Part shown: one piece after another, positions 1 to 64,000 of the stretch
Numbering within the stretch: the first letter of the stretch is position 1
Layout: every line of letters starts with the position of its first letter
Source of the DNA: Sphaerolaimus hirsutus
Taxonomy: Eukaryota; Nematoda; Chromadorea; Monhysterida; Sphaerolaimidae
Direction of reading: 5' to 3'
DNA: 64,000 bases
Assembly (NCBI GenBank): GCA_964036195.1
Contig: OZ038451.1
Coordinates: 27,607,927 to 27,671,926, forward strand
Translations under genes and position numbers: made by a program
The notes under the pieces: generated by a model
What the model saw: the letters and a program-made list of their open reading frames with translations, nothing else
Told to the model about the DNA's origin: nothing
The model's database searches: none

Positions 1-732
1 GTATTGGTCAACCAAGCCAAACTGATCGAAATAGCCTGGGTATGGCACCCTGCCATCAGCAAACAGTTGCAGCACCTTTGGCAGCACCAGGTGCGTGTTT
101 TTGCGGTCCGATCTTTTCTGTTTTGCATATTTCATTAAGATGTGTTTTTTATGAAAAAATGGGTGTCAAGAATACAATGGTTCTTTTACATAACAAGTCA
201 AGACAGCTCGACTTACCACCAAGGATTGCGGTGGCTCTTTGGTGTTTGTGAATTTACTCTCAAGGTAAGCTGTGTATGACACTGCGCACCAGTCGTACGA
301 GTTGCCGAATGTGATTGTGTTGTACTTTTCTGGCCGCAATGCACTCCATGTTGCTACTGTATAGTCTTCAGCATTGCGTTGTGAACACTGTTCGTATTCA
401 CAGCGGAAAAAACATCGGCTATCAAGTTGTTCTTTTTTGAACAGTGCATTCACGTAATCAGCCACTTCTCCAGTCAGATCCATGACTGGTCTGGTGACAG
501 TTTGATCAGCGCTTTTCCTTGCATCCGCAAAATCGTTGAGTGCGCTTCTCTCCTTTCTTCTGGCTTCTTTGTCACCTTTGTTGCCCATCAATCGCCACAC
601 GTGCACTGTTGTGTCAGCTCTAGCCTTATCAATACGTCTTTCATGCACAGCCTCAAGATTTTTTACGAGACTAGCGTCACCGTTTCTACCTCCTTTGGAC
701 ACGATATTCAGCAATTTTGCATCAGTTTGCAT
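1..732 (-). CDS. Left-edge gene, two internal/3' exons (partial, paralogue of the 12.7-14.2 kb gene)
   Basis: Two exons are visible. One runs 732-217, starting after an acceptor reading ACCAG and ending at donor GTAAGT (216-211). The next runs from 117 after acceptor AAACAG to the window edge. Both are in phase 0. The first exon encodes 172 residues rich in Lys, Arg and Asp, with two Cys pairs (CFFRCEYEQC). The second contains LPKVLQLFADGRVPY. The same order of exons, with clear protein similarity (LPKVLQLLADGR, a Cys-containing patch, a Phe/Trp-rich end), occurs at 12.7-14.2 kb, so these are paralogues. It may be a separate gene or the 3' continuation of the MULE/SWIM gene that ends upstream on the same strand; the paralogue stands without a MULE core, which favours a separate gene. 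The paralogue suggests a ubiquitin-protease-like C-terminus that would lie outside the window here. Function is otherwise unrecognised. Confidence 0.55.
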
Positions 733-957
733 CTGGTTTGTAGATTATCGTGGTACACGTATTTAGTGAACAAACACAAACAAAACAAAAAACGTACAGG
801 GAGCAGAAGAGTGTACAGCAAGGTATCCAGTGATGCTGTGCACTGCAGGATCATTGGATCCATTGATCGATCATTGTTTCCCCCTTTCCATGGGCTGAGT
901 TCACTGTGAAGGTAATACAGTGTAGAAATTGTAATGTATTTATTTTGAATAACTTAC

Positions 958-3900
958 CCCTGCAGTTGGCACAGCGGACAAAGCCAATATTTGGCTGTAT
1001 CTTTTGGAGGACTTAGTTCCTTTGGCATGCACTGCAACTTGATCACCTTCTTGTCCAGCCCAACTGCGTTGCAATGATACTTAAGGTCTCCCCTTTTGCA
1101 GTTACTATTTGAGCACTGTCGTGTTGTCCACTTCACTGTTGCAGGTACGTGTTTCACATTAGGGAAGGCGCACACACATTCCCTGCGGTCGAATGTGTAC
1201 TTTCATTTTCTACACTGAAGTTTGATTTTGTTTCAGATGAAATGTGAATAAAATGTAACCTACCTCTCAAAAGTGAATGTTCTATTCCTTTTTGTCTGAT
1301 TTAGATACATGTGACTTTTCATTTCGTCCTTTGATGCTGCAGGTACTTGCGGAATCGCATCGGTTTGGTTTAATTGGTTTTCTGTTGAGTAGATTATTTC
1401 TCTGTACGGCTCAATATACGTTCTGTAGAATTTTGACAGCTCATTGTCCTCGGAGCATTTGAAATTGGCCTGCCACTGCTTTGGGTAGATCCTGCGTTCA
1501 TTGTATATTTAGCAATCTTCACAATATATAGCCGCTAACATATATATATATATAAATATATTTCCTTACTTTTTCGTGCTGTAGTCACCGCGCATTATGT
1601 CGACTAGATGAGCAGTCAGGTATTGAACAACTCCTTGAACTGTCAATTTGTATTTGGGACCTCTTGGTTGAGTCCACATAATAGTTACTTGGGGTCTCAC
1701 CCTGTTGCTTGAACACGCAGCAGCCGCCTGTGTGAGTTTACATTGCATTGAAAAATAAAAATTATGAAAATTGGTTGCAATAATTAACCATTAGTTCCGC
1801 ATTGTTCTCGGTCACCTCTGTATCGTCTCTGGTGGGATCATAAACATTCACGAAAGTCAGTTCAGTGTCCACTGGATGCAAGAATCGGTGCAGAATGTAT
1901 ATTTTTCGCAAATCGTGCAGCAGAATCATATATGGTTTCTGTATGTTGTGGAGAAATGCCATCAATATTGATCACTCTATCGTGCAATTTTATGCGCCAT
2001 GTGTTTGGATTGCCTATCCACAGCAACCCTTCGTGAGCATTTTGTGCGCCTCCTGTTGGCCTGTAATTCTGTAAAGAGATTGTTATTAAAGCAGCACTTT
2101 AAAAATTTACCATGAATGATTTTTTTACTTCAATTTGTCATAACTGTACAAAAAGACGTATTTTGCCCTGTCTGACCATATATTAGGGTTGCTTTCGCCC
2201 TCCCGCGGCCCACCGGATTGTGTAAAAAGTGTTGACTGAAAAAAACTAACAAGCAGATTGATTACGGTCTGCATTTCGAATTTTACATTATTAATGTCCG
2301 ATGATGGCCCGCGCTGTTCAATTTGTCCATATTGTGGATGCCAGAAAGCTGACTCTACATCTCGAAACATTGCATCAATGCCAATTCTGCTATTTGATGT
2401 GCTTGATGCGGGTGGCACTTGTACATCGCTGCTGCCATCATCCGCACTGCAAGGTCCATATTCAAATGGATCGTCTGTCATGTCTGCTGTCATGGCTGCT
2501 TGTGTTTCCATGGAAGTGTGTACATTAACAGGTTCACGGTCAGTACCATGCTCTGGGTCGTCTGATTGTTGTTGCATGGAATCTTCGGGCTGAAGCTCTG
2601 GCTCATCATACTCCTCTTGTCTTTCTTCACCAAACATTTCTTCATAATTTCTTGTCTATGCAGAGGTGGCTTTATCTTCATTGTACTATTTATGTACTTT
2701 ATTTATAAGCAATTAACGCTACTTACCTGTTCTTGTGTTCTGTTATCTGCGGTGATTTGATCACCATCACCATCAAAATAAGCATGACCATCTGCATGAT
2801 CATCAGCATAAGCTGGAAGTCCAAGATTGTCACCATCTGCATGATCATCAGCATAAGCTGGAAGTCCAAGATTGTCACCATCTGCATGATCATCAGCATA
2901 AGCTGGAAGTCCAAGATTGTCATCATCTCCAGCATCGTCATCATGATCATCATGATCATCATCATCATCACCGTAATCATAATCCTGATATTGAACACTA
3001 TCATTCGCAAACCTTTCATCACGTTTGCGATAGTCTTCTTTTTCGTCTTGTAAATACACACGACACTGCGGATATTGGTATTTTTCATCGTTGTATTCAT
3101 TACTGTATATTAAAATGGAAAATTGTAATTTTACCACAGCCATTCCTTTGCTGCCAGGCTGTGGATAATTGAGCGCTATTCTCTCCTGAGATCTCAACTT
3201 GTCTGGGTTGGCAGCAATTTTGTCAATGTATATTCTTCCGAATATAGCCGCGCGGGCGACTTCTGCATGGACACATTGCACCTTGCATTCACAGCGCAAC
3301 TTGCAATTATCTGGCTGGTCGTTTGCATCACGTGCACGAACCACATGCCAATTGATCCCGTCTTCTGATACCTATATAGTGAAAACATTTTATTCTCACT
3401 GTTTTTTTTTACCATGGAAATGAAAAAGATGCATAAATGCACATATTACCAAAAGAAGACCATACTCCCTGCCATCTCGGACTTGCCACGATTTATCGGG
3501 ACTGTGCAGCTGCAATAGTGGCAGGCGCACATCCTCTTTTTCTAATCTCACCAGCTTCTTTAATTGTGTGCCTTCTAGCACGTTCCCTTTTTTCATTTGA
3601 ATGGCAAGTTCCCTGGTGTGGTTGATGTATGTAAAGAAGTCTTCACATAGTGGTGGTCTTTTCGTCCATGTTAACCTGAGTGTAGCACTTTGTGTGTACC
3701 GTATTTGCTTGAATAATCCCCCTGGGGGATTATTTTTCATGAGACTGTTTTGAGGGGGGGGGGGGAATTATTATTTTGTCAAAATTTTCAAGCATGTTTC
3801 TATCAACACATTTTTTGGAATGTGCTTTATCAACACAAGAACGTGCCATTTTTGTTAATATGGCGCACAAACAATTGATCAAATCTTTTATGGGTGAATT

Positions 3901-6900
3901 ATTATTTCCTCACTAGTCTTACAGGGGGGATTATTCGAGGGGCAAATTATTAAAGGGGGGGGGGACTTTTCAAGCAAATACGGTATTTAAATTAATTTAC
4001 AGCAATGCATAACACAACAAACGGTTTGTAAATAGTCTTTGCTCCCTGATCCATCGTGAATGTGTTTTCTACTTTGGCTGGGTACATGAGTGCGTTATAT
4101 ACTCGGGTTGTGGCATCCTCCAACAGCAGTTGAGCCCTTGAAAAATAATAGCACATTGATTTTTTCTATGCAACATTTTGTATGACCCTATTTATGTGAC
4201 TTACGAGTAGATCAAGCCAATGTAGCCAGTAATATGGAAATTTAATGCTCTTCTTTTGTATAGTTTGTGCATCCCCTCCACGGCATTATTGAAGACCCCA
4301 CGTTGACAACTGCTCCAGTCGTTACCATACTGCAATATCATAGTAGGTATACTTATGTCATATTAGTTGTAAAGTGTATGCACTTACCACTCCTCTATTC
4401 ATCAATACGTATGCAGCGGAGGAGTCCTGGATGAGGTCAAACATTTTTCGGAAGTACCTTTTCAGTCTTGGAGTTGCCTTTACCGCTCGAATGGCAGGTT
4501 GTGTGCTTTCAGCGGCGCTTGACGTAGCTTGGCTCGACCTGTCTTGACTGCTCTTGCTTATGACATTGGTTGTGGCATATTGCAGTCCATCCAGCAGTTC
4601 CATGAACCCCTCTACTTGAGTGTCATACTCTCTTTCCGACACACTCACTAGAACTGCGGAGAACTTGTTTTGCATGATCTGTTTGTGCTCATTTGTCATG
4701 GTAGTGTGGAATATTTTATTTTTCGCGTTTGTGGTCAGATGCTTCCAGCAGAGCATCACATGCATCGTGGGGAAGTAGTTTCTCAATAGATGCAGAAACC
4801 TGAGAGAGGGTGTATTTATGCTAAAAATATGTATAGTGTACAAAGAAAACTTGCCCTTGGTCACAAACAACGTTGATGTTGTTCTTGTTAGAGAAGAACT
4901 TGCTCGTTCTGCTGCGTGCACTCAGCACTCGCTCCACTGTTAGCAAAATTTGTGAAGTGACATCATCGGACACTCTGTCGTGGAACATTGTTGCTATTGG
5001 TATGTATGCATTTGTTCTGATGCCAGCAGAGAATGTATGATAGCTCTTCTCACGTGCATAATTATGAACTGATGGTAGCTCTAGAACCAGCGCCGTCAGC
5101 CACATGCCTGCATGGTGTAAAAATATACTTTTGTACACTTGTATATTAAGAGATATGTGTTGTTGTGCTCACGTCCAAGTTCAAATGTAGTGTCAATTTG
5201 GAAATTGACAACCCGCTGGGGTTGACGGAACAAGTTCAACAGGATATCGACTCCACGGGCGGACATTTGAATATAGGTGAAGTGTGGTGCCAAAGTATAG
5301 TAGATGGGTGTAGTGGCGCCAAGCGATAGTGAAAAGTAGTATAGATCGTACAGCTGTGTGCCTGTCAGCTCCAGGCGACTTTCTGACAGCTGCTTCTGCA
5401 GGTGGCCGACTTGGCGATGGGTGAGTCCCTGCATTGGCAGTAAATTTGTTAACTTGTATATACATATATTTCAAAACATTAACAGTATATGCAAATGCAC
5501 CGCAGTCTGTCCAGCGTAGTGCGTGTGTTCAGCGTCAGCATGATGAAGTTCGCTTCGAAGGGCAGTCGCCAATTGCTGTGTAGTCAGAGTACCACTTGCT
5601 GTGTATGAATGCTGATCCATTAATCTCCTTGCATGTGCTGCTACCACCGTGCGACTCTGCTTGATGGGAACTGTCCGTGGCAGCGTTGTGTCGCCGACAT
5701 ACAGAAACTGTACAAATTTTTACCAATGTATGCAAAGTTAGTGCAGACAAGCAGAAAGACAATCATGCTCACCATCACCATTTCTGGATCGCGAATGTCC
5801 CAGTAATCATGTCGACAGAATCGAAAATTATACACACTCCTTTTTCCCATTTTGCCCACATATAGCGCATTCAATGCGTGCACAATAAACGAGTGTTGGT
5901 CGTCATTTTTGAGGTATTTGGTCTCGTTACAGTGCATCTGTAACGAATCTGTGAACCTGTGAGTGGAGTGCATTTTCAAGCTGCATTTTCATCAATTAAT
6001 AAAAGTATATATATATATATATATATCGGAATTGACCGGTAATCATCGAAGCGACACTCATGGTCGCTGCTGCGTGCCATTTCCCTGACTGCATTGAATA
6101 GTAAACCTCTACTTGGTGGCAATTCTACATCCGCAGGCAAGGCATTCACCCTACGAATGCAGTACGTGTATTGACTGTGATTACTATTTGTCAAAGTAAC
6201 TTACTCTTCTGTAAGTTCTGAACACTTTGCAAAAATTTGTCTTGCCGCAGTGTATGGATCCTCTTGTAACTTTTCCAAAAATTGTATCAGTTCATCTCCA
6301 CCGCCATCTATTCGAAGCTTTTGTAGCTGTCGGCCATAACAGTTTTGTGTTCTCTTTATAATGGCTGGTATCACCTCTTCACGTTTTTTGTGAGGAAGGT
6401 CTTGTTGTGTCAAAAACCTTCGCTTATAAATGAACACATGGCCGGCATGTGGAGCATGGATGAACTGGTTTCCAATTTGCGCAAGAGTGCGCGCTTTCTG
6501 CCGAGCTTCTGGATCGTCTGAAATTTTTTTCTTATTTAATGACATAAAAATTCGATGTACCATTCTTGTGCAATGAAATTTGCATAGCAATGCATACTTA
6601 GGAACATTTGAATGTCACTGTCCCGTAGGTATCTATTGTTAGTTCTGGCGTCTTTCACGTCTTCGCAGTTCTGTATGCGCCAAACGGGAACATGTCGTCT
6701 GTCATCTGGATGTGCAAACGTGTGGTTCTGGATGCGGTTGTATTTGATGTAGTTCCCTGTGCCACATGTTTGCTCTGCTGCCAGCACGTAGTTATCTGTG
6801 TCAATTGCAATGTTACATTAGAGCCGTACAGTAAATTAGTTTTATACTTCCAACCAACCATGATGGGATTCTGCATCAACCTCCTCCACCTGCTCGTCTT

Positions 6901-9603
6901 CCTCTTCTTGTTCTTGCTGCTGCTGCTGTTGCTGCTGCTGCTGAATCTGCTGTGTGGACGATTCATTTGCTACGTCTACAGTCACAGGTACGCTTGGTTT
7001 TTTTCCACGCCTAATATCGTCTGCTTCCTTGAGAATGGCCCTTTCGGCAGCTTGCACTGAAATGGACGGGTCTTGTTCAATTTGACTATTTACTAAATAT
7101 CACCACAGAAATAGTATATTCAGTAATTATTCAATGTTTACCAACACTAACTTTGAGGGTTATTTGCGAAAGCCAAACAGCTCTGTACTCGTTCAGAGCT
7201 CATAGTACGCTTCTGTTTAGGTGTAGATACGTTCATTTCAACAGGTTCGTCAGTATGTGATTCATTGTCCACTGTTTGGTCGATACATCCTGTTGTTTTT
7301 TTTCATTATGGTTTGTTGATACAGTGAACACTTAAAATATGAGGAACATACCGCGAGGAGGACTATTGATTTTAGCTCTTTGTTCCCTGACATTTTTTGT
7401 CACAGCTGTACATGCGGAAAAAATGTTTGTTTGTAATATATACATGTTAATTATTTATTTTTATTGTTAAAAACCTCACTCATTTTCTTGCTCCTTCCAG
7501 GTTTTCCTCGTCTGTCTGCAAGCATTGTTGTATGAGGCTCTGTGTCTTTACCGAATTTCACTACTTTCTTTTCAGCACCCTCATTTCTACTGAATTCTCT
7601 CTCCGGAACTTCAGATGGATTATCATATTCAGATGGATTAGTAGCAAGTGTTGCTTTTTTTGGCTTTGTTCCTTTTCTTGCATCATCTGTATTTGCAATA
7701 AATAAAATGATACATGTATATACAGTGTTAAAAATACAAATTTGGACAAACCATCACTTCCAGATGTCGGAAGATGACTTCTTTTTCTATTTCCTGTTTC
7801 TGGTGCCGGTAACGACTGCCCAGCACGCTGCACATGCTGATTATTCCGATTTCTGTGTGGCTGTTGTGAAAGTGTCGCTTGTCCACGTCCACGGCTACAC
7901 GGACGTCCACGCGCACTGCTCGGCGGCCGTCCACGCCCGCGTCGTTGACCACGTTGACCTTCAAAAAATACTTGGGTGAAGCATTACTTGATTAATTCAG
8001 ACCTGTAGCATACTGCTGGGGCGGTGGCCCCCCCCCCTTCGCGGGTCGGCCCAAAAACGTGACAGAAATGGCATTTCCAGAGGATGATTTGTCGACAGTT
8101 TGTAAAAATTTTGCGCGCAAGCGCGCATTTTCCCCTCACGCTGACCAGTCTCTGCAGTCTCAAAGCCAGTGTAAATGGCCTCTATTCCTGTCCATTTTGC
8201 CGTATATGCCTGTAAAATACAGACATATCCTGCTTTTTGGCGCCAATGCGAACGCCAGTGGCGCCATGGCGTCACGCCTACGAATGGCGCCAGCGCCATG
8301 ACACCAATTCCTCACTGCAAGGGTACAATTTTAGGGGGGCCCCGCTCACCGGGCTCTGTATACAATCCCCCCCCCCCGCCCCGCTCAAAAATCCTGGCCA
8401 AAATGATGCCCAGAAACTTCATACCAACCATGCTGCTCATCGACCTGCTCGCCAGTCTGGCCCCGGATTATCGTCTGCATCTCGCGCCCCCACCGCAGAT
8501 CAGATGAATTCGGGGGACTGGGCGGAATGGCGCCGTGGTCTATATTTGCAATATATATTGACATATATTTGCAATAAATATAATTATAGTGTAAAAAAAA
8601 CAAATTTGTACCAAACCATCACTTCCAGATGTCGGAAGATGACTTCTTTGTATATTTCCTGTTTCTGGTGCCGGTAACGACTGCCCAGCACGCTCATTAT
8701 TCTGATTTCTCTGTGGCTGTTGTGAAAGTGTCGCTTGTCCACGTCCACGGCTACACGGACGTCCACGCGCACTGCTCGGCGGCCGTCCACGTCCACGGCC
8801 AGATGGCAGCCCACGCGCACTGCTGGCTGGCAGTCCAGACACACTGCTAGACGGACGTCCACGCGCACTGCTGGGCGGCCGTCCACGCGCACTGCTAGAC
8901 GGACGTCCACGCGCACTGCTAGACGGACGTCCACGCGCACTGCTCGGCGGCCGTCCACGCCCGCGTCGTTGACCACGTTGACCTTCAAAAAAAATACTTG
9001 CTGGGTGAAGCATCACTTGATTAATTGGATTCAGACCTGTAGCATACTGCTGGTCTTCCTCATCGATATCGTCATCGTCGTCGTCGTCGTCGTCATCGTC
9101 GTCATCGTCGTCGTTGTCGTCGTCGTCGTCATCATCGTCATCGTCATCGTTGTCATCGACAACGTCGTCATCGTCGTCGTCATCGTCATCACTGAAAAGA
9201 TGGTCATTGTTGTCACTGCCACTATGCGTCACCTCAACGGTGTCCAATCCTGTGCTTTGCACTGTCGGCGCTATCTGTGTTGAAGCTGCTGGCGCTAGAG
9301 CTGCAAGTAACAGTTAATCTATAACATATATAAATAAACATGTGAACAACTAGTACACATACGATTTTGAGTTTTCTTTTTTTCCTGCAGACATTGCAAA
9401 CGTTGTTCTTTTTTGTGCAACTCCCTCTGAATTTTTGCAGTTTCTTTTTCTGCTTTCCTTATCTCTTCTTCAAGTAAACCTGTTGTATTTGCTGCTGCTT
9501 TATCTTTGGTTGTGGGCCGTTTTCCACCACCATGTAAACACTTTTTAATTTTTTTAGTCATTTCCTTCCATGGAGTAGGATATTCTGCTTTGCTTTGATC
9601 CAT
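958..9603 (-). CDS. MULE-like transposase / SWIM zinc-finger multi-exon gene
   Basis: This is a gene of at least 22 exons with consistent phases. Exons: 9603-9363 (ATG 9603, basic then coiled-coil), 9300-8617 (acidic run and RGRP repeats), 7686-7480, 7405-7352, 7289-7152, 7092-6859 (poly-Gln), 6795-6598, 6517-6205, 6174-6037, 5980-5773, 5707-5501, 5428-5173, 5107-4855, 4799-4388, 4329-4205, 4136-4023, 3687-3450, 3371-2727, 2655-about 2129, 2068-1789, 1727-1570, 1491-1347 and 1182-958. The core resembles MULE transposases: FQIDTTFELG in exon 5428-5173, a CDQG motif ending exon 5107-4855, then LCWKHL in exon 4799-4388. Exon 3371-2727 holds a SWIM-type finger (CECKVQCVH) followed by a long Asp-rich tail. 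The last exon has a PHD-like Cys/His pattern ending WLCPLC. It could be an autonomous DNA transposon or a domesticated transposase gene; no terminal repeats were found. A frame conflict in exon 2068-1789 hints at decay. The joins at 2129 and below 1347 are uncertain. Confidence 0.7.
2776..2928 (-). repeat. 45-bp in-frame tandem repeat in the SWIM exon
   Basis: About three near-identical 45-bp units in tandem encode repeats of DNLGLPAYADDHADG within the acidic tail downstream of the SWIM finger. The unit length is a multiple of three, so copy number can change without shifting frame. A run of GAT/GAC codons follows at 2930-2985. Confidence 0.9.
3697..3985. mobile_element. MITE with poly-C/poly-G subterminal arms, TA-flanked
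   Basis: Terminal inverted repeats begin CCGTATTTGCTTGAA at 3699 and end with the complement at 3983, flanked on both sides by TA. Inside the termini are runs of C and, at the other end, G. It lies in the intron between MULE-gene exons 4136-4023 and 3687-3450. It belongs to the commonest short element in the window (family P: ends CCGTATT-N-CCTCGAAATACCCCC). The TA flanks suggest a Tc1/mariner-type target duplication, but the family has no visible transposase. Confidence 0.8.
6905..6945 (-). repeat. Poly-glutamine CAG repeat in coding exon
   Basis: A CTG/CAG trinucleotide run encodes about a dozen Gln residues in exon 7092-6859 of the MULE/SWIM gene, followed by a Glu/Asp-rich stretch. Confidence 0.9.
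7752..8005 (-). pseudogene. Degenerate duplicate of the RGRP-repeat exon end
   Basis: This segment repeats the 3' half of exon 9300-8617 together with flanking intron. Shared blocks include the PETGN..RSHLPTSGSDG end, the donor (GATG then GTTTGT), and upstream text matching 8985-9050. Relative to the parent it has fewer RGRP repeats and small deletions near 7960-7990 that put a stop in the original frame upstream. It is therefore probably an inactive exon duplicate. A block of about 560 bp without coding signal (8006-8570) separates the two copies. Confidence 0.7.
8006..8570. other. Unclassified insertion between duplicated exons
   Basis: Sequence between the two RGRP exon copies is unrelated to either. 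It contains C and G runs (8020-8040, 8365-8380) and GCGCC/GGCGCC words near 8225-8300 resembling the GGCGCC foldback family found elsewhere in the window. No coding exon was recognised and the ends were not defined. Confidence 0.4.
9069..9200 (-). repeat. GTC/ATC trinucleotide repeat encoding poly-Asp
   Basis: A long imperfect trinucleotide repeat encodes almost uninterrupted Asp in exon 9300-8617 of the MULE/SWIM gene. It lies N-terminal to the RGRP repeats, giving a strongly acidic-then-basic protein segment. Confidence 0.9.
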
Positions 9604-10714
9604 CTGTGTAGCAAATAACTTGCCGTTTATGCATAAGTGACTAATGATGGAAAAGGTTCTAGCAAATATGACCCGCCATCACTGCCATTTTTAAAAAAAA
9701 ACGGTACTGTGCGGTATGATAAAAATGGGACCAGGAAGGAAGCGTGAACCGCGTTCTCAATATATTTCAGTTCCCATTTAACAATTTGTTACTGGCCTAT
9801 TGTATTTAGCACATGAATTGGTCAGTAACACATTGTTCAAGTAACAATGGGAACTGAAATATGAAATGTGTTGTGAACGCACCATAAAAAAAATAAACAC
9901 GGTAAATCCTCCAATAACTCCACACTGTTATGAGATTGAGGAAAAGGTAACTGACAAACCAATTCTTGTTCGAAGATTTACTGTGTGGGTATCATCATTA
10001 TACGGTCAAGTAACATATCATGCAGATATGGATTGTATGAGGCAACATAAAATGTTGATACAATGCAGTCAGTCTATATTTTATGTTCATTTTAGACATT
10101 GATTTCAAATCATGAAAATTAATAAAGAAATGACAGCGAATAAAGAACACAACATGTTCCACCCATTCCATGCATCCATTGGAATCTTTTAATTAGGTCT
10201 GTCAATGGCTTAATTTTTGGATAAAATGTAACAATATGTGCAAAAATGTGTAAAATGTGACTATAAAGTTTTACAACAATTCCTACAATTGAAAAAATGC
10301 CAATGAGCTAAATCAATACGGTAATCAGTTTTCTTTTTGTGAGGGAAACAAACAGTGTTCTGCACTTTTGACCAGCAAAGTCAAATATAAATTTGTTGTT
10401 TCTGTTATTTCATCCACTATATAAAAAAGTAGTACTTAAATAAAAATAAGGCTGTAGGCCGCTTTTGATATTATGGTTATATTTCCTCAGTTGTCTTTCC
10501 TTAGCAATTTATAATTTTCTAAGGCGGTTCTAATTTACACGGATTCTTTGTGACGACAAAAATTGTGATTTTGTCAACCATGTTTTTGGGTGAAAACCAA
10601 TAAGTATAGAGATCGGACGCCTCAATTGATCATTATTTGATCGACCACATTGCATGGAACAATATTTAATTTTTATAGATTATGCAATAATGCACAACAG
10701 ATAATGTATTTTTC
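9604..10714. other. AT-rich non-coding region
   Basis: This stretch upstream of the MULE/SWIM gene start contains only short open frames without splice context. The promoter of that gene is presumably within the first few hundred bases, but no core element could be assigned. A short inverted match (CAGTTCCCAT/ATGGGAACTG, about 9768-9860) is present. Confidence 0.5.
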
Positions 10715-10805
10715 TTGTTGTCGTAGCTTTGTCGGAGGGTTTGTTCTACGCGGCCTCGCTAGCGAGACGGCGTAGAACAGTCCCTCCGACAAAGCTACGA
10801 CAACA
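10715..10805. repeat. Near-perfect 91-bp hairpin
   Basis: Arm TTGTTGTCGTAGCTTTGTCG... (from 10715) pairs with its complement ending at 10805. Inner segments TTCTACGC and GCGTAGAA also pair, and the centre CTCGCTAGCGAG is itself palindromic, so almost the whole block folds on itself. No protein or tRNA signature is present. Confidence 0.85.
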
Positions 10806-11292
10806 TGAAAAAAGTGTGATCTAGTGTGCGTGATTAGGGAAATTATGGAATTTGATGTATGCCCCAGGCAGTGAAGCTGGCACAATCACGATCAATTCAG
10901 GTATCACACATGTAATATATTTCACGTTGATTGCACAAGAACAGTTATAAAAATTTCGTTTTTTGTCGTCACAGCAAATCCGTGTAAACGCCGCCTAATG
11001 ATTTCAATAGCGTATTTCTCAATGTAAACGGCCAATAACGGGCAACATAATGGGCACAACGGCTGCAATGGGCACAACGTCTTGGGTGTTATACAGCTTT
11101 ATATTGCCCCCGGGTTTGCTACAGAATATGTAAATACTTGGCGAAAATTTTTCCATGCATATACAAGTTTCAAGAAAAGGTTGCTGAAAAGTGGCTGCGT
11201 TTTGTAAAACACCCAGGCGGTTTACACGAGAAGTACAGTAATGAGATCTTTAGAATTGTTTTTAAGCACTTTTTTATATATTTTTTATATGC

Positions 11293-11778
11293 AATTTCAG
11301 AAACAACAACATTTATATTTGACCTTGCTGTTATCAAAGTGTAACATTGACATGAAATTGAACCAAAATCAATGTTCAAAATCTGACGAAAATATCCAAA
11401 GCGGCCCACAGTTTTATCAACGTGTAATATAGACATGAAATTCAGCAAAAAGGAATCTTCAAAATGTACCAAAAACATCCAAAGCGGCCCAAAGCATTAT
11501 CAACATGTAAAACAGACATGATATAAGAATTGTTTTTTAGGCACTTGTTTTTAATATAGTGCATAAAATTTCAGAAACAACGACATTTATATTTGACCTT
11601 GCTGTTATCAAAGTGTAACATTGACATGAAATTGAACCAAAATCAATGTTCAAAATCTGACGAAAATATCCAAAGCGGCCCACAGCCTTATCAACGTGTA
11701 ATATAGACATGAAATTCAGCAAAAAGGAATCTTCAAAATGTACCAAAAACATCCAAAGCGGCCCAAAGCCTTATCAAC
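11293..11778. repeat. Two direct copies of a roughly 210-bp unit
   Basis: The block starting ATTTCAGAAACAAC recurs with period about 275 bp (about 11293-11502 and 11567-11778) at near identity. Inside each copy a smaller motif, CCAAAGCGGCCCA followed by TTATCAAC, occurs twice. This is a local tandem duplication with no coding signal. Confidence 0.8.
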
Positions 11779-12119
11779 CACAGCAAAAAATGGGGGGGGT
11801 TGATGCGTGGTGAAGCCTCTTGAAGTGTCTTCACGGCAACACTTCCCAACGCTTCACGAAGTCGATTATGATGACACTTCATATCACAGACGCATGTCAA
11901 CAATGCTGCACAATGTTTGTGAAGTGTGTTCACTGCGTCAGCATCCAGAAGCGCGCTTCACGAAATTTTGGCCATTGTGAAGCTAGGTGAAGTGTGTGGA
12001 AGACACTTCACAAAAAAATTCGTGAAGCGTGTTGAAGTGTGTGTAAGTGCCTTCACAGAGGCCGCTTCACGCGCATCCAGCACTCTTCACGACGCATTAC
12101 ATCCCCGTTTTTTGATGTG
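11779..12119. mobile_element. MITE family G (GAAGTG-rich), copy 1
   Basis: Termini CACAGCAAAAAATGGG and CCCCGTTTTTTGATGTG are imperfect inverted repeats. The interior is rich in GTGAAG/CTTCAC words that can fold back. The element interrupts the direct-repeat sequence TTATCAACATG, and AAC flanks it on both sides, suggesting a 3-bp target duplication. Copy 2 is at 41361. Confidence 0.8.
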
Positions 12120-12655
12120 AACATGTAAAACAGACATGAAATTCAGCAATGAAATTCAATAAATAACTGTTTGAGCCAGTGCAAAAAAAGCCACTATAAA
12201 TTTGTACCACAATTCAAATTTTATCAGTATTCAAAATGTAAATTATGATGCAAGGGTCAAAGTTTGCCGTGTGTCGGTGGCCATGATATCCTGCCTTCGG
12301 ACTGCCACTTGCTGGGCGCGTTTTAACACCGGGCAGCCCCATGTTGTCAACCACAATCGGCAGGCCCTTGTGGTTTATGGTTGCAGTGAAGTGTCCTATT
12401 CCCGCGGTGTGCACATGTTGCCTGCAAACATTGTTTATGTTTCCTTACGTTATATATGAGGGGTCGAATTTGACAAAGTCGACAAGTCCACAAAATTTGA
12501 ATTTTTTCATGCTTATTGACGTTTTTGTTCACGCCATCACCAATGTCAAAAATTTCATTCTCATCCCAAAAACTTGTTGAAAAATAAAGCCATGGTCGGT
12601 ACTTGTAAAGTACTTGTCATTGACTGCCTAATAATATGATAAAATGTGTTCTCAC
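12120..12655. other. Intergenic, no gene recognised
   Basis: Contains a remnant of the GTCGACAAGTCC-type terminal repeat at about 12470-12490, seen also at 46.4 kb and 48.3 kb. Short open frames on both strands overlap here and lack splice support. Confidence 0.4.
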
Positions 12656-14249
12656 CCATAAAAGTGATCCAGTGGGAAGGCCTGGAGGTTTGGATTTCCA
12701 ATACGACCATGGTTCACCATTCCGGCAAAGTCATACCTGCATGTATAATAATATATACTATAAATAAAAATGTGAATCAATCCATTTCCTCGAATTAGGT
12801 ATATCTCATTGAATTGAGCCCCTCGAGTGTAGAATACTCTAGAAAAATTCAACTATACAATAATGTACGTCCCACAAGTTCACAAGTACTTTACTTTTGA
12901 CTGGTTACTTTGCTGTTCAGTTTTCACTTGATAACACACAAAATATTTTGATACTTCACATAATAATAATGCCCCCCCTTCGCTTCAATTACGCTTTGCA
13001 TCAGATTAGCTGACAAAATAATAAACTGTGGTATTTTGTGGCATTAAAAGGACATAGAGTACGTGCTTAACTGAATGCTGCGATTACAGCTCTGGCGTAA
13101 AATTGACCGGCGTAAAATTGATTTTTGGGCGTTTGCACCCGGTCAATTTTACGCGCCAGCTGTAATCGCAGCATTACACACATGCGCATATAAACTTACC
13201 GCCGTTCGTTGACCACAAGCTGCTTCGGCAGGCAGCTGGGCATCAGAAACGGATCCATAATTGTGTTTTGTTCGAAATGTGGCAGTTCAAACACCAGTAG
13301 CCAAGGATGATTTTGTTTATTCGGTATCTGTGTGATGGCATATTCCGCCCAATCAGCCACCGAGAGCGAGTCGTAGCCTTCATCCTGGTGCTCCCTTAGA
13401 TTCAAAATGTGATAATTGAGCAGTGGTGTGCATGTTGTGGTATGTAGTGATGGAAAAATATTGTGGCCGGGACTTTGGCGCCAATGGCGCCAGAGCAAAA
13501 TAGCGCCAAACGCCAAAACCACCATGGCGCTTTTTATGGGTGTGGCGCCAGCGCCATGGCACTTTTCCATCACTACTGGTATGCATGTGTACTAACGGGC
13601 ATGCAAAGCCTCTTCCCGGCTTTGCGACTGTTCCATCATGGTTGTAACAGTTCTGGTACGGCAGTCTGCCATCAGCAAGCAGTTGCAGCACCTTCGGCAG
13701 CACTTGATGCGTATCGTTGCTTTCCTGCAACAAACGATCTCTTTTTTAGGATGCAAATAATGTTAAAATTGATAAAGTTTAATGTCACTTACCGCAACTG
13801 CCCTTGGCGGCTGACTGTCACCATTAAAGATGAACGAGTTTGCATGCTCCGTCACCATTTTCCAGTTGAAAAGTTCCGAAAACAAAATGCTGGTGTAGTC
13901 ACGGTCCGATCTCTTAAGTGTTTTCCACTGGTTCTGACAATCGTCATACGTACATCTCATAGTTATCCTAGATTTAAATTTTTCAGCTCGGAAGATAGCA
14001 TTAATTAACTTCATGCACCCGCCCTGGAAGTCAATCACTGGCCCTGGGAGTTGAGCCCGCTCTTGCTGTGTTTTGCACTGTTCCTTTTTCTTTTGGTATT
14101 CGTTTTCTGCTGAGATTATCTTCTTGAGCTGTCCAGAAGATACTTTGTCACTTTCTTTCACATTCTCCAAGTAGTAGTATAAGTAAAAAGACATTTGTGG
14201 AGAAACGAAAGACCGAATGATCCTCAAAATCTTCAAAAGTAGCCTCAAC
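12656..14249 (-). CDS. Paralogue of the left-edge gene, ubiquitin-protease-like exons (partial)
   Basis: Exons with matching phases: 14249-13793, 13724-13597, about 13440-13200 and 12736-12656. The first two match the exons at 732-217 and 117-1. The third encodes VFELPHFEQNTIMDPFLMP, and the fourth begins RYDFAGMVNHGR. A line-up of a hydrophobic core, a Pro-rich turn and Y-x-x-x-G-x-V-x-H resembles the C-terminal half and histidine box of ubiquitin-specific proteases (USP/UCH family). A Cys box was not identified, so catalysis is unproven. A GGCGCC foldback element (13445-13575) sits between exons two and three. Neither the true start nor the end is seen. Upstream sequence to 14.9 kb shows no further recognisable exon. 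Confidence 0.5.
13075..13174. mobile_element. Short foldback element, family R, copy 1
   Basis: A 100-bp palindrome: ATGCTGCGATTACAGCT at the left pairs with AGCTGTAATCGCAGCAT at the right, with inner TAAAATTGACCGG pairing with CCGGTCAATTTTA. A longer copy with the same ends is at 31197-31629. Confidence 0.85.
13445..13575. mobile_element. GGCGCC foldback element (family S), hAT-like
   Basis: Ends are TAGTGATGGAAAAA and TTTTCCATCACTA, and the interior is dominated by GGCGCCA/TGGCGCC words. Flanking octamers GTGGTATG and CTGGTATG match at 7 of 8 positions, consistent with an 8-bp target duplication. Other family members are at 16510, 28672, about 43460 and 46781. Confidence 0.75.
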
Positions 14250-14875
14250 CTATAGTAAAAAGTAATACAGGTTTACCTCGAAAATGTACTTTGAATAACA
14301 CAACACTATATTACATAACCACAAACAACACAACGCAGTGTTGGATGCTGCGACCAAACTCATGACGGACGCCAAGCAAACACAAGCCCGCATCCAGAAA
14401 ATGACTGACGGGCAAATAAAGGCCACAACCGTTAGTTTAATTGCTCCACATGCTATGAAAGGCGGTGTTTACACGCAATGACTGTGTGACGACCATGGCT
14501 TGATTTTTTTACCATTTTGGGGGGATGAGAATGAAATGTTTGACATTTGTGATGGCTTGATCAAAAATGTTTTATCAGCCTCATCACCTAGAAAAAATGT
14601 CAAATGGCAGATATTTCATTATCATGAATACTACATCATATTTTTTTCTTGTCATAACACTGTGTCGTGGGTTGTCGCCAAAACTTGTTCAACGAGGTTC
14701 ATAGTACAAAAATGTCTGCGACAGTCTGTGATGACAGGAAAAAGGTATGATCTAGTGTGCATGATTGTGAAATATCTTGGGTTGATTTTTTTATTAGGTT
14801 GTGGGCATGTATTACCATATCACATGTTTCATTCTCCACAAATGTTCAAAAAATGAAAACATTTGTGGTCACACG
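14250..14875. other. Intergenic, no gene recognised
   Basis: Contains only short open frames on both strands, none with convincing splice sites or protein-like composition. Confidence 0.4.
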
Positions 14876-15050
14876 TAGGGTTCAAACGGGATACCGATCA
14901 CTATCCCGGATCCCGTGAAATTCCAGGATTTAGCATTCCCGATCCCGATCCCGAAACCCCAATCCTGATCCTGATCCCGATCCAGAAATCTCAAAAAGTG
15001 AATCCCGATCCTGATACCGATCACGAAAAGTCAATCCCGTTTGAACCCTA
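14876..15050. mobile_element. 175-bp hAT-like MITE (ends TAGGGTTCAAACGGGAT)
   Basis: Inverted ends TAGGGTTCAAACGGGAT and ATCCCGTTTGAACCCTA enclose tandem GATCCCGATCC-like words. The element is bordered by identical octamers GTCACACG at 14868-14875 and 15051-15058, an exact 8-bp target duplication as made by hAT transposases. There is no coding capacity. Confidence 0.88.
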
Positions 15051-15569
15051 GTCACACGGTCATTGACAGTAAACAAGCCCTTAAAGTCGGAAGTGCACAC
15101 ACACAACAATGTAAATGTCAATCAATGTAGGTGAAAAGCGTGTCGGCAACGAAGAATAACTGGGCCTTGTGGGTGATCATAGCTGGCAGCACCGCTACTG
15201 TACTGTCTATCTTCTGCGCCTGTTTCTGCTTCATGAAATTTTACTGTTGTGTGCCCAGGCGCCCATCGAACTACGAAATGTGCGCCATGTGAATGATGGT
15301 ATCTACATTTTTTGGGGATGCTTTTTCTCTGTGTTTTTCGGTCGTATAGGTTTCACAGTGATTCAATTACTGCGTCGAAAAAATATCATTGACAATAACC
15401 TCCTCGAATAACTGCTTGATTACTTCAGTACTGTGCAGTGTTCCTAATTTTTGAAAATAACCCCTGCAAAAATCCTCATTCATAAAATGAGATGAAAAAA
15501 TATATATATTCAGGAGTTATTCGAGGATACACGTACACCGTACCTGGAAATCCCCCCCCCCATGTTTGC

Positions 15570-16258
15570 ATGTTAATTAGGTAAATTAGCACCAGCATGC
15601 ACAATATTTGTGCAAGATGGTTACAGATTTTTTGGGGGTGTACATTTATTTCGATTTGTATAAAATGTGACATGCGTGTACTCCTTAGTTTAGTGAGCTC
15701 ACATGCCAAGTGTCAGGTCAGAGCAGTTAGTGGTTTTTCTGTTTGTTTTTTACGCTTTCATTTTTGTTGTTCACTATAATTTTGTTCAGTGAACGAAATC
15801 TAATGACTGGGGAGTGGTCGCTGGCAATAGGAATGGCCCCAACCATTTCTTTCCAGTAAACAAACAATTCTATTCGCTGACCGAGGACGTTCATCCCCGA
15901 CAGGAAAGAGGGGTCCGTCCACTGTCCACTGATGAACGTCCAGCGGGACCAAAATTGTTTGTTTACTGGAAAGAAACGTTTGGGGCCATTTCTATTGCCA
16001 CCAGGGCCGGTATCGCGGTGAAAATTTGTTCACAAAACAAAAATACAGTGAACGACAAAAATGAAAGCGTAAAAAAACCAACAGAAGAACCACTAACTGC
16101 TCTGACCTGACACTTGGCATGCGTACTGAAGAAATGAACTCACTTGCCAAAATTGAGACAAATCGAGAAAATTTATACACCGCCCAAACAATATGCATCC
16201 GCATGTCTAACCATCTTGCAGAAATGTTGTACATGCTAATTTGGTGATAATTAACCCA
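15570..16258. mobile_element. Long foldback element with GGGGAC/GTCC centre (family T), copy 1
   Basis: The left arm (about 15570-15800) and right arm (about 16005-16258) are inverted copies, sharing segments such as TTTTACGCTTTCATTTTTGTTG and its complement. The centre contains paired TTGTTTGTTTACTGG words. Related elements are at 22.4-23.1 kb and 42.9-43.5 kb. Confidence 0.75.
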
Positions 16259-17718
16259 CTTGAAATGCAAACAATCCATACACAACAATTATTGACTTTT
16301 TTTGTTATTTGAAAAAAAATTTTTTTAGCGTGGATTTCATCATACCTTCTTTGATGTAAATACAGCGGGGGAGGGGGGGGGGGGTTCGAGGAAATACGCA
16401 CCTTGTATTTTTGTTTTGAATTTTCTGAAGTGGCTGTTTTGGAAAAGTTCAATTGTTTCAAAGTTGCCTTCTTGATGAATTTCATTTTAATTTACGTGTT
16501 AATAAGGGGTAGTGATGTGAAAAGCACCAGGACTTTGGCGCCAAGTGCCAAAAGCGCCAATTTGCACTTTTTGCTTTGGCGCTAGCGCCAGGCGCCAGGC
16601 ATGACGCTTTTACATCACTAGCTTTGCACCGCTTCGCAAACTAATGTTCTGTTTTGAAATGTTATTGATGTTGCATTAAATTGTTATTTTACATTTTTAT
16701 TTTATGTTTTTTTACATTGATAAGGGCCACTTTTAACTGTTGTTGAACATGGGAAGTAGAAATGCTAAATGCTTCACACCTTTCACATTTGTTTGTTTCC
16801 TTCAATATATTGGTGTTTAGTGGATAAAATGTTTTTGTATGCTGTCAAAAATGATGTTTTTTTTCATAGAAATGTGTGTCAAAAAGACTTTTGAAGTTTT
16901 AAAAATTCCTGCAAATGCTACATAAACACCCTTGAATAACTCCCTAATCTATTCAGTACTGTGTGGTTGTCTTCTTACGAAAGGTACAACAATCACCCAT
17001 GCAAAAATCTTTTTTCATAAAATATAAAATAAATGAGAAATTAATCTATTCGGGACTTATTCAAGGATTGAAGGATGTACTCCGTATTTCTGCCGAAATC
17101 CCCCCTCCGGGTTGCCCGGATGTTTACTATTACATAGTGAACATTTTTAGTACGAGCGTGGATTTCATCATACTTTCTTTGATGAACATACAGCGGGGGG
17201 GGGGGGGGGGGTTCGAGGAGATACACTTTTAATTTTCTGTTTTTCATTTTCTGAATTGGCTGTTTTGGAATAGTTCAACTGTTACAAAGTTGCCTTCTAG
17301 ACAAATTTCATTTTAATTTGCATGTTGATAAGGCTTTAGGCCGCTTTGCAAACTTTTGTTCTGAAATGTCATTGATGGCGAAGTAAATTGTTATTGTATT
17401 TACATGTTGATACAAATTTGCATCGATTTGAACTCGCGTTGCACTTTGGACATGGAAATGCTGAATGTTCCTCCTTTCACATTTTGTGTTTCATTCAAGG
17501 TATTTAAATATAGTGCATGATAATAAGCAGTGCGATTACATTTACTTTCGCCATTGTATGAGAACTGGATAATGGTATCAAAAATGATGTCTTCTTCTTG
17601 TGGACAATTTCTGTTTAACTGAATGAATCCATCAAAACAATTCCCCTAAATACACAGAAATTATTAACTGCAAAAAATACAAATTGGCACATACAAAAAT
17701 CTAAATACAAAAATAAAG
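16259..17718. other. Repeat-rich intergenic DNA
   Basis: Contains a GGCGCC foldback element at 16510-16620 (ends TAGTGATG and CATCACTA) and remnants of TA-flanked family P elements with G runs near 16370 and 17195. The two remnants share text (GCGTGGATTTCATCATAC), so they are copies of one another. No gene recognised. Confidence 0.5.
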
Positions 17719-18066
17719 TACCGTATTTCTTCTAATAGAAGAGCTTCATTCTATTTTTTCATCAACTTTTTTACCTACCGTTATTTTAGAGGTGCCTTTC
17801 TACTGGAAAATGCCGTTCTATTTTTTTCACCAAAATTTTCAAATTTCTCATTTCAAAAAAGCTTTATTTTAAATGAATTGAGCAATATTTCAATATCAGA
17901 GAATCAATTTCAGATGTAAGACATATTTGAATGTTTTGCATGTTATCACCATCCATCTTTATCAATTTTTGCGCTTTGGCACACTCCCAACATTATACAT
18001 ACATGCCATTATATTTGAGGTGTCGTTCTATTGCAGGTAAGCCCTTCTATGTTACAAAATACGGTA
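17719..18066. mobile_element. MITE family Q (ends CCGTATTTCTTCTAATAGAA), copy 1
   Basis: The left end is CCGTATTTCTTCTAATAGAA and the right end is ...AAAATACGG, with TA on both flanks. Internal words TTCTATT are repeated. Related copies are at 55465-55880 and, degraded, around 22.3-22.4 kb. Confidence 0.7.
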
Positions 18067-18181
18067 TTGACCTTAATTGCATTACAAAATCATGGAAAAA
18101 ATGGTACATTTGACAAACATATCGCCAAACCAAGAAAAACATTTGAAACATTGAAAAATAACCCAAAACACAACTTATAGA

Positions 18182-19034
18182 TCACACATTATGCATGACG
18201 CGGTTGCCCTGAATGAATTTTTTGTGGTAAGTGAAAAAAACTACCACCAGGGAAACGAGAACGATGATGGCGGTCACCTGTCCCACAACCAGCACGTGCA
18301 TAGCCCACCTGCTGCGCAGATCTTCCTGCATTGCGATAAATACAAATTGTACACTTTATTATGCAACCACGAGTAAATCAATAAAATCTACGAATCTGAA
18401 CAAGCTTACTACTGACTACAGATCATACTTGTCCGAGAGCTTAAGCGCTTCCAACAGCTTTCCATGAGAATGACCTGATTTGGACAACCAAACAGCTTAT
18501 TTAAATTTGCAGGATTTTGTATTTCGGCCACAGTAAAACACATGCATTAAATAAAATGATCCACCATATTTACTAACGATGGATCAATCAATCAATGTCA
18601 TCTTCATAGGATCTTATTCAAACAGGGAGCTGTTCAAGATGCACGTTTACGTGAGGATATCATCGTATGTAACAGGGATCTCCAAGGCGGACTTAATTGA
18701 GGGCTCAATCGAGTAGAAGCAGCAGCTCCAACAATTTCTAAGTGTAGGTTTTTTGCACTATCTTGGCGTACCACGCAAAAATTGTGCAATGACATCCACT
18801 ACTAAACGGAACTCACCATCTGGGGTAACTGTTGCATCTTGGCGGTGAGGTCGTACAGCTTGGTGATGAGCTCGCACATGACCGTGGTGCACGGCTGCGT
18901 CATGTTCGCCCCGTTGAGCGCCTCGGCCAGCCAACCGTCAGTCGTGTTGCTCAGATGAATATCAACGTTACGCCGGTTGCGAGACAGCACGTCTGTGCTG
19001 CTCTCATTATCCAACAAGGATGCTTCCGTCAAAC
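18182..19034 (-). CDS. Single-pass membrane protein, last two exons, copy 2
   Basis: Exon 19034-18817 (acceptor ATAG, donor GTGAGT) and terminal exon 18325-18182 (acceptor TGCAG, stop TGA at 18184-18182) join in phase 0. The first encodes an extracellular-looking segment with N-glycosylation sites (NTT, NES), a dibasic RNRRN site, and the motif WLAEALNGAN..QPCTTVMCEL. The last encodes one hydrophobic segment (about 20 residues from VTAIIVLV) followed by a short basic tail ending NRVMHNV. Exon order, phases and motifs match the copy at 20487-21580, so this is a tandem duplication. Upstream exons were not found. I do not recognise the family; a type I membrane protein is inferred from topology only. 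Confidence 0.75.
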
Positions 19035-20486
19035 CTATGGATTACAGGCTATTCATTTTAATGTGATCTCATGGGCCATGCTTAACCGATACCAAATTTA
19101 GACCGGGAAACCGCACACATTTTATTGACACATTTAATTATACCCGGCATGCTGACAGTAGGCAATAAAACACATGACCTAATGATTTGGAAGGTGAACA
19201 TTTATAAGAAGTATAAAAATGTCCAATTTTTGATGTAAATTAGATAAAAATTACTCAAAAGAGCTCCAGATACATAAATAGCTAGGCAATTCGAGGGGGG
19301 GGGGGTTCAGGGAAAAGTTGCCAAAAAAATGACTGCCAGGATAGATACATTGATAGATAGACAAATAAGATTGCTGGGGTGACACGTTGACACGGATGAC
19401 ACAAAATTTAATGTGCGTTAGGTCTAGATGTGGGATGGGTTTAGAGGTCGGATGACACGGGCTCATTTCATGCACCAGTCTTCTTTTAACTATGCCAAAC
19501 TTTGACTAAACCAAAAGGAAGAGGGTCGAAATGGAACTACACTGAACTTACACACTGTAGTGTGTGAACGTAACTTCTTTACTACTTTAACAAGATTTAA
19601 CAAGATGTTCCATCATTCAGAAACATTTATTTAAAAAATATAAAAAGTGAAACAAACAGAAAAAAAACAGCAGCGCCGCCATGAAGCTGACGAAACCCAT
19701 TGTAATAATTTCTGTTGTTCAATAGCTACAAATCAATTTTCAAAAGAATGTGACGATTTTGCAGGGAGTGCACATATGAAAGAACATTTACTTGCCCACA
19801 TGTGCCATTCACTCACAAAGTGTCCATCATAAACAGTTTACATTATCGCGATTGTCTGTCAACCTATGGGACTTATGCTATATTATATTTTCGCGGGGTC
19901 AATATCGTGTGCGAAAAATTACGTCCGCCTGGATTCCCGTCCAGAGAATCAAATAGAATAAAATTATAGCAACTCATACTAATAAAAAAAGTAGCGAATA
20001 ACAAAGCCATATATGAAAATACACTAAACAACATAATACTGTTTTGTTTTTACTGTTTTGTTTTAACTGAATGCATTTAGCTTCAAAGTGCATTTCCATG
20101 CTAAGTGTACTGTTCGCCGAGTATACGGCCAGACATAATTTTCAACACACACCATTGACCCCGCGAAAACAATATGACAAAAATCCCGTAAAACAGACGT
20201 TGCATGTGATGAGTGCATAAACAATTAAGTAACACAATCCTTGCAATAAACATTTGAATGGCAGATGTTGCATTCTTGTTTGAAATTGGGCGCCAAAAAT
20301 TCAACGCGCATGGTGTATTTAATTTACACTGAATACAATTTCAATTTTACACTAGTATATAACAGACAAATAAATAATCAATAATATAAAATACCATGAG
20401 ACTACTCACAAAAACAAATATCATAGTAATTTTAAACAAATTTCGTAATTTGCCAAATTAAAAAATTCGCCAGAGAACAACAAATT
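19035..20486. other. Spacer between tandem membrane-protein copies
   Basis: AT-rich. Contains a G run near 19297 and small open frames without splice support. An inverted match around CCGCGAAAA (about 20160) and TTTTCGCGGGGTCAA (about 19889) is visible. No exon recognised. Confidence 0.45.
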
Positions 20487-21580
20487 TCACACTTTATGCA
20501 GGACGCGATTGCCCTGCATGAACTTTTTGTAGTAGGTGAAAAAAGCTGCAGCGATGCCCACGAGAATGATGACGGCCATTATGATGAGATGTCCGTCAAC
20601 CAGCACATGCATCGCTGACGTGCTGTGCAGATCTTTCTGCGTTGCGATAGATGGATAAGGAAAAAACACTAGCACTGTAATATATAACCACGATGAAACA
20701 ATAACCACCCTCTCGAAGAAACCCCACTCAACCTTTCATGTTGAAATAATAAACCCAATGGGGTTTTTCTAGGTATTACGGTAGTTTGATATGTTTCACA
20801 CAGCGTGAAACAGAGTGTTATTTCATCCTAAATCAACTCTTACCTTTAAGGGATATTTTGAGAGGTGATATTTCAAGGAAATTCGCTAACTCTGTTCATT
20901 TTGGCAATGAAACATCAGATTGGAATTATTGATGCGTGGTATGCAAATACCATGCAATTTTAAGCAGTTTGAGCACAGTGAAAGAAATGCGACAAACAAG
21001 TCAAACCCATTTAAGAACAACAGTATTATCAATAACATCTCACTCTTGAGTGTAGTACGCAAATATCCAATGTGGACTTTTTCGAGTACAGTGGAATTAT
21101 TCAAGGGGACGGTAGGTATTTACTTTTTTTCAAGGACAACTTCATCTACTGAGTGATGCAAAACAGGTATTCATTCGAGCTTCCGTACTTTACGTGGAGA
21201 TGGTATTATTCAAGGGGGGTATTCAAGTTCTCAATCGAGTACAAGCAGCAGCAGCTCTACCGATTTCGACAACAATTTCTAAGTGATAGGTTTTGTGCAC
21301 TATCTTAAAGTACTATGCAGGAATCGTGCGACGCCATCCACTACCTTAACTAAGTAAGCACAGAAAATAAGAGCACTCACAACTTTGGTGAAGAGCTCGC
21401 ACATGACCGTGGTGCACGGCTGCGTCGTGTTCGCCCCGTTGAGCGCCTCGGCCAGCCAGGCGGGCGCCTCGGTCGTCTCGTGCAAATGCACCGAACTGCC
21501 GCCGACTGAGCGGCGGAAACGCAAACGCGACAACACCTCAGTGCTGTTGCGCACATAATCGAAAGCCTTTGGAGCAAAAT
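20487..21580 (-). CDS. Single-pass membrane protein, last two exons, copy 1
   Basis: Exon 21580-21381 (acceptor CTCAG, donor GTGAGT) joins terminal exon 20636-20487 (acceptor CGCAG, stop TGA at 20489-20487) in phase 0. It shares EVLSR..RRS, WLAEALNGANTTQPCTTVMCEL and a C-terminal transmembrane segment (about LIIMAVIILVGIAAAFF) plus tail FMQGNRVLHKV with the copy at 18182-19034. It has a dibasic/Arg-rich stretch and potential N-glycosylation sites. The exon enters in phase 1 in both copies, so both expect the same type of upstream exon. Family not recognised. No intact 5' exons are visible nearby. Confidence 0.75.
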
Positions 21581-22400
21581 CTGAGTGGGATACACTTTAC
21601 AATGATAAAATAATATATAAATAAACAAAACATTTAAAACTAAAACATTTAAAAAGAAATAGAAAGATTGTGATCGAACATTTTGCAAAACATTGAAACA
21701 ATCTTTTTCAATTCACTAATTGAATTACAGTACACTTTTCACATTTAATTTTTCATTTACTGTATATTTTTACCATGAACAAAATTATAACAGCACCTTC
21801 TACACTGTCATGACTGTCACTATCTGTATTCAATTTTGCACAAAAACTGTACACTTCCATGGCCTTTCCATGGACAATCGGAAAATCGAAATCGGGATCG
21901 GAAAATCGGATTGCAACAGCCCAAAAACAAAACTCAATCAGGAAACAAACCAATAACGGCTCCGGTTAAGTATGCCAAGGAGCCAATGACCGACATCCTC
22001 GCTATTTATTATGGTTGAAATAGATGTCCGGTAGTAACAATAGCAAATAAGTGACAAGAGTGCTAAAGTTTCTCCTTTTATACAACAGTTAACTCTATGC
22101 CGCTTCATTCACTGACCCTTTTCCCATTGCAAAATAGAGATAATGACACAATAAATACCTGATTGTAAAAAATGGTCAAACGCATAACCTACCAAAGTAA
22201 TTCCCGCTGTGCACCACGGGTCATCGTAAATCGCAATCTCGATCATTTGGAGATAAAAAATGGTGCCGCAGGCCATATGCAAACAGATAACAGATAGATG
22301 TTCTATTTTCCCATCAACTTTTACCCACCCATCTATTGGTTGGGTGCAATTCTCTTGATTTCATGACCGCAAAAATGTGCCAAAAAGTGCCACACTATTG
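21581..22400. other. Intergenic, no gene recognised
   Basis: AT-rich with a degraded family Q remnant at about 22290-22430 (TTCTATTTT...TTCTATTAGGAGAAA). Short open frames at 21720-22018 appear random. Confidence 0.4.
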
Positions 22401-22419
22401 GGGTTGTCGTTCTATTAGG

Positions 22420-23128
22420 AGAAACGCTGAAAAACAAAAACGAAAACAAAAAATGGACAACGAACGAAATGAAGCAAAAAACGCTTCATTTCCCAAAAAT
22501 AGTGGTGTCGAAAAAAAAATTTACAAACGGGGACGAATGACCCCGACCGGGGCCACTAATTTTCTAATTACAGAAAAAAATATTTCTTACCGGGGTCGTT
22601 TGGCCCCGGTCGGGGACAATTACCACAAAGTGCAAAAAAGTACCATTAATTTTCGTGTGGTACCGGGGCCGATCGACCCCGATCGGGGACAAAAATTCTT
22701 TGTTTACTGAAAAAAAAATTTGTATCCGGGGACGTTCGGCCCCGATCGGGGACATTTTGATTTTGCCGGGGACCCGACCCCGGCAATATTTCAAGCACTG
22801 TACAAAAATACAGTGATTGAAAAAATTTAAAGCGTGAAAAAAATGACAACCGCTAACTGCGCCGAGCTGAAATTTTGCATGCGAACTAACCACACGCATG
22901 AGTACACGCATGCAAAAATTGAGCCAAATCGATAAACTTTTACATACCGTCCAGACAAAAATTCGTCAGCGTGTTTAAACGTCCTGCGGAAATTTTGCGC
23001 ATGCTTATTTGGTGATAATTACCTTAATTAACATGCAAATAACCCGTAGAAACCAATTTTTAATTTTTGTATTTTTTTAATTTCTTGCCGGGTCCTGGTC
23101 CCCGGCCGGGACCTGTGTAAATAGCCAC
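22420..23128. mobile_element. Family T GGGGAC foldback element, copy 2
   Basis: Contains several CCGGGG/CCCCGG palindromic blocks (22530-22790) and a right end reading GGGACCTGTGTAAATAGCC. The body shares text with the elements at 15.6-16.3 kb and 42.9-43.5 kb. The left boundary is not defined. Confidence 0.65.
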
Positions 23129-26100
23129 AAGTGTGAACAGCGCCAATATTGATAAATTTGATGTTGGGTTATTATTGCGGTGGAAATTGTAAATTGTTCG
23201 CGATTTCCGGGGCATCAAATAAACTGGTGGAAAATATAAATGAGAAAATCACTTTATTGTATTTTACAAATCTCACATGCAACCTGTTAGGCTCTCATCT
23301 TGTGTGAGGGTGCCCCCAAGTATTTACTATATATACCCTAGGGGGCACCCCCCTCAGGCCACCCTTGCTGCAGAAAAAAAATTTTTCCACATTTTTTCTG
23401 GAAAATATAAATGAGAATTCATACAAATTTTTGTTCCTGAAAAAATTTATATTTTTAAGCTCTTTTTTTCTGGACATTTGAGACCAAAAGATTTTTTTTA
23501 ACATTGGTAGATTGTAAGTATGTATAACTTTTCTACCCCATCAGAAAACCCAGAAGCCCCACACAATGATGGCGTTGTTGATCAAATCCAAAAATTTTTT
23601 TTGAGAAAAACATAGGTTTGAAAAATGGACAATCCGCTATCCCAAGCTATTCATGGAGCACATGGGGGCCAGAATTGGCTCGCTCAGTGTCAGGGGCGAC
23701 ATATAGCTGCTCCTGGGCCCCGTTTTTGCACTTAAGTATTTTTTTAAAGCGAACGATAAAAACAGCCCTGTGTATAGAGGGCACTCACGTGACAGTGTGT
23801 CCAGCACCTGCAGTGTCATGATGCAAATTACAAAATACTTGTGCCCATTCAATGTGGGCACTAATTATCTGATAAAAACCTGTAGGGGCCAATGGGCAAT
23901 GTGCCCTGTATCTAGTGTGAGTGGGCCAGACAAAGTAAAGAGGTCATGTCCAGAAAATCAAAAATCACAGTTTTTTAATCACAACCACAATTTAGGTAAT
24001 CACAAAGTTTAAAATCATTGTTGACATGGCTCCGTGGCACATGGCTGTATTGGGGGTAATTTTTGGGAGGGGGAGTGGGCAGGGGGTCAAAATATACCCC
24101 CTAATTACCAGTGGGTCAAAAGATGGCTTTGGGAAGCCACAAGGACTTTTAATTTTTTGAAAAAGCACCAACACAAGTGTATTCATCACTTGTGTTATCA
24201 CCACACCAAAAAATTGCTGCACACTTCACTACAGCTATATTTTGTGTTGTTTTTTTTAATTCTCATTTATATTTTCCGGGGAAAAATTGGCGAAAAATCT
24301 TCATCAATCTGTAGCAGCAGAACAGGGGGTGCCATGGGGTGCCACTTGGCATATATGTAGGCAAATGTTGTGGGCATCCCCACAACAAATGGCAACCATA
24401 TTGGGCTGCACGTTTTCCTGTGAGATTGTTATGAAGAATGAGGTACCTGATTTCTCATTTAAATGTACCACCAGTTTATGTCGTTGTTATATTTAGGTAT
24501 CTTGCTTCTGTTTTTACTGGTGATGTTTTTTACACACAACTTTTAAGAAATTTAAAAAATCAGTACTTGTTGTGTAGTATTATACAGTGAAATGTTTAGT
24601 ATTGTACATAGCTTCGTTGTACGGTTGCGTACTTTCGGGTTCAGGTTTCGGTTTAAAGACTTTAGATCTTGTATCGAGTTTCATTCAGTTCGGGTTTAAT
24701 AACTGCCGGGTTTTGTGTTCGAGTCGGGTTCAGCTGAATCGGGTTTGCCTCAACTGATATCCTACTTCCTAGAACTATATAATCTACCTTTCAGTTCTTA
24801 GAAATTAGGAAGATTGGAAACTGGTAAATAGGTAAGTTTCACGCGTCTGCCTACTTCTAAAAGTCGATAACTCCAAAAAAAATCGATTTCAAAAAAATGA
24901 AATTTTAAATTTTTGTCGATTTATTTAAGACTGTTAGTGATGCTTGTCCAATAGGCATGCTCTTAGATCAGACGTTTTTGTGCTTTTTCTACAAATAGTG
25001 TGGACGCAGTGACTTTTTGGCTGGATACAACTATTTAGTATTTACCTAACAACATGCTCATCAAATGTTTTATGATTGTCCTAGTGTCAAAATATGACAC
25101 TTCAAAAATAAGCAAGTTGGATTGACACAAATTTGGAAAAGGGTTAAAATTATGTGGGACCAATTCTAGATGCCTTTCCGTGCTTAACTTAATTTTCGAA
25201 ATTTAGGACTTATCGACTTTGAAAAATTGACGTCTCACGACCCCAAAATATGGTTTACCTAAGCGACAAGACTTGAAGGTTTTTCATTTTAGCAACCAGG
25301 CCTATGTCGTCCACATCGCAGCCCCTGCAAAAGTTTTTTAATAGCATAAATATTTGGTTTCGTCCGATAAACAAAAAATGGTCAAACAACGCATGAATAT
25401 AAATGCTGGAAACGTACCATAAATTCAATCTTGTTATGTTTTCCACAGAACATTTTGTTTTGCTGTAGACCAAATTTTCTGTTAGCTTCACTGGCATATT
25501 TAATTAGTGTACAAATTTCGTATTTTGTGTTGTCTTTGTTATTTAACACTGCAAAATTGTAAAATAGTTGGAAAAATATTGAAAAGCTAATTCAATTCCA
25601 AAGCCAGTTGCAAATATTGAATACACACAGAAATCTACAGTCAACACAAACATCTAATAAATACTTCGTTGAAAACCATAAAAAGTCTACAAAATGTGGC
25701 TGGTCTGGCATAGAACTGATCATTTATCTATCTAACACATGACTATTGTTTTAAAATGCATAGTGTTTTCTACCTGTCAAAATGTAAGGTCAAAGAAGGA
25801 ATTCTGGAATGTAATGAGTACAATAAATACTTTGTTTTCACTGTTTTGACAATAATAAAAAAGTATAAAATATATTTGGATTGGAACAAAATGTGTATGC
25901 TTTTGCGGTTTTTTAAAGCAAACATAGAGCACAGCAATAGAAGTCATATGGCCGACATTTTTACTGAAAGCAGGATTGCTTGAGGAAATGTGTAAAATGA
26001 GACACAAAAAGCAGCTGCAAAATTCCATGAATAAAATTGAGATATCCCATAATAACACCAGCCATTCAAGATGTAAGCATCACATTTGGACACAATTCTT

Positions 26101-27618
26101 ATCTCACATAACATTAACATGCAATGTAGAATACATAGAAGTGTACACATTACATACTGGGGTTTCAAGTTCAATTTGAGCATAAGGCACATATAGGGTG
26201 CCTGACATTTGAGTAAATTCTCTGGGGCCAATCCATCCCAGTTCCAGACCCTGCTGTGCAGAATCAAAATGTCATGGCAAATAGCCAAAAGCCATGTAAA
26301 ATGTAAAATGACAACTAAAGCAAATAGAATAAAATAAACACTTGTCATGTTGACACTTAGCATGATATTTGACATTTTGCAGGGCATTTTACAGGACCTG
26401 TGAATGGCACCCGATACTGTTCCCACAACTTCATGGATATACTCACACGTTGTGGATGCCATTTATGCACCCTACATTCAAATTAAATCCAGTCCCAGGT
26501 CCCAAACACAGATACATACATATTACATACACACATACACACATACATAGCTAATGTATCATGCCACTGACTCAACTCAGGCTGGAGTCCAATAAACAGA
26601 GTGCATGGAATGCCGCAGTGTTCTCTTCTATACAATACCACGGCCACTGGGGTTAGGCTAGGCTCGTACACGGTGGTTCCAGTTTGGGGTTTGGGGTGGT
26701 TTTTGACTGTTTTGGATGTTAATCTACTTTATGTGGATGTGGAATTGAATGTTGCGGTTTTTGAATTTTGATGTCACATATGATGACAATAAATGATGAA
26801 AATAAAAGATTGGAGTTTGAATTGTTTTCTACTTTTTGCCCATATGAAAAACTGTCATTTGAATGGTAGTGAGGTATTATGCAAGTCAAATAATCCTAAT
26901 GCAGAATGCTACAACTCAAAAGAAAACCATGAAAATCTGTGTAATGTCACTTTTTAATATGCAAATTTGTAGTTTGATGAAGTTTGTGGTTGGAACCACC
27001 TGCATCTGTCAGCAGAAGTTTCTCCCAAATTTTGGAAGCAAGTGCAGTGGTGATAAAGCTAGGTGAATGAAGCATGTGAAACACACTTGATGCAAAGCTT
27101 GTTATGCTGGTAAAAGTGCATGGAAGCAAGGTCATTTTGTGGGCATGCAACCCACTTCCACGGCCCCATTTGTCTATGTTTCTCTGGATTTGTTTTGTCT
27201 GTGTTTTTTTCAATATAAGTTAAGATTCAAGATCCAAGAGGGAGCTTTACTTTTTGGAATCAACATCATATTTTCATCAAAAGACAAGGATTGCAAAATC
27301 GGAAAAAAATCCAGTTTATGTTCTCCCTGACTTCAGATGTTTCCACTATTCGAGAAACACAGGAAAAATGTTTGAAAGGCTATCCTTTCTTGTCATTTCA
27401 TTTTATATTATAAAGGAAATAATCATCGAAATAATAGTCATCCAGCAATATCCAAGTGTAGTATATTTGTGAAAGAATTTTTAACACCAGTTTGATTTCA
27501 GATGGGCCACACTGTAAATATGGATCAATGAATCCATGGGTTCCGTTCCGTGTGCCTCGAACGAAACTATAGTGTTGGACAAAATAAATGCAATGTAGGC
27601 TAGGCTCTTACTATACAA
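23129..27618. other. Long intergenic stretch without recognisable genes
   Basis: AT-rich, with only short open frames on both strands that lack supporting splice sites or domain motifs. Contains a degraded relative of the GTCGAC terminal repeat near 24850-25230 and a CATACA/CACATA microsatellite near 26510-26550. Nothing else could be supported. Confidence 0.5.
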
Positions 27619-28468
27619 CAGAGTTGGAAAAACGTATTTACGTTTACCCGAAATACCTGGTTATTCGGGTATTTATATTTACGTTTACGTTTACGTTTTT
27701 GAAAAATACCATTACGTTTTATTACGTTTTCCTAACCAAAATACCCGGGTACTAGCAAAAACGTAAAAAAATTTGATCGTTCACATGTTCGCACAATCGA
27801 AATGCCGTAAACAAAATTCTTACATTTTTGCAAAAACGTAAAACATATAGAAAGGGAAAAATGGGCGTATCAAAAAAACGTGACTGTGTGCATACTGCCA
27901 TACACATAATACTGGGTACATAGGTATTTACATTGCATAAATGTGTTTCAATGTCAGACACACAAGGTAAACTAGAGATTTGTCGTTTTTCAATATTTTC
28001 GGGATGAATTTGTACGATGACACTGCAGCTGTCGACAGCACAAAGTCAGAACTTGACATCGACATTGAAGATGAATCGACAGCAAATTTACAAGATGCTT
28101 CAGGCGAACCGCCATCGACATCCAGTGACAGATTGTCAAGGGGACGACTAAAAAACGCTGCAGTCTGATTTGGAAAGAGTTTGGCAAGCAAAAACAGACA
28201 TCAAGTGGGATGCATTATCTTTGCTGACACTGCTCAAAATATTGCATCGAAATCAGTTATTGACCCATTTACATGTGGAAATAATGGTATTTTCGACAGC
28301 AAAATGGCAAATACTACACTTATAAAAATTTTACGTTTACGTTTTATTTTACGTATTCCTTGGTATTTTAAAAATACCTTACGTTTTAGTATTCATACTT
28401 TTGATTTCGAAAAGGTATTTACGTTTACGTTTACGTTTTCCATAAATACCAGTATTTGTACAACTCTG
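27619..28468. mobile_element. hAT-like non-autonomous element (family H, ends CAGAGTTG)
   Basis: The 850-bp element starts CAGAGTTGGAAAAACG and ends ...GTACAACTCTG. Identical octamers CTATACAA flank it (27611-27618 and 28469-28476). Subterminal DNA is filled with TTTACGTTTACGTTTT repeats and their complements. A central 250-bp stretch (27950-28200) is unrelated to the arms. No transposase is present. Confidence 0.9.
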
Positions 28469-30221
28469 CTATACAACACTGTGCCATTTTATTGAAGAAA
28501 TATGTAACAACCATATAAATAGCTTCATGGAGCATTAATGGGGTTATGTGTCCAATTTTGCAAGTATACAAGTGACGAGCAAATTGGTCAGTCAATGTGA
28601 ATATTATTCTCATTTACCAAATTACTCAGCTTAGCAGCACTCACAAGTTCAATTTTCATTTGACGTGTGACTAGTGATGTAAAAGCGCCATGGCACTTAG
28701 CAGTAAGGGTTGGTAAAGTCACACAGTGCTTTTTGCACTTGGCGCCAAAGTGTTGGCACTTTTTACATCATTTTCTACAACTTTAAACTTTACCTTTTAA
28801 ATACATGTTTCATTGTCACTTGCCCTCTGGTGGAATTGGTTCCTGACTCCTGGGCATCGAATTCAGGCAGCATGACTCCCAAATGGTATTTATTTACATG
28901 CATGATATTTTCAGAAACTGTTGAAATACCTAAAGGGAATGTATTTAACTGTGGATTAGCTGTGTTTGGGTATTGTAATGAGAATATGTTGGTTCTTGGT
29001 GATAATGTTGTGCATTTGGGTGTAGCACATTGTATTTACTTTTTGCTCATTTTTCGTTCTGTTAAAATTCCTGCGCTTGTTTTGAGGAATTAATAATGGA
29101 AAAGTTTAGGTTTTGAAAAAGTGGAAGAAAATTCTAATAACAAGAAACAGTACAATCATTGTTTATTTTGTATAAACAGTTTTCACAAAGCAACAAACAT
29201 TTTCTATGCGAAATTACTTGGGTAGCAATAGATAGTGAAGAAGACAAAAATAAATGCAGAATGTCACAGCATAAGCAACTATAAATGTAATTGCTGCATT
29301 TCTTTAATTAACCTCAATTTAAGATATTTAGGTGTTTATATTCAATTATTTCAAACAACATTTCATTATAAATATTCAAACATTCAAACATCACTTTAAT
29401 TGAACTGAAATTTGAGTTTCAGAGAAGCTAATAACTGTGCAGCTACCAAAAATGTGTGAAAGTGCGAATATTTGCAAAAAAGCTTGGTTGTTTCGTGTCA
29501 TAATTGGCAAATTACCAACAATTATAATAATGTTTTATGAGGGAAGGTTTTTAAGTGACATGTCTTATATGCAGATGTGCAGTGTGTAGTAAAGGTGAGA
29601 GTAGAACGTTCTTAAAAACATTCTTAAACATTCCATCTAGGTATGTAAATATGTTATCATAATTCCATCCATAAATACATCACATGACATTAAAACCATT
29701 CAGTATAAAGATAAGTCCCAAGAGGGTAAAAAACACATTACCACAATCAATCATGTTTTTTTGTCCTCCATTCAGCACAGGCCAGCTAAAATGTGAATAG
29801 GTTGTTATTTATGTTTTTATTGGCAACTGAGACTAACTGATTTTTGTGGTGCTTTGTGTACAAAAGTCTTGCAATCTTACTTGTGGTTTTGGAATAAAAC
29901 AGATGATCACCATCCACACAAATTATGAAGTAAACAACTTCAATTTTTATGTCCTCAAGTGTGTGTTTCGCAGTATTTTGGAGTTTTGGACTATCTCCCA
30001 AAATAATTCAAATGTCCACGCGCAAACATCTCAAGTTGAGATTCTCAACGGAATCAGGGGTAAATTTCGCGTGCTGAGAAGTTAATAAGCAATGGGAAAT
30101 AAGCAGTCAAATGTGACAAGAAAAGTAAATTTGTAAGTGAAAAGTGAAAAAGTAAGTATATATGTGAAAAGTTAAAATAAATGTTTAAATATTAATTTTC
30201 TTTCAATTTTTACTTCTCAAT
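28469..30221. other. Intergenic, mostly empty
   Basis: Contains a GGCGCC foldback element at 28672-28770 (TAGTGATGTAAAAGCGCC...TTTTTACATCA). The rest is AT-rich with no supported exon. It lies just 3' of the cyclase-family gene, so it may hold that gene's 3' UTR and polyadenylation signals. Confidence 0.4.
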
Positions 30222-33200
30222 TCACCACCCCAAAGCAAACCTGCAAGGGTCAGTGGCACCCTCATAGCCATAAGCAAACACCCGTATTGGTGAGCCACTG
30301 GCACCTTCCAGCTTTAATGGCAGTGCCACTATGGTAGCACCACGATTTGGAAGCTCGCCAAGATTCGCCAGGTTTTCAATGCCATAGCGGTTTGAGCCGA
30401 GAATTATCTGAAAGTGGATTTGTGTGCTAACTTTTGATCTGATGCTGAGAGGTTGTTGAGAAGTTATTGGCCTTGGATGAAATGGGTCATTTTGAGATAC
30501 CTAATGCCAACACACACACTAGTTTACCAACATGAAATGCTCGACCATTTTGGAAAACTGTTTTGACAAAACAGTACGAAGCATCGTACAACTCTGTACA
30601 ATGTTTCGTACTGTTTCGTAAAAACAGTTTCCAAAATGGTCGAGCATTTCATGTTGGTAAACTAGTGTGTGTGTGCCCAATACATATAATTAAGTGCATC
30701 CTCAGAAATACGGTATTTACTCACTGCATGTACGGAATTTCCCCAATCAGTGACTTGACCGCCGTCAAATGAAATTGTGTCTGACGCAATTCCGAGCAGC
30801 CCCCGATTTTTCAAAATCCATTCCGCAGTTCTGGGCGCCAAAGCTGAAAAGATCGTTTTACTTTGTCATTGATTTTAACAGATCAAAGCATTGATTACTC
30901 AAATATACCGTGTTTCCTCGAAATACCCCCCTCGAAATACCCCCGTCTCGAAATACCCGTCCTCAAAATGGCCAAATTGAATTTATTAGCCCCCACCTCG
31001 AAATACCCCCCTCATATCGAGTATACAGAGAACGTACATGGCAAAAGTGTGGCTTGCGATTCGGGCAATGCAAAACACACGTTAAAAACAATGAATTGTT
31101 ACGTTAGAGCAGTGTTAAATACATACTTATACAAGTGAATAGACTCCTATTTTATAGTGGTTATTATTGTTGCATTTTTCTACGTCTCCGTACGTTATGC
31201 TGCGATCGATTACAGCTCGGGTGAAAAATTGACCAGCCGTAAAATTGATTTTTGGGCGTAAAATTAATTACAGGTGAATGGATAAAGATATGGCTTTGTA
31301 ATTTCAGTCAACGAAAGCGCACATGCAGATGTTGCTTGTGTCCAAAGCTCATCAGTTTATTTTAATTGTACTAGAAGTTATGAATTATGGCACAAATTTT
31401 TTTTATTTTATGCCCTAATTTTACACAACTTACAGCGCATAATTGACAAAATTGTGCTAAAATTCATAACTCCCAGTACGAATAAAATAAACTCATGAGC
31501 TTTGGACACAAGAAACGCCTGCATCTAAGCTTTTTTTGACTGTAATAACAATGTCGTATCTTTATCCATTCATCTTTAATTTATTTTATGCCCAAAATCA
31601 ATTTTACGCCCGAGCTGTAATCGCAGCATTACAGACAACAATTTATTACTGGAATATCAGAAAAATTTCTGGCGAAATATTAAGTCCCCCTCGAGTTACT
31701 TTTTCCATGGAACTTTCACATTATTCATTGTATGAATGAATTGCATCAACTCATGTAATCCAGGTATTTAACATTTAAACAACAACCAAAACAAGGTATT
31801 CATGCTAAAATTTGTGTTCATCTTCATCTGGATAATTCAAATACACATCTTGGATACACATATCAAACACATATCAAAGAGAGGGGAGTTATTCAAGAAG
31901 GGGGAATTATTCAAGGTGAGAAGTTATTTTTACTTCACCTGACAACAATGGGGAGTTATAAAGGGGGCATGTTATTCAAGGGAAGTCTTATTCAAGGATA
32001 TACGTACAAATAAACCCTACCCTAACGTCACTCAGTCATTGGTTTCAAGTTGAAATGTTCAACATGTGTTCTGCATCATTCAGATAACAAACCGTGGTAT
32101 TTGTCGTGTACATTCTCTTTACGCTCAATTTGGGCGGGGAATTTCGAGGGGGGTTATTAATTCCTCAGTAAAATTTTATGGGGGGGGGGTAATTCGAGGT
32201 AATATGGTGAGTGTGTTTAGTTTACTCACGGCCGCCATCTTATGTGACTTATCGTGGTACTTACAATTGAAATGCTGTCAATTTTCGTGGCACAGTGCCA
32301 ATGGAAAACATGTGGATGAATACAAATAGAAAATCATATGCACAACTGTGGTAATTGCCCTAGTAATTGCTCACATAATTGCTTTAATTTCTTGCGATAT
32401 AATGATACAAGATAACCCCTTTCAATCATAACCAACGTAAAATTCGACTGACATTGATTTATAATTCAAATTCCACTGGTTCGTTTCATTCATTTCATAT
32501 TCAGTTCTTATGGTAGTGCAGAGTTGTTAAAAGTACTGTAGTGTGGATTGTGAACTAATGAACTTTCGATATGAAACTCTGATTAACCCCCTCCCTCAAA
32601 CAATCCCCGTCAAAATTTGCGCTCTTTAAAAATAAACCCCCTGGGGGTATTTCAAGGAAATATGGTATCGCTCCTAGGGTGTCAAATTTCCGGTTTCCGT
32701 TTTCCGTTCCCGTTTTCCGCCAGCAAATTTTTTCCATTTTCCGTTCCGTTTTCCGGCTGCTGAAATTTTTTTTTCTGTTTTCCATTCCGTTTTCAGGCAA
32801 CTTTTTTTTCCGTTTCCGTTTTTCCAGCTCATTTTCCGTTTTCCGGCTAAATTTTCAGTTTTTCCGCGTTTTTCCTGTTTTCCGCCCCAATTTCCAGTTT
32901 TTCCACCTTTTTTACATTTTCCGCCACAATTTTCCTTTATTCTGCCTTATTTTACCTTTTTCTGGCTCAACTTTCTGTTTTCTGAACAGCAAGTTGGTAA
33001 AAATTCATGCAGATTGTCAATGATGTAAAAAATCTTCTGTTTCCAGCAAAATTACAGCAAATTTTATCAGTTTTCCGGCAAAATTTCAGCAAGTTTTTCC
33101 ATTTCCGTGCAAATTTGATTTTTCCGTTTCCGTTTTCCGGCCGCTGAAATTTTTTTTCCATTTCCGTTGCCCTTTTCCGCCAAGTGCAAATTTTTTTCCG

Positions 33201-36200
33201 TATTCCGTTCCGTTTTCCAGCCGCTGAAAAATGTTTTCCGTAAAAAATTTTTTTGACACCCTAATCGCACCAAACCCCTGTCTCAAATACAACCCCCACC
33301 CTCAACTCACCAGGCCAATGCAACGTATTAGGCCAGCCACTAGAATCCTTGGAGCTCGGTGTATCAGAGCCCAGATAGGCTGCAGGGTCATTCCAATATT
33401 GGTACCTTCCAGTGCGAACTATGATCACACACTCTTCGTGAATGGGGCCATATTGTTCTTCCCAGTCTTCGATGTCCTGCGTGTTTGTTTTTTTTGGGGG
33501 GGTGCTTGAATAGGCCCGCACACTCCGTAAATGTTTACTGACTAGCGGGATTATTCTGTGGACCTTCGGTCCGGTTTTGTAGGGCCCTACACTTTCATCG
33601 CAAAAACTACATTTAAAAATTTCATTTTACATTTGTAAACACAATTGAAGTGTGCTAGTGAACTAGCAGCCGCTAAGCCTCCAATTTCAGTTATTTGACG
33701 CGCGCCACTTCAGTCAGATACGTTAGGAAATGTTGGCACTGAGCCAAAAAGACTCGCAAAAATCGAATTCGAACTTAAGATATAAGTAATCCTATTGAAA
33801 AATGCCAAACTGGCACAAAATTGTATAGTGAAGAGTCCATCAACTTTTTGACGATATTATCGTCATTGAAAACGTCATGAAGACCCACACCACGACAAGT
33901 ACTTTCTAACGTTGTTAGGTTCGCTTTGGCACTGTGCCAAGATCGAAAGATCACTGTGGCACTTGCTCACTCACCCCTTGTTTTCCGTGGAAAATAAAAA
34001 AGCAACTGACCGCAACGGTTATAAGGTAATCGCTATTACCATGTGCATGTTCTGGGATGTCGATTACGCAAGCTTCACCGATCAACTTGTGTATTGGAAT
34101 CTGCGTGATTAAAGGTATAAGTGTTGTATTCATAGGTACTTTTCACACGATACTCATCGTTTGTAAATGTGAGATGGGTATCTATTTGTTTTACCAGTGA
34201 CTGCATTTGAATTAGAAAGTTATTGATTTAATTCGGTAGATACCTGGTGCCGGTTCCGCAAAATGAGAAGTGAGGAGTGAAATGGCAAATGCGAATTAAA
34301 AGCGCAAAGGCAAAGTGAAATGGCAAGTGAATTGACAAAAGCGAAGAGCAATTACTTTTTATTTTTGTTTGTTGTTTTACTTCGCTTTTGCCAATTCACT
34401 TGCCGTTTCACTTCGCCTTTGCGTTTTTACAAAAGTTTTTTTTTTGAAGCTGTTGGCGAGCTCGTATCGCCCTATAACAACAAAGTGGGACAGGTGTTTT
34501 TGCATTAGTTTTTCTTTGACAGGCACCTCGCCCTAGGTTTAGCGTTAAACAGCTTTTGTCGTATCCAAAAGTACGTCGAGTGTATCCTAATGTTACTTCG
34601 CCTTTGCCATTTCAGATCTCACTTCTCATTTTGCGGAACTGGCCCCAGCTTTACGTGCCGGTTCGCTACGCAAAAAGGTTAAAATATTTAATATATAGTC
34701 GGCAGACATGATATTATACAGGTTTGGTCCACTTATGTTTCCCTTCGCTGAGCGTCAATGAAATTCAATATCTTACTGAACAGTGGGGTGCGATACATCT
34801 TAAATACGGTAGAAAAACGGTGCACAGTGGGTCGTGAATAGGGTGTCAAAAATTTTTCACTTTACGGAAAACGGAAAACGGAAAGGTAAAAAAATTTCAC
34901 TCAGCGGAAAACGGAAAACAGAAAGGTAAAAAAAAATTATCAGCCGGAAAACGGAAAACGGAAAAATGAAATGCCGGAAAACGGAAAACGGAGAGCAAAA
35001 TTTTCACGGAAACGGAAATACTCCTCGGGGGGTAACCAGATTATATGACCTCAGACAATCATAAAAAGGTAAGAGATACAACAGAGTTTACAACTTTCAC
35101 GTACCTGAAGTTACAAAAACCAAGTGAACAATGTTTGCATGGGAAAACAGAAAAGCTTATACACAAAAGAGTTTCCTCAATCAAATGAACAAATTTCATG
35201 TCTTGCATTGACAGCAGGTTTTTTATCCAACATCCATCGACTTGGACTTCTGCTGCACTTTCCTTGATGTGTTGCATGAGGGCTTGACCATTCGGTAACA
35301 TTTGCAGAATCAGCAGTCTTCCCAAATTGATAGGCAGGGGGGTCGTAACTTGATGTCGCAGGTTGACAAATCAGCCAAATCAGTTTGTGTGGTGATGTTG
35401 CGCAGACTGGCCAGGTAGTTGGGATTTCCAAGCAGAATCGAGCCATCAGCAGCAAACATCTTGACTCTGTGTTTTGTGAGCATGTCTCTCTCTTCACGTC
35501 TTTGTGAGCACGTCCGATACAGATTTGGATACAGATAAAAATTATGAATGACACAAGAACCTGGTAGAAAAAAACACCATAGTGGAAAAAGATAAATACA
35601 GATTGGAAAAATAATGGAAAAATGCCAGAAAACTGAAAATCGAGCCAGAAAATGGAAAAATGGAAACGGAAAGGTAAAAATTTTTCAGCCGGAAAACAGG
35701 AAAATGGGCCGGAAAAACGGAAATGGAAAGGTAAAAAAATTTCTGCTGCCAGAAAACGGAAAACGTAAAGGTAAAAAATTTTCAGCTGCCGGAAAACGGA
35801 AAACGGAAAGGTAAAAAAATTTCAGCTACCGGAAAACGGAAAACAGAAAGGTAACAAATTTTCCTGCGGATAGGCGGAAACGGAAAACGGAAACGGAAAT
35901 TTGACACCCTAGTCGTGAATATGTCAATATGTATAGTCAACAGACATATCATTCTACAAAATTGGAAAGTTATATTTTGTTCTTGTAGAGCGAAAGAGAA
36001 AGGAATTTAGTAAAAGAGAAAATTTAAAGATAGTAAGAAGGAAAATAAAAATGTGCTGTTCTTTACGCACTCGTTTACTCCAATTTTTGTGCCGATAGGT
36101 GCTGCAAATTTTTGATTATACGTTTACCTACGTTTAATCTAATTCATATTTAGAAAAGTTACACGCTATCGATTCATTTTGACGAAAACTTGTTACGTTC

Positions 36201-39200
36201 AAAATTTTGAATTCAGAAAACGTTCCCGCTTTGTATTTATTCAGATCCAGCCGACGCTTGGATGGCATCATGCCAAAAAACTCAACTACACTTTGACGGG
36301 GGTTTGAATTGTGCGGGCACAATTGAATAGTTTCATTCCGTATATGCGTAAGCACGAGTCACCAAAACAGAGTTCTACGGGTTGGATACAGCGTGCATGA
36401 TATGACATCATGCGACTCATTGTATAGTATCATGTCTGCCGACTATACATATTTCCGGGAAAGTCCGTATAATTCATAGACAACCTGGGGCGGGTACACT
36501 GCCAAGCCCTGTGAAATACTGTAAATGAAAAATGTCATGCAACGTGTCAAAAGTCATGTAAACTTCTTGAACTACCCCCACCCCACCATATCAATGGGCC
36601 AATTCCCCTGGGCCACATGCTCACTCCTTGTCACATGCTTGGGGCTGTCCATGTGCGTGCCTGTGTGCGTCACCATGTAGATCGTCTCGTAGAACACGTA
36701 GGCTGGATCCATGCCTGGCGGAGCGCTGATCATGCCTGGGGGGGGGTATTTTGATTTTGGGGGGGGGGGGTATTTGTGTTGTTGCTTGCGTTATTTTGAT
36801 AATTTTGTTCAAAAATTGTCGGGTTTACACTTCTCATTTCTGACGGATACGGTAAATATTGACAGATTCACACACTTTCGGTTGTCCAATTGAAGGTCTA
36901 ACTAAACTAGTGATGGTAAAAGCGCCAGGCGACAAACTTGCAAAGTGAGTTCAGTTGTGTGGGTGGGAGTGCAATTGTTGCATTCCCAGGTCACCTGAGC
37001 TTGATATGTGCGTTGTGCAGTCAGTCAAGCAAAATTTGACAGATGCATGTTGCTTATGCATGAGCCAGCTGCTCCATATTAGTCAATAGTCACGTTTGTT
37101 CTGCTCAACATTCACCCACATTTTTTTACTCTATCCGTAATTTCCGTTTTCCGTTTCCGTTTTCCGCAGACAAATTTTTTCCGTTTTCCGGCTGCTGAAA
37201 TTTTTTTCCGTTTTCCGTTCCATTTTCTGCCAACTTATTTCCTTTTCATTTTTCCAGCTAATTTTCCGTTTTCCAGCTAAATTTTCAGTTTTTCTGCTCT
37301 TCATCCGTTTTCTGGCTCAATTTCCAGTTTTTCCGCCTTTTTCCCATCTTCCGCCTCCATTTTTGTTTTTCCGCCTCATTTTACCTTTTTCTGGCTCAAC
37401 TTTCTGTTTTCTGTTCCAGCCAAACTCGTAAACATTCATGCATATTGTTAATTATGTAAAAAAATTCTGTTTCCTGCAAAATTTCAGCAAATTTTTTCCA
37501 GTTCCAGCAAAATTTCAGGAAATTTTCACCGTTTTCTGGCAAAATTTCCATGCATATTTCATTTTTCCATTTCCATCGGCCCCTTTTTCCGTTTTCCGGC
37601 CACTGAAATTTTTTTACGTTTCCGTTTTCCGCCAAGTGCAAATTTTATTCCGTTTTCCGGCCACTGATATTTTTTTACCGTTTCTGTTTTCCGTAAAAAA
37701 AATTTTTTTGACACCCTAGTGGTGACCTTCTCAGCCATTGGGGAAAAGGTGTAGGTACGTGTGAAACGCCTTGCGTTCAAGACAGCGCGTTTCACATTTT
37801 CATGTGAAACGCATAGAATGAAACGCGTTGGGAACTTAACGCGTTGCACCTCTGCGGCCAGCCTGGTGGACGCGTCAGCAAGCTTTGAATTTTGATGGGA
37901 ACAAGTTCTAGATTGATTGATTGATTGAACAAGGGACAATTGATTCTATCTCTAACAGACTAGATAAATTTCCTGCGCCTAACTCGTAAATTTCATATTT
38001 TGGACATGTCGAATTTTTACCTAAATTAGGTAGGTGGACTTTTGCATTTTCCCCAAACATGTCAAATTTGACACTATCGTATATAGGCATGTGATGTCAA
38101 AAAATTATGTAAAATTGTCTAAGATGGGAGTAGCCCCAGATGATGTTTCCGGACTTTACTAGAAATTTTCATATTTTGGACTTGTCGACTTGTAGCATTG
38201 GACGCCTCAATTGGTTGTCAACTAGTGGGTGTGGGAGTGTGACTTTTGAGTTCCCACTGTTTCTAATCCAAACTGACATGTGGGTTGCTATGCTTCATTA
38301 TTTAGAAAACTCATTTACAACAGTAAAGGTTTACAATAAAGGTGGTAGTGTAGGTTGACACTCAATTGTGTGGCAATGTTTTTTCATACTTGGTTCTTTG
38401 GAAAATATTTATTTATAGCCTGATTTTCACATATTCACCTAAAATTACACTTTAATTCTATTCTTAGAAGGATTTCTATCTCCAAATTGACACGCAAGCG
38501 TACCACATTTTTACTTAATTGAGTTCATTGTGAATAGCATAAATCCACTGTGTGAACTTTCCATCAGATACTTCTATAATGGTGGTTCATTTAGAGCTAA
38601 TTGTTTCATCACGAAAATTCTGTCAGTCAGGAAAACAGAGTTGTTAAAGTAATGGTACTTTTGAAAGAGTAAGTGTAACCGTAAATACACTTTCCTAATT
38701 TTCATTTTTTATACTTAAGTGTAAGGTGTTTTTAAAATACCGATGAAAGCGTGTAAAAGCGTAAGCATAAAATTTGCTGGAAAGGGCTTTCACTGTTGAA
38801 AATCAGAAACTGTTTTCACTCCTATCAATCAATGATCAATTAATAAATCATGTATACTCGGTGGACAGAACACCTACCTAGTATGGAAACCTACCATAAT
38901 TGAATGAATAAAATCTTGTGATAAATTTCCTAATCCATTATTCCATAGTAAAAGTGGTGAAAAACTGTATAATTTTGCTCCATTATTCAGATGGGTTATG
39001 GTGGGTTTTCATACTAAGTGTGAAAAAACATACATATGAGTACATATAACGCCGGGTATACATGCATTATTTAAAAATATTTATTGTCATTTATTTCAGA
39101 CTGTAACAAATTTAGCAGCATGAATTTGCCTGATAATGATGCTTTTCACCGTGTTAATGTTTTGCTGGTGAAGCAATGTGACACTCTGGTGTTTACATGC

Positions 39201-39856
39201 AAGAACGGACTGCAAAAGTCAAACCAGTTGTATTGTGTCCAGCTAATGAATTTCAATTGGTTTTGTCCTTTTTAACACAAGAAAAAATACCACAAATAGA
39301 AACTGTGAAACTATAGAATAAATGCCACAAATACTGATCAAAGGTTGGATAGAATCTTGCTAGTTTTTACATTTGGCATGTTTTGTACATTCAGTGGACA
39401 ACTGCAAGTGCCACATTTTATTTGTAAATGACCCTGTTTTATGCTTTCTCAAAAGCAAAAAGCAGGACAATCTGAAAAAATATTACACTTTCTGTACCTG
39501 GGTATTTTCCCCAGGAAAGACTAACAAAGTGTAAGGTAATTTTCTGAAAGCATAATCATAGATGTAAATACCCAACCCAAATAAACAGGTATTTTGGGTA
39601 AGCATAAATACACTTTCGCAACTGCAGGAAAACAGCAAGTCCCCACTAGAAAATGTGAAAATTGCCCTGTATTGTGTGAAAACAGGATAAAATTTGCTCA
39701 CTGTCTGTTATTTCACGTGACAAATGCTCGGCTTCGTCTAATTTCATCACGCTAGTAGTCAATTGGTGTCTATCAAGCCACAGATGAATAAACGAGTTTT
39801 TCCGCTGTATAAGGGCAATAACATTGTAAAAAATTCCGGGAGATTTGGGTTTTTAA

Positions 39857-39887
<31 letters not shown>

Positions 39888-41922
39888 TATTTCATATTTT
39901 TCAAACAATGTTTCTGGGATTTTGCACAGAGAGATTTAATGATATTTTCTGCAAAATCTGGAAGGTTTGCAATTTTTTGGACAAAGACAAACCAGCAAGA
40001 ACTTATGCAGATATTTCAAAGTTACACATTCTGGTGGTAATTTTTCAAACATCTTTCATTTGGACAATTTGGGATGAATAGAAATGATATATTTCGTTGA
40101 ATAAATATTTTTGAAAATCTTCAAAAAGAAAATATAATTTAATATAAATACCGGGAAAGGCCTATAAATAAAATAAACAAAGAAGTATAAGACTTTTTGC
40201 TTTTTATAAAATATTATGAAAAAAATAACTAATAAAAATAAAAATTAATAATAACTGAAAACAGATAAAAGGTTTTTGAATGCTAACTGTGATGTCTACA
40301 GTGGATATTTACTAGTATTAATTCTGATGATAGGGACATCTTTTAACAGCAGCAATATAAATTGTCAGTCGCAGCAAAACTTTAGTAAACATGTCTTAAA
40401 GCCATCATTATTATAATCGGCACTTGTGTTCACTGTAACAAGTAAACTTGAAAACTAACAAACATTTAAATAAACATAGAAATTTACATGCCATTCAACT
40501 TAACTTGTCACTTACGTGAAAAATTATGTACCAGAGATGTCCAAATTACTGGGGGGTTTCAAACTGTATGTAAATGTAAAATAATTTGTTTTTACTCACC
40601 CATCCTTGAGTACAGACTTATGACTATGAGTAAATGTGAGAAAAAATATTTGTTTCCAGGACATTGTGAAACCGAGTACTTTTTTCAAAGAAAATTTAAA
40701 AGCAGGTACTTTTCCCATGGAAAATGTAAAAGTGAGTACTTTCTAGATTTTACACTGGAAGACATAAGATAACATATGTGTTTTTAAATTCAATCCAAGC
40801 TCCCCTGAAGATACATAACAGTGTAGTCACTTACTGCTTGTTTTGTTGTTGTTGTTTTTACTTCTCTACTTCCGCAATTTACTCCAGTACGCATTTGAGT
40901 TACCAGCTCAATATAAAGTGTCCTTAATCACGTTCACAAACCCAATAACACCTGTCCAGTGCTACTGGGCCATTTAGCACGTTCACAAACCCAATTATTT
41001 AGCAGTAATATATATTAAATAACAAATGAATCATTACAAATAAATACCGTAAATTTCCTCGAAATACCCCCAGGGGGTTTATTTTTTTAGAGTGGAAATT
41101 TTTAGGGGGTATTTAGCGGGGGCTTATTCGAGGGGGGTTATTATTTCATCAGAAATTTTCACGAAATTCATAGTAAAGAGTACGCTATTATATACACAAA
41201 ACTGTAATCAACGTGTTCAAGTAGGGACATGCATATTTGGATATATCAACGTCCATCGCTACGCAAACTGCGATGCAAACTGCAACCAATATACCTACCT
41301 ATATACATCATGTACATTGCATACATGATGTACATAATTCCAGGCGGGGGTATTTCGAGTCACATCAAAAAATGGGTGTGTGATGCGCGGTGAAGTGTCC
41401 TGAAGTGACTTCACGCAGACGCGCAATGTTGACGTGAAGACACTTCACTGCATTCCAGATGCTTCACGGCACTTCACGAACCATGCAAAGTATGCTGCAA
41501 AGGTTCGTGAAGTGCACTTCACAAATTTCGGTCTTCGTGAAGCTAGGTGAAGTTAGTGGAAGACACTTCACCGAAAACTTCGTGAAGTGTGTGGAAGTGA
41601 GTGGAAGTGTCTTCACAGAGCGCACTTCCACACACTTCACGAACCCATTTTTTGCTGTAAGTGGGGGGTCTATAATTTCCCAGCTCAAAAACACCTGGGG
41701 GTATTTCGAGGAAATACGGTAATTAAAAGTAAAAACAATCAACCAACCTTTTTGAATAGGCACCGTCTTAAATGGGTTCTCTTCATATTTTTGAATCGGG
41801 TACATCATGGCATTTTCATTTAAAGGGTGGGTCAAATCGAGCATGGAACATTTTTTCGTCAAAAAAGGAATACCCTTTATTATTGGCAGCGTGACAACAA
41901 CGAAATATAGCGAATGATGCAT
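30222..41922 (-). CDS. Cyclase-family metal hydrolase (kynurenine formamidase-like), complete six-exon gene
   Basis: Exons 41922-41744, 36725-36587, 34100-34011, 33476-33311, 30843-30725 and 30407-30222 join with matching phases into a predicted 292-residue protein, near the usual family length. It starts MHHSLYFVVVTLP, a possible weak signal peptide, then LDLTHPLNENAMMYP typical of the family N-terminus. Exon 2 has the diagnostic metal-binding motif HTGTHMDSPKH (pattern HxGTHxDxPxH). Exon 3 has IPIHKLIGEACVIDI, exon 4 VIIVRTGRYQYW, exon 5 GIASDT..SFD and NSVHA, and exon 6 GIENLANLGELP and GSPIRVFAYG, all in family order. Known relatives (PF04199: bacterial-type kynurenine formamidase, isatin hydrolase) hydrolyse amide or lactam bonds using a bivalent metal; the exact substrate is inference. 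The exon 1 donor (GTTGAT) is weak and was chosen because it preserves phase. Introns hold many transposons. Confidence 0.88.
30509..30675. repeat. 167-bp near-perfect hairpin in cyclase intron 5
   Basis: A 45-base arm starting AACACACACACTAGTTTACC (30509-30553) is followed at 30631-30675 by its exact or near-exact complement. The inner loop also pairs partly (AAACTGTTTT with AAAACAGTTT, CAGTACGAA with TTCGTACTG). Confidence 0.9.
30906..32208. mobile_element. Composite family P element with inserted DNA
   Basis: The left end CCGTGTTTCCTCGAAATACCC is preceded by TA, and the candidate right end is GGTAATTCGAGGTAATATGG near 32207. The interior is far longer than other family members and includes the family R foldback element 31197-31629, plus GGGGAGTTATTCAAGG-type words near 31880-31990. 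Assigning both ends to one element is an inference. Confidence 0.45.
31197..31629. mobile_element. Foldback element family R, copy 2
   Basis: Ends ATGCTGCGAT..TTACAGCTCGGG and CCCGAGCTGTAATCGCAGCAT match the 100-bp copy at 13075. A second inner inverted repeat (GTGTCCAAAGCTCAT with ATGAGCTTTGGACAC, about 31338 and 31493-31510) makes the whole block foldable. Confidence 0.85.
32675..33263. mobile_element. hAT-like element (family F, TTCCG-rich, ends TAGGGTGTCAAA), copy 1
   Basis: Starts TAGGGTGTCAAATTTCCG and ends TTTTGACACCCTA. Flanking octamers ATCGCTCC (32667-32674) and ATCGCACC (33264-33271) match at 7 of 8 positions. The body consists of TTTTCCGTTTTCCG-type repeats. It lies in cyclase intron 4, about 50 bp downstream of exon 33476-33311. 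Confidence 0.85.
34244..34650. repeat. Foldback repeat in cyclase intron 2
   Basis: GGTGCCGGTTCCGCAAAATG at the left pairs with CATTTTGCGGAACTGGCCCC at the right. Inner words such as CGCTTTTGCCAATTCACTTG pair with CAAGTGAATTGACAAAAGCG. It has the structure of a foldback transposon but no target duplication was identified. Confidence 0.7.
34839..35911. mobile_element. hAT-like element family F, copy 2, carrying a coding-like cargo
   Basis: Starts TAGGGTGTCAAAAATTTTTC and ends GGAAATTTGACACCCTA. It is bounded by identical octamers GTCGTGAA at 34831-34838 and 35912-35919. The arms (34839-35030 and 35600-35911) are GGAAAACGG repeats. The middle (about 35040-35590) is unrelated and contains a minus-strand coding-like fragment, described separately. 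Confidence 0.88.
35060..35535 (-). pseudogene. Captured coding-like fragment inside a hAT-like element
   Basis: On the minus strand one frame reads for about 75 codons (including KMFAADGSILLGNPNYLASL) until a stop near 35325. A second frame then continues as LPNGQALMQHIKESAAEVQV up to about 35130. The switch occurs around a C run near 35336-35341, suggesting a small indel. Composition is protein-like, in contrast to the surrounding repeats. I do not recognise the family. Because the 8-bp duplication encloses the whole unit, the fragment travelled with the element or arose by capture. An unrelated host exon spanned by coincident arms is the alternative. Confidence 0.5.
37133..37720. mobile_element. 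Family F TTCCG-rich element, truncated at its left end
   Basis: The right end TTTTTTTGACACCCTAG matches the family, and the body shares long TTCCG text with 32675-33263. No TAGGGTGTCA start is visible, so the left end is truncated or diverged. It lies in cyclase intron 1. Confidence 0.7.
38636..39624. mobile_element. hAT-like element family H, copy 2
   Basis: Starts CAGAGTTGTTAAAGTAATGG and ends TTTCGCAACTG, with identical octamers CAGGAAAA at 38628-38635 and 39625-39632. Its 989 bp include diverged interior DNA; a 63-codon open frame at 39084-39275 has no transposase features. It lies in cyclase intron 1. Confidence 0.85.
39625..41044. other. Intron DNA, no gene recognised
   Basis: AT-rich part of cyclase intron 1. 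Contains a TA microsatellite (39858-39890) and, at 40600-40770, text similar to the interior of family H elements (GGAAAATGTAAAAG, TTTTACACTGGAAGACATAA), so it is probably a diverged family H remnant. Confidence 0.5.
41045..41721. mobile_element. Family P MITE split by a nested family G MITE
   Basis: The outer ends CCGTAAATTTCCTCGAAATACC and GGTATTTCGAGGAAATACGG are flanked by TA. The 299-bp family G element (41361-41659) is inserted inside. The unit ends 22 bp 3' of the cyclase exon 1 donor region, at the very start of intron 1. Confidence 0.8.
41361..41659. mobile_element. MITE family G, copy 2 (nested)
   Basis: Ends CACATCAAAAAATGGG and CCCATTTTTTGCTGTA, flanked by AGT on both sides, consistent with a 3-bp target duplication as in copy 1. 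The interior consists of GTGAAGTG/CACTTCAC words in both orientations. Confidence 0.85.
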
Positions 41923-42123
41923 TTTTGACAAGATTTTGTTTGTTTGCAAACTGGTTTATGGGTTCTGTTCGGTGCCCGGACACTTGTGAGATCCTTCCCG
42001 GTGTCATTTCGGTTTGCGAAATTATGATTACCGTATTTGATGGAATACAATGTTTTCTTTGAACGTTTTTATGCGCGCGAAATGTGAGTATAATAATCGT
42101 AGGTTTACGGTGCTTCTGTTCGG

Positions 42124-42615
42124 CAGAGTTGTTAGAATTACTGAACTTTTTTAAAAAGTACATGTGAATGTAAGTATTTAATTATCTTTTACTCACCAAA
42201 AAGTATAGAAAATGTAAAATACTTTTATACTCGTACTCATGCGTAAATGTGAGTAAAATACTTTTTTTCCAGGAAAATGTAAAAGCGAGTATTTTCCCCT
42301 GGAAAATGTAAAAACTACTACTTTTTACATGTGGGAGTGAGTTTTACACTGGAAGACATAAAAGATGTCGTTTTTCAGTGATTATTTAGTATTTTTTAGA
42401 AAAATGATATTATTTCTTCAAAATTTTCTTCATATAGCAACAGAAAATCGTGAATTTTGCAACAAAAATACATTTTCTCTGTACGCGTGTACTTTTAAAA
42501 TGTACGCGTAAAAGTGAGTACATTACTTTTTGAAAAAGTACCTGTAAATGTATTTACCGTGCGCGTACGCGTATTTTTCGAGCAAATGTACGTATTATAC
42601 ATTTTAACAACTGTG
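42124..42615. mobile_element. hAT-like element family H, copy 3
   Basis: Starts CAGAGTTGTTAGAATTACTG and ends ATTTTAACAACTGTG. Identical octamers CTGTTCGG flank it (42116-42123 and 42616-42623). The body has TACTTTTTACATG and GTAAAAG repeats. It lies about 200 bp upstream of the cyclase start codon, where it could alter the promoter. Confidence 0.9.
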
Positions 42616-42928
42616 CTGTTCGGCAGACGTTCAAAACATCGGTCCCATCACACGTACTGTTGATTTGTTAGACAACTGTTCCGCTGCTGTTTCCAGTTGA
42701 ACTGACTGACTGAAGTAACTGACTGCTAAGTTTTCTATGAAATCTACCATATTGCGTCTGAATATCGAACTATATATTCAAGAAACGTTTTTCTCCAAAT
42801 TTTTACATTCGTGTCACTATCTGGGCTAATTTAGCACTAGGGATGGAATGGCGCCATAGGGATATACGGTACTTGCATTCCCTACGAGTAAATTTTTTGC
42901 ACAAATTTTCAATCAGCTTCCTTTATCG

Positions 42929-43460
42929 GCTATTTACACAGGTCCCGGCCGGGGACCGGGACCCGGCAAAAAATAATTTTTTTCAAAAATGAATAACTGG
43001 CGTGTATGGGTTGTTTGCATGTTAATTAGGTGAATTATCACCAAATTAGCATGCACAAAATTTTTGCGAGACGGTGACATGCGCTGATGCAAATTTTTTT
43101 TGGGGGGTGTATAGTTTTTTTCCGATTTGTCTCAAATGTGGCATGTGTGTACTCCTTCGTTTACTGAGTACACATGCCAAATTTTAGCTCAGCACCGTTA
43201 ACGTTTATCATTTTATTCACACTTCAATTTTTTTCGATCACTGTATTTTTGTATAGTGATCGAAATTCTGCCGGGGTCCGGTCCCCGGCAACGTCAAAAT
43301 GGCCCCGACCGGGGTCAAATGTCCCTGGTGAGAAAAATTTTTTTTCAGTAAACAAAGAATTTTAGTCCCCGACCGGGGACGTTTGTCCCCGGCAGGGGAC
43401 TAAAAATTTGTCCCCTGTCGGGGACAAACGTCCCCGGTCGGGGACCAAAATTCTTGGCGC
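42929..43460. mobile_element. Family T GGGGAC foldback element, copy 3
   Basis: Starts GGCTATTTACACAGGTCCCGG, the complement of the right end of the copy at 23128, and ends in tandem GGGGAC/GTCCCC palindromes (43360-43445). A GGCGCC foldback remnant follows at about 43455-43530. No protein-coding signal. Confidence 0.7.
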
Positions 43461-43932
43461 CGCAATGGGAAAAGTGCCATGGCGCTTTTGGCGCTCGGCG
43501 CCGAAGCTCTGGCACTTTTTACATCACTATCTGTACAATGCAGAACACACGTTAAAAGTGATGATCATGGATGGTTTTAGTAAAATTCTTTTTACTAAAA
43601 TTGTATTTTATTTTTATTAAAATTGTATTTTATTTTTATTTTATTCATGTTTCAGTTTATTTTATTTTATTTTATTCTGAAATGTCATTAATAAAATAAA
43701 ATGAAACCATTTTACAAAAATTTTACAAATATTTTACAAAAATTTTACAAAAAATCTAAAATCTTGGATGCAAGGCCATAAAACAATGTGCACGCTAAAA
43801 GCATACAGATGACTACAAAAAAATTTTTATGTAGACTTGTGACATTGGTTTATGTAGGTATCTTGAATTTTGACCCCACAGGGGCCGGATAGATCTGCAG
43901 CTATTTTGCTCCTCGCGAGGGAAGATCGTGAA

Positions 43933-44388
43933 TACCGTATTACCTCGAATTATCCCCCCCTTGAATTAACCCCCCCCTCGAATTAACCCCCCCTCAAAAT
44001 CGGCTGGGGAAATAATAAACCCCCCCCTCGAAATACCCCCCCCCTTCGGAATGATGTACGTCATGTACATAACAAATACGCCATGTATGCAATGTACATG
44101 ATGTAATTTACTGTTTATTTGTATTGCAGCTACACATGGACATGTTTGTGTAGCTAATCTACGTTTTTATGTCCAAATATATCTTGTTTGGACACATTTA
44201 TTACCTGTTTTGGGCATGCAAATGCCTACTATTTACTACGATCCTTACGAAAATTTCTGACGAAATAATAAGACCCCCCCTCGAATAAACCCCCCCCCTC
44301 GAATAAACCCCCCCTCGAATTAACCCCCCCTCAAATTTTGCTGGCGAAATAATAAACCCCCATGGGGGTATTTCGAGGTAATACGGTA
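43933..44388. mobile_element. Family P MITE with internal TTATTT/foldback DNA
   Basis: Ends CCGTATTACCTCGAATTATCC and GGTATTTCGAGGTAATACGG, both bordered by TA. Four or more C runs separated by CTCGAATAAA words are present near both ends. Confidence 0.8.
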
Positions 44389-46448
44389 ATTTGTTATTTG
44401 GGGGGGGGGGCTTGCGGGGTTAATATATAGGCTTTTTCATGGTATGGAACGAAGTAAATGGGAAAAAATCACATAGATTAGTTATTTTTGAGGTAACAAT
44501 ATATTAAAAATGTGAAAATTTGCGATTTTGAGCAAAAATCACAAGAATGAAAGCATCAGTTCTGCAAATTGGCAGCTAGAATCTTGAACAAGAGGATAGA
44601 AAACTTTTTATAGAATTTTACAGACACTCAAGTTTCTGTAAAATTTTACTAAAATTGTACAAATTCGAATTTTTGTACAATTTTACTAAAATTTTACAAA
44701 AATTCGAATTTTAGTAAAATTGTATTTTTATTTTATTTATTTTCCATTTTATTTTATTTTATTTTATTCTCCAATTTTCTATTTTATTTGTATTTTATTT
44801 GTATTTTTTTCTGAGATTTTTCCAACCCTAGCGAAGGGCTTATGTGTATATACAGTCAAATATATACGCCTATAAACACATACATCTACGTAAATGTTTG
44901 ATTTTTCTACGTCTGCGTATGCGGAATTGTCGAAAATTTCTGGCGAAAAAATAGACCGCCCCCTCGAATAAACCCCCCCTCGAATTATCCCCCCTTCAAA
45001 CTTTGCTGGCGAAATAATAAACCCCCTGGGGCTATGTCGAGGTAATACGGTAATGTTAAAAAAACAACAGAAATTTTCATGCGTCAGATTTTGTTTGTTC
45101 TACACTATCAGAACTGAAGGCGCCGAGTTTTTCTCATTTTCTCATCCGATTTTTCCATAATCCTCTCAGAGCTTCGGAGATGCGCTGCGGTACAAAAAGC
45201 ATTGCCCAGATTGTCTGTGAAATACTGGTTTGTTCCACCAAACTACCGTATTACCTCGACGACAATTTAGTACTGGAATTTCAAAAAATATCCGGCGAAA
45301 TAATAAGCCCCCCTCGAAATACCCCCCTCGTGTAACCCCCCCCCCCTCAAAACAATCACCCCCGGGAGGTATTTCGAGGAAATACGGTATGTGGAATTTC
45401 ATAAAATGACCTCCCTTGGTTACCTCCCCTCGTATTAACCCCCCTCAAAATTTGCTGGCGAAAAAATAAACCCCCATGGGGGTACTTCGAGGTAATGCGG
45501 TATACCTTCCTTGAGCGACACTTTAAGTCTAAACAAGCTGGTTAAACGGTCATTGAGTCATCCTTGAAAAATTACTGGCTATTTTTTTAATTTTAATTTT
45601 CATGCGCAAACTCTCATTATCATCATAAGTAATTAGCAAACATCTTTAATACGTAATACGTAGTCAACAAAGATTAAAAAATTGACTCATTATGTCGTCA
45701 TGGTAAATATTTACCTAACCTCTCCTATTATTTTATCTACACGTCCCCAGATAAAAAATTAGGCTTGCGAAGGATTTTTTTTGAAAAACTGACAGTAGTG
45801 CTCCGGCATAATTTTTACCAGACATTTATTGAAGGTATTCATTTACTTCTGGGTCATTTTTTTTTATTTTGCAGGTTGTTGTTTTCAGGTTGTTTGGTAA
45901 TAATTCATAGTTGTTAAAACGTATTTACGTTTACTCGATAATTACGGATACTCGAGTACTGCGTAGATACGTTTACGTTTCCTCGCGAAAAAATACCGGT
46001 ACTCATTTACTCGCGTACTTTTTGAAAGTACGCGAGTACAGAAAACATATCTTGAGGGAACAGAAAATGACAAACATAAGGCATCTTTTTGTATATCATA
46101 GTACGTTTTTTCTGAGAAAAATAATAACTTTTACGTTTTCTGTAAGAAAAATACCTGTTTTTTACGTTTTCTCCAGAATAAAAATCTGGTTTTTACCTTT
46201 TCCTTGAAAAAAGTATTTTACTCACGTTTTACGCAGTGTAGAAGTATTTTAAAAATACTTTACGTTTTCTGTACTCAGGGGTGAGTAAAAGAAAAATACT
46301 TTACGTTTAAGTTTACTTTAAAAAAAGTTCAGTACTTTTAACAACTCTGCATTAAATACGGAGAAATGCATCGCAAAACGCCACTATTGAATAGTTGACG
46401 TGCATTCACAACATCAATTAGCAATAATACAATTGTACGGAAGTTACA
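44389..46448. mobile_element. Cluster of family P copies and remnants
   Basis: Includes a 146-bp copy at 45244-45389 (TA CCGTATTACC...GGAAATACGG TA), partial copies around 44940-45055 and 45410-45505, ATTTTATTTTATTTT-rich DNA at 44640-44830 whose end CCAACCCTA resembles the hAT-like element at 52373, and a family H copy at about 45912-46344 (ends CATAGTTGTTAAAACG and TTTTAACAACTCTG; no matching octamers seen). A short minus-strand coding-like stretch at about 45130-45240 is too short to name. Confidence 0.6.
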
Positions 46449-48365
46449 ATTGAGGCGTCCAATTCTAAAAGTCGACAAGTCCAAAATATTAAAATTTAGA
46501 GTTAGAGGCCCGGAAACGTCATCTGGGGCTACTTCCGCAGATTTTTCATCATTTTGACCTCACATGCCCATATTGCATAGTGCCAAATTTGACTTCTTTT
46601 GGTAAAGATGCAAAAAAATTGGGCAAAAAGTCGACAAGTCCACTTAGTTTTGGACTAAAAGTTGACAAGTCCATCCTCCGCATATTTTTTTTATGGGAAA
46701 AATGTAAGAAATGTGATATGTCCACTATGGGCACCGTTTCTAAAAGTCGACAAGTGCATAAATTTCCCATAAGGCAGGACTAGTGATGGAAAAAGCGCCA
46801 GGACTTTGGCGCCAAGCGCCAAAAGCGCCATGGCGCTTTTCCGAACCCCAGCGCCAAGCGCCAATGGCGCCAGAGCAAAATGGCGCCAAGCGCCAAAAGC
46901 GCCATGGCGCTTTTCTAGACCACGGCGCCAAGCGCCAATGGCGCCAGAGGATAAAAATTTTTTGCTTCTCATATATGCGGCCATGCTGATGCATGGCCAT
47001 ACATGTCAACTGCAGTCACTTTTGCTCTTGTTGTCTTGATGTTTTGCAGCTGGGTGTTTGGGCTATGTATAGCACACCATCTGTAAAAAGTGCTAAGATT
47101 TTTTAGGTGTTTTTTTAAATTACTTTTGGAATTTAGTTGTTTTTCCCAAAAAAATAATTTTCAAATTTCAATTTTTTTGGAATACTTTCGATTTTTCTAC
47201 TAGGATATTGCAGTTTTGCTAGTCACTTTTGAACACAGGATTTTGAAGTTTCAAATTTTGGATTGCCATGGTTGGAATGGCTTCAGAAAGTGATTCCACA
47301 CCGTGTAAAACCAAGTGTCAAATGTCAAGAAGTAAATGTGATGTAAAATGTCAATCAAAATAAAAAAGAAAAATTTTTGATTCAACTTTTGACATTTTGC
47401 ATGACACTTAACAAAATTGTATTTATGAAATATTGGATGATGTTTATTACTCAACTTAACACTTTACAGGGTCTTTGACCCTGCTCAAACAAAACTGCAA
47501 GGAACGAGCTCAGTATAGTGATTGAGCGAAAACCTATGTGAAGAGTGTTACCAGTGTGACGAATAGTCACATAAAGCCTTACATAATTCGGATTAGATAG
47601 GACAAATGTAGAATACCCATGAAATCACAAGGAAATTGTTTAAAAAGTAATCAAGAATAGGGTATGTTGATCCGGGAATACACTGACTGTTGGATATGTA
47701 GGTTGAGTGGTTTTGGTAGGTTAGTACTTCATAGTGTTCTCCTTGGTGGCTGCTATCACACAGCTATATTGAATTAAATGGGAAGTAGTATAAGTGAACA
47801 AACATCACAATTCCCAACACTGACAGTAGCACATAGACTTATGTAAATTATACTTAACAGGTCTTTCTGCATAAAATAATGATGAATTTTGAGTACTTCT
47901 TGGCGCTTTTTAAAACACTAGCGCCAAGCGCCAATGGCGCCACGGCAAAAAGGCGCAAAGCGCCAAAAGCGCCATGGCGCTTTTTGCTTGGCGCTAGCGC
48001 CAGGCGCCAGCGCCATGGCGCTTTTCCATCACTAGGCAGGACCAACGCGGGCGGGAACAACATTGTTCTCGCGTGCAAGAAGGCGACAAGTCCATGCCCT
48101 CCCAAAAACAGTTTTGCTCTGACCGAATGGAATTTTATGGACACCCTATTTTTCACATATACGTCGAGACTCGAGATTAGGGGCTGAAAATTTGACACTT
48201 TATTGTCAACATATGGAATTAATGGAAAACATGAGAGAGCCAAATTGGACACGCACCACGGGCCTGGAATTGGGTCTGAAACTTAAAATGCGATCTACTC
48301 AAAATTTTGTGGACTCAAAACTCAATTTTGTGGACTTGTCGACTTTTAGAATTAGACGCCTCAAT
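46449..48365. mobile_element. TIR element with GTCGAC ends, split by a nested element
   Basis: The left end CAATTGAGGCGTCCAATTCT and right end AGAATTAGACGCCTCAATT are inverted repeats, each followed inward by AAAAGTCGACAAGTCCA or its complement. The 1,254-bp GGCGCC element (46781-48034) is inserted within it. Single ends of the same family occur near 10617, 12470 and 38190-38215. Confidence 0.75.
46781..48034. mobile_element. Long GGCGCC-ended hAT-like element (family S)
   Basis: Begins TAGTGATGGAAAAAGCGCC and ends GGCGCTTTTCCATCACTA. Identical octamers GGCAGGAC flank it (46773-46780 and 48035-48042). Both ends carry GGCGCCAAGCGCC palindromes. The central kilobase is unique-looking, AT-rich, and has no recognised open frame. 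Confidence 0.9.
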
Positions 48366-48807
48366 TATATTATTGCCGGAAGGAAAGTTACAATTTTTTA
48401 TGCTGTAACCGTAAGGAAAGTGACAATTATATTTTAAACGCGGAACTTCAAATTGTACTACCATATTCACCAAGGGGGTTTATTTTTTCACAGTACAAAT
48501 TTTGAAGGGGGTATTTTGGGGCGGGCCTTATTTTTTCGTCAGAAATTTTCTGAAAATTCATACTATAGAATACGCTTTTACATACCTAAACCGGTAATAA
48601 ACATGACCAAATAGATTATGTTAGACATATAAACGTATATTGCTACACAAACAAGCATAAACTTAAAGTGTAACTGAAATGCAAAATGGCTGCAATAAAT
48701 ACATCCTGTACTTTGCATACCAGACGGGGGGGGGGGTATTTAAGAGGGGGTTTATTTTTCATCAGCTCGAAAACTAGTTGTATTGTAGGAGTTTCGAGGG
48801 GGCATGC

Positions 48808-49611
48808 CTAATACGCACATTTGCCCATTTTTTCACTTGACACTTTTTCAAGTGATTTTCAGATATGAGTGAAGTGAAAAAAGTTGCGCAATGACATATA
48901 GTCGGCAGACATTTCATCCTACAAAATCGGATAGTTAGAATTCGCTCGTGAAAGAGTGCACACGAAACTTGAGTCCCACCCGGACGCTCGGAATTGAAAA
49001 AGACGATAATATTACAAGAAAAACGGACATTTTGTCGCGTCTGTGCGTGCCACGCTTTATTCATCTACATTTTCAACGTTGTTGGCAGCAAGCGAACGAA
49101 TTTTACCGTTTAAATTGTGTTGTTTTTATCTTGTTTTTCCGTTCGTTGGCTCCGTTCCAATGGAAGAGTTCTGTATTAGAACTTGGCAGACAGCCAAAAT
49201 TTCAAAATCCGCTATAAATATTGTTTAAAATAGGCTAACACAAGCTATATAACCATGTATATAAATGAAAAAAAGCGATTATGAAGGTGGAAATTGGCAA
49301 AGTGGAGCAAATTTCAATGATTTTTAGCTAACTTTGAGTTTTCACTCTCATTCATATAATACGCAACTGGTAAGTGGGATGAGGGCCAAGTTCTAATACA
49401 TGACCCGATCCGTTCCAATAGTCAAAATATTGCAACGCAATAATGCCGTCATGCATTCTCCACTGGAGAGATTGACGCAAATGTTTGTAGGGCAATACAT
49501 CTACCGACTATAAGTGAACTTTTTCACTTCACTCATATCTGAAAATCACTTGAAAAAGTGTCAAGTGAAAAAAAACGGGCAAATGTGTGTAACGGGCAGA
49601 TGTGCGTATTA
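48808..49611. mobile_element. TIR element (ends TAATACGCACAT), nested in a family P remnant
   Basis: About 75 bp at each end are inverted copies, with shared blocks CACTTGACACTTTTTCAAGTG and ATTTTCAGATATGAGTGAAG plus complements. It interrupts GTTTCGAGGGGGC-type family P sequence (48790 and 49622). The inner ends carry the word ATAGTCGGCAGACATTTC also seen at 34694. No coding signal. Confidence 0.75.
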
Positions 49612-51322
49612 GTGCACCATCGTTTCGAGGGGGCTATTTTGTGGAAATACGGTATATACTCCGCCCACGGACAGCAGAGTATGTATCCGCACGAAATCAT
49701 TTTATACATGCTAACGCCATTCTTATTTTGGCGTGGCGTGCATAACAATGGCAAACCCTCCAAAAAAAAGTATTTAAATTTTTAAGTGTTTTTTCCTAAA
49801 TGAATTTTCGAATTTTCGAATTTTTCCTCAAATCAATTTTTGAATTTCAAATTTAATTATGAATTTTTGAATTTTCGAATCGTTTTGGGCAATTTTCCAA
49901 AAAAAATTTGGGTAATTTTTGAATTTTTTTACATACTTTTCGAATTTTTTGAAAAAATATTGAATTATAAGCTTTTTTAAGTAGTTATATTGAAATAGTT
50001 ATGGGTGCTCAGTGCATTCCTGTGCATTCCTCAATGTGACTGGACCCGCCCATAGCTGGAATTGGGGTGGATGTTATGACGGGGGGGGGGGGGTCCACCA
50101 GACTTTTGTGTCATTCCATGCCGTTGTACATTTGCTGATTATGTAATAAGTCCCTCTCGAATAACTCCCCCTCAAAGAAATCCCCTCAAAAATCACTGAT
50201 AAAAATACCCCCCCCCCCCCGGGGAGTTATTCGAGGATATACAGTATTACTATTGTTTATGATGGCATGATCAGAAAAATTTATTTTACATGTTGAAATA
50301 CTTGGTCAAATTGGCATAATGAATTTATAACATCACTAATCCAACCTCAAAAATGGAATCTACAGGTTGTGCAGATCATTTAAAGAATTCAACGGTCCAA
50401 ATCAGCCAAGAAATAACCGAGTTATTAAGCTTCAAAGTCAACTAGCCAGATCAGCCACGTAAAATCAACTCCTTTTTATAGACCCCCCCCCCCCCCTTCT
50501 TGGGAGTGGGGGACGATTGAAGTAAATAAAACTATTTGGTTGACATGCAACAGGATGGGGTGACACAAAGCTTGGTGGAAGCCCACCCTAAAATGCCTTC
50601 CCCGATTCCAGCTTTGGGTCTGCCACAGATGCCATTTCAACGTTCATTGACGTTTTTTTCATTTCGATAGACTTTTTCTGATGCACCGCGTATCAATTAT
50701 TGATCGATTTAGCACATAGAACCTAAGAATGTGTTTTATGTCCTTGAATTCCTTGAACAATTCGAAAACTATTTTTGAATTTTCGAATTTTCGAATGTTT
50801 TCAAAAAAATCGATTTTTAAGTGTTTTTTCCAGTGGTGGAATAAAAATTCGAAAATTCCGAAAAAATTAGAAAATCTTTTATTGCCATCATTAGGCGTGC
50901 ACACTTTTTTAAAAATATTTTTAAAAGATCAATTTTTTTGTCAACATACGTTTTGTGTCGGAAATCATTTTTGGAACACTTTTTGTTTTATTAATGATGA
51001 CGTCATGATGGAGTGTTTCCTTCAGAAAAGTGCATAGCGTGCGGTCGCAGAGTATATCATGAAAAACTATTTCACGAGCCAAATGTCACTGAAATCATGG
51101 GAATGGCCTTGTTCTATTTACTTTATTACCTATTTGGTCATTTGACCTGCCAGGCTACACAAAACTCGAGCACAAATAAAAATGACGTAAATAAATAAAA
51201 TAAATACAGCTGGATTAATCCCATTGGACATAAATTGTAAATGAAACTTGAAAATTTTCCAAAACATTTTCTAGAAATTGACTTTGGATTTGGTATCTAC
51301 TTTTAGAAGTTCAGGTTTCAAT
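49612..51322. other. Repeat mosaic, no gene recognised
   Basis: Contains AT-rich TTCGAATTTTTGAA repeat blocks at 49740-49980 and 50740-50930 that begin ATGGCAAACCCTCC and end TTGCCATCATT, C/G runs at 50085 and 50485, and a family P remnant ending near 50245. No supported exon. Confidence 0.5.
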
Positions 51323-52372
51323 TACCGTATTACCTCGAAATACCCCCAGGGGTTTTATTATTTCGCCCGCAAAATTTGAGGGGGGGAAATTCGAGGGGGG
51401 GTTATTCGAGGGGGGGGGTCTATTATTTCGCCAGAAATTATCGGAAATTCCCCATCGTAGAACGTAGAAAAACGACGTAGAAAAATCGAACAATCACATA
51501 GATTTATGTGTTTATAGGCATATGCCATATATTACTGTATATTAACGATGGCAAACCCTCCAAAAAAGTCTTTGAATTTTTGAGTGTTTTTTTCCAAAGT
51601 GAAGTTTCGAATTTTCAAATTTTGAATTTAATTTTTAAATTTTCAAATCTTTTTTGGCAATTTTCAAATTTTTAAAAGAAAAGTATTGAATTTGAAGCTT
51701 AAATAAAACACAGTATTTGGACTGTTTTCATGTTTGGATCCCCTTTTAACCTTGATTTCACTGTAATTTAGCGTGACAAATGGTGGAAACACATATGTGG
51801 ACCAGTTTGCCACTTCTTCATTTCGTTCACTCATTGATTTAATGAAAACAAAAGCATTCACAAAAATAACAATTTACAAAACGGCATCAACTTCCACAAA
51901 TCTTCAACTTCAGTTTTTACTGAGTTGTTTGCACATTGCATGTGTACACACTAGTTTACTGCCATATTTGGGTAAACTCATAAATCGGCTTTGAACGCAT
52001 TTGAGTATACTTGAATGAGTTATTCTTAATCCCCATAAACATCAGTTGACAGACACCTCATTTTTGTCAACTCAAATGCATTCAGAGCTGATTTATTAGT
52101 TTACCAAAATCTGGTAGTAAACTAGCGTGAGCAGCATCATTGCAGCGCCATTTTCCCTGGGGCTGAATGCGTTCCAAAATGCAAGCGTTTTTTTTGATGG
52201 ACCGGCGTCTGTTTCTGCAGAAGCAGAGCGCCGCGGTTCCAATTGTTTCGGCGGCTCCATGCATTCTTCAATGGCTGCCATGGATGCCATTTCAATGTTT
52301 TTTTAGTTACATGATGCTATTCAGTCCCACCGCATATCAAGTGTCAATTTATTTAGCACTTTGTACTCTTGA

Positions 52373-53446
52373 GCAGGGTTGGTTTTATAAAAATCATTTG
52401 TATACAAATTATATAAAAATTGTATAAAACTGTATTTTATTTTTATTTTTTTCTTGTTTCATTTTTTTTCTCCAAAATGTTGATAAAATAATAAAATGGA
52501 ACCATTTTACAAAAATTTTGCAATAATTTTACATAAATTTTACAAAAAATCAGAATCTTGCATGCAAGGTCAGAAAAATGTGTTAATTAGACCTGAACAT
52601 GAAAAACGTGTGACAAATTTTTCCATTACTTTGCAAAAGTTGCATGCAGTAGGTATTGTTACCTAGTTTCAAGTGTAAAGTTACAATTATTGATAATAAT
52701 GGTTTGCATTTTCAGTAGAAGGATTACTGGAGTGTGCTGGGCATATTTGTAAAATGTCAGAGAAGTGTCAATTGTCATTACAAATGTAAAGTAAAGAGTC
52801 AATTGACATCTCAAATGTCAAGCAAAGTATAATTGTGATGACAAATGTCATGCAAAGTGTAAATTGTGTATCTGAATCTTATTTATGTTATGTTCTTGTG
52901 TTATATTATGTTCTTATGTTATGTTATGTTATGTTATGAATCTTATGTTTTTGTATCCAAATCTTATGTTTTTTTTTTGTATCCAAATGATCACATAAAA
53001 TTGGAATAGAAAAAACAACTACAAGATTTGGATACAAAAAATAAGATTCGGATTCAATTTGCTTTGCAGTTACCAAATTTAATTTATATTTGTCATGGCA
53101 ATTGACACTTTACTCAACATTTGTCATGACAATTGACACTTTACTTAACATTTGTCATGACAATTGACACTTACATTTCATTTCATATTGGGACTGCCCC
53201 AGCTCTGTGAATAAACTGGTTGAACGATAAACAACAAGATGAGAAATTACAAAAAATATGAATTTTTATACAATTTTTACAAAAATATGAATTTGTATAC
53301 AATTTTACAAAAAAAATTACCAAAATTCGAATTTGTGTACAATTTCATTGTTATTTTGAAATTTTCCATTTTATTTTATTTTATTTTTTTCTTAAATTTA
53401 CCATTTTATTTTATTTTTATTTTTTTCTGGAATTTTGCCAACCCTG
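52373..53446. mobile_element. hAT-like element (ends CAGGGTTGG)
   Basis: Begins CAGGGTTGGTTTTATAAAAA and ends ATTTTGCCAACCCTG. Identical octamers CTCTTGAG flank it (52365-52372 and 53447-53454). The 1,074-bp body has ACAAAAATTTTACAAAA arms and internal TGACAATTGACA palindromes. It is surrounded on both sides by TTCGAA-rich repeat blocks (51547-51700 and 53470-53655), so it is nested in an older element. Confidence 0.9.
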
Positions 53447-54059
53447 CTCTTGAGTGCGTTTTGTTGCCTTGAATTCCTGAAAAATTCAAAAACTATTTTC
53501 GAATTTTTGAATTTTTGAATTCTTGAATTTTTTGAAAAAAAATTCGATTTTTAAGTGTTTTTTCCAGGGGTGAAATAAAAATTTGAAAATTCTGAAAAAA
53601 TTCGAAAATTCAAAAACATTTTCAAATTTTCGAATCTTTTTTGCCATCGTTACTGTATATACACAAAAACCCTTCCCTAACATCTCTTAATCATCAGTTT
53701 TAACGTGTGTTCTGCATTGTACAGATCACAAACTGCGGTTAGCATTGAAAAAACCCGTCAATTTTTGGAAAATATAATTAAATATAATCTCAGAAAATCT
53801 CTCAAGAATAAAATATAATCAAATCTCTCTCAAAAAACCTGGAAAAAATATAAATAAATATAAATATCAGAATTTGTGAGATTTTCTGATATTTTTAAAA
53901 ATCTCAGAAAATCTCTCAAAAAGAAAATATAATTAAATCTCTCTTGAAAATCGTGGAAAAAATATAAATCTCAGAAAATCTTATATTTTCTGAGATTTTT
54001 TAAATATAAATCTCGCAGAGATTTTTTCAATGCTAACTGCGGCATTTGTCATGTACGTT

Positions 54060-54192
54060 CACGTTACACTCAATTTTAGGTGGGTAATTTGAGGGGGGGG
54101 GTTATTAATTCCTCAGCCGAAATTTAGGGGGGTATTTCGAGGGGGGGGGGGGGTTAATTCAAGGGGGGCGGATAATTCGAGGTAATCCGGTA
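54060..54192. mobile_element. Family P remnant with G runs
   Basis: G runs and GGATAATTCGAGGTAATCCGG mark a right end. A matching left end (CCGTATTACCTCGAAATACCC) at 51323 may belong to the same, heavily interrupted copy. Confidence 0.5.
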
Positions 54193-54444
54193 TCCAATTA
54201 TCGTGTATCTTATTTCTTCTAAGTAAACGACATACCTCAAATAGAACGGCAGGTATAAAGTAGACAAAAAAGTAGAACGCTCTTCTGTTTATTTGAAGAA
54301 ATACGGTAAATTGACTAAAACTACACCCAAACGAAAAATACAATATACTCTATTTATTCTAAAAACAACATGATGACTCCACTTTCATTTATTTTACATG
54401 TATTCTGACTCCTTCTAACGCGTGCCGGATTTCCATATCAGCAT

Positions 54445-54967
54445 CATAGTTGTTAAAAACAGATACTGTACGTATACTCGAGTACTGAGTAAATAGGTTT
54501 ACGTATATTTTGAAACAAGTACCTGTGCTCGATTTTACGTATACCTTTAGAAAGTACTTGAGTACAGACAACGTAATTCAGATGGACTTCGTGATACGCT
54601 TTTTCAAGGCATAGATGGGAAAAAAGGGAGAAAATAAGTGAGAAATAGGAAAAAATAGTGAAAAAAGCTGAAAATATCCACATAACACATGAACTAGTGC
54701 ATTTGATGGTGAAAATAATTAAACAGGTACGAAATGTAGTGATTTTGAGTGAAAATTGGGGCAAAATTTCTAAAAATACTCACTTTTACGTTTTCTTGGG
54801 GAAAAGTATTCTAGTCATGTTTACTCATGACTCATGAGTAGACGAGAAAAAATATTCCTTTGCGTTTTCTGTACTCGGGTGAGTAAAAATAGTAAGGGGG
54901 TGAGTAAAAATAAATACTTTACGTTTACTTAAACTTTGAAAAAAGTTCAATAGTATTAACAACTCTG
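54445..54967. mobile_element. hAT-like element family H, copy 4
   Basis: Starts CATAGTTGTTAAAAACAG and ends TATTAACAACTCTG. Identical octamers ATCAGCAT flank it (54437-54444 and 54968-54975). The body contains TTTACGT/ACGTAAA and TACTCGAGTA words like the other family members. Confidence 0.9.
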
Positions 54968-55464
54968 ATCAGCATCTATCTCACCCATATAATCATTTTT
55001 AATCACCTCCTAATCTCCCTTCACAGTCCACATGCTTCTTATATTTCCTATATTTTGTTTGTGCCGTTGAAACTTCGGTCCCTCAGCACATCACAAACAA
55101 CGATTTTGTATATACTAGGATTTCAAACAATTTCTTGCGGAATAATATTTACCCCCCCCCCCCTTGTTTAAACCCCCCCCCCTCGGGAGCGCTATGAAAC
55201 AATCACCCCCCAGGGGGTATTTCGAGGAAATACAGTACATCCCATATTTATATACTCGAATAATCCCCCGCTTTGAATAATTCCATCTTGAATAATCCCC
55301 CCCTTGAATAATTCCCCCACTTAACACTACAACGTGTGTTCTGCATCATACAGATCACAAACTGCAGTATTTGTCGTGTACATTCTCTTTACACTCAACT
55401 TGGGGTATTTCGAGAGGGGGTATTCAAGGGTGGTTAACTTGAGGTAATATGGTATTTTTTCAGA

Positions 55465-55880
55465 CCGTATTTCTTCTAATAGAAGTGCACCGTTCTATTT
55501 TTGGTCAACTTTTTTGCCTGCTGTTCTATTCAAGGTGTCGTTCTATTGGAGGCTGCCGTTCTTTTTTTTCACCAATATTTCCCACACATTGTTCATTTGA
55601 AAATAGTGTTTTAGGATACACTAACGACATTTTTATATCAGAGCACCAATTAAAACAAAACAAAACGTGAAAACAACCCTGAATACTACATCAGAACACC
55701 TTGGATATTCTCACGACACATTTTCTCATATTTTTGTGCTTTGATACTCTTCCAACGTAATATCGACCTGCCGTTCTGTTAGGAGTGACGTTCTATTGCG
55801 GTTGTCGTACTATTGATTTCGAGAGTCCAAAAACGGTTTTTTTGGAGGTACATATGTGGTTCTATTAGAGGAAATACGGT
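55465..55880. mobile_element. MITE family Q, copy 2
   Basis: The left end CCGTATTTCTTCTAATAGAAG and right end TTCTATTAGAGGAAATACGG are inverted repeats. The interior repeats CGTTCTATT and TTCTATTGG words. It ends about 190 bp upstream of the gag-like gene's first ATG. Confidence 0.8.
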
Positions 55881-56067
55881 ATCATATTATTACTTACATA
55901 AAAATTTATGTATTTACACATGTATACGTGCTTGATTCGTAAAAAAATAGTTTTTTATACCCAAGCGACTTCAGGGAAGGATGGAAAATATTTGAAAAAT
56001 AGTATTTTTTTACTTTTTTAATGATTGTTGTGTTCAAAGTTTGAGAAATTGTAATGGTTGATTAAAA

Positions 56068-59000
56068 ATGGAAACTTCGAAGCTTTCCATTCTAATCAAC
56101 AATTACAAATTCTCAAAATTTTCAACAGAATTACTGGATTACACGCAAAATAATGGCTTTTTCAACCTAGAGTTCTATCCAGTTTTGTGTGAAATTTTAT
56201 TCACCATCTTCAAGGTTAAGCCGGAGTTACAGCATAACGATAAATATAAGGAATATCGAATGGTATATCTGTACACAAGTCAAATACATAATTGTATGTT
56301 TCTACGGAATTGCTTACGATCCATTTCGAGTTGTGATACTGTGTAATTCTTGTAACATGTATGGGGGTGCAATTCTATACAATGCTATTCATCATCTCGA
56401 CAACTACTCTATCATATCCACACGTATAGGTGCTGAATCTAGCTCGCTGGCCCGCAAACGCCGCGTTGCAGCCTTGGAAAAATCAAACAGAAATTTGGGT
56501 GGCATGAACCTCAAGGCACCAATGGAATCGTTGAACAACAGACCCATGACGATGGATGAAATGCATGCACATTTGTGTGAGTCGGGGGGAGTCTTGGAAC
56601 ACACGGTTAGGCGGACATTTATATATATACAGGGTGGTCATAATAATAATAATAATAAAAATGACCGAGTACTGAATGAAAAAACTAACAGTAAATTCGT
56701 GGCCTTTATGTCAAAAAAATGTTTAAATGTATCATCAACAAAAAGAAACTTGATTTTTGCTTATGTGTATTTGAAAATGGCAGTTTACATACCAAAAAAA
56801 TTGAATGTTGATAACCTTGCAGATCCCGATGCACCACAAAAGGGTTACTTTTTCAATTGGCAAAGTTACTCTGCTGAACTACGGCGCCGCTACACAGTGG
56901 GTGGTGCGCCGTTTGAATTAGACACAATGATGGGTGAATTGAGAACATGTGTTAAATCAATGGATCCAACATGCAATGTTTCCAGGGCAGTTATGTTGAT
57001 GAGCCACATGCTGCACCACACAATGTCGGAGTTCAATCTGATGACTAAATTTAGCGAAAAGGTAAATATCTTGATTCCTATTTTCTCTATAGATGGGGTG
57101 AATATTATACTATCTGAGCTGATAGTTGCACCTCGTTTCTTAAGGCTGGAAAGGAGTGAAAACTGCGATTACATTGTAAATATGCATAATATAATAAATA
57201 AAACACAAACGAAACCATTTTTGCCACAAATCACAAAAAGATGTTCAATGGGTACATTTGATTACGCACACCTCACCCATAACACGTATAGATTTATGCT
57301 TCAACTGTGCAACACATTTATAACGCATCTCAAAATTTGCCTGCAGGTGGAAGTTCTGTTGGCGGATTTGGCAAGCGGCATAAAGGAAGATTGTGATGGA
57401 ATTTATGATGGAATGGAACAAATGGAGGGTGACATCCGGATGTTGATTGATGACACCGTGAAAATTGATGATAAGCTGGACGAGAACGCAAGGGAGGTCA
57501 GTCAGTGGGGCTCTTGTCGATTTATCGTTGTTTTTATACAGGCTTTCAGCCAGTCTAAAATAGTGTCAAAATATCTACAAAGTCATTGTAATGATATGAC
57601 TAGTATAAACAGTGTGTATGAAGTGCTTAAAATCACTAGAAAAACCCATAAACTGTTCATAAACACTGCTAAGGTGCTTCGATTCCATGTTTATTCATCT
57701 ATGGGAAACGTGATCCTAAATGACGTCATTTTTTCCCCTCAGTGCACATGCAAAAGGGATGAACTACTGGCTAGTTTGACGGAACTAAAGGACAAAGTTC
57801 TGACACTGGAACAGAGACCTGCCACTTTTGCAACCGTAGCATCCTCGATGGGTGTCACGAAACGTAAAAATACAACATCCGAGGTGGGGGTTGAGAACAA
57901 GCGCGTCAAATTGGTGGAAAATACCCAGGCGACAGAAAACGTGGCTAAGGTACATTTTGCACTATCTAGATTTGATAAATGCAGTGGTAGGATACACTAT
58001 AGAGATGGGGGTCTGAATAGACAATACAGGGGGTACTGTATACACATGACTATAAATATACATAGAAAATGTTATCTGATTGCTGAGAACATTGCTCACA
58101 CTGTCGTTGAGTTACTGTGTCACAATAATTCCCGACATCGCAAAAAGTTATGTTTTCAGACATCAATCTCGCTGGGTGCCATTCCGAAGGAATTTAGAGG
58201 CCGTACTGCGAACCAAGACATTCTGGTGACACTCACGGATCCCCTTGACATTTTGGGGTTTATGTTTCCGCTCAATGTGATGTACGACGGTCAAAAATTC
58301 CCATGCTTGGCATTGGCCATGATGATGGTACGTATATATAACAGTGCATATTCAAAAATATCTGAGTATGAAATTGTATTCAGTCAAAAACAAATTCTGA
58401 AAACAGAAAACATATCAATACAGTTTTTAAAAGAGATCTTTAAAAAAATTCTAAAAAAAGTTGTTTTTTTAAATTTTCTAAAAAAGTATTTAAAATATTT
58501 AAAAAAACAAATATTACAATTGAGCCCTACTCTTTCGCAGGCTGAAGCCAAGGCGGTGGGCGGCACAGATTTAGAAAATGCTGTCTATGCATGTAATGCA
58601 TATTTTGTTCAGCACAATGGCGTAAATTTTGACCGAAAGTATAATGAATTTGTCGGCCGCATGAATGCGGCCTGGAGTCAGATATGGCAAGAGCAACTTT
58701 CGCAAGGCAACAGCGCCATGGGGCCCCGCTGGTTCAACCCTGGGTCAAGCTCATATGAAATGCTATATACCAGTTTGGAAGAGGCGAAAAAAACGGTGGC
58801 CTATCGCAATTTGAAAAAAATCATGAGAAATACAGTTACGAATAATCCGCAATTTCGGTGGGTGCTTGTTTGGGTTATCGTGATCACTACCAAGGGCTTT
58901 TTTAACGGATTTTTTTCTAACGGAATTACTATGCTTGAATCAATATCGTACGTTCTGATAGTATATTTAAATAACTCTACAACGACAACAATAGAAGACA

Positions 59001-60751
59001 CTTCTGTTTACAAACTGAAAATTTGGATGTTATGGAATCACATCTTAGTTTGAGCAAATCTTAAAATATCACTGATGTCCAATAAATCTGAAAACGATAC
59101 GCGATTGGTGTTACACAGCGTAGGTACCAATGTTGTCTGTACACATCGCTATATCCCGACTCATATACGCAGACAGGTTCTCTGGCAAACTGGGAAGGAA
59201 AGGGATGGCAATACGGTTCGAGATAACCCCAGATTTATTCGCTGCACGGGGTCGTTCCCCAACAGCGGTTTCCGTGGCGCGTTAATGTGCGGAGCTGATC
59301 GATTGTCAACCGAGGTAATTACCTTTGTATCTACCTACATAGCCTCTACCACCGTTCCAATGAAACGCATGACATATCGACATTACAATCAGCGGGTTTA
59401 TCGACCCGTCATCTTATCGACATATATTTCCTCCACGATGTTGTTTTTGGGACTTTTAGATATCTCTGATGACTATGTCGGGAAATATTCAACCTATCGA
59501 AATAACGACTTATCGACAAGTCGATATATAGACTTATCAACACATGGACTTATCGACCGATTTACTATCTTATCTCTCTACACAAACGTTAAGTTCTATT
59601 GTACATCGGAAATGTCTCGTGAATGTATAATGGTACAATCGCTGTTTATATCAATGACGAAAAAGCATCTGTGCAGGGTATCTGTATTTCATAATTGTAT
59701 GTATGGATCTATAAACGTCGTAAACTGCATAGTACTTATCAATACATCACAGGTCGCCTTGAGCACGATGGTAGGGGCCTGCTATTTGTCGCCCTTTATG
59801 AACTTATGGGGCGAATGCCTGATGGAAACCAGGGCATGCATCACTGAAGAACTGGCTTACAGGATGCGAGATGTCAACGGGAAATGGGTTACGGCCCCTG
59901 AATATGGTCTTTTTGACCAATATGACAAAAGGGGTCATTGGAAAATAGATGACCCCACAAACAGTATTCGTGGTGTTTTCGGCATGCTTCGAGATCCCAA
60001 TAAGGTACGAGCTGTTTCAGTTAAGATTGATAAAAACCCAAAATTCATATCAGTCAACTGGTGGCTAGACGTAGGCTTGTCGATCAGTAAAGATACGTGG
60101 AACGGTTACAGATATCTGAAAAGGGGTAAAGTCGGGAAAAAGCTATTTTCGATACCTATTTCTGGCTTAAAAATATCAACTAACAAAAGTATATGGCTAT
60201 ATACTCTCTTTGCTATGGTGATGAGAAACAAGACCTCATCACGGTGTGAAGATAAGTGTTCAGCCATTTATATTGAATCTACTGAATTAAATTTACCGGG
60301 TATACTACATGTCAATACGGAGTGTATGCTATGCTATACAAAATTATACTATACCGCAACAAAATTGTTTGGGTCGGTGAGTTTAAAAGTGTGTGTTATT
60401 GCGCTTCGCTTGTCCATATATGCTTGCAAATATGCTGTAACATTTAACACCGTGCTACCACACATGCATGACTACATCAATAACAAATCACGCAAAAATA
60501 TGCCTGCTTCCATGTTGTTTGCCGTGAGCTGTGATAAATGTTCATTTTTAGAAACGTTCACACACAACAATATCATTCCGCAGAATCGCCGTGGCCGGGG
60601 TGGTCCATCCATGCAGCAGAGGGGTGCCCCCCGGGGGGGTAGAGGTGCTTCGGCGTTTCGGCAACCCCTATGCAGGCCGTGTTCCAAAAAGCCCGTATTG
60701 ACTGCCAAGAGCCCGCGATTGAAACTGATGAAAGTGAAACTGACACAATAG
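56068..60751 (+). CDS. Gag-like multi-exon gene with stop-free introns (671 residues when spliced)
   Basis: Predicted exons: 56068-56293, 56430-56576, 56823-57061, 57347-57496, 57743-57949, 58160-58327, 58541-58857, 59173-59314, 59753-60004 and 60584-60751 (stop TAG). All donors are GT and acceptors AG, phases match, and the sum is 672 codons. Features: acidic, coiled-coil-like region at residues about 205-275; a KRK...NKRVKL cluster at about 290-310 resembling a nuclear localisation signal; and an Arg-Gly-rich tail at about 617-640 (RRGRGG, RGGRGA) like the nucleic-acid-binding end of retroelement Gag proteins. No enzyme motif is seen. Its last 82 bases overlap the next gene in another frame. 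Unspliced, the same DNA is open from 56171 to 60748 except for one TGA at 59051. Gag identity is an inference from the tail, coiled coil and neighbour; the start at 56068 is uncertain, with an alternative ATG at 56189. Confidence 0.65.
56577..56822 (+). other. Stop-free intron 2 (246 nt = 82 codons)
   Basis: Donor GTGAGT, acceptor CCTTGCAG, phase 1. Read in the exon frame it has no stop although it is AT-rich and contains AATAATAATAATAAT, which is read as Asn-Asn rather than TAA. Confidence 0.75.
57062..57346 (+). other. Stop-free intron 3 (285 nt = 95 codons)
   Basis: Donor GTAAAT, acceptor GCCTGCAG, phase 0. No stop in the exon frame. Confidence 0.75.
57497..57742 (+). other. Stop-free intron 4 (246 nt = 82 codons)
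   Basis: Donor GTCAGT, polypyrimidine-rich acceptor TTTTTCCCCTCAG, phase 0. No stop in the exon frame. Confidence 0.75.
57950..58159 (+). other. Stop-free intron 5 (210 nt = 70 codons)
   Basis: Donor GTACAT, acceptor GTTTTCAG, phase 0. Hand count of stops: 0 in the exon frame, 4 and 10 in the other two forward frames. Confidence 0.8.
58328..58540 (+). other. Stop-free intron 6 (213 nt = 71 codons)
   Basis: Donor GTACGT, acceptor CTCTTTCGCAG, phase 0. Hand count of stops: 0 in the exon frame, 8 and 4 in the others. Repeated TTTAAAA/TCTAAAA words are all phased as TTA-AAA or CTA-AAA, never TAA. Confidence 0.8.
58858..59172 (+). other. Intron 7 (315 nt = 105 codons) with the only in-frame stop
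   Basis: Donor GTGGGT, acceptor TACGCAG, phase 2. A single TGA at 59051-59053 interrupts an otherwise open frame. Confidence 0.7.
59315..59752 (+). other. Stop-free intron 8 (438 nt = 146 codons)
   Basis: Donor GTAATT, acceptor ACATCACAG, phase 0. Contains tandem TTATCGACA-like words, all kept in an open frame. Confidence 0.75.
60005..60583 (+). other. Stop-free intron 9 (579 nt = 193 codons)
   Basis: Donor GTACGA, acceptor ATTCCGCAG, phase 0. The longest of the series, with no stop in the exon frame. Confidence 0.75.
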
Positions 60752-62904
60752 GGGTGTTGAATTTGCAAAATGTCAAACAACAAAATGAAAACATGGCCTC
60801 TTCGAGTGGTGAGTTTCACATTCATCAAACCTGCGACGTGAATAGTTTTAAAAATTCCAAGTTCGTGAAGGGGGTAAATAATATACAAAATTTTTTATCG
60901 ATTCTAAAAAAAAATTTTCTATCGATTTTAAAAATATCAGATGCTCGAAAATTAGACTATATTTACGTAAATAATCTAAATAGTGAACGTTTCTCTACTA
61001 AATCCCCTGAATTTTTTCCCCTGAATCCCCTTAAATCCCCTGAAATAACTACATCTCACGTATCATATAAAGGTGTGCGTATTCAATTACCATACACAGA
61101 AACCTCCGAGGTGGCAATTTTGAACGCGCGCGTGGCGCAACTTTTGGCAAAAATTGAGGGGAAAACATCTCTTGGCGCAGTCAAATCAGTCGATTCGAAA
61201 AACGGGGGTGTAGATACTGCCAGTGCAAAACCGGAAGACGTGGGGGGTGTCCAAAACGAACAACCACCCCCATTTCTGTTGAATGATGGCGATTCAGTAG
61301 ATGAGGACGATGCCAATTTGTGTACCCCCCACGTGCCACTCGAAACTGCCGAAGAGGGTGAGGTGTTGGATCGCGGCAATTTATTCGAAGACAATGATCC
61401 GGACTTTGGTGGGTATTTGCATGAATGGGGGGTTCCATTTTTGGGTTTAAACGTGCGGCTTTTTCTCTCTGATAGCAATGAATTGACCAAATATCAATGT
61501 GGACAGCTGAGAAAATTTTACATATATTTCAAACACCGGCAAATATACGTAATTTTGTTAACTGCATTACTGTCAATGTATTTTCCACTCACAGAATCGC
61601 CCCCCGCTGCCCCATCCGACAATATTCCGTCGACGACAGTGCCACCCAAGGCAAGTGTAGAGCGTGATGATAAACTGGACGTTTTTGCCGCCAGAACTAA
61701 ACAGCTTTCTTCCCACACACAGGTACGTGATATGTTAAGCACGTATCGCGGACATAATAGGGGTGGCACTGTAATTGGGCCGACACCGTATATTGAGTTC
61801 TGTGACCTGCTCCCGAAAAACCAGAAAAAAATCGAAAAATTTTTGAGACATCTAATGGAAAGGGGGCGCATTCCTGAACAGAAACTACTCAGGGAGCCGC
61901 AACTCAATAATACGCTGCTGGCTCCAATTTCAGTGGTTCGCAAATTGCGCATCAGCAGCCCCTTCGGTCCAATGACCGGTTTTCGCCAGTCTGACAACCG
62001 CGCGATGCATGAGGAGATAAATGATTTTGACGTTACTACTGGACTGTCTACTAACTACTTTTTTTCACTGTTGATTTGCGGGGACAGTACCAGTGTGGGC
62101 CTGTCTATTGAATTCGTAAAACATGTTTCTACGCAAAATTTAGCTATAAAAATTGAATCTACTTCCACGCTATTTTCTGGCCAGAGATTACCGTGCATTG
62201 GGACAATTCTGAAATACGTAAAAAATCCGACCCCCTACGATGTGGTGCTTGTCAGGGCTGTGCTAAATAGCACGGATTTAGAACATGCACTAGCTATCAA
62301 ATCTCCTGGTGTTGATTTGAGGTCCAATTTCCTATCTCCCGTATTTGAAATCTTCAAATCGATAATTGACACTGGAAATCTAAAATTACAACCCCATGGC
62401 CGTATAATTCTAAGCCTCATTGGTCCCACGCTACCTGATTTCAACTGCTCAACATGGTGTGAACAATTGGCGAAAGAAATCTTCTACTTTTTTCTTGATT
62501 TGGAGCAGTCGCTAACGGAATTTTTGCGGGCGCGCACAAAACGAGTCATGGTTTTGCCGATTATGGGCTACTGTCTATCCAATTATGAAACAATGGGCTT
62601 GGAGACGCCTGTTCAAGCCATGGTGCGCCTAATATCACGGGATGGCTTACACACTTCCCCATCTGGACATAAGCTGATTGTGCACTTAACCCTGGACACG
62701 TTAAAGAAAATGTGGGTTACCTGTACAAATAAGTTTGAAAATATACAGAAAAGTATGTACATAATTATACATCGCCCGTTTATAGGCAGCGGCCACGAGA
62801 AAACGTCAACGCGAGCTGAAACGCGGCCCGCCAAAAAACCAGCGTTCAATAACTTCATTTATGGAGAATCACAACATCGGTTGGAACTTTTTTATACCAA
62901 AAAT
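60670..62904 (+). CDS. SGNH/GDSL hydrolase-domain gene, overlapping the gag-like gene (3' end not seen)
   Basis: Predicted exons 60670-60808, 61100-61408, 61595-62711 and 62790-62904; the last two junctions are less sure. The first 82 bases overlap the gag-like gene in the -1 frame. The N-terminal part is acidic and low-complexity. Exon 3 holds an esterase domain: LLICGDSTSVGL with GDS codons at 62080-62088 (nucleophile Ser), an Asn-containing block VLNSTD near 62266, PHGRIILSLIGPTLPD, and a C-terminal DGLHTSPSGHK with Asp 62641 and His 62650 (D-x-x-H). GDS-to-His spacing, about 188 residues, suits SGNH hydrolases. SGNH domains are known in CR1-like LINE ORF1 proteins and in some tyrosine-recombinase retroelements; reverse transcriptase, if present, would lie beyond the window. 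After 62904 a GTACGT donor starts intron-like sequence that stays open to 63757. Confidence 0.65.
60809..61099 (+). other. Stop-free intron 1 of the SGNH gene (291 nt = 97 codons)
   Basis: Donor GTGAGT, acceptor CATACACAG, phase 1. No in-frame stop. Contains local CCCCTGAA/CCCCTTAAAT duplications kept in frame. Confidence 0.75.
61409..61594 (+). other. Stop-free intron 2 of the SGNH gene (186 nt = 62 codons)
   Basis: Donor GTGGGT, acceptor TCCACTCACAG, phase 1. No in-frame stop. Confidence 0.7.
62712..62789 (+). other. Possible stop-free intron 3 of the SGNH gene (78 nt = 26 codons)
   Basis: Donor GTGGGT, acceptor TATAGGCAG, phase 2. Short and less certain; it could be coding. Confidence 0.45.
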
Positions 62905-63759
62905 GTACGTATACATACGTCTGAGCCGACAAATGAATCAAAAATGGGAGCGCCTCGTTTTCTTCATTTCTATTTATCAAAACAATTTTACCGAACGTTT
63001 CTATCAAAACTTTCAAATTTTCTATACATGAATACTTTATGTGTACATAAATATGGCGGGAAAGTACATTCACCAGGGGTAGAGAACTTTGGAAGTTTAA
63101 TACCATTCCCCATACACAGAGGCGCCAACGTGAAAAGTGACGTGAAACAACTACAGGCGACAGACTGGCCACAAACGTGTTGTAGATTTATTACGTTGAA
63201 TATAAAACTGCTGGCCATACGGTGTGATATTTGTGTCGCAATCTCAAATACTGTGCAAATATCTGAAGTCGCAGATTGCAATGTAGATACTATTGAACTA
63301 CATATGCAAAAAAATGGAAATGTATTTGATAGCAGAAAATCTACATCGCAATATGCCTACTCTCAGATTCAATCGAATGTCCAAAACGGTGGATATTGGA
63401 CAAACTTTTTACTGTTCTACCTAACGTTCATCCGTTTATTTATCACAAAGCACGTTTCATCAGCACAGCGTGATAAAACGTTCAATATTACTGCATTTAT
63501 TAACACACGCTTTGATAGTGTCATGTATCGATTTTCCTACTGGTATACTGTCTGGATACCATTTTTACCACTTTTAAAAATAAAACTATTTAAAAATATT
63601 TTAAAATTTCTAAAAAATACTGCAAAATACTTAGTGTTTTTAAATACACTTTTCTGTGATGCTGGTTCGTTAAAATTCAAACCGTTCAAAACGTTCAAAA
63701 ACTTTAAAAAAAAACAGCTTATTAAACTTTTTAAAAACAAGATTCCGTTCCCTCTATGA
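62905..63759 (+). other. Open intron-like tail (285 codons, stop at 63757)
   Basis: Starts with donor-like GTACGT and continues in the SGNH-gene frame for 285 codons. The end is very AT-rich (63560-63757), and TTTAAAA/TTCTAAAA words are again phased to avoid stops. No convincing acceptor before the stop; a candidate CTTCTAGCAG lies just after it. It is either the last coding segment or an intron whose 3' end was lost. Confidence 0.5.
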
Positions 63760-64000
63760 AAGAGTAGCAGTAAAATTAGTGGTGCCTGTCGGTGGTGCAG
63801 TCCTCGCTTCTAGCAGGCTGACGACTTTGAAAAAAAGGGAAAATATCAAAATACAATATGCAAAATTATTCATAACCGAAATTTTCCCTTTTTTCACATT
63901 TTTCTCTCTTTACGATTCGTTTTTACTAAAATTCATCATTGCCTACTGTGTGTATGTTAAAAAACAGTTTAGCTATGCAGAATTTTCCCGGATCTGGATC
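63760..64000 (+). other. Right-edge sequence, nothing recognised
   Basis: Contains inverted words AAAAAAGGGAAAAT (63832-63845) and ATTTTCCCTTTTTT (63880-63893) that form a small hairpin. No exon could be supported before the window ends. Confidence 0.5.

What the first reader, a model, noticed from the sequence alone, without database searches (positions are those of the whole stretch)
56577..62789. Eleven consecutive introns that are all 3n long and almost free of in-frame stops
Reading the exon frame through introns 56577-56822, 57062-57346, 57497-57742, 57950-58159, 58328-58540, 58858-59172, 59315-59752, 60005-60583, 60809-61099, 61409-61594 and 62712-62789 gives 3,087 nt with one stop (TGA 59051). 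Every length is a multiple of three. Two introns counted by hand have 0 in-frame stops against 4 and 10, and 8 and 4, in the other frames. Chance cannot explain this in AT-rich DNA. Other genes here behave normally: reading past donors at 2726, 34010 or 33310 hits a stop within about 7-20 codons. Possible causes: selection for a translatable unspliced RNA (for example a retroelement genome RNA evading nonsense-mediated decay), a deliberate long isoform, or in-frame insertions that merely mimic introns. I know of no described family with this property across a whole gene pair.
Basis: partly seen in the sequence, partly recalled or inferred. Interest (0 to 1): 0.93.

Follow-up and report, generated by a model that had tools for sequence, protein, structure and literature searches.

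The report
Retrotransposon whose introns are all translatable
A large LINE-type jumping element carries a dozen or so introns that have proper-looking splice sites yet are kept free of stop codons and in frame, so its RNA can be read as protein spliced or unspliced, which suggests that the unspliced RNA both makes the copying enzyme and is what gets copied.

Summary
Confirmed: the 11 segments are all 3n and hold 1 in-frame stop against 83 and 91 in the other sense frames (about 68 expected). The window holds a broken copy of a ~13 kb non-LTR retrotransposon; APE endonuclease and reverse transcriptase lie just past the window. Nine of 56 scored RT hits in the 348 Mb host genome lie in one open frame of 4,226-4,609 codons. 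The segments behave as introns: GT on the predicted base in 71 of 72 introns of 12 diverged copies; one copy lacks two neighbouring introns exactly. Apart from lacking stops they look nearly non-coding and share no sequence between copies. Where the usual GTRAGT donor would be an in-frame stop (phase 2) it is not used (0 of 19 against 30 of 63). Host CCT genes behave normally. The APE-RT part is intron-free in the copies aligned. Best reading: splicing makes Gag and hydrolase; the unspliced RNA is the copied template and must itself be translated through to the RT. No RNA data were available.

The parts
56171..56431 (+). stop-free intron-like stretch before the first conserved exon, ending AG at 56431; probably the rest of an upstream intron
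   Evidence: open in frame; called non-coding 56171-56428; in L010 and L016 exon islands and intron-like stretches lie further upstream
56432..56576 (+). exon e1 (Gag-like part)
   Evidence: aligned in 10 of 12 other copies
56577..56822 (+). intron 1, 246 nt, phase 1
   Evidence: 0 in-frame stops vs 14 and 5
56823..57061 (+). exon e2
57062..57346 (+). intron 2, 285 nt, phase 0
   Evidence: 0 vs 7 and 11
57347..57496 (+). exon e3
57497..57742 (+). intron 3, 246 nt, phase 0
   Evidence: 0 vs 10 and 6
57743..57949 (+). exon e4
57950..58159 (+). intron 4, 210 nt, phase 0
   Evidence: 0 vs 10 and 4
58160..58327 (+). exon e5
58328..58540 (+). intron 5, 213 nt, phase 0
   Evidence: 0 vs 4 and 8; an intron here with exact GT and AG in 12 of 12 other copies
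58541..58857 (+). exon e6, the query that found 13 loci in the genome
58858..59172 (+). intron 6, 315 nt, phase 2; holds the single in-frame stop TGA 59051
   Evidence: 1 vs 7 and 9; exactly absent in copy L032
59173..59314 (+). exon e7
59315..59752 (+). intron 7, 438 nt, phase 0
   Evidence: 0 vs 6 and 11; exactly absent in copy L032
59753..60004 (+). exon e8
60005..60583 (+). intron 8, 579 nt, phase 0
   Evidence: 0 vs 15 and 12
60584..60808 (+). exon e9 (RGG-rich tail of the Gag-like part); the frame is broken here in this copy (open frames overlap 60643-60751)
   Evidence: one continuous frame in L010
60809..61099 (+). intron 9, 291 nt, phase 1
   Evidence: 0 vs 10 and 12
61100..61408 (+). 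exon e10 (acidic)
61409..61594 (+). intron 10, 186 nt, phase 1
   Evidence: 0 vs 5 and 4
61595..62711 (+). exon e11, SGNH/GDSL-hydrolase-like domain (GDSTS and DGLHTS motifs)
   Evidence: both motifs invariant in 6 copies; Lipase_GDSL in 2 of 6 copies, best E 0.0066; no hit for the window protein alone
62712..62789 (+). intron 11, 78 nt, phase 2
   Evidence: 0 vs 2 and 2
62790..62904 (+). exon e12
62905..64000 (+). largely stop-free, fast-evolving, hydrophobic linker up to the APE domain (APE starts about 64016, RT about 65066-67480, both in L009); splice structure unresolved; open frames change at 63674-63757 in this copy

Best explanation
The segments are spliceosomal introns of a giant LINE-type (non-LTR) retrotransposon. 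They are held 3n and stop-free by selection on the unspliced RNA. SHOWN from sequence: in intact copies one open frame runs from the N-terminal part through the introns to the end of the RT; splice-site positions are conserved across copies whose silent sites are saturated; intron sequence changes freely except that it may not contain an in-frame stop; the APE-RT part is free of introns in the copies aligned; a small host sample has normal introns. INFERRED: spliced RNA makes working Gag-like and hydrolase proteins, while unspliced RNA is the template. As LINE RTs prefer the RNA they were translated from (cis preference, general knowledge), an intron-bearing RNA can be copied only if ribosomes pass through its introns to the RT; nonsense-mediated decay of unspliced RNA would act in the same direction.
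For: Open frames of 4,226-4,609 codons at 9 of 56 scored RT hits (frame lengths of four copies agree with my own reading). GT exact in 71 of 72 introns of 12 copies; AG exact in 57, within 2 nt in 67. Of 66 well-bounded introns 53 are 3n and 48 are 3n and stop-free; in five copies 29 of 29. Codon-position make-up overall within a null that only forbids stops: 79.4 against 67.3 (sd 15.9) over 11.9 kb, 6.7 per kb against 23.3 per kb for window exons (window alone). No intron-intron blastn hit among 77 introns, while exon e6 keeps pN 0.03-0.20 at pS 0.74-1.03 in 19 pairs. Donor nt 2-4 read TAA/TAG/TGA in 30 of 63 phase 0/1 introns and 0 of 19 phase 2 introns (Fisher 3.9e-5). Copy L032 joins e6-e7-e8 exactly, without introns 6 and 7, at a locus listed with a 4,347-codon open frame; its fetched 3 kb are open in one frame. 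RT part aligned without intron-sized gaps in 4 other copies, APE part in 8. Shared inverted repeat and (TAA/ATT)n run at the 3' ends of 3 copies. Host CCT genes: 0 of 9 inter-exon gaps stop-free.
Against: No RNA or protein data: splicing and translation of retained introns are inferred. Spliced RNA would seem to encode the RT in frame too, so fully intronless copies might be expected; none is among the rows shown (a cut list), which cis preference alone does not explain. The copies are old lineages (RT 55-67% identical to the query); no recent pair was found to show introns passing through one round of copying. Target-site duplications were not convincing. 13 of 66 introns are not 3n, and 84 in-frame stops occur, 27 of them in 3n introns; they sit in seven copies whose frame is broken at other places too. 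Single cells of the composition test depart from the null (A at position 3, z 3.7; G at position 2, z -3.2), so a weak further constraint or a misfit of the null is possible. The 19 phase-2 donors come from only two intron positions.
Confidence: 0.68

Rival explanations
1. The segments are not introns but fast-evolving, AT-rich linkers or variable domains of a giant polyprotein.
For: The whole frame is open in intact copies; no RNA evidence of splicing; small departures from the stop-free null in single cells.
Against: GT on the exact base in 71 of 72 while what lies between is unalignable; acceptor CAG in 76 of 77 (acceptors within 2 nt of the predicted place); phase-dependent donor choice; exact joint absence of introns 6 and 7 in L032; overall codon-position make-up of stop-free random DNA.
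Confidence: 0.1
2. Stop-free 3n introns are a habit of this host's introns in general.
For: 4 of 28 crudely predicted introns of the minus-strand gene at 1-8000 are 3n and stop-free.
Against: CCT genes: 50 stops in the upstream exon frame over 9 gaps between exon matches (4,160 nt, not exact introns) against 63 and 64 in the other frames; 0 of 9 stop-free. Minus-strand gene: 54 in-frame stops in 3,401 nt of predicted introns. GTRAGT..YYNCAG segments elsewhere in the window: 3 of 84 3n segment-frames stop-free.
Confidence: 0.02
3. Retained introns give functional alternative proteins (a deliberate long isoform), so they are translated for their own product.
For: They are translatable; the linker before APE is hydrophobic in several copies.
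Against: No similarity between homologous introns, lengths from 69 to 812 nt, and no clear compositional trace of protein constraint.
Confidence: 0.12
4. Only decay avoidance matters: the unspliced genome RNA must escape nonsense-mediated decay, and RT made from it is unimportant.
For: Predicts the same 3n, stop-free introns; counter-selection of stop-less 3n introns elsewhere is linked to decay (passages of PMC2911113 read).
Against: Does not by itself predict that introns are missing from the APE-RT part.
Confidence: 0.25

Closest known systems
APE-type non-LTR retrotransposons (LINEs) whose ORF1 has an esterase/SGNH domain
   Same: APE endonuclease plus RVT_1; RT closest in sequence to R2 and L1 RTs among solved chains; SGNH-like domain; short 3' end with microsatellite tail. 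An esterase in non-LTR ORF1 is described in PMC3905857 (title and start of abstract seen in the listing).
   Different: About a dozen introns in the Gag/hydrolase half; a single frame of ~13 kb; hydrolase in frame upstream of APE-RT.
Penelope-like elements
   Same: Retroelements that carry introns and disperse intron-containing genes (passages of PMC3846280 read).
   Different: [quoted passage not shown] the endonuclease here is APE, not GIY-YIG; no rule of stop-free introns appears in the passages seen.
Exitrons
   Same: Spliceable segments without stops, more often 3n than introns, GC below that of exons (passages of PMC4484396 read).
   Different: Exitrons are parts of protein-coding exons, with GC above ordinary introns; here the make-up is close to non-coding DNA with stops removed and sequence is not conserved.
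Retroviral and copia-type use of spliced and unspliced RNA (recalled, no paper read; one search found none)
   Same: Splicing separates a messenger form from the genome form.
   Different: There the intron is itself a coding region; here it is filler that must merely be passable.

Membership tests
non-LTR retrotransposon (LINE) | RVT_1 reverse transcriptase | tested here: met
   E 1.6e-30 (L022), 2.5e-32 (L009, the window copy), 4.2e-30 (L027)
non-LTR retrotransposon (LINE) | APE endonuclease upstream of RT | tested here: met
   PF14529 E 1.6e-7 (L010), 4.3e-11 (L009), 9.3e-9 (L027)
non-LTR retrotransposon (LINE) | short 3' end with poly-A or microsatellite tail | tested here: met
   inverted repeat (seen by eye, not folded) plus (TAA/ATT)n in the window copy, L022 and L023
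non-LTR retrotransposon (LINE) | target-site duplication | tested here: inconclusive
   best exact repeats 9-10 nt, within chance
spliceosomal introns | GT..AG ends at homologous positions | tested here: met
   GT exact 71 of 72; AG exact 57 and within 2 nt 67 of 72
spliceosomal introns | removed from RNA | not testable with these tools
   indirect only: exact absence of introns 6 and 7 in L032
exitron | segment is protein-coding exon sequence | tested here: not met
   codon-position make-up overall within the stop-free null, no conservation
Penelope-like element | GIY-YIG endonuclease | tested here: not met
   APE in three of the five frames scanned, no GIY-YIG listed
DIRS/Ngaro element | tyrosine recombinase | tested here: not met
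   no such family listed for the five proteins or the five
named LINE clade (CR1, I, Jockey, R1 ...) | RT phylogeny | not tested
   no reference set of RTs on hand

The most novel reading that the evidence does not exclude
A retrotransposon lineage in which cis preference of the reverse transcriptase has turned every intron into a 'passable' sequence: splice sites are kept for making Gag and hydrolase, stops are purged so that the genome RNA can code for its own RT, and even the choice of splice donor is bent by the reading frame. About half of the ~13 kb frame would then be random, non-functional protein translated only to reach the RT, and introns would be inherited through RNA with only rare loss.
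Probability: 0.5. Interest if true: 0.95.

Novelty: new variant of a known kind. Interest (0 to 1): 0.9.

Why it matters
Elements copied through RNA are expected to lose introns. This family keeps about a dozen across very old lineages and points to a way of doing so: make them translatable. It offers a natural, evolution-scale test of cis preference and of decay of unspliced RNA, and a set of introns under one very clean constraint (no in-frame stop) that reaches into the splice donor itself. It may also be a natural source of long random peptides.

Tried and rejected
DIRS/Ngaro identity was considered early from the hydrolase-like motif and dropped when APE and RVT_1 appeared. A genome-wide habit of the host was rejected; one search listed 'open frames' of up to 1,050 codons for some chained CCT rows, but the local frames of the four exon matches checked in L030 are 51-135 codons, so that column is not to be trusted for chained rows. 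In one search the minus-strand loci were read in the wrong orientation; one search replaces them. An extra segment inside exon e11 of seven copies looked like an intron, but its ends are not clear; left open. My note that introns 5 or 6 are absent in two C3 copies is wrong: one search shows them present in L033 and L034 (the joined match ran into intron sequence); only L032 holds. Six further rows that reach across an exon border (C6:20166341, C4:5115870, C2:6772099, C9:11949103, C7:11207488, C7:3845907) were not inspected. The structure model of the hydrolase exon had mean pLDDT 31.9 and was not used. Searches of viral contigs with three queries gave no relatives. Rfam and tRNA scans of the window: nothing.
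Full report
What was checked. The 11 segments at 56577-62789 all begin GT, end AG, are multiples of three and together hold one stop in the exon frame (TGA 59051), against 83 and 91 in the other two sense frames and 71, 43 and 75 in the antisense frames. Markov nulls with the same dinucleotides expect 67.6 stops. A codon HMM started from general protein and AT-rich models, with no knowledge of splice sites, puts after EM 18 of 22 intron ends within 30 nt; the other four are off by 41, 44, 77 and 83 nt, and it also marks 62017-62412 inside an exon as non-coding; without EM it was coarser. Generic splice-site scores (tables recalled) rank the donors and acceptors high among all GT and AG of the window (combined P 4e-10 and 5e-6).

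What it is. The genome search places the window in a 348 Mb eukaryote genome (unnamed) and finds exon e6 at 13 loci, this one included, the others 68-77% identical. I fetched 10 kb around each of the other 12 and the 10 kb after the window. Two copies (L010, L016) are open in one frame over the whole 10 kb, and with their neighbouring stretches over about 12.9 and 12.8 kb. Pfam finds an APE-type endonuclease in three and a reverse transcriptase in three of five downstream frames, both for the window's own copy in L009. The RT is closest to R2 and L1 RTs among solved chains. Three copies end, some 80-110 nt after the frame, in a shared inverted repeat (seen by eye) and a (TAA/ATT)n run. It is therefore a non-LTR retrotransposon with a Gag-like part, an SGNH-like hydrolase (motifs GDSTS and DGLHTS invariant in 6 copies; weak Lipase_GDSL match in 2 of 6; the meaning of the motifs is recalled), then APE and RT. 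The window copy is broken: a TGA in intron 6, changes of open frame at 60643-60751 and 63674-63757, and a TGA in the RT.

The giant frame is the family's normal state. Of 56 RT hits scored (1,247 candidates), nine, the query's own copy included, lie in open frames of 4,226 to 4,609 codons, and others in frames of 3,000 and over; further frames above 4,100 codons appear. I read only some of these myself: the listed frames of L010, L016, L018 and L021 agree with my reading, and three 3 kb stretches fetched later (L032-L034) are each open in one frame throughout.

The segments are introns. In the 12 other copies I could bound 72 introns by the ends of aligned exons: GT falls exactly on the predicted base in 71; AG exactly in 57 and within 2 nt in 67. 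After dropping 6 with an end further off, 66 remain: 53 are 3n, 48 are 3n and stop-free, with 84 in-frame stops against 401 and 443; 27 of the 84 are in 3n introns. Five copies have 29 of 29 introns 3n without a stop; the exceptions lie in seven copies whose frame is broken at other places too. Homologous introns show no similarity between copies (77 introns, 0 blastn hits at 1e-5) while exons are under strong purifying selection at saturated silent sites (e6, 19 pairs printed: pS 0.74-1.03, pN 0.03-0.20). The codon-position make-up of the 48 clean introns (11.9 kb) is overall what stop-free random DNA gives (79.4 against 67.3, sd 15.9), though single cells depart (A at position 3, z 3.7; G at position 2, z -3.2).

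The frame reaches into the splice sites. In a phase 2 intron the common donor GTRAGT would put a stop codon in frame at intron bases 2-4. Such triplets occur in 21 of 47 phase 0 and 9 of 16 phase 1 introns but in 0 of 19 phase 2 introns (Fisher 3.9e-5, window included). The corresponding triplet for phase 1 occurs in 0 of 16 against 12 of 66 elsewhere (P 0.06). The 19 donors come from two positions, but from lineages whose silent sites are saturated.

Splicing leaves a trace in the genome. A search with the spliced e5-e8 protein gave 212 matches (134 of 505 candidates scored; the list is cut). No row shown covers the whole query, so no fully spliced copy is among them. One row joins e6, e7 and e8 over exactly 711 nt. 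Read directly (L032), introns 6 and 7 are precisely absent there, intron 5 is present, and the stretch is open in one frame; L033, which looks close to it by eye, keeps both introns. Exact joint loss of neighbouring introns is the known mark of reverse transcription of a partly spliced RNA (general knowledge). Two other rows that looked joined were not; six more were not inspected. Among 132 exon junctions in the 12 copies, 91 could be placed (72 tight, 19 loose) and none has a gap under 50 nt; 41 could not be placed.

Controls. In host CCT genes found by family PF00118, 0 of 9 gaps between exon matches in four loci are stop-free in the upstream frame, with 50 stops there against 63 and 64; these are gaps, not exact introns. 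In the minus-strand gene at 1-8000, 28 crudely predicted introns hold 54 in-frame stops; 12 are 3n, 8 are stop-free, 4 are both. Donor-acceptor segments of 150-600 nt elsewhere in the window are stop-free in 3 of 84 3n segment-frames.

Where the introns are. An HMM trained on the window marks 14 intron-like stretches before APE in L010 and 15 in L016, with 1,818 and 1,807 of 3,332 codons intron-like in all. It is rough: it also marks a piece of APE in each and a piece of the hydrolase exon in L010, and merges two introns. By alignment with L010/L022 the RT part runs without intron-sized gaps in 4 other copies (in one, L026, with a frame break) and the APE part in 8, some only in part; 5 of the 15 target stretches gave no match, mostly because they end before it. 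This is what one expects if the unspliced RNA must yield a working RT but not a working Gag or hydrolase.

How it most likely works. Shown from sequence: splice sites kept, introns passable, one frame, APE-RT without introns in the copies aligned, small host sample normal. Inferred: spliced RNA supplies Gag and hydrolase; unspliced RNA is copied; it must be translated through its introns because the RT acts on its own RNA and because untranslatable unspliced RNA would be decayed. Not explained: why fully spliced copies are not seen. One thought is that the splice between e12 and the APE exon does not keep the RT in frame, since possible donors and acceptors there differ in phase between copies (sequences, judged by eye), but I could not fix those sites.

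What is known. Counter-selection of stop-less 3n introns has been reported in several eukaryotes (passages of PMC2911113; of PMC4484396). Exitrons are stop-free but coding. Penelope-like elements disperse intron-containing genes, said there to be unlike all other retrotransposon types (passages of PMC3846280). An esterase in non-LTR ORF1 is in PMC3905857 (listing only). Searches for LINEs with introns, stop-free introns and introns in retrotransposons listed no paper that, by title and start of abstract, describes this; the library lacks most subscription journals.

Noticed in passing
window 62905-64000; L010 8200-8980, L016 8280-9080 in element orientation: Between exon e12 and APE lies a stop-free, unconserved, strongly hydrophobic stretch of roughly 230-400 codons; possible donors at its start differ in phase between copies, so splicing here may decide whether RT stays in frame.
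   Followed up: partly
L016 6415-7334, L018 6827-7194, L020 6625-6899 (also L012, L013, L014, L017): Seven copies have an extra segment inside the hydrolase exon; in L016, L018 and L020 it is stop-free in frame. The one in L016 is largely a KYPKYP-coding tandem repeat, still in frame.
   Followed up: partly
L024/L010 and L025/L016, 5' ends: Upstream of e1 these copies have further exon islands (one begins MSDKPKRKIGRPRS in L016) separated by stop-free intron-like stretches; I did not search the window upstream of 56171 for them.
   Followed up: partly
G000, RT hits: The best match of the query RT to any other scored copy is 67%: many old lineages, unlike the usual bursts of near-identical LINE copies.
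   Followed up: no
window 32694-33263, 37141-37718, 34850-35050, 35624-35912; flanks of the L010 copy (L022, L024): Repeats built of TTTTCCGTTTTCCG-like units lie in several places of the window and beside another copy.
   Followed up: no
window 3710-3990, 30905-31011, 41040-41370, 54035-54200, 55160-55440: Short interspersed repeats rich in CCCCTCGAAATACCCCC, some with long C or G runs.
   Followed up: no
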